Of a stretch of 35,334 nucleotides of DNA, positions 1-35,334 are shown one piece after another; positions within the stretch are counted from its first letter, which is position 1, and every line of letters begins with the position of its first letter. Under the pieces are notes generated by a model, which worked only from the letters and a program-made list of their open reading frames with translations, did no database searches and was not told the origin of the DNA. Both the position numbers and the translations under genes were made by a program. Source of the DNA: Alistipes sp. (lineage in GTDB: Bacteria; Bacteroidota; Bacteroidia; Bacteroidales; Rikenellaceae); assembly GCA_017629035.1 (NCBI GenBank), contig JAGBXX010000039.1, forward strand, positions 1-35,334, read 5' to 3'.

Positions 1-1
1 C

Positions 2-154
2 ACAACACCTCCCACGCTATTAATAGATCTCTTCCGTGACAGCCAGTACGGTGTGCCAGCCAATCTTGAGATATATGTGCCTGCTGAGGCCGTTGAGGCA
101 TACAAGAGCTCTGCGTCGTGGGCTAAGTATGCTGACTATATCTTGCCACTCTAA
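2..154 (+). CDS. C-terminal fragment of a BspA-type leucine-rich-repeat surface protein
   Basis: An open frame enters from the left edge and ends at the TAA at 152-154, leaving 50 residues. The translation ends with the pattern IYVPAEAVEAYKSS, then W-AKYADYILPL. This is the usual last half-repeat of LRR_5/BspA-like proteins of Bacteroidota, where the final repeat closes with VPAxxVExYKxxxxWxxYxxxI. These proteins are secreted or surface attached and many bind host or matrix proteins; the ligand here is unknown. The fragment has no visible sorting domain after the repeat, so it ends with the cap itself. The start and the number of repeats lie outside the window. The family call is good; any function beyond surface exposure is inference. 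Confidence 0.7.
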   Translation, partial: TTPPTLLIDLFRDSQYGVPANLEIYVPAEAVEAYKSSASWAKYADYILPL

Positions 155-197
155 ATTACTCTACTACATAGCCCCGTCTATAGTGCAATAAGTAATT
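154..197 (+). terminator. Imperfect stem-loop after the LRR gene
   Basis: AATTACT (154-160) can pair with AGTAATT (191-197). Inside it ACTACATAG pairs imperfectly with CTATAGT around a CCCCGT loop. It begins at the stop codon of the LRR gene. There is no clear T-run after it, so it may be a weak terminator or an mRNA 3' end structure. Confidence 0.35.
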
Positions 198-221
198 ATT
201 ATCGAAAAATTGCGTTATAAA

Positions 222-253
222 TTTGGTTGCTTCGAGTCAACTGCTTATCTTTG
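222..253 (+). promoter_or_regulatory. Bacteroidota-type promoter of slyD
   Basis: The -7 element TATCTTTG is at 246-253 and a TTTG -33 element is at 222-225, 20 bases apart, which fits the Bacteroidota primary sigma factor consensus. Transcription would start near 259, giving a leader of about 50 bases. The leader holds a small inverted repeat (TTTTGC ... GCAAAA) near 260-280. Confidence 0.7.
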
Positions 254-311
254 CAGAGCTTTTGCCAATAGGCGCAAAAACAGGAGTATTAACTAATAAA
301 ACTATAGAAAA

Positions 312-860
312 ATGAAAGTAGAGAAGAATAAGATGGTGAGTGTTGACTACACTCTCACTGTAGATGGTGCTGTTGCCGACAAGTCACAGCCAGGTCAGCC
401 TTTGCAGTTTATCTGCGGCATGGGCATGCTTTTGCCTAAGTTCGAGGAGGCTATCATGGGTCTTGGTGCTGGTGAGAAGGTTAGCTTCACACTCGAGCCA
501 AAGGATGGCTACGGCGAGTCTATCGCTGAGGCTGTTGTCGAGCTCCCTAAGACTGTCTTCATGATGGATGGCAAGGTGGCTGAGGAGATCTTGTTCGTAG
601 GTAGCCAGATTCCTATGTCTACAGCCGAGGGTCAGCACATGATGGGCCTTGTTAAGGAGGTTAAGGAGGAGAGCGTTGTTATGGACTTCAACCACCCAAT
701 GGCTGGTAAGACTCTCAACTTCGAGGTTGAGGTTGTTGAGGTACGTGACGTAACTCCTGAGGATCTCGCTTCACAGGGTGGCTGCGGCTGCGGTGACTGC
801 GGTGGCGGTTGCGGTGACCACGAGTGTGGTGATGGCTGCGACTGCGGTGGTTGCCATTAA
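312..860 (+). CDS. slyD: FKBP-type peptidyl-prolyl isomerase, SlyD-like
   Basis: This 182-residue cytoplasmic protein has the SlyD layout. An N-terminal FKBP half (about 1-68, with GMGMLLPKFEEAIMGL and the DGYGE segment) is followed by an insert-in-flap chaperone domain (about 69-125). A C-terminal FKBP strand (VEVVEV) comes next, and then a Cys/Gly/His-rich tail (156-182) with nine cysteines and two histidines. SlyD proteins catalyse cis/trans proline isomerisation and bind unfolded chains through the flap insert; the tail binds Ni and other metals. There is no signal peptide. The gene stands alone with its own promoter and a strong terminator, and faces the PfkB kinase. The family call is firm; a metal-delivery role is inferred from the tail. 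Confidence 0.92.
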   Translation: MKVEKNKMVSVDYTLTVDGAVADKSQPGQPLQFICGMGMLLPKFEEAIMGLGAGEKVSFTLEPKDGYGESIAEAVVELPKTVFMMDGKVAEEILFVGSQIPMSTAEGQHMMGLVKEVKEESVVMDFNHPMAGKTLNFEVEVVEVRDVTPEDLASQGGCGCGDCGGGCGDHECGDGCDCGGCH

Positions 861-883
861 TAGTCATACCTAATAAATAGAGT

Positions 884-918
884 GGGGTTGTTCTGATGAA
901 CAACCCCATATCTTTTTT
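884..918. terminator. Bidirectional terminator between slyD and the PfkB kinase
   Basis: A perfect 10-bp stem, GGGGTTGTTC (884-893) with GAACAACCCC (898-907) and loop TGAT, is followed by ATATCTTTTTT. It lies between two convergent genes and can serve both. Confidence 0.9.
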
Positions 919-931
919 GTATGCACCCTCT

Positions 932-1936
932 TTAGAAGAGATACTGCTCCGTGCGGACACTCTCGCTAAGAGCCTCAATCTCTCTCCATGCCTCATCCGA
1001 TAGCGTTGTGCCCACAATCTCGATAACCTTGCCTGCGGCGATAGCTCCGAGTGTGCCACACTGGCGCAGCGTAAGGCCACTACATAGGCCTGTCATGAAG
1101 CCTGCGGCGTAGAAGTCGCCCGCACCCGTGGTATCTACACGCTTTGCTGCCGCCATGATACCTACGTGGGTTACTGTGTCATGGTGCTTGATGAGTGCTC
1201 CATGCACGCCAATCTTCACAACAGCAAGCTCGCACCTCTGGGCGATAAACTCAAGAGCCTCCTCGGCTCTATCCTTGCCACTAAAGGCCTGTGCCTCCTG
1301 CTCGTTTGCAAAGATTATATCCACGTAGCGCTCCGTAATATCGAGCAAGAAATCTCTATTCTCCTCCACAACATTGAACGATGCAAGGTCGATAGCCACC
1401 TTGAGTCCATGCTCTTTAGCCTGCTTGATTGTGGAGTGTATAAGGTCGTGATCCTGAACGAGGTATCCTTCGATATATAGGTAGTCGTATCCATCGAAGA
1501 CACCACCGTCGATCTCATCTGCCTGAAGGTCGGCAGCTGCGCCGAGGTGTGTCACGAGCGTACGTTCGCCATCAAGCGAGACGAGCGACACGCACGTACC
1601 CGACTTCTCGTCCGAATGTAAAATGTAGGGTGCCACGCCAATGTTGCGCAGAGCTTGGGTGTAGAACTCGCCAGTGGAGTCGTTGCCCACCTTGCCGATG
1701 AAGCCTGTCTTGATGCCCATGTGAGCCATGGCACGTATGGTGTTGGCTGCCGAGCCACCCAGCGAGAGCGAGTAGGGTGATCCAGCCACCGACTTCGATA
1801 TATCTGTTTGCAGCTGGCTATCCACAAGGCTCATAGAGCCCTTGGCGAGCTGAAACTCAGCAAGGACGTTGTCGTTCGAAAGGTTTACAAGCATGTCGGT
1901 AAGGGCGTTACCTATGCCTATTACTCTCTGTTTCAT
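932..1936 (-). CDS. PfkB-family sugar/nucleoside kinase, adenosine kinase-like
   Basis: This 334-residue ribokinase-fold kinase starts MKQRVIGIGNALTD. It has the substrate-side GGSAANTIRAMA motif (60-71), GKVGNDSTGEF (81-91) and the PfkB signature DTTGAGD (268-274), whose Asp274 is the expected catalytic base. Length and motif spacing fit cytoplasmic adenosine kinase-like members common in Bacteroidota. They phosphorylate the 5'-hydroxyl of adenosine or a sugar with ATP. The gene lies 23 bp downstream of pfkA and after a purine permease in the same direction, so it is probably the last gene of an operon. Adenosine is the likelier substrate by context, but ribose, fructose or inosine cannot be excluded from sequence alone. 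Confidence 0.85.
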   Translation of the reverse strand: MKQRVIGIGNALTDMLVNLSNDNVLAEFQLAKGSMSLVDSQLQTDISKSVAGSPYSLSLGGSAANTIRAMAHMGIKTGFIGKVGNDSTGEFYTQALRNIGVAPYILHSDEKSGTCVSLVSLDGERTLVTHLGAAADLQADEIDGGVFDGYDYLYIEGYLVQDHDLIHSTIKQAKEHGLKVAIDLASFNVVEENRDFLLDITERYVDIIFANEQEAQAFSGKDRAEEALEFIAQRCELAVVKIGVHGALIKHHDTVTHVGIMAAAKRVDTTGAGDFYAAGFMTGLCSGLTLRQCGTLGAIAAGKVIEIVGTTLSDEAWREIEALSESVRTEQYLF

Positions 1937-1959
1937 TGGTTAGTAGCTATTAGTTGTTG

Positions 1960-2940
1960 CTATATTGATAATATCTTCACAAGGTCTATGTCGCTCTGCT
2001 TCACGCTCATACTCATGCTTGTAGCCTTGGTGAAGGGGACGTAGGCCATTTCGCCATTTCGTATGCCTATCATTATGTTTCGCTGCCCATGGCGCAGGGC
2101 AGTTATTGCCTCGGCACCCAGGCGTGAGGCGAGTATTCGGTCGGCTGCCGTTGGCGAGCCTCCACGTTGCAGATGGCCAAGTATTGTCACACGTGCGTCG
2201 TACTCGGGAAACTCTCGTTTCACACGCTCCGCAAGGCCTATGGCACCTCCCGTTGCAGGGTTCTCGGCCACGAGGACTATTGCCGAGTTCTTGCTCTTGC
2301 GAAAGCCTCGGCTCACAAGGTCGGCGAGCTGGTCGAGCTCGGTCTCCTTCTCGGGTATTATCGCCGCCTCGGCACCTGTGGCTATTGCACCATTTAGAGC
2401 AAGGTAGCCCGCCATGTGGCCCATAACCTCGACAAAGAATAGGCGCTCGTGGCTTGTTGCCGTGTCACGAATCTTGTCTACTGCCTCGACAATGGTATTT
2501 AGAGCCGTGTCGTAGCCTATGGTGCAGTCGGTGTTCGAGAGGTCGTTGTCGATAGTGCCCGGGAGGCCCACAATCGGGATATTATACTCCGAGGCAAATA
2601 TCCGTGCACCACTCAGCGAGCCATTGCCACCAATCACGACAAGGGCGTCGATCTCGGCCTTAGTCATATTGTCGTAGGCCGCCTTTCGCCCCTCGGGGCT
2701 TAGAAACTCCTTGCAGCGTGCCGTCTTGAGTATTGTGCCACCGAGCTGTATGATGTTGCTCACGGAGCGTGATGTTAGCTCCTCGAACTCGTTATATACC
2801 AAGCCGTAGTAGCCACGTTTGACGCCCACTACACGGTAACCCAAATATATTGCCGAGCGTGTCACTGCACGTATTGCGGCATTCATGCCTGGAGCATCAC
2901 CACCCGAGGTGAGCACTCCTATAGTCTTAATCTCTGCCAT
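1960..2940 (-). CDS. pfkA: 6-phosphofructokinase with two altered active-site residues
   Basis: This 326-residue group A phosphofructokinase normally makes fructose 1,6-bisphosphate from fructose 6-phosphate and ATP. Visible motifs are [16 protein letters not shown] (11-26), GGTILKTAR (68-76), [10 protein letters not shown] with Asp131 and Asp133, DTATSHER, and [11 protein letters not shown]. The nucleotide loop reads GGNGS (104-108), where ATP-dependent enzymes have GGDGS. Asn106 thus replaces the Mg-ATP aspartate (Asp103 in E. coli). The MGR motif is MGH (His175 for E. coli Arg171). Gly107 at the ATP/PPi discriminating position keeps it on the ATP side. It sits between the purine permease and the PfkB kinase. 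It could be the main glycolytic enzyme, a paralogue with altered kinetics, or a regulatory copy. The family is certain; full activity is not. Confidence 0.93.
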
Positions 2941-2963
2941 GTGTTATTCTTTTTTGATAACAC
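2941..2963 (-). promoter_or_regulatory. Inverted repeat directly before the pfkA start codon
   Basis: GTGTTAT (2941-2947) and ATAACAC (2957-2963) form a perfect 7-bp stem around a T-rich loop. It ends one base before the pfkA ATG in the 44-bp gap after the permease gene. It could be an operator or a structure limiting translation. A short 7-bp stem may also be chance. Confidence 0.35.
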
Positions 2964-2984
2964 ACGGGCAAATCTCGTACCCTA

Positions 2985-4277
2985 TTAGATGAATATGTAC
3001 TTGAGTACGAAGAGTAGGGCAAGAATATACATCGTTGGGGTAATCTTCTTGAACTTGCCGTTTATTACGTTGAGCACCACGTAGCTGATCATACCAAGGA
3101 GAATACCGTCCGAGATTGAGTATGCCAAAGGCATTGTGATGATACAGATAAATGCTGGAATAGACTCTGTGTAGTCGCTAAAATCAATATTGCGTATAGG
3201 CTCAATCATTAGAAGACCCACGAGGAACAACACAGGGGCTGTCGCCTCGCCAGGGATAGCAAGGAAGAGTGGTGAGAAGATGAGTGTCACGGCAAAGCAG
3301 CAGCCTATGACAAAGGCTGTGAGGCCCGAGCGACCACCTTGTGCCACACCAGCTGCGCTCTCTACGTATGTTGTTGTGGTCGATGTTCCGAGCATAGCAC
3401 CCGCAGTTGTGGCGATGGCGTCGGCCATGAATGCCTGCTTGAGTCGTGGAATACGACCCTCGCTATCCACCATGTTAGCACGTGTGCTCACGCCAATAAG
3501 CGTGCCCACGGTGTCAAAGAGGTCGATAAAGAGGAATGTAAAGACAACAACCAGCATGTCGAGTGAGAGGATGTTGTCCCACTCAAACTGCATGCAGATA
3601 GGTGCAATAGAGTCGGGAAGCGATACTATGCCATTGAGTTTGGTAATGCCAAATGGAATACCGATAAATGTGGTAATAAGGATACCCAAAAGCATTGCTC
3701 CAGGTACTTTGCGAGCATATAGCAGACCAGTTATCAGGATACCGATAATGGTGATGAGTGCCGAGCCTGAGGCTACGTCGCCAAGCGAGACGAGGGTGCT
3801 TGGGTTGTCGACGATAACTTGGCCATTTCTCAAACCGATGAAGGCGATAAATAGACCGATACCGCAGCCAATGGCGTATCGAAGATTGAGAGGTATGGCG
3901 TTAACAATTGCCTCACGAATGTTTGTGATAGTCATTATAATGAATAGTAGACCCTCGATAAATACGGCTGTGAGAGCAAACTGCCACGAGTAGCCCATGC
4001 CCATACATACGGAGTAGACAAAGAAGGCGTTAAGACCCATGCCTGGCGCAAGGCCGAAGGGGAGTTTACCCCAAAGTGCCATCGTCATGCAGCCGATGAT
4101 TGCTGCAAGAGCCGTTGCGGTGAATACCGAGCCTGCTGGCATGCCCTCCAATTCAGAGAACATCGCAGGGTTTACGGCCAGGATGTAGGACATGGTGAGG
4201 AATGTTGTGATACCCGCCAAAATCTCGGTGCGGATGGTTGTCTGCTTGGGGTTAAATCCAAAAAGTTTGGTTAGCAT
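2985..4277 (-). CDS. AzgA/PbuG-type purine-base permease (NCS2 family)
   Basis: This 430-residue inner-membrane protein has about 12-14 hydrophobic segments. It begins MLTKLFGFNPKQTTIRTEILAG, which resembles the start of the AzgA/PbuG branch of NCS2. Diagnostic motifs are AGITTFLTMSYILAVNP, the LAPGMGLNAFFVY segment, FLFIDLFDTVGTLIGV, and GTSTTTTYVESAAGVAQGGR. These transporters take up adenine, hypoxanthine or guanine with protons. It is the first gene of a likely operon with pfkA and the PfkB kinase, with its own promoter after the prs terminator. I see no purine riboswitch in the 160-bp leader region. The exact base specificity is not readable from the sequence. Confidence 0.9.
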   Translation of the reverse strand: MLTKLFGFNPKQTTIRTEILAGITTFLTMSYILAVNPAMFSELEGMPAGSVFTATALAAIIGCMTMALWGKLPFGLAPGMGLNAFFVYSVCMGMGYSWQFALTAVFIEGLLFIIMTITNIREAIVNAIPLNLRYAIGCGIGLFIAFIGLRNGQVIVDNPSTLVSLGDVASGSALITIIGILITGLLYARKVPGAMLLGILITTFIGIPFGITKLNGIVSLPDSIAPICMQFEWDNILSLDMLVVVFTFLFIDLFDTVGTLIGVSTRANMVDSEGRIPRLKQAFMADAIATTAGAMLGTSTTTTYVESAAGVAQGGRSGLTAFVIGCCFAVTLIFSPLFLAIPGEATAPVLFLVGLLMIEPIRNIDFSDYTESIPAFICIITMPLAYSISDGILLGMISYVVLNVINGKFKKITPTMYILALLFVLKYIFI

Positions 4278-4325
4278 AGTTATCTGGTGTTAATTTTGTA
4301 TCGTTGCGCATGGCCAACTATCATA

Positions 4326-4333
4326 CAAAATTA
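4326..4333 (-). promoter_or_regulatory. -7 element for the purine permease operon
   Basis: On the minus strand TAATTTTG matches TAnnTTTG about 50 bases before the permease ATG. The -33 region is T-rich but has no exact TTTG at the right distance, so only the -7 element is claimed. Confidence 0.5.
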
Positions 4334-4390
4334 AGCAAAAAAAATAATACTCGGAAATTTTTGTCTTACAATTAGATCGCCTCAAGAGAT

Positions 4391-4423
4391 AAAAAAAAGG
4401 GCTATCCCCCGTGGGATAGCCCT
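4391..4423 (-). terminator. Rho-independent terminator of prs
   Basis: An 11-bp stem, AGGGCTATCCC (4398-4408) with GGGATAGCCCT (4413-4423), is followed on the minus strand by a run of eight T. It lies 20 bases after the prs stop codon. Confidence 0.92.
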
Positions 4424-4443
4424 AAAATAGTATATCTCAACGA

Positions 4444-5385
4444 CTATCGGTAGAAGATAGACGAGATAGACTTGTAGTTGTGAACACGCTCGATAACCTC
4501 GGCAAAGATTGGAGCTACGCTCAACACTGTGAACTTAGACAAATCCTCGCCCTCCTTCAATGGAATAGTATCGGTAGTGATAACCTCCTGGATAGCGCTC
4601 TCGTTGATACGATCGTAAGCCTTGCCAGAGAGTACTGGGTGGGTAACAGCAGCACGTACTGACTTAGCACCCTTGTCCATAAGCATGTTAGCAGCCATAC
4701 AGATAGTACCTGCTGTGTCGATCATATCGTCAACGATGATAACGTTGCGACCCTCAACATCGCCGATAGCGGTCATTGAGCCAACGACGTTAGCCTTAGC
4801 ACGCTCCTTGTGCGAGATGATGATAGGTGCCTGGAAGTGCTTAGCGTAAGATGAAGCACGCTTTGCACCACCCATATCAGGCGAAGCGATAGAGAGATCT
4901 GGAATCTGCAACTTCTGGATGTAAGGCACGAAGATACCTGAAGCGTAGAGTGCATCCATTGGCAAATCGAAGAATCCCTGAATCTGGTCGGCATGGAGAT
5001 CCATGGTCATCACGCGCTGAACGCCAGCTGCGATAAGCATGTTGGCAACCAAACGTGCGGTGATAGGTACACGTGGACGATCCTTACGATCCTGACGTGC
5101 CCAACCGAAGTAGGGGATAACTGCGATAACCTGGTGAGCAGATGCACGACGAGCAGCGTCGGCCATCATCAAAAGCTCCATCAGATTGTCTGAAGGTGGG
5201 AATGTTGACTGGATGATAAAGACTGTGCAACCACGAATAGACTCGTGGAAGCATGGCTGGAACTCGCCGTCGCTAAACTGCAAAACGTCTGAGTCACCAA
5301 GCTGAATGCCATACTCGGCAGCAATTTTCTCAGCGAGGTAGCGTGAGCCTCGACCTGCGAAAAACTTGATTTTATGGATCGCCAT
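4444..5385 (-). CDS. prs: Ribose-phosphate pyrophosphokinase (PRPP synthase)
   Basis: This 313-residue class I enzyme makes 5-phosphoribosyl 1-pyrophosphate from ribose 5-phosphate and ATP in the cytoplasm. PRPP feeds purine, pyrimidine, NAD, His and Trp synthesis. Motifs are FSDGEF (38-42), the flexible loop YFGWARQDRKDRPRVPI (92-108), MDLHADQIQGFF (128-139) with the metal-binding DLHA, and the PRPP loop VIIVDDMIDTAGT (215-227). The length is typical for bacteria. It is monocistronic with its own promoter and terminator. In this window it sits beside purine uptake and kinase genes, which fits a salvage theme. Confidence 0.97.
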   Translation of the reverse strand: MAIHKIKFFAGRGSRYLAEKIAAEYGIQLGDSDVLQFSDGEFQPCFHESIRGCTVFIIQSTFPPSDNLMELLMMADAARRASAHQVIAVIPYFGWARQDRKDRPRVPITARLVANMLIAAGVQRVMTMDLHADQIQGFFDLPMDALYASGIFVPYIQKLQIPDLSIASPDMGGAKRASSYAKHFQAPIIISHKERAKANVVGSMTAIGDVEGRNVIIVDDMIDTAGTICMAANMLMDKGAKSVRAAVTHPVLSGKAYDRINESAIQEVITTDTIPLKEGEDLSKFTVLSVAPIFAEVIERVHNYKSISSIFYR

Positions 5386-5412
5386 ATTTTTATTTGGTTA
5401 GTTAAAGTAGCA

Positions 5413-5444
5413 CAAATTTAGGGCAAATAAGCTGAATAAACAAC
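5413..5444 (-). promoter_or_regulatory. Bacteroidota-type promoter of prs
   Basis: On the minus strand TAAATTTG (5413-5420) is the -7 element. GTTG (5441-5444) lies 20 bases upstream as a near-consensus -33 element. The leader would be about 20 bases long. Confidence 0.65.
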
Positions 5445-5462
5445 TTTTTTGCACTTAATTTA

Positions 5463-6062
5463 CTAATAATTTGTGAGCAGCGAGTCGATGAACGTGAGAA
5501 TCTCCTCGCGTCCAGTGCCCTTCTCGCTCGACGAAACAAGCATAGGAGGGAGCTCCTCCCACTGCTCTGAGAGGGTGCGCTTATATGTTGTTATACTGCG
5601 ATTTAGCTGCGCATGTGAGAGCTTGTCGGCCTTGGTAAAAATGATGCCAAAGGGTATGCCATTTTGACCCAAAAGTTCGATGAAGTTAAGATCGATTTTT
5701 TGTGGTTCGAGGCGTGAGTCTACAAGCACAAAGAGGAAGTGTAGCTTCTCGCATTTGAGCACATAGTCGGTGATAATCTTCGAAAACTCGCCACGTGCGC
5801 TCTTCGATACACGTGCATAGCCATAGCCTGGCAGGTCGACAAGATACCAGCTATCGTTGATCGTAAAGTGGTTTATGAGCTTAGTCTTGCCAGGTGTTCC
5901 TGACACCTTAGCCAGACCCTTGATTCCCGTGAGCATATTCACCAACGACGATTTGCCGACGTTGCTTCGGCCAATGAAGGCGATATCCTTGAAGTCATCC
6001 TTGGGTACCTGTGATATGCGCTCCGAGCTGCACTTAAACTTTGCTTTTACTGTAATGGCCAT
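5463..6062 (-). CDS. engB: Ribosome biogenesis GTPase EngB/YsxC
   Basis: This 199-residue TrmE-Era-EngA-EngB GTPase has G1 GRSNVGKSS (31-39), switch I with SGTPGKT (54-60), G3 DLPGYGYA (76-83) and G4 TKAD (143-146). EngB/YihA/YsxC proteins are essential in many bacteria and act late in large ribosomal subunit assembly. The length is usual and the start fits the MAITVKAKF beginning typical of the family in this phylum. It lies upstream of prs with a 77-bp gap that holds the prs promoter. It is divergent from an AT-rich orphan gene on the plus strand, and the short shared region between them carries the plus-strand promoter. Confidence 0.95.
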   Translation of the reverse strand: MAITVKAKFKCSSERISQVPKDDFKDIAFIGRSNVGKSSLVNMLTGIKGLAKVSGTPGKTKLINHFTINDSWYLVDLPGYGYARVSKSARGEFSKIITDYVLKCEKLHFLFVLVDSRLEPQKIDLNFIELLGQNGIPFGIIFTKADKLSHAQLNRSITTYKRTLSEQWEELPPMLVSSSEKGTGREEILTFIDSLLTNY

Positions 6063-6080
6063 AACTTATGCGTTTAATAT

Positions 6081-6112
6081 TTTGCAAAAATGCAATTTTT
6101 TTGTTAATTTTG
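6081..6112 (+). promoter_or_regulatory. Promoter of the AT-rich secreted orphan
   Basis: TTTG at 6081-6084 and TAATTTTG at 6105-6112 are separated by exactly 20 bases, a full match to the Bacteroidota consensus. Transcription would start near 6118, about 37 bases before the chosen ATG. This excludes the upstream in-frame ATG at 6068 as the start. Confidence 0.75.
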
Positions 6113-6154
6113 CAAATAGTCCTTTATCTCTTTATTTGTATATTAAAGTTTTTT

Positions 6155-6841
6155 ATGAAAAAAATTTTATCAATTTTCGTATTGTTGTTAACCTGTATTT
6201 CTGTATATGCGCAGGATGATGTAACAACTTTTTTGGGTATTCCTGTTGATGGTTTTAAACCGGATATGATTAGGCAACTTAAGGCGAAAGGATTTGTAAA
6301 TAGTGATTTTGATACTGATGTACTGCAAGGTGAGTTTAATGGTCAAGATGTAAATGTGTATGTTGTCACTAATAACAATAAAGTTTATCGCATTATGTTG
6401 TGTGATAGAAACTGTTTGTCTGAAGCAGATATAAAGAACAGATTTAATGTGCTATGTAAACAGTTTGAAAAAAATAAGAGGTATACTTCATTTGGAAGTC
6501 AAGCTATTGCCCTCGATGAGGATATATCATACGAAATGTTAGTGCACAACAAAGTGTATGAAGCTTATTTCTATCAAAAGTTATCTGATGAAGCAACTCA
6601 AAAATTGGAAGCTGAGGTTTATGCAACAATTGCGTCATTGGAAGCGGAATATCCTCAAGATAAATTTGAAAAAATGACATCGGAAGAGATTAGTAGTGCT
6701 ATGTCCCCTATATATTCATTAGTGATTGAAGCACTTTCTAAGAAGTCAGTATGGATGAGAATATGTGAATTCGAAGGTGAATATTATATCGCAATGTACT
6801 ATGATAACGCATATAATATGTCCAATGGTGAAGATTTATAA
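6155..6841 (+). CDS. Secreted protein of unknown function, AT-rich gene
   Basis: I do not recognise this 228-residue protein. The start at 6155 gives a clean Sec signal peptide (MKKILSIFVLLLTCISVYA, cut before QDD) and agrees with the promoter at 6081-6112; the longer in-frame ATG at 6068 lies before the promoter. There is no lipobox, so the mature protein is predicted periplasmic or released. It is a mixed alpha/beta sequence with GIPVDGFKPDMIRQLKAKGF, a helix-rich middle and two cysteines near CDRNC. Its codon use (many AAA, ATA, TTA, GAA) and low GC differ sharply from both neighbours, which suggests recent acquisition or fast evolution. It is monocistronic, with a promoter and a terminator of its own. 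Confidence 0.75.
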   Translation: MKKILSIFVLLLTCISVYAQDDVTTFLGIPVDGFKPDMIRQLKAKGFVNSDFDTDVLQGEFNGQDVNVYVVTNNNKVYRIMLCDRNCLSEADIKNRFNVLCKQFEKNKRYTSFGSQAIALDEDISYEMLVHNKVYEAYFYQKLSDEATQKLEAEVYATIASLEAEYPQDKFEKMTSEEISSAMSPIYSLVIEALSKKSVWMRICEFEGEYYIAMYYDNAYNMSNGEDL

Positions 6842-6856
6842 GTATTGTCATCTCTA

Positions 6857-6901
6857 ATTGAGGTAAAGAATCTTCAAAAGCCTCTTTGCCTCAATTTATT
6901 T
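6857..6901 (+). terminator. Terminator of the orphan gene, overlapping the next promoter
   Basis: A 13-bp stem (6857-6869 with 6883-6895, one G-T pair, 13-base loop) is followed by TTATTTTAG. The TTTG that could be the -33 element of the next gene lies in the right arm (6885-6888). Confidence 0.7.
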
Positions 6902-6912
6902 TAGTATCTTTG
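6885..6912 (+). promoter_or_regulatory. Promoter of the MazG/PRA-PH-like gene
   Basis: TATCTTTG (6905-6912) is a perfect -7 element. The nearest TTTG (6885-6888) is only 16 bases upstream, shorter than usual, so the -33 element is uncertain. The leader would be about 25 bases. Confidence 0.6.
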
Positions 6913-6942
6913 TCTATTCGAAAAAATCAAAACCTAAAAAAT

Positions 6943-7344
6943 ATGAAGAAAGAGTGGAATGATGTTCGTGAATTTCACGATAAGTTCGGACATCCAGTGG
7001 CCCAGGAGCCAAAGATGATTGACAAGAAGCGTGCATTGTCACGTGCTAAGTGGATGAACGAGGAGGTGGCAGAGTTCCTCATTGCCGACAATATCTACGA
7101 GCAGGCCGATGCTATGATCGACCTTATGTACTTTGCCCTGGGTACCATGGTAGAGATGGGTCTTGAGGCCGACGAGCTATTCGAGATCGTTCAGCAGGCA
7201 AATATGGCTAAGCTCTGGCCCGACGGAAAGCCTCACTACAACCCTAAGGATGGTAAGGTCATTAAGCCCGATACGTGGGAGGATCCTGCGCCAAAGATCA
7301 AGGCATATATCGACTCGGTAATCGAGGCCAAGAAGTGTAAGTAG
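6943..7344 (+). CDS. MazG-like/phosphoribosyl-ATP pyrophosphohydrolase-fold protein
   Basis: This small 133-residue all-alpha protein resembles the PRA-PH/MazG nucleotide pyrophosphohydrolase superfamily. The metal-binding pattern is visible as NEEVAEF (Glu40, Glu41, Glu44) followed by EQADAMIDLMYFA (Glu53, Asp56, Asp60), then ANMAKLWPDGKP and GKVIKPDTW. Such proteins hydrolyse nucleoside triphosphates or related pyrophosphates; the substrate here is unknown. Some databases label relatives as HAD-like Cof proteins, but there is no HAD motif. I chose the ATG at 6943 because it is the only good start after the promoter; an upstream TTG in frame lies inside the terminator. The lipoprotein gene follows after 22 bp and may share the transcript. 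Confidence 0.8.
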   Translation: MKKEWNDVREFHDKFGHPVAQEPKMIDKKRALSRAKWMNEEVAEFLIADNIYEQADAMIDLMYFALGTMVEMGLEADELFEIVQQANMAKLWPDGKPHYNPKDGKVIKPDTWEDPAPKIKAYIDSVIEAKKCK

Positions 7345-7366
7345 TCAACAAAAAAACTATAAATCT

Positions 7367-9670
7367 ATGAAAAAAGGTATTTTGAGTGTCGTGATGATGT
7401 TGATGGCTCTTGCCATCGGTTTTGTGTCGTGCGAGAAGGAGCCAGTTTTGGAGTCGGGCAATATTGTACTATATCTCTCTGAACTCGAGGCTCAGCCCGA
7501 GGGCGAGGCACTTCGCTTTAACTACTCAATTACCACACCAGTCGATGGCGTGGAACTTGAGGTAGAGTGTGAGGCTGAGTGGGTTGAGATAAACGCTGTT
7601 ACAGCCTCGTTTATCGATATTAAAGTATTAAAAAATGACTCTGGCGAGGATCGCTCTACGGAGCTCAAGCTGAGCTATGGTAAAGAGGCTAAGAGTCTTA
7701 AGCTCAAGCAGAAAGCGTGGCTTGCACCATTGTCGTTGGTAGTAGATAGTGTCGATGCTACATCGGTGACTTTCAGCGTGTCGGCCCTTGACGAGGAGAC
7801 TACATGGATAGGTCAGATTGTCGACAAGGTGTGGTACGACCAGATGAGCGAGGAGGATGTCTTCAGCGAGGATATGCGCTACTATTATGCTATGGCCGAG
7901 GAGGCTGGTGTGAGCCTGGAGGAGTATCTTCCAAATATCTTGAGCAAAGGCTCGCACTCGGGACTACGCATGAAGGGTCTTGATCCAGAGTGGGAGTATG
8001 TGGTCTATATCTACGGTATGACTGCTACGGGCGAAAAGACCACATCTATCTACGCTAAGTCTTTCAAAACCGAGGCTCCATACCAGGGTAATGATGTTAC
8101 TTTCGATTTCAATATCACAGTGAACCGTGCTATTGCACATATCGAGATTACACCTTCGCACGAGGGTGTGGCATACTACAACAACCTTATCACACGCCAG
8201 GATTTCGAGGAGCTTTATGGCGAGGATATCTCTGTTGCTGCCGACGCCGTAATTGCCGATATGATTGAGGATTATGCCGCTTGGGACTACACTCTTGCCG
8301 AGACATTCGAGTACAACACCGACTATCTCTCTACCTCATACGAATTTGAGGGTATGGCCAACACCGAGTATATCGCCTTTGCCTTCAAGTGGAACGAGGA
8401 GTGTGAGCGTCTGAGCGAGGTGTCGTACGAGGAGTTCAAGGTGGGATCTATCCCTGCTTCGGAGAATCAGCTCTCGATGGAGATCTCGAACATCACCCAG
8501 ACAACGTTCTATGTCAAGGTGAATGCTACCAACAACGACCCATACGCAATGTTTGCTATCCCATCACGAGAGATCGGTAAGCTGCGTGATGATAACGAGA
8601 TTTTTAGCTATATTCTTAACAACTACGGTACCTCGTTCCTCTACAACTATATCTTTGAGGGCAGCATCGAGGGTACCTTCAGTGGCCTTGAGGCAGATAC
8701 AGAATATGCGGTGCTTCTGTTTGGCTACGAGGCGGGCACGCTCACAACAAAGATTGTGCGCAAGGTGATAACTACAGCCAAGGCTGGAGATATCGAGGCG
8801 TGTCAGTACGATATTGTGATCTCGGAGGTAGATGATCGTGAGGCACGAGTATCTATCACCCCATCAGATTACAGCATCTGGTACTACTGGAACGTGTTCG
8901 AAAAGTCGATGAGCGAGCAGGAGATCAAGGACTATATCTTGGATACCTACAATAGAGCGTACTATGGTGATTATTGGGAGTTTAGCTACTATGAGTTGGC
9001 TCAGGGTAAGGTCTCAAGCCGTCTTTCGCAGCTCAAGCCAGATACCGAGTATCACATTGTCATCATCCCGATGAATCCCGAGGAGTTTGAGTATGTAGGC
9101 TCGATGCGTACAGGTGGTGAGTTCAGAACAGAGCAGGCCGTTATTGCCGATATCAAGATCACAGCTGGCTTCAATGCATACTACAATGGCGATGAGGTGT
9201 CGGCACTCGAGCCCGACTACCTGAGCAACTATCAGGGTTGTGTTATCCTGCCTATAACCGTGGAGATCGAGGGTGACTGTTCGGGCTACCTCTTCACTAT
9301 CTTTACGTACCAGGAGGGCTTGGAGGATCCTGAGCAGTATAGTGACGATATTCTTATTGACAACCTCTACCAGGTTGGTGCTTACTGGTCGCCTGCATAC
9401 TTCCGTGGCATGTGGGATGTAGAGATGATGATTGCTGCCGTGGCATTCGACCACGACGACAACCCAAGCCCTGTATATCGTGAGCGATTTATCTGTACTC
9501 GTGAGGGTGCTGGCGATGCTCAGGAGTTTGTGGACTACTACATGGGTCGCACAAGTGCTACACGTTCGGTTGTAATCGACCAGGAGCTTAAGCCACAGAG
9601 TGCTCCAGAGCGCCCTATGCCAGTGGTTGAGAGAGTGCACAGTCGAGGTATGCACTTTGCAAAGCAATAG
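7367..9670 (+). CDS. Large lipoprotein with a BACON-like domain and tandem Fn3-like units
   Basis: This 767-residue protein has a lipoprotein signal peptide with Cys22 (FVSCEKE); the acidic residues after the Cys favour export to the cell surface in Bacteroidota. Residues 30-115 look like a BACON domain: CEAEWVEI, the NDSGEDRS turn and the closing KSLKLKQKA. Then come about four Fn3-like units (about 120-235, 237-362, 366-475, 480-595), each ending in a pattern such as LKPDTEYHIVIIPM. Most carry a helical, acidic insertion rich in Tyr. A final beta domain ends at about 725, followed by a polar tail. BACON proteins often bind glycans or mucin, but no enzyme domain is present. The function is unknown. 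Confidence 0.78.
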   Translation: MKKGILSVVMMLMALAIGFVSCEKEPVLESGNIVLYLSELEAQPEGEALRFNYSITTPVDGVELEVECEAEWVEINAVTASFIDIKVLKNDSGEDRSTELKLSYGKEAKSLKLKQKAWLAPLSLVVDSVDATSVTFSVSALDEETTWIGQIVDKVWYDQMSEEDVFSEDMRYYYAMAEEAGVSLEEYLPNILSKGSHSGLRMKGLDPEWEYVVYIYGMTATGEKTTSIYAKSFKTEAPYQGNDVTFDFNITVNRAIAHIEITPSHEGVAYYNNLITRQDFEELYGEDISVAADAVIADMIEDYAAWDYTLAETFEYNTDYLSTSYEFEGMANTEYIAFAFKWNEECERLSEVSYEEFKVGSIPASENQLSMEISNITQTTFYVKVNATNNDPYAMFAIPSREIGKLRDDNEIFSYILNNYGTSFLYNYIFEGSIEGTFSGLEADTEYAVLLFGYEAGTLTTKIVRKVITTAKAGDIEACQYDIVISEVDDREARVSITPSDYSIWYYWNVFEKSMSEQEIKDYILDTYNRAYYGDYWEFSYYELAQGKVSSRLSQLKPDTEYHIVIIPMNPEEFEYVGSMRTGGEFRTEQAVIADIKITAGFNAYYNGDEVSALEPDYLSNYQGCVILPITVEIEGDCSGYLFTIFTYQEGLEDPEQYSDDILIDNLYQVGAYWSPAYFRGMWDVEMMIAAVAFDHDDNPSPVYRERFICTREGAGDAQEFVDYYMGRTSATRSVVIDQELKPQSAPERPMPVVERVHSRGMHFAKQ

Positions 9671-9714
9671 GCGTCAAAAAGACTCTATTTGCGCCATTTA
9701 GAACAATTTATCAG

Positions 9715-9750
9715 CAGGGCTGTGTGACCTTAGGGTTGCACAGCCTTGTT
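9715..9750 (+). terminator. Terminator after the BACON/Fn3 lipoprotein
   Basis: A long hairpin with a 10-bp outer stem (CAGGGCTGTG with CACAGCCTTG) continues into TGACC/GGTTG around a TTAG loop. It is followed by TTTCTG, so the T-run is short. Confidence 0.8.
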
Positions 9751-9784
9751 TCTGTGTTATAAATGGGGGTGTTCGTTGAATTTT

Positions 9785-9816
9785 TTTCGCTACGGAAAAA
9801 GTTTGTCTTATATTTG
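9785..9816 (+). promoter_or_regulatory. Promoter of the DUF4493/PCMD cluster
   Basis: TATATTTG (9809-9816) is a perfect -7 element. TTTC (9785-9788), 20 bases upstream, is a near-match -33. The start site would be near 9822 and the first ATG is at 9845. I see no other consensus promoter before 19487, so this may drive the whole cluster. Confidence 0.65.
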
Positions 9817-9844
9817 CGCGATAAATTTTTTTAATAAGGGGGAT

Positions 9845-11650
9845 ATGAATATTTTTAACAAAATTAGTGTTGCTTTGTGCTCGATAGCTCTTGCTGTGTC
9901 GTGCGACGCTCCTATGGAGATTTCAGAGCCTAACCAGGCGGAGAGCTTGGAGGTAGGCTTTGAGCTTTCGGACAACGCGACACGTACGTTGCTTGACCCA
10001 GATGGAGTGACCGCAAAGTGGACGTCGGGCGATAAGGTTGCTGTATGGGCTAAGGGTGCCGATGGTTTTGCCTTTGCAAACACCGCATTCACCATGCGCT
10101 ACTACTCGCAGGATCTCTACACCAATGCCTACTTCACGGCAAATATCTCAGAGATGCCTCAGGGTGAGTATGAGTATATGCTCTCGTACCCTGTGCCGAC
10201 ATCGGTTGATGGCACTTTGGCAACATATCGTGTTGCTTCGCAGCAGAGTGGTAAGTACGATGGTAAGTACGACATCATGCTTGCCGAGCCTACGGTAGCT
10301 TCGGCACTCAGCAAGACAAGCCGCGTGGAGCTCAACACGGTTATGCGCCACAAGATGCATGCGCTCAAGATTACAGTTCCTGAGCGTAGCTCTAATTTTA
10401 CCGATAAGATCTACCGTCTTGAGATCATCTTCTCGAACGATGTTGTGGGTGATATCACTCTCGATGTGGCTAATCCCGAGGCAGCACCTATCTACACAAA
10501 CACCTCGAATACTGTTGTTTTGAGCAGCGAGGAGGGCTTCGACGTAGGTAGTGATATCTGGGTATTTGTGCTTCCTGGCACTATCTCGGGCGAGGTGAGC
10601 TACAAGATTAAGGGTCTCGTGCAGCGCTCTGAGTTGGCTACATACCCATTTGAGAAGGAGTTGCAGCCAGGTCGCATTACACCTATCCGCATGGCTATGC
10701 CTCCATTCGAGAAGTATACTGCACTCCACTTCTCGATTGGCGAGAACTATCTGGGCGAGGATTTCGACTTCTTTACGCTCTACGATCACAATGGTGCAAA
10801 CAAGGGTACATTCTACCGCAATGCCGAGAATCGCTACACTGTGGAGTACGAGGGTGAGTTCAACGCCGAGGAGTTTTCGAACACAACATGGAAGTTTGTC
10901 TTTGACTCAGAGAATGCTATCGTCTCTAATGACCTTAATATAGGTAGTGTGAAGCCATACTTTGAGCAGAATATTGCGCCAGTCGATGTACCATACTTGC
11001 TCTTCGAGAACTTCGAGAATGTGACCGAGAAGGAGAGCAACGGTAACAACTCATACCAAGCTTCGGACCGTGATCAGCCAGGTGTTTCGCTCGATGGCTC
11101 TATGCCTCTAAATGGTTGGAACGCAGCACGTTTCTGGCTTAAGCCTGGCGCTATGCGTATCAACTCACGCTACCAGTCAGTGAAGATTATCATGTCGTTT
11201 GCCTCATACCACCATGGTCGTATGGATACGCCTACGCTCCAGAGCATGGGTCTTAAGGAGGGTAAGAGCGTGAATGTCAAGGTAGATTTCGATGCAGCGA
11301 TGTATAAGCACACGAGCAGCTCGCTTAGCTTGAACTCAGGTACTATCAATATCGCTACGCACGAGAATCACAACAACCCTATCGATGGTATCCCAACAGG
11401 TTCAACCGGTATTACATCATCGTACGACACTACACTCGCCGATTTTGGTACAACGTACTTCAATGTAGCATTGCCTGACGATGCTGGTGAGGATGCCTTT
11501 GGCCAGAGTTTCCCAACCTACACTGCGGAGTTCCCTGTCTCAAGCGCATCGCGTATATGTTTCTATCCTACGCTCTCTACTGCGTCGGGTACGGGTAATA
11601 CTGAGGTAAATATCTATATCGACAACCTTCGTGTATCTATTTCGAAATAG
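9845..11650 (+). CDS. Fimbrillin-like lipoprotein, first gene of the surface cluster
   Basis: This 601-residue lipoprotein starts at 9845, not at the upstream ATG at 9746, because only this start gives the signal peptide MNIFNKISVALCSIALAVSC with Cys20 and lies after the promoter. The mature N-terminus carries the fimbrillin-like signature: NATRTLLDPDGV, then WTSGDKVAVWAKG (about 43-70). This is typical of FimA/Mfa-type and related Bacteroidota adhesin domains. The second half (about 400-601, starting LLFENFENVTEKES and ending VNIYIDNLRVSISK) looks like a beta-sandwich with a jelly-roll-type end, possibly carbohydrate binding. It leads a seven-gene cluster. The product is probably an adhesin or pilus-like surface protein; polymerisation is not shown. 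Confidence 0.72.
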   Translation: MNIFNKISVALCSIALAVSCDAPMEISEPNQAESLEVGFELSDNATRTLLDPDGVTAKWTSGDKVAVWAKGADGFAFANTAFTMRYYSQDLYTNAYFTANISEMPQGEYEYMLSYPVPTSVDGTLATYRVASQQSGKYDGKYDIMLAEPTVASALSKTSRVELNTVMRHKMHALKITVPERSSNFTDKIYRLEIIFSNDVVGDITLDVANPEAAPIYTNTSNTVVLSSEEGFDVGSDIWVFVLPGTISGEVSYKIKGLVQRSELATYPFEKELQPGRITPIRMAMPPFEKYTALHFSIGENYLGEDFDFFTLYDHNGANKGTFYRNAENRYTVEYEGEFNAEEFSNTTWKFVFDSENAIVSNDLNIGSVKPYFEQNIAPVDVPYLLFENFENVTEKESNGNNSYQASDRDQPGVSLDGSMPLNGWNAARFWLKPGAMRINSRYQSVKIIMSFASYHHGRMDTPTLQSMGLKEGKSVNVKVDFDAAMYKHTSSSLSLNSGTINIATHENHNNPIDGIPTGSTGITSSYDTTLADFGTTYFNVALPDDAGEDAFGQSFPTYTAEFPVSSASRICFYPTLSTASGTGNTEVNIYIDNLRVSISK

Positions 11651-11688
11651 AAATTTAATAGAGTATAAATCACATTAATCAATTATTT

Positions 11689-12453
11689 ATGAAAAAGTTT
11701 TTTACAATCGCATCGCTCGTGGCGTTGACTCTCTCGGCTTGTGCCAAGAAGGAGGCTCACACTGAGCAGGAGGGTAAAGGACAGGTGGCTTTCAGCTGCG
11801 CAGTGTCGACCGATGTCGATGCTACACGTGCATACGTTAGTTGCACAACCCCCCAAATCGGAGATTTTACCCTTGCTATCAAGGGTGGCGAGTATGAGGC
11901 TAACTACGCTTCGCTTGCAGAGTTTAACGATGGTGACAACTACTTGCGTTATGGCGAGTACGAGGCTACTGTAGTAGCTGGTAATTTGGCCGAGGAGGGC
12001 TACGACAAGGCTACTTTCGTTGGTCACAAGAGCTTCACTGTTAACGCTCGTCAGCACACCGATGTTGAGGTGACTGCAACTATTGCAAACGCTCTTGTTA
12101 GGGTTGAGACAACAGAGGATTTTGAGCGTTACTTCGAGGGTGGTCGCACTCTTACGCTCACAACCGAGGCAGGCAATAGCTTCGATGTTAGCCAGCAGAG
12201 TGAGTTGCTCTTCATTGCTCCATCATCGTTTACCGTGACTGGTACTGCCGTAAAGCAGTCAGCACAGTCTGGCAAGGAGGGTGTAACTGTGTCATTGCCA
12301 GAGTGCAAGTATGAGGATGTAAAGGCTCAGACACTCTACACCGTAAAGCTCGATGTTGAGAATGCTGGTGGTGCACACCTCGAGATTAGCATCAATGAGA
12401 CTCTTGTTGAGTCATACGATATTGAGCAGGAGCTAAACGATAACGCACAATAA
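11689..12453 (+). CDS. Short DUF4493-type lipoprotein
   Basis: This 254-residue lipoprotein has signal peptide MKKFFTIASLVALTLSAC (Cys18) followed by acidic and basic residues. The mature part has the pattern of DUF4493 proteins. GQVAFSCAVSTDVDATRAY is followed by a segment like FTLAIKGGEYE. Next is LRYGEYEATVVAG, with a growing-strand pattern through FVGHKSFTVNARQHTDV. After that comes a second beta half starting VEVTATIANALVRVE. Length is about one such module, without a C-terminal extra domain. It lies 38 bp after the fimbrillin-like gene and 13 bp before another DUF4493 gene. No catalytic residues are apparent. The function is unknown; surface exposure is inferred from the lipoprotein signal. 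Confidence 0.7.
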   Translation: MKKFFTIASLVALTLSACAKKEAHTEQEGKGQVAFSCAVSTDVDATRAYVSCTTPQIGDFTLAIKGGEYEANYASLAEFNDGDNYLRYGEYEATVVAGNLAEEGYDKATFVGHKSFTVNARQHTDVEVTATIANALVRVETTEDFERYFEGGRTLTLTTEAGNSFDVSQQSELLFIAPSSFTVTGTAVKQSAQSGKEGVTVSLPECKYEDVKAQTLYTVKLDVENAGGAHLEISINETLVESYDIEQELNDNAQ

Positions 12454-12466
12454 TTCAAGTAAAGAT

Positions 12467-14119
12467 ATGAAAAGAGTTGTAAAATTTATGAGCATCGCCC
12501 TTAGTGCACTCCTTGTGCTTGGCGCATGTAATAAGGATAAGGTTAATTATGTTGACCCAACAGACCAGGCAACAGATAACATCGGTTATCTCATGCTCGG
12601 CAATATGGAGGCTTCGATCTTGGAGGATACCGAGAATGTGGAGTCTGCAGCTACACGTGCTGAGGGTGTAGATATCAATGATTTCGACGTAGTTATCACA
12701 AGTGTTGCGGGCGAGACTATGGCCTCGTTTAAGTATGGCGAGCGTCCTACAGAGCCTATCGCTTTGGAGGGTGGTGTATATGCCATCAGCATGGTTTCTC
12801 GTCAGATGGAGGGTGCCGAGTGGGAGCAGCCTGTATACGCTGGCAAGAAGGAGGTTATCGTGACTCGTAAGCAGACAACAAACGTGACAGATCTCGTTTG
12901 TAAGCTTGCTAATATCAAGGTTACTGTTGACTACTCAGTAGACCTCAAGGAGCAGCTTGACTCGGAGTACACATCGATGACTGTGGCTGTTAATGACAGC
13001 GAGTTGGTATTCGTTTATGGCGAGGAGCGTGCTGCATACTTCGCTCCAGAGTCTGAGGAGAGCACACTCAAGCTTACATTCAAGTGCCGCTACAAGGGCG
13101 AGACTAAGGATATCGTGATGACAAACGAGATCAAGGGTGTTAAGCCTGCACAGTGGCGTAAGATTAACGTTGTTGTTCAGCATGTTGCCGATGGTACTGG
13201 TTCAATTGGTATCGTGTGCGACACATGGACTTATGACGAGGAGGTTACATTCGACACCTCAGTAGCAATCATGGAGGAGGTTATTCCAGATGATACCGAC
13301 GCTCCAGAGATCGTTTGGGAGGGTCACGACCTTGCCGAGGCCTTCGAGCTTACTGACGAGATGTTCGATGCTGAGGGTAACTTCACTAAGAGCATCAACC
13401 TCGATATCACTGCTAAGTCACCTATCAAGTCGCTTGTTGTGAAGGTTGCTTCGGACAATGCAGACTTTGTTAAGGCATACTCAGAGATTATGTCTACAGA
13501 GGAGGATTTGTGCGCACCTACCACTTCAAATACAATCCTCAAGATGATGGGTTACCCAACAGATGCTAAGGATAACACTGCAGTGCGTATCAAGCTTGCT
13601 TCACAGACCGACCTTCTCAAGTCATACGAGGGTACTCACACTTATGAGATTACTGTTACTGATACTGTTGGTGCTAAGACTACTGCTACACTTACTGTTA
13701 AGTATGGCCAGAACGTATCTCCAAAGATTGAGTGGGTTGGCTACGATATCGACCAGCGTCAGACAATCAAGACAGGCGATACATGTATGATTCGTGTAAC
13801 AGCTCCACTTGCTATCCAGGACTTCGAGATTGAGATCGTATCTAATGCACTTACTCCAGAGGAGTTGCAGGGTGTAGGTCTTGCAGCTGAGTTCAGCCTT
13901 GTAAACTCTACAGAGATGTTTACTTCACTCTCAGGCCTTGGCTTCCCTGTAGGTGATCAGGTTTACAACCAGACTTTGATCTCTGAGGATCAGCTTAATA
14001 TCTCTAATTTCTTGGGCGTTCTCGGTATGCTCGGTGCTGGTGACCACGACTTCGTGATGACTGTTACCGATATGGAGGGTAACGCAACTACCAAGACTGT
14101 AATGATGCGTTTTGAGTAG
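12467..14119 (+). CDS. DUF4493-type lipoprotein with two Ig-like repeats
   Basis: This 550-residue lipoprotein (Cys21 in VLGACNKDK) has a DUF4493-like module at about 37-265: YLMLGNMEAS, INDFDVVITSVAGE, LEGGVYAISMVSR, PVYAGKKEVIVTRKQTTNV and CKLANIKVTVDY. Two homologous beta-sandwich repeats follow, 280-412 (starting PEIVWEGHDL) and 419-550 (starting PKIEWVGYDI). Both end in a TYEITVTD / DFVMTVTD strand and a closing basic strand. The repeats resemble bacterial Ig-like stalk domains. The gene is tightly packed, 13 bp after and 16-31 bp before its neighbours, so it is translated from the same operon. A structural or binding role at the surface is inferred. Confidence 0.72.
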   Translation: MKRVVKFMSIALSALLVLGACNKDKVNYVDPTDQATDNIGYLMLGNMEASILEDTENVESAATRAEGVDINDFDVVITSVAGETMASFKYGERPTEPIALEGGVYAISMVSRQMEGAEWEQPVYAGKKEVIVTRKQTTNVTDLVCKLANIKVTVDYSVDLKEQLDSEYTSMTVAVNDSELVFVYGEERAAYFAPESEESTLKLTFKCRYKGETKDIVMTNEIKGVKPAQWRKINVVVQHVADGTGSIGIVCDTWTYDEEVTFDTSVAIMEEVIPDDTDAPEIVWEGHDLAEAFELTDEMFDAEGNFTKSINLDITAKSPIKSLVVKVASDNADFVKAYSEIMSTEEDLCAPTTSNTILKMMGYPTDAKDNTAVRIKLASQTDLLKSYEGTHTYEITVTDTVGAKTTATLTVKYGQNVSPKIEWVGYDIDQRQTIKTGDTCMIRVTAPLAIQDFEIEIVSNALTPEELQGVGLAAEFSLVNSTEMFTSLSGLGFPVGDQVYNQTLISEDQLNISNFLGVLGMLGAGDHDFVMTVTDMEGNATTKTVMMRFE

Positions 14120-14150
14120 CATAATTAACCCCTAAATGATTATGTCTATT

Positions 14151-16184
14151 ATGAAAAAGTTATTTATGATGTTGAGTGCGATGCTCGTGTTGGCATCATG
14201 CTCAAAGGATATTGATCTTGGTGTTGAGATGGCTCAAGGTGAGGGCGCTATGCGCTTTGGCGTTAGCCTCAGATCTGAGATCGCTCCCGACCAGAGTGTC
14301 GTAGTTAAAATATATAAGGTAGAGGGTGACGAGGAGAACCTCGTGCGCCGCTACGACTCATTGCAGGATGTTCCTGAGTATCTCGCATTGCTCTCAGGCG
14401 ACTATGTTGCAAAGGTGCAGATTGGTAAGAAGAACGTGGTATCGTTCGACGAGAAGCTCTACATGGGAGAGCAGGAGTTCGCCGTACGTGATGCCGAGGT
14501 TACCACTGTAAATGTAGAGTGTAATCTTATCTCAACTATCGTGCGTGTAAACTATGACGCATCGGTTGCTGAGAAGCTCAACGAGGGTTTCTTTACCTCT
14601 GTATCTGTAGCCCAGGAGTACGATCCAGCAGCTATCAAGCGTGGCGATATCCAGGCGTTGAACTACACTGAGACTAAGGATGGCTATGTTATCATGCCTG
14701 AGGGTCAGACATCTCTCTTCTGGCACTTCGAGGGTACTCACCCTGTTGAGGGCGATATCATGAAGGAGGCTATAATTGAGAACATCAAGCCTTCGACAAA
14801 GTATACTATCAACTTGAAGTACTCTAAGGATGCTCCAGGTAGCCTTACATTTGAGGCTACTGTCGATGAGTCAGTTATCGAGTTCGACGATATCATCGTC
14901 TTCAGCCCAGATCCAACCATCGTGCCTGAGGGCTTTGATATGACCGAGGAGCAGCTCTCAACTACTGAGTCACGCACGTACAACATCTCGGCATTGGCTT
15001 CAATTAGCCTTATGCAGATGTCAATCGATGGCGTGGATTACAACCTCTTGGAGTCTACACCTGAGGGTATCACCCTTACTAAGGTTGATGATATGACCTA
15101 TACACTCGTTATTGGCTCATCATTCTTCGATGCAGTAACTGGTGGTAACCAGGTTGTTAGCTTCCATATCGAGGACGTCGATGGTGGTAAGTTGACCTCT
15201 GATGTTGCCTACAAGGTGCAGGGTGTTATGCCATTGACTGCTGCAGACTACGATCTTTGGTTTGGTACTGCTAAGTTCAAGGCTATGGTACTCGGCGAGC
15301 CATCATCTGTCAAGGTTGCTTATAGCGCAAATGGCGGTGAGTGGCAGGAAGTAGAGGCTACACTCGGTGCTGATGGTAACTATGTCGCTGAGTTTAATGG
15401 CTTCTCTGCTTCAACAACTTACACATACAAACTTATTGTTGATAGCGATGATTCTGGTAAGAGCCAGTCTATTGCTACTGCCGATGGTGCTCAGTTGCCT
15501 AATGGTGACATGGAGCGTTGGCACAAGGCTTCATGGGTACTCCCTTATGGTCAGGGCGATGCTCCATTCTGGCTCACTGGTAACGAGGGTGGTAACATGG
15601 TAGGTGCTACACTTACTCAGTCATCTACCGACGTTCGCCCAGGCTCTACTGGTTCATCATCTGCTTACCTCAAGTCGCAGTTTGCCTCAATGATGGGTAT
15701 CGGTAAGTTTGCTGCGGGTAACCTCTTTACTGGTACATTTATGCTTAACGGTATGGATGGTATTGTGACCTTCGGTCGTGACTTCACATTCACTGCTAAG
15801 CCTAAGAGCCTCTCGTTCTGGTGGAAGAACAACGAGGGCGCTATCGACCAGGGTTCTCACGCTTCAGGTACCGATATCTACACTATCATGGTGATTATTA
15901 CAGATGGTACAACCTACTCTGTAAATACTAAGGATACCAGCACATTCCTCAAGATTGATGAGTTGTACAAGACTCCAGGTGTTATTGGCTACGGCTCTAT
16001 CTCAGGTAGCGACTCGCACTCTGAGTGGACTGAGCAGACAATCGACATCACCTACCGTGAGGATATGATGAACCAGAAGCCTAAGAAGATCATCGTGTCG
16101 TTCACACCTTCAGGCTATGGTGACTACTTCTGCGGTTCTACATCATCGTGGATGTATGTCGATGATATCGTATTGAACTATTAA
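14151..16184 (+). CDS. DUF4493 + Ig-like + PCMD lipoprotein
   Basis: This lipoprotein has 677 residues from the ATG at 14151, which gives signal peptide MKKLFMMLSAMLVLASC (Cys17); in-frame ATGs at 14136 and 14142 would add five or three residues. In order it holds a DUF4493-like module (about 30-250), an Ig-like unit related to those of the previous gene (about 256-358), an Fn3-like unit (about 370-445) and a C-terminal PCMD domain (449-677). The PCMD domain shows LPNGDMERW, PFWLTGNEGG, TDVRPGSTGS, MGIGKFAAGNLFTG and a closing YVDDIVL strand. PCMD (putative carbohydrate metabolism domain) has a galactose-binding-like beta-sandwich look, and its biochemical role is not established. A hairpin terminator follows. 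Confidence 0.8.
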   Translation: MKKLFMMLSAMLVLASCSKDIDLGVEMAQGEGAMRFGVSLRSEIAPDQSVVVKIYKVEGDEENLVRRYDSLQDVPEYLALLSGDYVAKVQIGKKNVVSFDEKLYMGEQEFAVRDAEVTTVNVECNLISTIVRVNYDASVAEKLNEGFFTSVSVAQEYDPAAIKRGDIQALNYTETKDGYVIMPEGQTSLFWHFEGTHPVEGDIMKEAIIENIKPSTKYTINLKYSKDAPGSLTFEATVDESVIEFDDIIVFSPDPTIVPEGFDMTEEQLSTTESRTYNISALASISLMQMSIDGVDYNLLESTPEGITLTKVDDMTYTLVIGSSFFDAVTGGNQVVSFHIEDVDGGKLTSDVAYKVQGVMPLTAADYDLWFGTAKFKAMVLGEPSSVKVAYSANGGEWQEVEATLGADGNYVAEFNGFSASTTYTYKLIVDSDDSGKSQSIATADGAQLPNGDMERWHKASWVLPYGQGDAPFWLTGNEGGNMVGATLTQSSTDVRPGSTGSSSAYLKSQFASMMGIGKFAAGNLFTGTFMLNGMDGIVTFGRDFTFTAKPKSLSFWWKNNEGAIDQGSHASGTDIYTIMVIITDGTTYSVNTKDTSTFLKIDELYKTPGVIGYGSISGSDSHSEWTEQTIDITYREDMMNQKPKKIIVSFTPSGYGDYFCGSTSSWMYVDDIVLNY

Positions 16185-16192
16185 AAACCTTA

Positions 16193-16237
16193 GAGATAGT
16201 GGTGCTGATTAGTGCCACTATCTCAATACCATTTTTT
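16193..16237 (+). terminator. Terminator or attenuator inside the cluster
   Basis: GAGATAGTGG starts a 13-bp stem (16193-16205 with 16212-16224, two wobble pairs, loop TGATTA). After AATACCA there is a run of six T (16232-16237). The T-run ends one base before the ATG of the next gene at 16239, so transcription of the barrel genes seems to depend on readthrough. Confidence 0.72.
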
Positions 16238-16238
16238 G

Positions 16239-17048
16239 ATGAAGAAATTTTATATAACGCTATTGTTATTGGCCGCAACTCTTGTAGCGAATGCCCAGCA
16301 GCCCGAGGAGGTAGTGCTCCCCGTGGCCGAGGATTGTGTGGAGGGTGAGTTATCGGCAAACGATGCTCGCAACGAGCGAGGTTTCTTCTCCGACGATAAC
16401 TTTGTGCCTAAGGGCCAGTGGATATTCGGCGGTACTGCCTCATACTCTGCACACCGCAATAATAATTATCAGTTTACACTTATCAACGGCATCGACTCCG
16501 AGGGTTATAGTGTCAGCGTTAGCCCAATGATTGCCTACGCTCCATGGAAGAACATGGCTGTGGGTGTGCGCTTTGGCTATTCACGCTCGTTGCTTGCCTT
16601 GGATAATGCTGCTGTGTCAGTTTCGGGCACTAACATCACCGTTGATATGTTCCACCAGCTCAAGCACTCATATACAGGCACGCTCTTCTGGCGCCCATAT
16701 ATTCCGCTTGGCCATACCAACCGTTTTGCCTTCTTTGCCGAGGTGCAGCTTAATCTCTCTGGTGGCCAGAGCAGGGCTGTAGCAGCAACCAACGTTGTCG
16801 ATGGCATGCAGAACTATCGTGGTACCTATGCCAAGCAGTTTGGTGCTCAGTTGGCTTTGCAGCCAGGTATCGTGGCATTCATTACTAACAATGCTGCTGT
16901 GGAGCTCTCAATCGGTGTACTCGGTGTCGGCTTTGACCGCACACGTCAGGTCAAGAACCAGATTATCGAGGCCAACGTCAAGTCTATTGATACAAACTTT
17001 AAGCTGAACCTGCTCTCTGTGGGATTCGGTATGTCGTTCTACCTCTAA
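16239..17048 (+). CDS. Outer-membrane beta-barrel protein A
   Basis: This 269-residue protein has a Sec signal peptide (MKKFYITLLLLAATLVANA, cut before QQPEE) and no lipobox. After an acidic linker the sequence becomes alternating polar/hydrophobic strands with aromatic girdles: KGQWIFGGTASYSAHRN, VSVSPMIAYAPWKNMAVGVRFGY, GTLFWRPYIPLG, FAFFAEVQLNLSGG and a last strand SVGFGMSFYL. I count roughly 10 strands, so a small outer-membrane barrel is likely. The start at 16239 is set by the signal peptide; an upstream GTG at 16212 lies in the terminator stem. It is paralogous in layout to the next gene. It could anchor or assemble the lipoproteins of the cluster, which is inference. Confidence 0.75.
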   Translation: MKKFYITLLLLAATLVANAQQPEEVVLPVAEDCVEGELSANDARNERGFFSDDNFVPKGQWIFGGTASYSAHRNNNYQFTLINGIDSEGYSVSVSPMIAYAPWKNMAVGVRFGYSRSLLALDNAAVSVSGTNITVDMFHQLKHSYTGTLFWRPYIPLGHTNRFAFFAEVQLNLSGGQSRAVAATNVVDGMQNYRGTYAKQFGAQLALQPGIVAFITNNAAVELSIGVLGVGFDRTRQVKNQIIEANVKSIDTNFKLNLLSVGFGMSFYL

Positions 17049-17060
17049 AATCGCAGCACT

Positions 17061-17891
17061 ATGAGAAAATTTATATTTTTGCTTATCGCCGCTGCGTTCA
17101 CGCTCTCTGCAGCCACTGCTCAGGAGCTCGACACACAGCTCTCGCAGGATAGCATATCTACTGAGCTCCAGGGACGATTCCTCCCTACACGTCAGCGCAT
17201 TGACCGCAAGATCGGTCAGAATAAGTTTGTCTACAAGGGCGAGTATATGCTCGGTCTTACAGCCTCGTATGGTAGCCTCTCGGCCGATGATGCCGATGTT
17301 ATGCTTCTGCTCGATAACCTCAACGTAGGTCTTCGTTCGGCTACCGTGAAGCCATTCTTTGCATACTCATATCGCGATAATCTTGCAGTGGGTTTCCGCT
17401 TTGGCTACGAGCTTATCGACGGTACGCTTGGCAATGCAGACCTCAATCTCGGCCTTCTTGCCGATATGGACAACATGGGTATCTCGAACGTAGGTCTTCG
17501 TAGCGAGAACTTCACTTGGTCGCTTTTCCACCGCCACTACCTCGGTCTTGACCGTCGTGGTATCGTGGGTGTGATCATGGAGACTGAGCTCATGCTCAAG
17601 ACGGGTACTACCTCTTCGTGGAGTGGTGCGGGCGATGACTTCAGCCGCAGCGACAGCCGCAACTTCGCTGCACGTTTCAACTTTAACCCTGGCTTGGGTG
17701 TCTATGTATTCCCTCAGGTATGTCTTACTGTGACTGTGGGCGTGGGTGGTCTTTACTACAACAATATTCGTCAGATCGATGCTGCAGGTATCGAGACAGG
17801 ACGCCGCGACCGCACAGGATTGTCATTTAAGCTCAACTTGGCCGACATCCAGATTGGCCTTGTAGCACATTTGTGGAACAAAAAAAAGTAG
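17061..17891 (+). CDS. Outer-membrane beta-barrel protein B
   Basis: This 276-residue protein has the signal peptide MRKFIFLLIAAAFTLSAATA (cut before QELD) and no lipobox. It has the same layout as barrel A: a polar linker, then KGEYMLGLTASYGSL, VKPFFAYSYRDNLAVGFRFGY, a middle WSLFHRHYLGL strand, and a tail IQIGLVAHLW with KKK. The shared pattern of a first strand with a Gly-Thr/Ala-Ser-Tyr core and an AVGxRFGY strand suggests the two barrels are distant paralogues from a duplication. It lies 12 bp after barrel A and 6 bp before the PCMD lipoprotein, so the three are likely translated from one mRNA. No known porin signature was recognised. Confidence 0.75.
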   Translation: MRKFIFLLIAAAFTLSAATAQELDTQLSQDSISTELQGRFLPTRQRIDRKIGQNKFVYKGEYMLGLTASYGSLSADDADVMLLLDNLNVGLRSATVKPFFAYSYRDNLAVGFRFGYELIDGTLGNADLNLGLLADMDNMGISNVGLRSENFTWSLFHRHYLGLDRRGIVGVIMETELMLKTGTTSSWSGAGDDFSRSDSRNFAARFNFNPGLGVYVFPQVCLTVTVGVGGLYYNNIRQIDAAGIETGRRDRTGLSFKLNLADIQIGLVAHLWNKKK

Positions 17892-17897
17892 TAAGCT

Positions 17898-19487
17898 ATG
17901 ATTAAGTATTTCAGATATTTGTTTGTGGCCGTTGCTACATGTTGTGCAGTGGGCTGTATTGAGAATGATATCCCATATCCTGTTGAGCGCCTCGACATCC
18001 TCACACTTGAGGCGGAGGGCGTGAAGTCGCAGAGCATCGAGAGCTCGCTAAAGAGCGTTAAGCTCGAACTCGAGGAGCAGACCGATATTCGCAACGTAAA
18101 TATTAAGTCGGTGACATTTACCGAGGGTGCGGAGTCGTCGGTTAAGTTCCCTGGCACGTTCGACCTTCGTACACCTTTGTATGTTGAGCTTACGAAGTAT
18201 CAGAGCTTTGAGTGGACTATCTCTGCAACGCAGAGCATCGAGCGCTACTTCAAGGTTGAGGGTCAGATTGGTGAGTCGGAGATCGACCCTGAGCACTTTA
18301 TCGCCAAGGCCTATGTCCCTATGGATCATGATATGGAGAGTATCAACATCGAGGCTCTGAAGCTTGGCCCAGAGGGTATCTCTACCTACTCACATACGCT
18401 CGAGGAGCTTACAAATTTCAACGACACAGCACGCTACGTCGAGGTGAGCTACCATGGCGATATTGTCGAGAAGTGGACACTCATCATTGAGAAGCGTGAT
18501 ATCGAGGTTGAGTTTGTGTCGGTCGATGCTTGGGCTAAGCGTATCTGGCTCAGTGCCAATGGCCGTGCTATGTCCCAGCTCGGTTTCAGATATCGTGCTG
18601 CGGGTGCTCAGGATTGGATCGAGGTTGAGAACGTAACTGTCGATGGCGGTAGCTTCACTGCCTGCATCGAGGGTCTTGAGACACTCTCAGAGTACGAGGT
18701 GTTGGCCTACTCGAACGAGAACCTCACGGAGGTTGTTACGGTATCTACCGAGGATGTCACCTACTTGCCAAACATGGATTTCGAGGAGTGGTCAACCGTG
18801 AACAACGTTGTATGCCCATATCTCGATACTCCATTCTGGGGCTCGGGTAACGATGGTGCTGCTATTGCTGGCACAACGCTCACAGAGCCTACAACAGATA
18901 TTCGCCCAGGTAGCCAGGGTAGCTACGCAGCGTCGCTCCAGTCAAAGAAGGCGTCGTTGATGGGTATTGGTAAGTTTGCCGCAGGTAACCTCTTTATTGG
19001 CGAGTTTGGTGGCCTTCAGGGTACCAACGGTCTTGTTAACTTCGGTCGTCCATGTAGTGCTCGCCCAGTGGCTCTTCACGGCTGGGTTAAGTACAACTGT
19101 GGTGTCATCGACGAGGTGGGCAAGGTGCCATCTGCACGTCCTGAGCTCAAGAAGGGCGATATGGACGAGGGTCAGATTGTTATCGCCGTAGGTAACTGGA
19201 CTGCTGAGGAGTATGGTGGTAGCGAGAGCTGTCCTGTGGTTGTAAATACTCAGGATCAGAGCACCTTCTTCGACCCTCGTGGCAAGGATGTTATCGGCTC
19301 GGGTGAGCTTATCTTCACCGAGTCTACCGATGGCTGGGTGGAGTTCACACTTCCGCTTGAGTATCGCTCAACATCTGAGATTCCTACGCATATCATCATC
19401 ATCTGCACAGGTTCTCACTTCGGTGACTACTTCACTGGTTCGACACAGAGCCTTATGCTTGTCGATGATTTTGAGCTAATCTACTAG
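17898..19487 (+). CDS. PCMD-domain lipoprotein, last gene of the cluster
   Basis: This 529-residue lipoprotein has Cys20 in CAVGCIENDIPYP, with acidic residues just after it. Residues 30-200 form two beta domains of a DUF-like type (a first strand LDILTLEAEG and the EWTISATQSIERYF strand). An Fn3-like unit covers about 203-285. A C-terminal PCMD domain (289-529) has LPNMDFEEW, PFWGSGNDGA, TDIRPGSQGS, MGIGKFAAGNLFIGEF and a closing LMLVDDFELIY. That domain matches the PCMD of the gene at 14151 closely in the central block, so the two share a recent origin. It lies 6 bp after barrel B. It is probably a surface partner of that barrel; substrate and activity are unknown. Confidence 0.8.
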   Translation: MIKYFRYLFVAVATCCAVGCIENDIPYPVERLDILTLEAEGVKSQSIESSLKSVKLELEEQTDIRNVNIKSVTFTEGAESSVKFPGTFDLRTPLYVELTKYQSFEWTISATQSIERYFKVEGQIGESEIDPEHFIAKAYVPMDHDMESINIEALKLGPEGISTYSHTLEELTNFNDTARYVEVSYHGDIVEKWTLIIEKRDIEVEFVSVDAWAKRIWLSANGRAMSQLGFRYRAAGAQDWIEVENVTVDGGSFTACIEGLETLSEYEVLAYSNENLTEVVTVSTEDVTYLPNMDFEEWSTVNNVVCPYLDTPFWGSGNDGAAIAGTTLTEPTTDIRPGSQGSYAASLQSKKASLMGIGKFAAGNLFIGEFGGLQGTNGLVNFGRPCSARPVALHGWVKYNCGVIDEVGKVPSARPELKKGDMDEGQIVIAVGNWTAEEYGGSESCPVVVNTQDQSTFFDPRGKDVIGSGELIFTESTDGWVEFTLPLEYRSTSEIPTHIIIICTGSHFGDYFTGSTQSLMLVDDFELIY

Positions 19488-19507
19488 TCGACTCTAAATA
19501 GAGCAAG

Positions 19508-19545
19508 AGAGGGGGTATCCAAAGCAGATGCCCCCTCTTTGTTTA
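19508..19545 (+). terminator. Terminator at the end of the surface cluster
   Basis: A 12-bp stem (19508-19519 with 19527-19538, one G-T pair, core GGGGG/CCCCC) is followed by TTGTTTATTTTC. The T-tract also contains the TTTG -33 element of the next gene. Confidence 0.88.
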
Positions 19546-19569
19546 TTTTCACTTTTTGTTGTAGCTTTG
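19538..19569 (+). promoter_or_regulatory. Promoter of the HAD phosphatase, implying a leaderless mRNA
   Basis: TTTG (19538-19541) and TAGCTTTG (19562-19569) are exactly 20 bases apart. Transcription would start about five bases after the -7 element, at or next to the ATG at 19574. The in-frame TAG at 19562 rules out an earlier start. Confidence 0.75.
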
Positions 19570-19573
19570 TGCT

Positions 19574-20224
19574 ATGAAACCAAGGATTATAATCTTCGAC
19601 TTTGACGGCACGCTCGGCGATACTCGCCAAAATATCGTGATGACTCTCCAGGCAACTATGCGTGAGCGTGGCCTCGAGGTGCGTAGCGAGAGTGAGTGTG
19701 CTCAGACCATAGGCCTTACGCTCCTTGATAGCTTTCGTGCGATGTATCCCACAATGAGCCACGACGAGGCCGAGGCCTGTGTTAGTCACTATCGAGCCAT
19801 ATTCTATCGCAGCATCGAGGAGTCTATACCCCAACTATTTGAGGGTGTTCGCCCCACGCTCGAGCGACTCAGTGAGCTTGGCGTGGTTATGACTATTGCA
19901 TCGTCACGCTCCTCACCCTCGCTGCTACTCTTTATCCGCAGCATGGGCATTGAGCACCACTTCAGCCTTGTTCTTGGCTCGGACAGCGTAGAAAAACATA
20001 AGCCACACCCCGAGGCGGTAATCCAGAGCCTCGAGAAGCTCGGTTTTAGCCCCTCTGAGGCTCTTGTGGTGGGCGATATGCCCGTAGATATACTCATGGC
20101 TCGCAACGCCTCTACACGCAGCGTGGGTGTGAGCTATGGTAATGCTACACGTGAGGAGCTCGAGGCTGCAGGTGCCGACTATGTGATAGATAACCTGTCA
20201 GAGCTCCTTAGGATAGTAGAATAA
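19574..20224 (+). CDS. HAD-family phosphatase, phosphoglycolate phosphatase-like
   Basis: This 216-residue haloacid dehalogenase-superfamily hydrolase has motif I DFDGTLGDT (Asp9 nucleophile, Asp11 acid/base), motif II around ASSRSSPS (about 109-116), a motif III lysine in EKHKPHPE (141 or 143) and motif IV VVGDMPVDI with Asp168 and Asp172. A four-helix C1 cap lies at about 18-90, as in Gph and beta-phosphoglucomutase relatives. These enzymes remove phosphate from small phosphorylated metabolites; phosphoglycolate, pyrophosphate or a sugar phosphate are all possible. It is a cytoplasmic single-gene unit between two strong terminators. There is no alternative start, and motif I begins at residue 9, so the ATG at 19574 is required. 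Confidence 0.88.
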   Translation: MKPRIIIFDFDGTLGDTRQNIVMTLQATMRERGLEVRSESECAQTIGLTLLDSFRAMYPTMSHDEAEACVSHYRAIFYRSIEESIPQLFEGVRPTLERLSELGVVMTIASSRSSPSLLLFIRSMGIEHHFSLVLGSDSVEKHKPHPEAVIQSLEKLGFSPSEALVVGDMPVDILMARNASTRSVGVSYGNATREELEAAGADYVIDNLSELLRIVE

Positions 20225-20226
20225 AA

Positions 20227-20260
20227 ATATGGGTTGTCCCGCACGGGACAACCCATATCT
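20227..20260. terminator. Bidirectional terminator
   Basis: A perfect 14-bp stem, ATATGGGTTGTCCC (20227-20240) with its complement (20245-20258) and loop GCAC, is flanked by A-rich and T-rich ends between two convergent genes. Confidence 0.9.
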
Positions 20261-20276
20261 TATTATATGCCTATCT

Positions 20277-22160
20277 CTACTTGCGCAGAGCCAATGGCTT
20301 TGGTGCGCTGAGTGCCTGGCCCGATACATCCTCGCTGATATCCTGGGCTGTTACCTTGCCACTCCACTGGCCAGTAATCTTGTTGCCACCATCGTCCACA
20401 AGGTCAAATACGAAGTGGTAGTTGCCATTGCCTGCGTCCTCGATAGTCACAGTGCCCGATGCGATAGGAGCAGTATCAGATGAGTAGCCCTCAGAGTCTG
20501 GCGTGAGGTCGCCATACCATGTAAAGAGGATGCTGCCAGAGAAGCTGACAATACCTGTAAACATTGTGTGGTCGGCAACATCGAGCGACACGTTGTATGT
20601 GCCCGTAGGCAATGATGTGCGTGAGTTGCTACTGCTGTCGACTATAAACTCAGTAGTGAACATGTCACCATAACCATCTGGATACTCGCTATTTACGCCG
20701 TAGAGCATGAACATCCAGTTGTCAAAGCCTGGCTTCATGCACTCACCAAGGCAGAATGCGTAGCCCTCAGCATTTGCTGGGAAGTCGTATACGTGGTCAG
20801 CATCGAGAGTTGTCCATGGACGTGGAAGCATAGTCTCGTCGTTGTCATTGAAATTGCCACTGTTGATCTTACCTGAGAATGTAAGCGTAATCTTGACGCC
20901 ATTGTCGGCAACAAAGTTCATAGAGATATTGTGCGATGTGCCGTCGTACTCAACATCGAACGAGCCCTCGGTAACAAGTCCCACCTTTTTAATTTGGCCA
21001 TTCTCGACATATTGTAAGTATGTGCCTGTGAAGTATGAGTCACCAAAGTACTCTGTGATCTTGCCTGCGTCGAAGAAGTATGGCTGGCAGTAGATCTCGC
21101 TGATAACATCGTATACCACATCGTAGTGGCCAGCAGCAAGAGGCACGCTTGGCTCATTATAGTCTGGATACTTAGGCATAAATACTCGGCTCAAGTGGAG
21201 GTAATAACCCTTCTGTAATGAGCCATTCTCGTCGAATGTGCCGTCGAACATCTCAACACCCACCTCGTCGCAGAATGGGAAGAACCAGCTGCCCCAGTAG
21301 CGCATCTGTGCTTCGTCCATGTCGATGGTGATATCCTCCTCGAAGAACTCGTAGGCTGAAGTACCGCCCTGAACAAACTGTATAGAGCCAGTGTAACGTG
21401 CTGAGAACTCCATATTGTCAAGGAGCATCAATACACCCTCGACTGTGACTGTGTAGGTTGGACCTGTGCGCTCAACTGTTACGGTACCGACGATAGGCGA
21501 TGTGATGATCTCTCCGTCAGCAACAATATCTACGTACGATGATGATGGGTCGTAGGTAAATGGCGAGAGGTCGCTACCAGCCTGGTATACACCATTAGGG
21601 AGTACGGGGTTGATAGGGTCGCTATCTGCCTCGTTATAGAAGTCGATAAATACTTGAATATCACCATCCCAGCCAAGCTCTGTGGTATTTCCAAATGTAA
21701 ACTCGTAGTTGCCGGCGAGGGCAGAGTTATCGTTGCGATATACGGCGCTTACGAGCTTGTTGAGTTCATAGCCCTCAAATGGCTCCTCGCTCTGTTCCAA
21801 GGTTGTAAATGTGCTCTTAGTTGTAGCCTCTGTAGTCCCGTTTACGGCAAGGGCAAAGAGTGTATACTCGGTGTTAGGCGTTAGCCCCGTGATGCTATTC
21901 TCTGCAGCTTCAACCTTTGTGCCCTCGCTCTTGATGGTAGTTGCTGTGGCCTCGGCTGTGCCCTCAACGCAGTAGTAGTATGCCTCCTCGGCGTTGGTTG
22001 TGGTAACCGAGAAATTGACACTATCGGTGCTAACATTCAAAATCTCAATGCTCACACCAGGTTTTTTTGTCTCGTTTGCAGGCTCATCTGTCTGGCACGA
22101 TGACACGAGGAGTGACATCGCGGCTATCGCAATAGCTGAAAAATTGAAAAATCTTCTCAT
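20277..22160 (-). CDS. Lipoprotein with an Fn3-like unit and repeated beta domains
   Basis: This 627-residue lipoprotein has Cys22 in LVSSCQTDEPA, with acidic residues after it that favour surface export. Residues 35-122 form one Fn3-like unit (VSIEILNVSTDSVNFSV, then ITGLTPNTEYTLFALAVNG). The rest is an array of beta domains with recurring phrases such as LPNGVYQAG, LAAGHYDVVYD and LPTGTYNVSLD followed by strands closing in SGSILF, TFSGKI and QWSGKV. This suggests at least three related modules of about 110-150 residues. It shares this module type with the gene upstream, and the two form an operon with a 22-bp gap. I recognise no enzyme signature. It may bind glycan or protein at the surface. 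Confidence 0.75.
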   Translation of the reverse strand: MRRFFNFSAIAIAAMSLLVSSCQTDEPANETKKPGVSIEILNVSTDSVNFSVTTTNAEEAYYYCVEGTAEATATTIKSEGTKVEAAENSITGLTPNTEYTLFALAVNGTTEATTKSTFTTLEQSEEPFEGYELNKLVSAVYRNDNSALAGNYEFTFGNTTELGWDGDIQVFIDFYNEADSDPINPVLPNGVYQAGSDLSPFTYDPSSSYVDIVADGEIITSPIVGTVTVERTGPTYTVTVEGVLMLLDNMEFSARYTGSIQFVQGGTSAYEFFEEDITIDMDEAQMRYWGSWFFPFCDEVGVEMFDGTFDENGSLQKGYYLHLSRVFMPKYPDYNEPSVPLAAGHYDVVYDVISEIYCQPYFFDAGKITEYFGDSYFTGTYLQYVENGQIKKVGLVTEGSFDVEYDGTSHNISMNFVADNGVKITLTFSGKINSGNFNDNDETMLPRPWTTLDADHVYDFPANAEGYAFCLGECMKPGFDNWMFMLYGVNSEYPDGYGDMFTTEFIVDSSSNSRTSLPTGTYNVSLDVADHTMFTGIVSFSGSILFTWYGDLTPDSEGYSSDTAPIASGTVTIEDAGNGNYHFVFDLVDDGGNKITGQWSGKVTAQDISEDVSGQALSAPKPLALRK

Positions 22161-22182
22161 GGGGTATATAGTTTTATATTTG

Positions 22183-23937
22183 TTACTGAACTTTTATCTC
22201 GCCACTCCAGTTCATATAGAAAGGCTTAGTCTCGCCACCATTAACCATTGTGGCATTGACGATTATTGTGTGATTAGTATCTTCGGTCGTAACATCCACC
22301 TTGATATCTGTAAATGTCCATGTCTTATATGATGGGCGGTATGTCACAAAATCGGTGTACGAGAGGTTAAACTGCTCGGTTGTATATGTTCCCGTTGGAA
22401 GCAGCGCATCGCCATTTTCACAAACTGCAGGATCGAGCAAGAGATCGAAACGGAACTCACCGCCATCATTATCTGTGAACTTGATGTAGTACTCGCCAGG
22501 AACCACGTTGCCTGTATAGCGTGTTGGCTGAATTGATTCCTTCACCTCGAAGATGTGAGCACCATCAGGAGCACCCTCGACAATCTTAGGAAGCGCAATG
22601 CCATCAACAAGTCCAGCGAAGTCCAATACCACGTAGTTGCCGTCAGAGAATACAAGCTCGCCAGCAATCTCGTAGTATACCTCGCGTGTATCCTCGTTAG
22701 GTGTAGCTACGACATTGAGGCTACCACTGCCGAATGTTACGGTAGTAATGTCTGTTGGGTGGAGCTTGAACGATGTATATGCCATGCTAATCTCGCCGGC
22801 AGTAAAGCCTCCAAGCTGATACTCGCCCGAGGTGAGATACTCGGCACCATCCTCGACGTAGAAGTCTGCGTAGAGCGTATATCCGTTAACCTCGTCGATA
22901 AATGTAAGATAGTAGTTGGTCTCGCTATATTTGTATGCTGAGGCGATGATATTCTCGTGCAGAGTGTATACGATTGTGTTCTTTGTTGTGGTGAAGGTAA
23001 TCACCTCAGCCATAATAACATCCTCGTTAATGCCCTTAGCAGCTACATATACCTCGTAGGCAGTCTGCTCGTCAAGACCCTCGATCTTAACCTCGCCACT
23101 CTCAGTATCAGTACCATTCTTAAGCACCTGGTCGGCAGTTACGTCACGTGAGCCAGCCTTGATACATACATACTTGAGCTCTGCTACGTTCTCGGCAGTT
23201 ACGTTGATTGTGGCATAGTCGTAGCCAATATCCTCGCCAAGCGATGCCTCGAGCTGTGGCTCAGGGGCGAGTGTTGAGAAGCTGAAGAGTGACTCTGCAC
23301 GGCTGTTGTTGCCCAGTGCAAGAGCGTAGATGTTGTAGCGTGTGCCCGCCTCGAGATCCGTGAGTGTTACCTTAACCTCGGTATTTGGCTCTACGGCCTC
23401 GCCATTAGCCGATATCTCATCGTTCGATGGTCGCTCAACGCCCTCACCTACAACGAGATACTTGACCTCATTTGCGTTTGATGAGGTTATTGTGAGATTT
23501 GCCGAACTCTCTGTTATGTCGCTCACTTCAAGCTTCAGTGTCGCCTTTGTAGACTCCTCGGTCTCAGCCTCCTGGTATGTGTAGACGCTGCCCAAAGCAT
23601 TCTGGGCTGCAACATGAAGTGTGTACTTAGTCTTGGGAGCGAGCTTCTCGAACTTTAGACTAACTGTTGCGTTTGCCTCCACGGTAGTGCCCTCCGAGAG
23701 GATGCTCTCCTTGGCTGGTGCGCCCTCGCTACTCTCGGCAAAGATGTAGCGCAGCTCAGTTGCGCTCGTTGATGTAACGCTAAACTCGAGCGTTGTGTCG
23801 CTAATCGATACCACCTCGGCCGATACCTCAGCCTGTTTATCGTTCTGCACAGGTGGTATAGGCTCGTCATTACAACCTACCAACATTGCAGCTGCAAGCA
23901 GCATAAGTAGGTTGGCATAAAGTTTCACGGTTCTCAT
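22183..23937 (-). CDS. Lipoprotein with three Fn3-like units and beta domains
   Basis: This 584-residue lipoprotein has Cys22 in MLVGCNDEPIPP. Three Fn3-like units (about 36-130, 132-225 and 228-318) show the recurring end pattern LxxLxxxTxYxIYxxAxG, as in LEAGTRYNIYALALGN. Two beta domains follow, of the kind seen in the neighbouring gene (about 322-460 with LTSGEYQLGGF, 465-584 with LPTGTYTTEQF and a last strand YMNWSGEIKVQ). It is the first gene of a two-gene unit transcribed from the promoter at 24076-24107 with a leader of about 130 bases. There is no catalytic motif. The pair probably are surface-binding proteins, which is inference from the signal and domain type only. Confidence 0.75.
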   Translation of the reverse strand: MRTVKLYANLLMLLAAAMLVGCNDEPIPPVQNDKQAEVSAEVVSISDTTLEFSVTSTSATELRYIFAESSEGAPAKESILSEGTTVEANATVSLKFEKLAPKTKYTLHVAAQNALGSVYTYQEAETEESTKATLKLEVSDITESSANLTITSSNANEVKYLVVGEGVERPSNDEISANGEAVEPNTEVKVTLTDLEAGTRYNIYALALGNNSRAESLFSFSTLAPEPQLEASLGEDIGYDYATINVTAENVAELKYVCIKAGSRDVTADQVLKNGTDTESGEVKIEGLDEQTAYEVYVAAKGINEDVIMAEVITFTTTKNTIVYTLHENIIASAYKYSETNYYLTFIDEVNGYTLYADFYVEDGAEYLTSGEYQLGGFTAGEISMAYTSFKLHPTDITTVTFGSGSLNVVATPNEDTREVYYEIAGELVFSDGNYVVLDFAGLVDGIALPKIVEGAPDGAHIFEVKESIQPTRYTGNVVPGEYYIKFTDNDGGEFRFDLLLDPAVCENGDALLPTGTYTTEQFNLSYTDFVTYRPSYKTWTFTDIKVDVTTEDTNHTIIVNATMVNGGETKPFYMNWSGEIKVQ

Positions 23938-24075
23938 AAGTTTTAGTTTTATTTGGCTATTTATTGTTTATTCGTTGTTAGTCAATCTTTTAGCGCTGCA
24001 ATTTTGGCCCTATTATGGCTATTGTATTGCTATAAAGTATTCTTGTAAATGTGTTATATCTTCATATTTGCTTGT

Positions 24076-24107
24076 CAAAAGTATGATAAAAATAACTAAA
24101 AAACAAA
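24076..24107 (-). promoter_or_regulatory. Promoter of the Fn3 lipoprotein pair
   Basis: On the minus strand TTTG (24104-24107) and TACTTTTG (24076-24083) are exactly 20 bases apart, a full consensus match. The start site would be near 24071. Confidence 0.75.
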
Positions 24108-24187
24108 TATTTTGCCCCAAAAAACATTAAAAAATATTTTTAATAAATTGTTATTGATATTTAATAAATGGTTTTTTGAAAAAATAG

Positions 24188-24218
24188 ATTGCTAATAAAA
24201 AAAATAATTTTACCTTTG
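24188..24218 (+). promoter_or_regulatory. Promoter of the C11 peptidase gene
   Basis: TACCTTTG (24211-24218) is a perfect -7 element and ATTG (24188-24191) lies 19 bases upstream as a near-match -33. The leader would be about 50 bases. Confidence 0.65.
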
Positions 24219-24275
24219 TGCTTGGCAGTGCGACCTAAACTGCCGATTGTGTGCAATATAATACCTTAATATATT

Positions 24276-25457
24276 ATGAGAAGAGTTTATAACCTATGTG
24301 CGATTCTATGTCTGCTCTTTGCAGCTGCTTGTAGCCCCGATGAGCCACAACCAACACCTCCAGAGCCTCCAACTCCCGACGAGCCTAAGCCTCTTGTTGA
24401 GAGCCATACGCTCACAATATTTATGCAGGGTAACAATGGCCTTGCGGAGTTTATGGATAGCAATCTGCAGCGAATGCTCTCGGCATACTACGATGTGCCT
24501 CAGGGCGATTTCCGTATCTTTATATTCTACGACCGTGGCAACTACACACGTCTTACGGAGCTATATATGAACGACGGCATGGCCAAGCAGCGTCTTGTTG
24601 AGGAGTACGACACCTCGATCTCGACTGTCGACAAGGAGTTTGTGCGTGGCGTTATGGCCAAGGTTAAGCAGGAGTCACCTGCCGATAGCTATGGCCTTAT
24701 CCTCTCGTCGCATGGCGGTGGCTGGGTGCCATCAGACCTCTACGATGTATATCTCCTTGGCGAGGGTAGTCGCAGCGAGGCTCCCCAGGCACGCCCATTG
24801 TTCTACGGCCAGGATGACTACGACTGCATGGAGATACCCGACTTGGTCGATGCACTCAAGGATACATATTACAAGTATATAATTTTTGATGCTTGCTTTA
24901 TGGGTAATGTCGAGGCTCTGTACGACTTCCGTAACTCGGCCGACTATATCGTAGCTTCGGCTGCCGAGGTGCTTGGCGCAGGCTTTCCTTATGAGACTAT
25001 GATCCCTATGCTCTTTGAGTATGACGACCATAGCCTCGAGGCTATATGCGAGGAGTATATGGAGTACTACTGGAAGTCATCTGGCACTGTGGCGCTTATC
25101 GACTGCAAGCAGCTTGAGCCTCTTGCTGAGGCTATGCGTGCTGTTATGTCAGAGATGGGCGAGGTAGACGTGAATAGCGTTCAGGCCTATGATGCTTTTG
25201 ACTATCACCTCTTCTTTGACCTACTTCACTACGTGGAGCTTGGCACGGAGAGTAGCGCAGCATTTGAGAAGGCTCTTAACAAAGCGGTGCTTTACAGCGG
25301 TCACACCAGCTATATCGAGACTGCTACGGGCAGGGATGTTGAGACCTATACGCTCGACCGCTCTTGTGGCCTCACGTGCTACATCGTGCAGTCAGAGTGC
25401 CCCGAGACTGCGGCCGCTTGGCGCAATACCGCATGGGCTAAGAGGGTGCTCGAGTAG
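24276..25457 (+). CDS. Clostripain-family (C11) cysteine peptidase lipoprotein
   Basis: This 393-residue lipoprotein has Cys19 in FAAACSPDEPQ, then a Pro-rich linker (about 20-40) that lifts the domain from the membrane. The clan CD caspase-like catalytic dyad is visible: His146 in ILSSHGGGW and Cys207 in IFDACFMGNVEALYD, each after a hydrophobic strand. This is the spacing expected for C11 peptidases such as clostripain and PmC11, which cleave after Arg or Lys and often activate themselves. Length fits a single catalytic domain. It has its own promoter. It is likely surface or periplasmic and may process secreted proteins or take part in peptide scavenging; specificity is not readable here. 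Confidence 0.88.
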   Translation: MRRVYNLCAILCLLFAAACSPDEPQPTPPEPPTPDEPKPLVESHTLTIFMQGNNGLAEFMDSNLQRMLSAYYDVPQGDFRIFIFYDRGNYTRLTELYMNDGMAKQRLVEEYDTSISTVDKEFVRGVMAKVKQESPADSYGLILSSHGGGWVPSDLYDVYLLGEGSRSEAPQARPLFYGQDDYDCMEIPDLVDALKDTYYKYIIFDACFMGNVEALYDFRNSADYIVASAAEVLGAGFPYETMIPMLFEYDDHSLEAICEEYMEYYWKSSGTVALIDCKQLEPLAEAMRAVMSEMGEVDVNSVQAYDAFDYHLFFDLLHYVELGTESSAAFEKALNKAVLYSGHTSYIETATGRDVETYTLDRSCGLTCYIVQSECPETAAAWRNTAWAKRVLE

Positions 25458-25480
25458 GGTAGTGACAAATAATTGTGCAG

Positions 25481-25517
25481 AGGTAGGATAATTCTTTGAG
25501 AATTTTTCCTACCTTTG
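25481..25517 (+). promoter_or_regulatory. Long palindrome overlapping the -7 element of the GH97 gene
   Basis: AGGTAGGA (25481-25488) pairs with TCCTACCT (25507-25514), and inside it AATTCT pairs with AGAATT around a TTG loop, 14 bp in all. The -7 element TACCTTTG (25510-25517) starts within the right arm. No good -33 is seen. It may terminate the peptidase transcript, act as an operator, or both. Confidence 0.6.
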
Positions 25518-25543
25518 TCTATGTATTGATAATCAGTGTAACT

Positions 25544-27592
25544 ATGAAGAGATTAGTTGTTGCCATTGTGGCTATGGTGCTACTTGTGGCATGTGGAGGG
25601 GGCGAGGCTCTTGAGTCGCCTAATGGCCGTGTGGCGTTGCAGTTCGAGATTACCGACGAGGGTGTTCCTACCTATACTCTCTCGTTCGATGGTGAGACTC
25701 TAGTTGAGCCCTCACGCCTTGGTATTGTAACCCAGGAGCAGGAGTATGTGGATGGTCTGAGCGTTGTCGGCATCGAGCACCTCTCGAACGATACTACATG
25801 GCAGCCTGTGTGGGGAGAGTTCGCTGAGATTCGTGACAACTACAACGGCATGGTTGTGACTCTTGCTACCGTTGCGGGCGCAGAGCTTAAGATCGAGATG
25901 CGACTCTATGATGATGGTCTTGGTTTGCGCTATTTGCTTGGTGGCGAGGGTGTTGCAAATATTACTCGTGAGCTTACCGAGTTCCGCATGGCGGGCGACT
26001 ACTCAGCACATTGGATGGCGGGTAGCGACGACGATGCCGAGTTTGACTATATGCACACGCCGCTGAGTGGTATCACGCCCGAGAATATGCGTCTGTCGGC
26101 TGGTCACAATAGCGATATTATTGCTTGTGGCGTAGCTACGCCTGTGGCAATGTCGAGCGAGCGAGGCACACACCTTGCTATCCACGAGGCAGCACTCTGG
26201 AGATACCCTGGTATGGCGCTTGCCTACGATGCTAATAGCAATAGCTTTGCGGTAGAGCTCTCTGGTAACGAGGATGTTAAGAGTAGTGTGGAGCTCCCGT
26301 TTGCAACACCTTGGCGCACAGTGATTGTGGGCGAGGATGCAGGTGCTCTTGTTGAGTCTACGCTCGTTCTCAATCTCAATGAGCCATGCAAAATCGAGGA
26401 TACATCGTGGATCAAGCCTATGAAGTATGTGGGCGTGTGGTGGGAGATGCACCTCAAGGAGTCTATCTGGGATCGTGATGGCCAATATCCCCACTCTGCA
26501 ACAACTGAGAATGTTAAGCGCTATATCGACTTCGCTGCCGAGAATGGCTTTGGTGGCGTGCTTGTCGAGGGTTGGAACTACGGCTGGGGTCGTGGTGAGA
26601 TGTTTGACTACACTCAGCCATACTCCGATTTCGATATCGAGGAGCTCTGTCGATATGCCCAGGAGCGTGGCGTTGAGCTTATAGGCCACCATGAGACCTA
26701 TGCCAACGTCGACAACTACGACAGACAGATGTCCGAGGCCTATGCCTACTACGAGTCGCTCGGTATTAACAGCGTCAAGACTGGCTACGTTGGCTCAATA
26801 TCGGGTCGCAACCACTACGATCGCTCTATGGTGGACCACTATAATCGCACCGTAGTCGAGGGTGCTGAGCATAAGCTCTGCATCGATATCCACGAGCCTA
26901 TACACTCAACAGGTATCTCTCGAACATACCCTAACCTCATGTCGGCAGAGGGTATGCGTGGTCAGGAGTGGCATGCTTGGAACTCGGGTAACTCGATCGA
27001 CCATAACCCTACACTTCCATTTACTCGTAACCTTGCAGGAGCCATGGATTTCACTCCAGGTATCTTCGACCTGCGCTACCACAATAGCGTGAATAAGGCT
27101 GCTGCTACCGAGGATGGCTCGGTAAACAAGGAGTATGACTATCGCTTCTTCGTAAACTCTACACTTGCCCATCAGTTGGCGCAGTATGTGGTGTTCTATA
27201 GCCCTATACAGATGGTTGCTGACCTGCCAGATAACTACCGTAAGCACGACGACGCACTGCAGTTCATCCGTGACGTGCCTGTGGACTGGGCTGATACTAA
27301 GTGCCTTGAGGCAGTTATTGGCGATTATGTGGTCATTGCTCGTCGTGATAAGCACTCTCGTAGCTGGTTTGTTGGTGCTATTACCGACGACACGGAGCGC
27401 ACGGTAGATCTCAGCCTTGATTTCCTCGATGCTGATCGCAGCTACGAGGCAACGATATATCGTGATGGCGAGGCTGCAGGCTGGGATACCAAGCCTACTG
27501 ACTATATAGTCGAGAAGCGCACCGTAACCTCGGCCGATAGGCTCACTCTCCGTCTTGCCTCGGGTGGTGGATTTGCAATATCGCTCAAGTAA
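25544..27592 (+). CDS. GH97 glycoside hydrolase, inverting (SusB-like) type
   Basis: This 682-residue lipoprotein-type enzyme has Cys17 in LLVACGGGE; the lack of acidic residues right after the Cys suits a periplasmic-facing anchor. An N-terminal beta-sandwich (about 22-280) begins LESPNGRVALQF. A (beta/alpha)8 barrel (about 290-570) and a C-terminal beta domain follow. Catalytic candidates are Glu384 (GHHETY), Glu451 (DIHEP) and Glu475 (RGQEW). Their spacing (67 and 24) is close to the SusB residues Glu439, Glu508 and Glu532. The position of the retaining-type Asp nucleophile reads VKTGYVG instead. So an inverting alpha-glucosidase acting on alpha-linked gluco-oligosaccharides is likely. The start at 25544 follows the -7 element; an upstream ATG at 25496 precedes it. 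No SusC/SusD pair is nearby. Confidence 0.9.
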   Translation: MKRLVVAIVAMVLLVACGGGEALESPNGRVALQFEITDEGVPTYTLSFDGETLVEPSRLGIVTQEQEYVDGLSVVGIEHLSNDTTWQPVWGEFAEIRDNYNGMVVTLATVAGAELKIEMRLYDDGLGLRYLLGGEGVANITRELTEFRMAGDYSAHWMAGSDDDAEFDYMHTPLSGITPENMRLSAGHNSDIIACGVATPVAMSSERGTHLAIHEAALWRYPGMALAYDANSNSFAVELSGNEDVKSSVELPFATPWRTVIVGEDAGALVESTLVLNLNEPCKIEDTSWIKPMKYVGVWWEMHLKESIWDRDGQYPHSATTENVKRYIDFAAENGFGGVLVEGWNYGWGRGEMFDYTQPYSDFDIEELCRYAQERGVELIGHHETYANVDNYDRQMSEAYAYYESLGINSVKTGYVGSISGRNHYDRSMVDHYNRTVVEGAEHKLCIDIHEPIHSTGISRTYPNLMSAEGMRGQEWHAWNSGNSIDHNPTLPFTRNLAGAMDFTPGIFDLRYHNSVNKAAATEDGSVNKEYDYRFFVNSTLAHQLAQYVVFYSPIQMVADLPDNYRKHDDALQFIRDVPVDWADTKCLEAVIGDYVVIARRDKHSRSWFVGAITDDTERTVDLSLDFLDADRSYEATIYRDGEAAGWDTKPTDYIVEKRTVTSADRLTLRLASGGGFAISLK

Positions 27593-27615
27593 TACTTGCG
27601 CTACAAGTGAAAAAT

Positions 27616-27645
27616 AAAAGGGATGTCCGTTGGGACATCCCTTTT
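27616..27645. terminator. Bidirectional terminator between GH97 and groEL
   Basis: A perfect 13-bp stem, AAAAGGGATGTCC (27616-27628) with its complement (27633-27645) and loop GTTG, provides A/T runs on both sides between convergent genes. Confidence 0.92.
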
Positions 27646-27666
27646 GTTGTATATCGGTGAGAGCTA

Positions 27667-29328
<1,662 letters not shown>

Positions 29329-29344
29329 TTATTAATGCTTGCTG

Positions 29345-29617
29345 TTAGTCGATAACTGCGATAATATCGCTCTGCTTCATCACGAGGTAGTCCTCGCCCT
29401 CGTAGTGGAGCTCAGTGCCTGCGTACTTGCCGTACATTACGGTGTCGCCAACCTTAACCTCCATCTGCACCTCAGCAGTGCCTGGGCCAGCTGCGATAAC
29501 CTTGCCCATGAGAGGCTTCTCCTTGGCTGTGTCGGGAATAAAGAGGCCACCTGCTGTCTTCTCCTCTGCAGGGTTAGGCTTAATCAATACACGATCTGAA
29601 AGCGGTTTTACTGCCAT
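29345..29617 (-). CDS. groS: Co-chaperonin GroES (Hsp10)
   Basis: This 90-residue cofactor caps the GroEL ring. It begins [22 protein letters not shown] (start by family), with the mobile loop ([15 protein letters not shown], about 21-35) that binds GroEL and the [13 protein letters not shown] barrel strand. The gene starts 76 bp after the restriction endonuclease stop codon, on the same strand. I see no CIRCE element and no good TAnnTTTG site in that gap, so the heat-shock promoter may be of another type. Alternatively, transcription may enter from upstream. Confidence 0.97.
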
Positions 29618-29693
29618 AATAGTCTTAAGTTTTATTTTTGTTTAATTATAAATTATTTTCTGTTAATTAATTTACCTGGCAAACTTCATGCCA

Positions 29694-30770
29694 TTATATG
29701 TGCAAATAGTTCTCAAAAATTCGTTCTAAAACGCCTCTCGCTTTTTTTCTCTTTTCAGCGTCAGTAGCCTCGTTTATAACGAGATTAATCCATTGCTTTA
29801 TTCTATTTTTGTCAACAGGTTGACCCCAATTTTCACTCAATACGACAGATGAGGTATCGTTTATGATCTTTACAAAAAGTTCAATATGATCTTGAATTTT
29901 TTTGAAAACAGCTGGCATTTCAATACTCTCGCCACCAATTGTTTGCATAATATTTCTTCCTCCTGAAGAGAAAGAGTCTCTGACGTTAGCATTGATTATA
30001 CCTTTTTGAGTCGCCAACCATAATGTCGCACGGTCATACTTAAATTGAGAGGACGATACAATAGTTTCGGGGAAATAGCTATAAATAGTAGCCTCTAATT
30101 CATCCTTTTCATAAGCCGATAGAGTCCTCCATAAGCGTACCGTTGCAGGTACTACGGTTTCAACACTCTCACTTTGAGTTCCTGCCCACCATAAGCTTTC
30201 GCCTCTGCTTAGTTTAGATTTGTAATATTTAGCTACTGGTTCTACGGGGTTAGCCATGCTGCGAAGTTCGTCATATGATAATCCAATTTTATCAAAAATT
30301 GTATTACCAGGAGCTAATGACATATCTATTTGATATCTAGGATAGTGTGTTACAGCTATTCCCGATAGGCACTCTTCGTATGGACGAGACTTAAATTCAA
30401 CAGGAGAGCTAAGTTTGCCAAAAGTTAAAAATATACGCTCTATATCCGACACTCGTGTAGACTCTAAGATAGAGTTTCCAATTGATGTCCAGTTATTCGA
30501 TTGAGAGCTTTTAACCTCAATACCATATATTTTTGCGGCAACAATATCTGGAAATGAGTGTCCTGAAATAAGGTGGATTGAGCCCTCGAATTTGGTATTC
30601 TTAGCACATTCGATTGCTGCGCCCATTACGTCGTGCTCCAACTCCAAGCCAGTCCTTTTCTGATAATACGCAGAATGCTGCATTGCATCAATATTCAATG
30701 CAATGTCAATACGTTTCATTAACTCTTTAAATTCAACTAAAGAGGGTTGTGGGTTATCAGCAATAATCAT
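29694..30770 (-). CDS. Type II restriction endonuclease (PD-(D/E)XK type)
   Basis: This 358-residue protein lies directly after a DNA cytosine methyltransferase. It has a classic nuclease core: FPDIVAAKIYGIEVKSSQ, giving Asp75, Glu85 and Lys87 as PD-(x)9-EVK, with Glu45 in LELEHDV as a possible extra metal ligand. No other domain is recognised; the C-terminal half is helical and Lys/Arg rich. Its ATG shares one base with the TAA of the methyltransferase (TAATG), so translation is coupled. The gene is AT-rich compared with the flanks. The role as a restriction enzyme is inferred from the motif and from the partner gene; the target site is not readable. Confidence 0.85.
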   Translation of the reverse strand: MIIADNPQPSLVEFKELMKRIDIALNIDAMQHSAYYQKRTGLELEHDVMGAAIECAKNTKFEGSIHLISGHSFPDIVAAKIYGIEVKSSQSNNWTSIGNSILESTRVSDIERIFLTFGKLSSPVEFKSRPYEECLSGIAVTHYPRYQIDMSLAPGNTIFDKIGLSYDELRSMANPVEPVAKYYKSKLSRGESLWWAGTQSESVETVVPATVRLWRTLSAYEKDELEATIYSYFPETIVSSSQFKYDRATLWLATQKGIINANVRDSFSSGGRNIMQTIGGESIEMPAVFKKIQDHIELFVKIINDTSSVVLSENWGQPVDKNRIKQWINLVINEATDAEKRKKARGVLERIFENYLHI

Positions 30771-31987
30771 TATTTAAAATATAAATTCCACTTGGATTCA
30801 ATATTTTTAGCGATATTATAAGCTAATACGCATGGTACGGCATTACCAATTATCTTATATGCATCACTTGATGACAAAGATCCAAATTTCGATGTTTTAT
30901 CAAGTATGAATTCATAATCATCAGGAAATGTCTGAATTCTAGCACACTCTCTAACTGTTAGCCTGCGCTCGGCTAATCCAGCGTTGAGTTCGGCGAATAG
31001 TTTTCCTCCGTGTTCTTCAGATAAACGTCTATACTCAATATTGCCATGGTGTTCAGAACGTATTGTAGGGCCAACTGAGTCTAACTTTATTTCTGTTTGC
31101 CCCTGACACTTAGTGCCCATATATTTTGCCTTTGAGAATACCTTTTGAGATGGATCATCAGATTCATGGGGTTCTGATAATCCCACAAAAGCATCTGCGC
31201 AAGTAACATAAGGTAAAGTGTCTCCATGCGTTGGCTTAGGATATGGGTCATATTGCGAAATGATTATCTCGCTTGTTAATGCCTCATAGGCCTCGGGCTT
31301 CAAAGCACTCTTTTTGAATCCAAAAAATATAACTCTACTACGTGATTGAGGAACGCCAAAATCTGGGGCATACAATACTCTTGCTGGTATAACTATATAT
31401 CCTCCGTTTCCCGCCTCAGCAAAATCACGTTCCATTACCTGCTTAACATTGTGAAGGTCTGTGAGGCCCTTAACATTCTCAGCGACAAAAAGCTTTGGCT
31501 GTGTTATAGAGATTACATCTCTCATCCACATATACAATTGTCCTCGACTCTCGATCGAAGGCTCATCCGCTTCGAGTGCTGTTCCCAAATGACTCTTTTT
31601 AGAGGCAAAGCCTTGACGCTTGCCTGCAATAGAAAAGTCTTGACAAGGAAAACCTCCTGTTACAATATCCACATTATCAGGCAACACCTTCACTCCTTGC
31701 AGCTCCGACTTAACCAGGTCGACAATGCTGCCTAGATGATATACCTCAGAAGCATTATTTCGCCTCTTGCTAAAATATGTACTCCATGCGACCTTTGCAT
31801 CTTTGCGGATGTCATTAGCAAAGATTGTCTCAAATTTTGTTGGAGCCAAAAGCGCCCAATCACCTTGAGTACCCACAATCCAATCTGGATGAAGCTGGGT
31901 ATTAATAGCTTTGCGTAAGCAGTAGAAACCACCCTCAAAGCCTATATCCATTCCACCACAACCGGAAAATAGGGATAATAATCTCAT
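30770..31987 (-). CDS. DNA (cytosine-5) methyltransferase of a type II R-M system
   Basis: This 405-residue enzyme transfers a methyl group from SAM to C5 of cytosine and protects the host from the partner nuclease. It has motif I LLSLFSGCGGMDIGF (3-17), motif IV GGFPCQDFS with catalytic Cys115, motif VI ENV (170-172), motif VIII QSRSR (214-218), motif IX RRLTVRECARIQTFPDDY and motif X IIGNAVP. The region between VIII and IX is the target-recognition domain. The start at 31987 is chosen because it sits about 20 bases after the predicted transcription start; an ATG at 31999 adds four residues. It is the first gene of the R-M operon and is AT-rich. Its recognition sequence cannot be given from the sequence. 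Confidence 0.95.
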   Translation of the reverse strand: MRLLSLFSGCGGMDIGFEGGFYCLRKAINTQLHPDWIVGTQGDWALLAPTKFETIFANDIRKDAKVAWSTYFSKRRNNASEVYHLGSIVDLVKSELQGVKVLPDNVDIVTGGFPCQDFSIAGKRQGFASKKSHLGTALEADEPSIESRGQLYMWMRDVISITQPKLFVAENVKGLTDLHNVKQVMERDFAEAGNGGYIVIPARVLYAPDFGVPQSRSRVIFFGFKKSALKPEAYEALTSEIIISQYDPYPKPTHGDTLPYVTCADAFVGLSEPHESDDPSQKVFSKAKYMGTKCQGQTEIKLDSVGPTIRSEHHGNIEYRRLSEEHGGKLFAELNAGLAERRLTVRECARIQTFPDDYEFILDKTSKFGSLSSSDAYKIIGNAVPCVLAYNIAKNIESKWNLYFK

Positions 31988-32011
31988 AGTAGCGCACATT
32001 TATAAGGGGTA

Positions 32012-32044
32012 CAAAGATAGTACATTATTTCTAAGAAATACAAA
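32012..32044 (-). promoter_or_regulatory. Promoter of the R-M operon
   Basis: On the minus strand TATCTTTG (32012-32019) and TTTG (32041-32044) are 21 bases apart. It lies between the end of rarA and the methyltransferase start, so the R-M module carries its own promoter. No controller-protein gene or C-box is seen. Confidence 0.65.
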
Positions 32045-32071
32045 TATCACGAATGAAATATTTGTCATTGG

Positions 32072-33352
32072 CTACTTGCCGTACTTGTCACCCCAGAGCA
32101 TGCGCATGCGCTCGGCAATCTTCTGCTCTTGGGCATTCTGCTCGTTGGGAGTGTAGAAGCGGGTGCCCGATAGCGAGTCGGGGAGGAACTCCTGCTGCAC
32201 AAAGTTGCCTGCATAGTCGTGGGCATACTTATAATCAGCACCATAGCCCAATTTATCCATAAGCTTGGTTGGGGCGTTGCGCAGGTGTAGCGGCACGGGG
32301 CGGTTGGTGGTATCCCTCTCGACCATGGCAAGTGCCTTGTTTATAGCTGCATAGGCCGAGTTGCTCTTGGGGCTTGTGGCCAGATATATCGTTGTCTCGG
32401 CAAGGGTGATACGTGCCTCGGGCATGCCTATTTTGTGCACAGTGTCAAAGCAGGCATTTGCCAGGAGTAGGGCATTGGGGTTGGCAAGGCCCACATCCTC
32501 TGAGGCTAAAATCACCAGGCGGCGTGCGATGAAACGTGGCTCCTCGCCACCTGCAAGCATGCGTGCAAGGTAGTAGATTGCGGCATTAGGGTCGCTACCA
32601 CGCACCGACTTGATAAAGGCCGAGATGACGTCGTAGTGCTGTTCGCCCGACTTGTCGTAGAGGGCGATGTTTTGCTGCAGACACTCCGTGACATGCTCAT
32701 CGTCGATTACGATCTTGCCACTCGAGGCGCCAACGACAATATCCAATATGTTGAGCAACTTGCGTGCATCGCCTCCCGAGAAGCGGAATAGCGCCTCACG
32801 CTCACGAACCTCGATATCTCGCATCTTGAGCTCCTCGTCCTGGGTAAGAGCACGATTTAGGAGCACGTCGAGCTCCTCCTCGTCCATGGGCTTGAGGACA
32901 TATACCTGACAGCGGCTCAGGAGTGGTGAGATAACCTCGAACGAGGGGTTCTCGGTGGTTGCGCCAATAAGTGTCACGATGCCCTGCTCCACAGCGCCGA
33001 GCAGCGAGTCCTGTTGCGACTTGCTGAAGCGGTGAATCTCGTCGATAAAGAGAAATGCCGAGCGGGCACTAAAGAGGTGTTGCTTCTTGGCCTTCTCGAT
33101 AACCTCACGCACCTCCTTGACACCTGCGGTGACTGCCGAGAGTGTGTAGAATGGGCGGTCGAGGGTGTTGGCAACGATCTTAGCGAGCGTAGTCTTGCCC
33201 ACACCTGGAGGGCCCCAGAGTATGAACGAGGGGATGCTTCCTGTGGCGAAGAACTTGCGAAATACGCCGTTCTCGCCCACAAGGTGCTTCTGTCCTATGT
33301 AGTCGTCGATGCTCTGTGGACGCAGACGCTCGGCTAAGGGTAGTTGTGCCAT
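32072..33352 (-). CDS. rarA: Replication-associated recombination protein RarA (MgsA)
   Basis: This 426-residue AAA+ ATPase has Walker A GPPGVGKT (47-54), Walker B FLFIDEIHRF (DE at 104-105), the sensor segment GATTENPSFE, an arginine-finger SRC region, and a C-terminal tetramerisation domain with YLATSPKSNSAY and HLRNAPTKLMDKLGYG. RarA/MgsA/WRNIP1 proteins act at stalled replication forks with SSB and the clamp loader. The length is typical. The gene follows nupG after a 48-bp gap that holds a strong hairpin, and I see no promoter of the usual type in that gap. Confidence 0.95.
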   Translation of the reverse strand: MAQLPLAERLRPQSIDDYIGQKHLVGENGVFRKFFATGSIPSFILWGPPGVGKTTLAKIVANTLDRPFYTLSAVTAGVKEVREVIEKAKKQHLFSARSAFLFIDEIHRFSKSQQDSLLGAVEQGIVTLIGATTENPSFEVISPLLSRCQVYVLKPMDEEELDVLLNRALTQDEELKMRDIEVREREALFRFSGGDARKLLNILDIVVGASSGKIVIDDEHVTECLQQNIALYDKSGEQHYDVISAFIKSVRGSDPNAAIYYLARMLAGGEEPRFIARRLVILASEDVGLANPNALLLANACFDTVHKIGMPEARITLAETTIYLATSPKSNSAYAAINKALAMVERDTTNRPVPLHLRNAPTKLMDKLGYGADYKYAHDYAGNFVQQEFLPDSLSGTRFYTPNEQNAQEQKIAERMRMLWGDKYGK

Positions 33353-33367
33353 GTAATTTGGGTATTA

Positions 33368-33395
33368 AGGCTGCTTGACAGTTGTCAGGCAGCCT
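33368..33395 (-). terminator. Hairpin between nupG and rarA
   Basis: A 12-bp stem (33368-33379 with 33384-33395, one wobble, loop AGTT) begins 5 bp after the nupG stop. The T-run on the minus strand is poor, so it may be a weak terminator or mRNA-stabilising structure that lets rarA be co-transcribed. Confidence 0.55.
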
Positions 33396-33400
33396 ATGTT

Positions 33401-34693
33401 TTAGTGGTTTATATCCGCAAGCTTGCTACTATCGTGCTTATACTTGAAGAGCACCCAGAAGAGTAGTGCCACAACGAGTGCGTAGCCAGCAAAGACGAGC
33501 CATGTGGTGCTCCAGCCCTCAACGATGCTAATGCCATTTGTCACAATGCCACCATCGCTCTGGGGTGTTGGTACAAGGCGGTTAACAACAGCCTGAGCAC
33601 CGAGTGTGCCTACTGTGGCGCCGATACCATTGGTCATAATCATAAATAGACCCTGAGCCGATGAGCGCATATCGCCACTTGTGTTCTCGTTTACAAACAA
33701 CGAGCCCGAGATGTTGAAGAAGTCAAAGGCTACGCCGTAGACAATCATCGAGAGGATGAACATCCACAAGCCCGGGCCTGGGTTGCCCAAGCCGAAGAGT
33801 CCGAAGCGCAATACCCATGCAAACATGGCAATGAGCATAACACGCTTAATACCAAAGCGCTTCAAGCAGAAAGGAATAAGGAGAATACACAACGTCTCGG
33901 ATACCTGCGAGAGCGAGATGAGTGCGTTGGCATGGTTAGCACCAAAGGTGTTGGCAAACTCGGGGATACCCTTGAACGAGGTGATGAAGCTATTTGCAAA
34001 GCCATTGGTAATCTGCAACGACACGCCAAGCAGCATCGAGAAGATGAAGAACATGGCCATCTGCTTGTTTTTGAATAGCTTGAAGGCGTCGAGGCCCATG
34101 CGCTGTGCGAAGCTCTTAGCCTCCTGGCTACGGCTCACAGGGCAGTTAGGTAGTGCCTGGGCATATAGAGCCAAGAGAATGCCGATAAATGCGCACTGGA
34201 AGAACTGCGTAGGGCTGGCCTGAAAGCCGGCAAAATCACACACAAGCATAGCTACGATGAAGCCCACGGTGCCGAATACTCGAATAGGAGGGAATGTCTT
34301 GACTGTGTCGAGGCCACTCTGGTCGAGTATGGTGTAGGCCACAGAGTTTGAGAGCGCAAGCGTTGGCATGTAGAAGGCTACGCTGATAGAGTAGAGCGTG
34401 AACATTGGCCAGAGCATATCGTTCTGACCGCAGTAGCCCGCACCAGCAATAAATAGCGCCGCAATGCCGTGGCAAAGACCCAGGAGTCGCTGTGCAGGAA
34501 TCCACTTGTCGGCAATGATACCCATGATAGCGGGCATAAACATCGACACTACGCCCTGCATGGCATAGAACCAACCAATCAATTCGCCATAACCTGCGGC
34601 GAAAAGATAACCTCCCATGGATGTGAGGTACGAACCCCATACAGCAAACTGTAGGAAGTTCATCACAATAAGTTTGAACTTTATGTTGTTCAT
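33401..34693 (-). CDS. nupG: Nucleoside:proton symporter, NupG-like (MFS)
   Basis: This 430-residue inner-membrane protein has about 12 hydrophobic segments. It resembles NupG/XapB of the nucleoside:H+ symporter branch of the major facilitator superfamily. Landmarks are FLQFAVWGSYLTSMGGYLF, the PAIMGIIADKWIPAQRLLG loop between segments 2 and 3, ALSNSVAYTILDQ, the PPIRVFGTVGFI segment, and SSAQGLFMIMTNGIGATVG. It takes up nucleosides with protons. It lies far from the AzgA permease but fits the same purine/nucleoside salvage theme. It has a -7 element upstream on the minus strand and is divergent from tRNA-Gln. Confidence 0.9.
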   Translation of the reverse strand: MNNIKFKLIVMNFLQFAVWGSYLTSMGGYLFAAGYGELIGWFYAMQGVVSMFMPAIMGIIADKWIPAQRLLGLCHGIAALFIAGAGYCGQNDMLWPMFTLYSISVAFYMPTLALSNSVAYTILDQSGLDTVKTFPPIRVFGTVGFIVAMLVCDFAGFQASPTQFFQCAFIGILLALYAQALPNCPVSRSQEAKSFAQRMGLDAFKLFKNKQMAMFFIFSMLLGVSLQITNGFANSFITSFKGIPEFANTFGANHANALISLSQVSETLCILLIPFCLKRFGIKRVMLIAMFAWVLRFGLFGLGNPGPGLWMFILSMIVYGVAFDFFNISGSLFVNENTSGDMRSSAQGLFMIMTNGIGATVGTLGAQAVVNRLVPTPQSDGGIVTNGISIVEGWSTTWLVFAGYALVVALLFWVLFKYKHDSSKLADINH

Positions 34694-34742
34694 AATCAGT
34701 GAGTTTTAATGCATTTGGGTTTAACCCTTGTAAAAAACTTAA

Positions 34743-34750
34743 CAAAGATA
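34743..34750 (-). promoter_or_regulatory. -7 element of nupG
   Basis: On the minus strand TATCTTTG is a perfect -7 element about 50 bases before the nupG ATG. No TTTG is found at the proper distance. Confidence 0.5.
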
Positions 34751-34772
34751 TGAAATTTTTTTCACATTTTTC

Positions 34773-34803
34773 TTTGCAAATCAAAAATATTATTCTACTT
34801 TTG
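34773..34803 (+). promoter_or_regulatory. Promoter of tRNA-Gln
   Basis: TTTG (34773-34776) and TACTTTTG (34796-34803) are 19 bases apart. The start site would lie about 15 bases before the mature tRNA. Confidence 0.75.
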
Positions 34804-34822
34804 CACCGTCAAACAAAAATAT

Positions 34823-34893
34823 TGGGCTATGGTGTAATGGTAACACTACAGATTCTGGTCCTGTCATTCTTGGTTCGAATCCAGGTAGCCCAA
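34823..34893 (+). tRNA. tRNA-Gln (anticodon CTG)
   Basis: The 71-nt sequence folds as a tRNA. Acceptor TGGGCTA pairs with TAGCCCA, including the U1-A72 pair typical of tRNA-Gln. The D arm has AATGGTAAC, the anticodon loop is TTCTGGT (anticodon CTG, reading CAG), and the T arm has GGTTCGAATCC. The CCA end is not encoded. The anticodon stem has one A-C mismatch next to the loop. It has its own promoter and a terminator starting 5 bp after the discriminator base. Confidence 0.95.
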
Positions 34894-34898
34894 CTTAA

Positions 34899-34927
34899 AC
34901 GACTCTCATTTCGAGGGTCGTTTTTTT
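34899..34927 (+). terminator. Terminator of tRNA-Gln (first copy)
   Basis: ACGACTCTC pairs with GAGGGTCGT (one G-T) around loop ATTTC and is followed by seven T. The same element, with one base change in the loop, recurs 297 bp downstream. Confidence 0.92.
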
Positions 34928-34932
34928 GTTTT

Positions 34933-35037
34933 GGCAAGAGGGTAGTCGCCGACTACTGCCGAGTGTGGCGTATCAGCCCTTGATGCAAGCATCAGGCCGA
35001 CACACCACCCCCGCACAGCTTCGCTGCACCTCTTGCC
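34933..35037. repeat. 105-bp multi-stem (cloverleaf-like) structure
   Basis: Outer arms GGCAAGAGG (34933-34941) and CCTCTTGCC (35029-35037) enclose three further stems. They are GTAGTC/GACTAC (34942-34956), a compound stem with GTGTG/CACAC outside and TGATGC/GCATCA inside (34963-35005), and CAGC/GCTG (35016-35026). No ORF is present. It resembles a structured mobile repeat or RNA, of unknown type. Confidence 0.7.
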
Positions 35038-35091
35038 CTACGCCACCTTCAGTCGAATATTGTGCCACCTGATTCTCACTTGCCGCTGGTT

Positions 35092-35156
35092 GAGCCGATA
35101 TGATAGAGGTTTATTGCTCGGGCAAAGCCCTGCGCTTTTTTATGAGGTATCGGCTC
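35092..35156. repeat. Inverted repeat in the spacer between the two copies
   Basis: GAGCCGATA (35092-35100) and TATCGGCTC (35148-35156) form a perfect 9-bp outer stem, with a GGGC/GCCC hairpin inside. The spacer 35038-35169 holds no gene. Confidence 0.7.
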
Positions 35157-35169
35157 TACTGCTAAAGCA

Positions 35170-35190
35170 GTTCGAATCCAGGTAGCCCAA
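35170..35190 (+). pseudogene. 3' fragment of tRNA-Gln
   Basis: This 21-base piece matches the T-arm, acceptor 3' strand and discriminator base of the intact tRNA at 34823. It has no 5' half and no promoter, so it cannot make a tRNA. It is preceded by unrelated sequence with a short CTGCT/AGCAG stem. Confidence 0.85.
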
Positions 35191-35334
35191 CTTAAACGAC
35201 TCTCACTTCGAGGGTCGTTTTTTTGTTTTGGCAAGAGGGTAGTCGCCGACTACTGCCGAGTGTGGCGTATCAGCCCTTGATGCAAGCATCAGGCCGACAC
35301 ACCACCCCCGCACAGCTTCGCTGCACCTCTTGCC
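35170..35334 (+). repeat. 165-bp direct repeat, copy 2, cut by the window end
   Basis: This copy is 164/165 identical to copy 1. It begins with the 3' part of tRNA-Gln, repeats the terminator (35196-35224) and the whole multi-stem structure (35230-35334). The window ends exactly at the last base of its outer arm. Confidence 0.95.

What the first reader, a model, noticed from the sequence alone, without database searches (positions are those of the whole stretch)
9845..19487. Seven-gene fimbrillin/DUF4493/PCMD/beta-barrel cluster: candidate undescribed surface system
The sequence shows seven co-directional genes, mostly 6-54 bp apart, behind one consensus promoter. Five are lipoproteins (fimbrillin-like, three with DUF4493-type modules, one PCMD) and two are small outer-membrane barrels with the same layout. 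Family knowledge: DUF4493 and PCMD are Bacteroidota domains without an assigned function, and fimbrillin-like proteins build surface structures. Inference: the barrels and lipoproteins form one surface assembly, perhaps an adhesin or glycan-binding complex.
Basis: partly seen in the sequence, partly recalled or inferred. Interest (0 to 1): 0.72.

Follow-up and report, generated by a model that had tools for sequence, protein, structure and literature searches.

The report
Conserved barrel-lipoprotein surface cassette in Alistipes
A block of seven neighbouring genes in a gut bacterium encodes what looks like a shared cell-surface structure made of sugar-binding-type lipoproteins and two small outer-membrane proteins; close relatives almost always keep it, distant marine relatives carry a shorter version, and no name for it was found.

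Summary
Seven co-directional genes (gaps 38, 13, 16, 54, 12, 6 bp) lie between two hairpin terminators behind a Bacteroidota -7 box. The barrel is in 167 of 180 genomes of the genus (69 of 70 near-complete). All seven genes stand in order on one strand in 40 of 49 named loci of 20 kb or more. In 295 genomes of the order DUF4493 and the barrel co-occur (25 both, 4 barrel only, 9 DUF4493 only; Fisher 9e-25), while PCMD alone is common (138). The core order recurs in Parabacteroides distasonis and marine Flammeovirga. Gene 1 carries a fimbrillin domain (Mfa_like_1). A basic, trypsin-type site behind the first strand of the DUF4493 and fimbrillin domains resembles type V pilin processing; DUF4493 itself was not shown to be a fimbrillin. 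I infer a lectin-bearing, fimbria-like surface assembly docked on the barrels: shared system near-certain, fibre mechanism about 0.4.

The parts
9713..9750 (+). hairpin terminator of the upstream gene
   Evidence: 17-pair stem and T-rich tail
9809..9816 (+). -7 promoter box TATATTTG (Bacteroidota type)
   Evidence: read directly; consensus TAnnTTTG recalled; -33 box imperfect
9845..11650 (+). g1: lipoprotein, fimbrillin (Mfa_like_1) domain plus a C-terminal domain (L) of about 300 aa
   Evidence: ORF; profile match of the N-domain family to Mfa_like_1, 98.2%; ortholog in L058 passes Pfam PF13149, as do 10 of 18 in the genus
9983..9985 (+). Arg codon of the ATR|T site, 27 residues after the lipid Cys of g1
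   Evidence: motif scan
11689..12453 (+). g2: lipoprotein, single DUF4493 domain
   Evidence: PF14900 E 7.5e-30
11827..11829 (+). Arg47 of the ATR|A site, 19th residue of the DUF4493 match of g2
12467..14119 (+). g3: lipoprotein, DUF4493 plus C-terminal Ig-like region (m)
   Evidence: PF14900 E 2.6e-37; weak Ig-type hits
12656..12658 (+). Arg64 of the ATR|A site in g3
14136..16184 (+). g4: lipoprotein, DUF4493 plus PCMD jelly-roll
   Evidence: PF14900 E 1.4e-30 and PF13201 E 8.8e-31
14271..14273 (+). Arg46 of the LR|S site in g4 (weaker than the TR form; orthologs in other Alistipes have TRA)
16239..17048 (+). g5: small outer-membrane barrel B1 (predicted)
   Evidence: family in 167 of 180 genomes of the genus; weak OMP_b-brl hits; strand periodicity
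17061..17891 (+). g6: second barrel B2, paralogue of B1
   Evidence: homology E 8.1e-19; first and second barrels split cleanly in the tree, 35 and 35
17898..19487 (+). g7: lipoprotein, Ig-like N-domain plus PCMD jelly-roll (BT2081-like)
   Evidence: PF13201 E 5.2e-37; PDB 3hbz E 3e-9
17955..17981 (+). CIENDIPYP motif of g7, lipid Cys plus eight conserved residues
   Evidence: C-x-N-[DT]-[ILV]-P-Y type pattern in 45 of 49 g7-type proteins
19506..19540 (+). hairpin terminator closing the unit
   Evidence: 14-pair stem and T-rich tail, just behind the g7 stop at 19487

Best explanation
The seven genes are one dedicated outer-surface system, built on a barrel plus PCMD-lipoprotein core. Most likely (inferred) g1-g4 are exported as surface lipoproteins. 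A trypsin-type (Arg/Lys) surface protease then cuts about 25-45 residues after the lipid, removing the first beta-strand of each DUF4493 or fimbrillin domain, so that subunits join by strand exchange as in type V pili. The result would be a short, probably mixed fibre carrying jelly-roll (PCMD, perhaps L) lectin-type domains. g7, in which the site is not enriched, keeps its lipid and acts as the anchor; the barrels B1 and B2 dock the base in the outer membrane. Shown: composition, order, co-inheritance, the conserved site, a fimbrillin domain in g1. Inferred: surface location, cleavage, polymerisation, docking, ligand binding.
For: Joint system: barrel in 167 of 180 genomes of the genus. All seven genes in order on one strand in 40 of 49 named loci of 20 kb or more, and 57 of all 80 fetched. 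DUF4493 with barrel in 295 genomes: 25/4/9/257, Fisher 8.7e-25. Split locus in G175 with both halves kept. Same core order in P. distasonis and Flammeovirga. Barrel followed by a PCMD lipoprotein in 41 of 47. Fibre reading: g1 domain = Mfa_like_1. [ST]R[ASTG] at 15-60 residues after the lipid Cys in 22 of 24 F-L and 73 of 125 cassette DUF4493 proteins, against 5 of 44 g7-type and 4 of 63 other lipoproteins. The wider [STL][RK][ASTG] form: 22/24 and 102/125, against 13/44 and 12/63. A Gly-x-hydrophobic-x-hydrophobic strand lies before the site in 69 of 72, 18.8 expected from shuffles; in g2 it lies inside the Pfam match. PMC7616799 (passages read) states that Rgp protease action frees a strand in P. 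gingivalis pili and that FimB tethers FimA. PCMD has a jelly-roll with a putative sugar pocket in BT2081 (PMC2954218, passages read).
Against: DUF4493 could not be shown to be a fimbrillin. Profile comparison with a FimA/Mfa1 N-domain alignment gives only 9.2%, 7.0% (E 0.0051) once the one protein that also matches DUF4493 is dropped; with Mfa_like_1 5.3% (E 0.0074, 28 columns); with full Mfa1 0.4%. The first two exceed the five control domains (0.1-0.7%) but are far below acceptance, and no solved pilin is hit. Known type V pili have no barrels (recalled). Single-domain DUF4493 subunits are missing in ten loci (L076-L085), which argues against a long homopolymer. The basic site is also in 9 of 9 solitary DUF4493 proteins (LK[SA] in eight, TKS in one), so it belongs to the family, not the system; g4 in the window's own clade lacks the TR form; P. 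distasonis mostly has Lys. No maturation protease is tied to the locus: the nearby C11 gene recurs in 1 of 123 fetched loci.
Confidence: 0.42

Rival explanations
1. A non-fibrous glycan-capture complex: barrels and lipoproteins form a compact surface platform that binds polysaccharide (host, plant or the cell's own capsule) through the jelly-roll domains, without strand exchange.
For: Two PCMD domains of the BT2081 kind, whose C-terminal domain has a putative carbohydrate pocket and whose paralogues sit in PULs (PMC2954218, passages read); a GH97 gene 6 kb away.
Against: No SusC/SusD hit in the seven genes or in 13 other window genes scanned, and no enzyme is part of the recurring unit; the predicted barrels are small; the fimbrillin domain in g1 and the basic pre-domain site are unexplained; nearly universal in the genus and present in marine Cytophagales, unlike niche-specific PULs.
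Confidence: 0.27
2. A display or export machine: the barrels are dedicated partners that carry or hold the lipoproteins across the outer membrane, with g7 as adaptor; the DUF4493 proteins are cargo.
For: Smallest recurring unit is barrel plus PCMD lipoprotein (L273, L279, L298); a conserved CIENDIPYP-type motif right behind the lipid of g7 (45 of 49) that is absent in the pairs without DUF4493; clean split of first and second barrels, as from one early duplication.
Against: Barrels of about 220 residues are too small for a protein channel (recalled of small barrels); many Bacteroidota surface lipoproteins need no dedicated barrel (recalled); no direct evidence of transport.
Confidence: 0.23
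3. Neighbouring but functionally separate lipoprotein and barrel genes kept together by chance or shared regulation.
For: DUF4493 occurs without the barrel in 9 genomes and PCMD in more than 100.
Against: Order kept across families and orders; co-occurrence even when unlinked.
Confidence: 0.03

Closest known systems
Type V pili (FimA-E, Mfa1-5; Bacteroidia)
   Same: Lipoprotein subunits, a fimbrillin (Mfa_like_1) domain in g1, a basic cleavage-type site behind the first strand, one subunit in which the site is not enriched as candidate anchor.
   Different: No FimA or Mfa2 family hit in the operon and only a sub-cut-off, partly signal-peptide match of g2 to Mfa1 (E 0.01, 15 bits against 130); DUF4493 not provably homologous; two dedicated barrels and PCMD domains are not part of Fim/Mfa operons (recalled).
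BT2081 (PDB 3hbz), first solved PCMD protein
   Same: g7 matches it over the PCMD domain (E 3e-9); same Ig-like plus jelly-roll layout inferred.
   Different: BT2081 and several paralogues lie in PULs with SusC homologues (PMC2954218); here there is a small barrel instead.
SusC/SusD-type glycan uptake loci (PULs)
   Same: Outer-membrane barrel paired with sugar-binding-type surface lipoproteins.
   Different: No TonB-dependent transporter, SusD or enzyme in the unit.
Solitary DUF4493 proteins in nine genomes without a barrel match
   Same: DUF4493 lipoprotein with a basic residue at the same place (LK[SA] or TKS).
   Different: 384-453 aa, single among other genes in the nine loci looked at, no barrel found.

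Membership tests
Type V pilus | Fimbrillin-fold subunit domain (FimA, Mfa1 or Mfa_like) | tested here: inconclusive
   Met for g1 (98.2% by profile; PF13149 over cut-off in 10 of 18 orthologs, and in L058). Not met for DUF4493 by profile (7.0% to FimA/Mfa1 N-domains, 5.3% to Mfa_like_1; 0.4% to full Mfa1; no pilin).
Type V pilus | Lipoprotein precursors with a basic (Arg) cleavage site that removes the first strand | tested here: inconclusive
   Site and preceding strand present and enriched; actual cleavage not testable; mostly Lys rather than Arg in P. distasonis.
Type V pilus | Anchor subunit of the FimB/Mfa2 family | tested here: not met
   No Pfam hit at E 1 or NCBIfam hit at E 0.1 to FimB/Mfa2 in any of the seven genes; g7 is a different family with a possibly similar role.
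Type V pilus | Polymerised filament on the cell surface | not testable with these tools
   -
PCMD family (BT2081-like) | PF13201 above the curated cut-off | tested here: met
   g4 107.9 and g7 128.3 bits, cut-off 28
DUF4493 family | PF14900 above the curated cut-off | tested here: met
   g2 104.9, g3 129.3, g4 107.3 bits, cut-off 27
SusC/SusD polysaccharide-utilisation locus | SusC-type transporter with SusD lipoprotein in the unit | tested here: not met
   No such Pfam hit in the seven genes or in 13 other window genes scanned
OMP_b-brl outer-membrane barrels (PF13505) | PF13505 above the curated cut-off | tested here: not met
   13.9 bits for g5, none for g6, 23.3 for ortholog L088, cut-off 28.7; barrel nature remains a prediction

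The most novel reading that the evidence does not exclude
A separate class of Bacteroidota surface organelle: a short, lectin-bearing fibre of DUF4493 subunits, matured by an Arg/Lys protease and assembled by strand exchange, docked on its own outer-membrane barrels through the PCMD lipoprotein. It would be older than the split between gut Bacteroidales and marine Cytophagales (unless transferred), built stepwise: barrel plus PCMD pair, then DUF4493 genes, then barrel duplication and a fimbrillin gene.
Probability: 0.3. Interest if true: 0.8.

Novelty: new variant of a known kind. Interest (0 to 1): 0.62.

Why it matters
Alistipes is a common gut genus whose surface is little known (recalled), and this operon is nearly universal in it. 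The result places DUF4493, which no searched paper names, in a defined gene system with a fixed partner (the barrel, annotated only as 'hypothetical protein' in P. distasonis and Flammeovirga), and shows that one kind of PCMD protein belongs there rather than in PULs. That turns two domains of unknown function into a testable question, with P. distasonis as a culturable species. If the fibre reading is right, it links type V-like assembly to dedicated outer-membrane barrels, which known Fim and Mfa operons lack (recalled).

Tried and rejected
Tried without result: scan of genome contigs with the broad barrel alignment A1 (no stretch conserved enough), so a narrower alignment A2 was used. PDB profile searches with the barrel family (three lectin chains, E 0.067 or worse, taken as chance) and with single-domain DUF4493 (best E 0.011, no pilin); g3 (one short match, E 0.00088) and g1 (none). 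PHROGs: two weak, uninformative hits. Phylum-wide barrel search: 26 of 345 genomes with a match, most of them weak; regions of 12 of the 25 other genomes were fetched and 1 of the 12 (L298) has the PCMD partner.

Considered and rejected: a PUL (no SusC/SusD); a mobile or accessory island (nearly universal in the genus; GC like the surroundings; the plasmid hits are one chromosome-like P. distasonis contig and two Cytophagales megaplasmids); PCMD as the marker of the system (138 of 295 genomes have PCMD); the nearby C11 protease as a conserved member (1 of 123 fetched loci; many loci are short, and that one is probably a near-identical species); TR as a mark of cassette DUF4493 only (solitary ones have LK[SA] or TKS). 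No gingipain-type C25 hit in the genome, but its control genomes did not ring either, so absence is not shown.

Limits and mends: loci were fetched because they hold the barrel, so order counts are conditional on it. The 295-genome test is not, but treats genomes as independent (the 25 'both' genomes fall in 14 families), and rests on two searches whose draw is the same as far as the listed handles show. In one 'both' genome (G129) barrel and DUF4493 genes lie on different contigs and the DUF4493 proteins are of another type. Of the four barrel-only genomes three (G219, G232, G306) have weak barrel matches. Domain labels outside the window come from my own HMMs; my ORF picker missed one barrel each in L080 and L083, which one search shows. 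Motif counts shift slightly with the lipid-Cys rule (23/24, 74/119 including 3 mislabelled rows, 5/41, 4/43; 22/24, 73/125, 5/44, 4/63). The first fimbrillin comparison (99.1%) held one cassette g1 (L186) among its 19 Mfa_like rows; without it the match is 98.2%, and that figure is used. The FimA alignment likewise held L214, which also matches DUF4493; without it 9.2% falls to 7.0%. In one search g1 against FimA gave 12.5%, but that stretch includes the signal peptide.
Full report
What is there. The window lies in a draft genome of 1.8 Mb in 41 contigs, 84.7% complete, probably metagenome-assembled. The nearest named relatives of g5 are Alistipes and other Rikenellaceae, by title mostly from animal guts. 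The seven genes, their gaps and their domain content were checked. They are g1 (fimbrillin domain F plus C-terminal domain L), g2 (DUF4493), g3 (DUF4493 plus Ig-like region m), g4 (DUF4493 plus PCMD), g5 and g6 (paralogous predicted barrels B1 and B2) and g7 (Ig-like n plus PCMD). A hairpin at 9713-9750, a -7 box at 9809-9816 and a hairpin at 19506-19540 suggest one transcription unit; co-transcription itself was not tested.

Is it a system? A barrel of this family is in 167 of 180 genomes of the genus, the window's own counted, and in 69 of 70 that are at least 90% complete and at most 5% contaminated; nearly all show two matches (exceptions seen: G772 with four, G800 and G810 with one). Of the 62 barrel-bearing relatives found, I fetched 40 regions. 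With the window that makes 41 loci, annotated. 16 show F-L, D, D-m, D-n-P, B1, B2, n-P in this order on one strand (in L065 the n label is missing; in L092 the second barrel scores slightly closer to B1). 5 (L068-L072) hold all seven with the two barrels turned round and divergent. 3 have the same order with one gene not called or fused by my ORF picker (L058, L064, L073). 10 (L076-L085) have a multi-domain DUF4493/PCMD protein in place of F-L and D (one barrel each not called in L080 and L083). 4 (L088-L091) have one barrel and the core D, D-m, D-n-P, B, n-P (extra or fused PCMD and DUF4493 genes aside). 3 hold the barrels and n-P with one or no DUF4493 gene beside them (L074, L086, L087). 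In L087's genome (G175) three DUF4493 genes are on another contig. Among the 80 best named loci from a scan that found 358, 57 show all seven in order on one strand; of the 49 with at least 20 kb of DNA, 40 do.

Co-inheritance, tested without choosing loci. In 295 genomes of the order the barrel is in 29 and DUF4493 in 34; 25 have both, 4 only the barrel, 9 only DUF4493, 257 neither (Fisher 8.7e-25). Genomes are not independent; the 25 fall in 14 families. In the nine DUF4493-only genomes I looked at one locus each: a single DUF4493 protein of 384-453 aa among other genes (G231 and G317 have a second hit that I did not look at). PCMD, by contrast, is in 138 of the 295, so it marks nothing by itself. 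The gene next to the last barrel is a PCMD lipoprotein in 41 of 47 loci; the six others are four inverted loci (L068, L069, L071, L072) and two doubtful barrels (L278, L280).

How far it reaches. Three records in the plasmid collection match B1. In P. distasonis (L309) and Flammeovirga kamogawensis (L310) the annotation reads DUF4493, DUF4493, DUF4493, hypothetical protein, PCMD; P. distasonis has two further DUF4493 genes behind. Persicobacter (L311, unannotated) shows two DUF4493 genes, barrel, PCMD by my labels. So the core is found in gut Bacteroidales and in Cytophagales (Flammeovirga is marine by recall). Three loci hold a barrel and an n-PCMD lipoprotein without DUF4493 beside them: L273 and L279 in the order, L298 in another family of the class. 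In a tree of 82 barrels the 35 first and 35 second barrels split without error (support 1.0). Six single-barrel loci (L088-L091, L276, L277) form their own clade, L275 groups with the first barrel of L092, and the three pairs lie apart. This fits a history of barrel plus PCMD, then DUF4493 genes, then one barrel duplication with a first-gene addition. The rooting is midpoint only, so the direction is an inference.

What the parts say. PCMD: BT2081 (3hbz) and three other solved structures match g7; the C-terminal jelly-roll of BT2081 has a putative sugar pocket (PMC2954218, passages read). F: the family of g1 N-domains matches Mfa_like_1 from 18 other proteins at 98.2% (E 4.8e-14), the five non-fimbrial control domains at 0.7% or less; by coordinates, 10 of 18 cassette g1 proteins in the genus pass Pfam's own cut-off. 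DUF4493: no secure relation to fimbrillins. Against FimA/Mfa1 N-domains it gives 7.0% (E 0.0051), N-terminus on N-terminus, controls 0.1-0.3%; against Mfa_like_1 5.3% over 28 columns at the C-terminal end. One protein in G129 is hit by both PF14900 (3.8e-11) and, below the cut-off, by PF06321 (9.9e-4). g2 has a sub-cut-off NCBIfam match to the Mfa1 family (E 0.01, 15 bits against 130; starts in the signal peptide). These are leads, not proof. Barrels: predicted only; the 10-residue strand scan gives 14 amphipathic segments in each of B1 and B2, which includes loops and cannot fix the strand number.

The processing-type site. In g1, g2 and g3 a T-R followed by T or A stands 27, 29 and 43 residues after the lipid Cys. 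Across loci, [ST]R[ASTG] at 15-60 residues after the Cys is in 22 of 24 F-L and 73 of 125 cassette DUF4493 proteins, against 5 of 44 g7-type and 4 of 63 other lipoproteins (Fisher 1.5e-16 for DUF4493 against the last two together). Allowing Lys and a preceding Leu: 22/24, 102/125, 13/44, 12/63, and 9 of 9 solitary DUF4493 proteins. In 69 of 72 the stretch before the site contains Gly-x-hydrophobic-x-hydrophobic (18.8 expected), and in g2 the site lies inside the Pfam match (29-250, Arg47). A cut there would take the domain's own first strand, much as described for type V pili, where Rgp protease action frees a strand and FimB tethers the fibre (PMC7616799, passages read; Xu 2016 and Shibata 2020 not read, recalled). 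g7 is not enriched for the site and instead keeps CIENDIPYP at its lipid (45 of 49; two of the four misses differ by one or two letters, the other two are DUF4493-free pairs). Against this: g4 of the window's clade has only LRS, P. distasonis mostly uses Lys, and no protease is tied to the locus.

Explanation. The joint system is near-certain. The physical model, a lectin-bearing fimbria-like assembly with g7 as anchor and the barrels as base, is my best guess at about 0.4. A compact glycan-binding platform (0.27) and a display or export device (0.23) are live rivals. A long homopolymer is unlikely, since a single-domain DUF4493 subunit is absent, by my labels, in L076-L085 and in Flammeovirga.

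Known or new. It meets the family tests for DUF4493 and PCMD. It is not filed as a type V pilus: g1 passes the fimbrillin test, but no FimB/Mfa2 anchor is present and DUF4493 is unproven. No paper in the held library contains DUF4493 or PF14900, and searches for Alistipes with fimbrillin or type V pili gave nothing on this locus by their listing (15 of 16 listed). A study of P. distasonis surface structures looked for Fim and Mfa genes and mentions neither PCMD nor any DUF family (PMC9409006, passages read). Most subscription journals were not searchable.

Noticed in passing
24276-25457 (+): Clostripain-family (C11) lipoprotein, a type of Arg-specific protease (specificity recalled), 4.8 kb behind the cassette; one of three C11 matches in the genome, but found in only 1 of 123 related loci (L094).
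   Followed up: yes
29694-31999 (-): A C5 cytosine DNA methylase next to a 358-aa protein without Pfam match, in a stretch of 38-43% GC between groES and a RarA-like gene (last two names from recall of the sequence): looks like an acquired restriction-modification pair.
   Followed up: partly
L273:8661-10572, L279:7067-9052, L298:6982-8862: Barrel plus PCMD lipoprotein pairs without DUF4493 beside them; their lipid-proximal motif differs (C-x-[KD]-E-x-x-[FY]-G instead of NDIPYP).
   Followed up: partly
L263-L271: Solitary DUF4493 proteins of 384-453 aa in nine genomes, with LK[SA] (eight) or TKS (one) where cassette proteins often have TRA; what they do and whether their neighbours recur was not studied.
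   Followed up: partly
L309 (NZ_OY725756.1): The record is labelled plasmid 11 of P. distasonis but carries pckA and metG, so it may be a chromosomal fragment.
   Followed up: no
7367-9670 (+): BACON/fn3-type lipoprotein (sub-cut-off hits) just upstream of the cassette, matched in only 3 of 41 loci, counting the window.
   Followed up: partly
20277-23937 (-): Two lipoprotein-like genes on the opposite strand behind the cassette, one with an fn3 domain; not part of the recurring unit.
   Followed up: partly
25496-27592 (+): GH97 glycoside hydrolase; its conservation near the cassette was not examined.
   Followed up: no
L124, L125: One draft genome (JAGBFA01) holds the cassette on two contigs with equal match scores: a real duplication or an assembly artefact; G772 with four matches is probably the same genome.
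   Followed up: no
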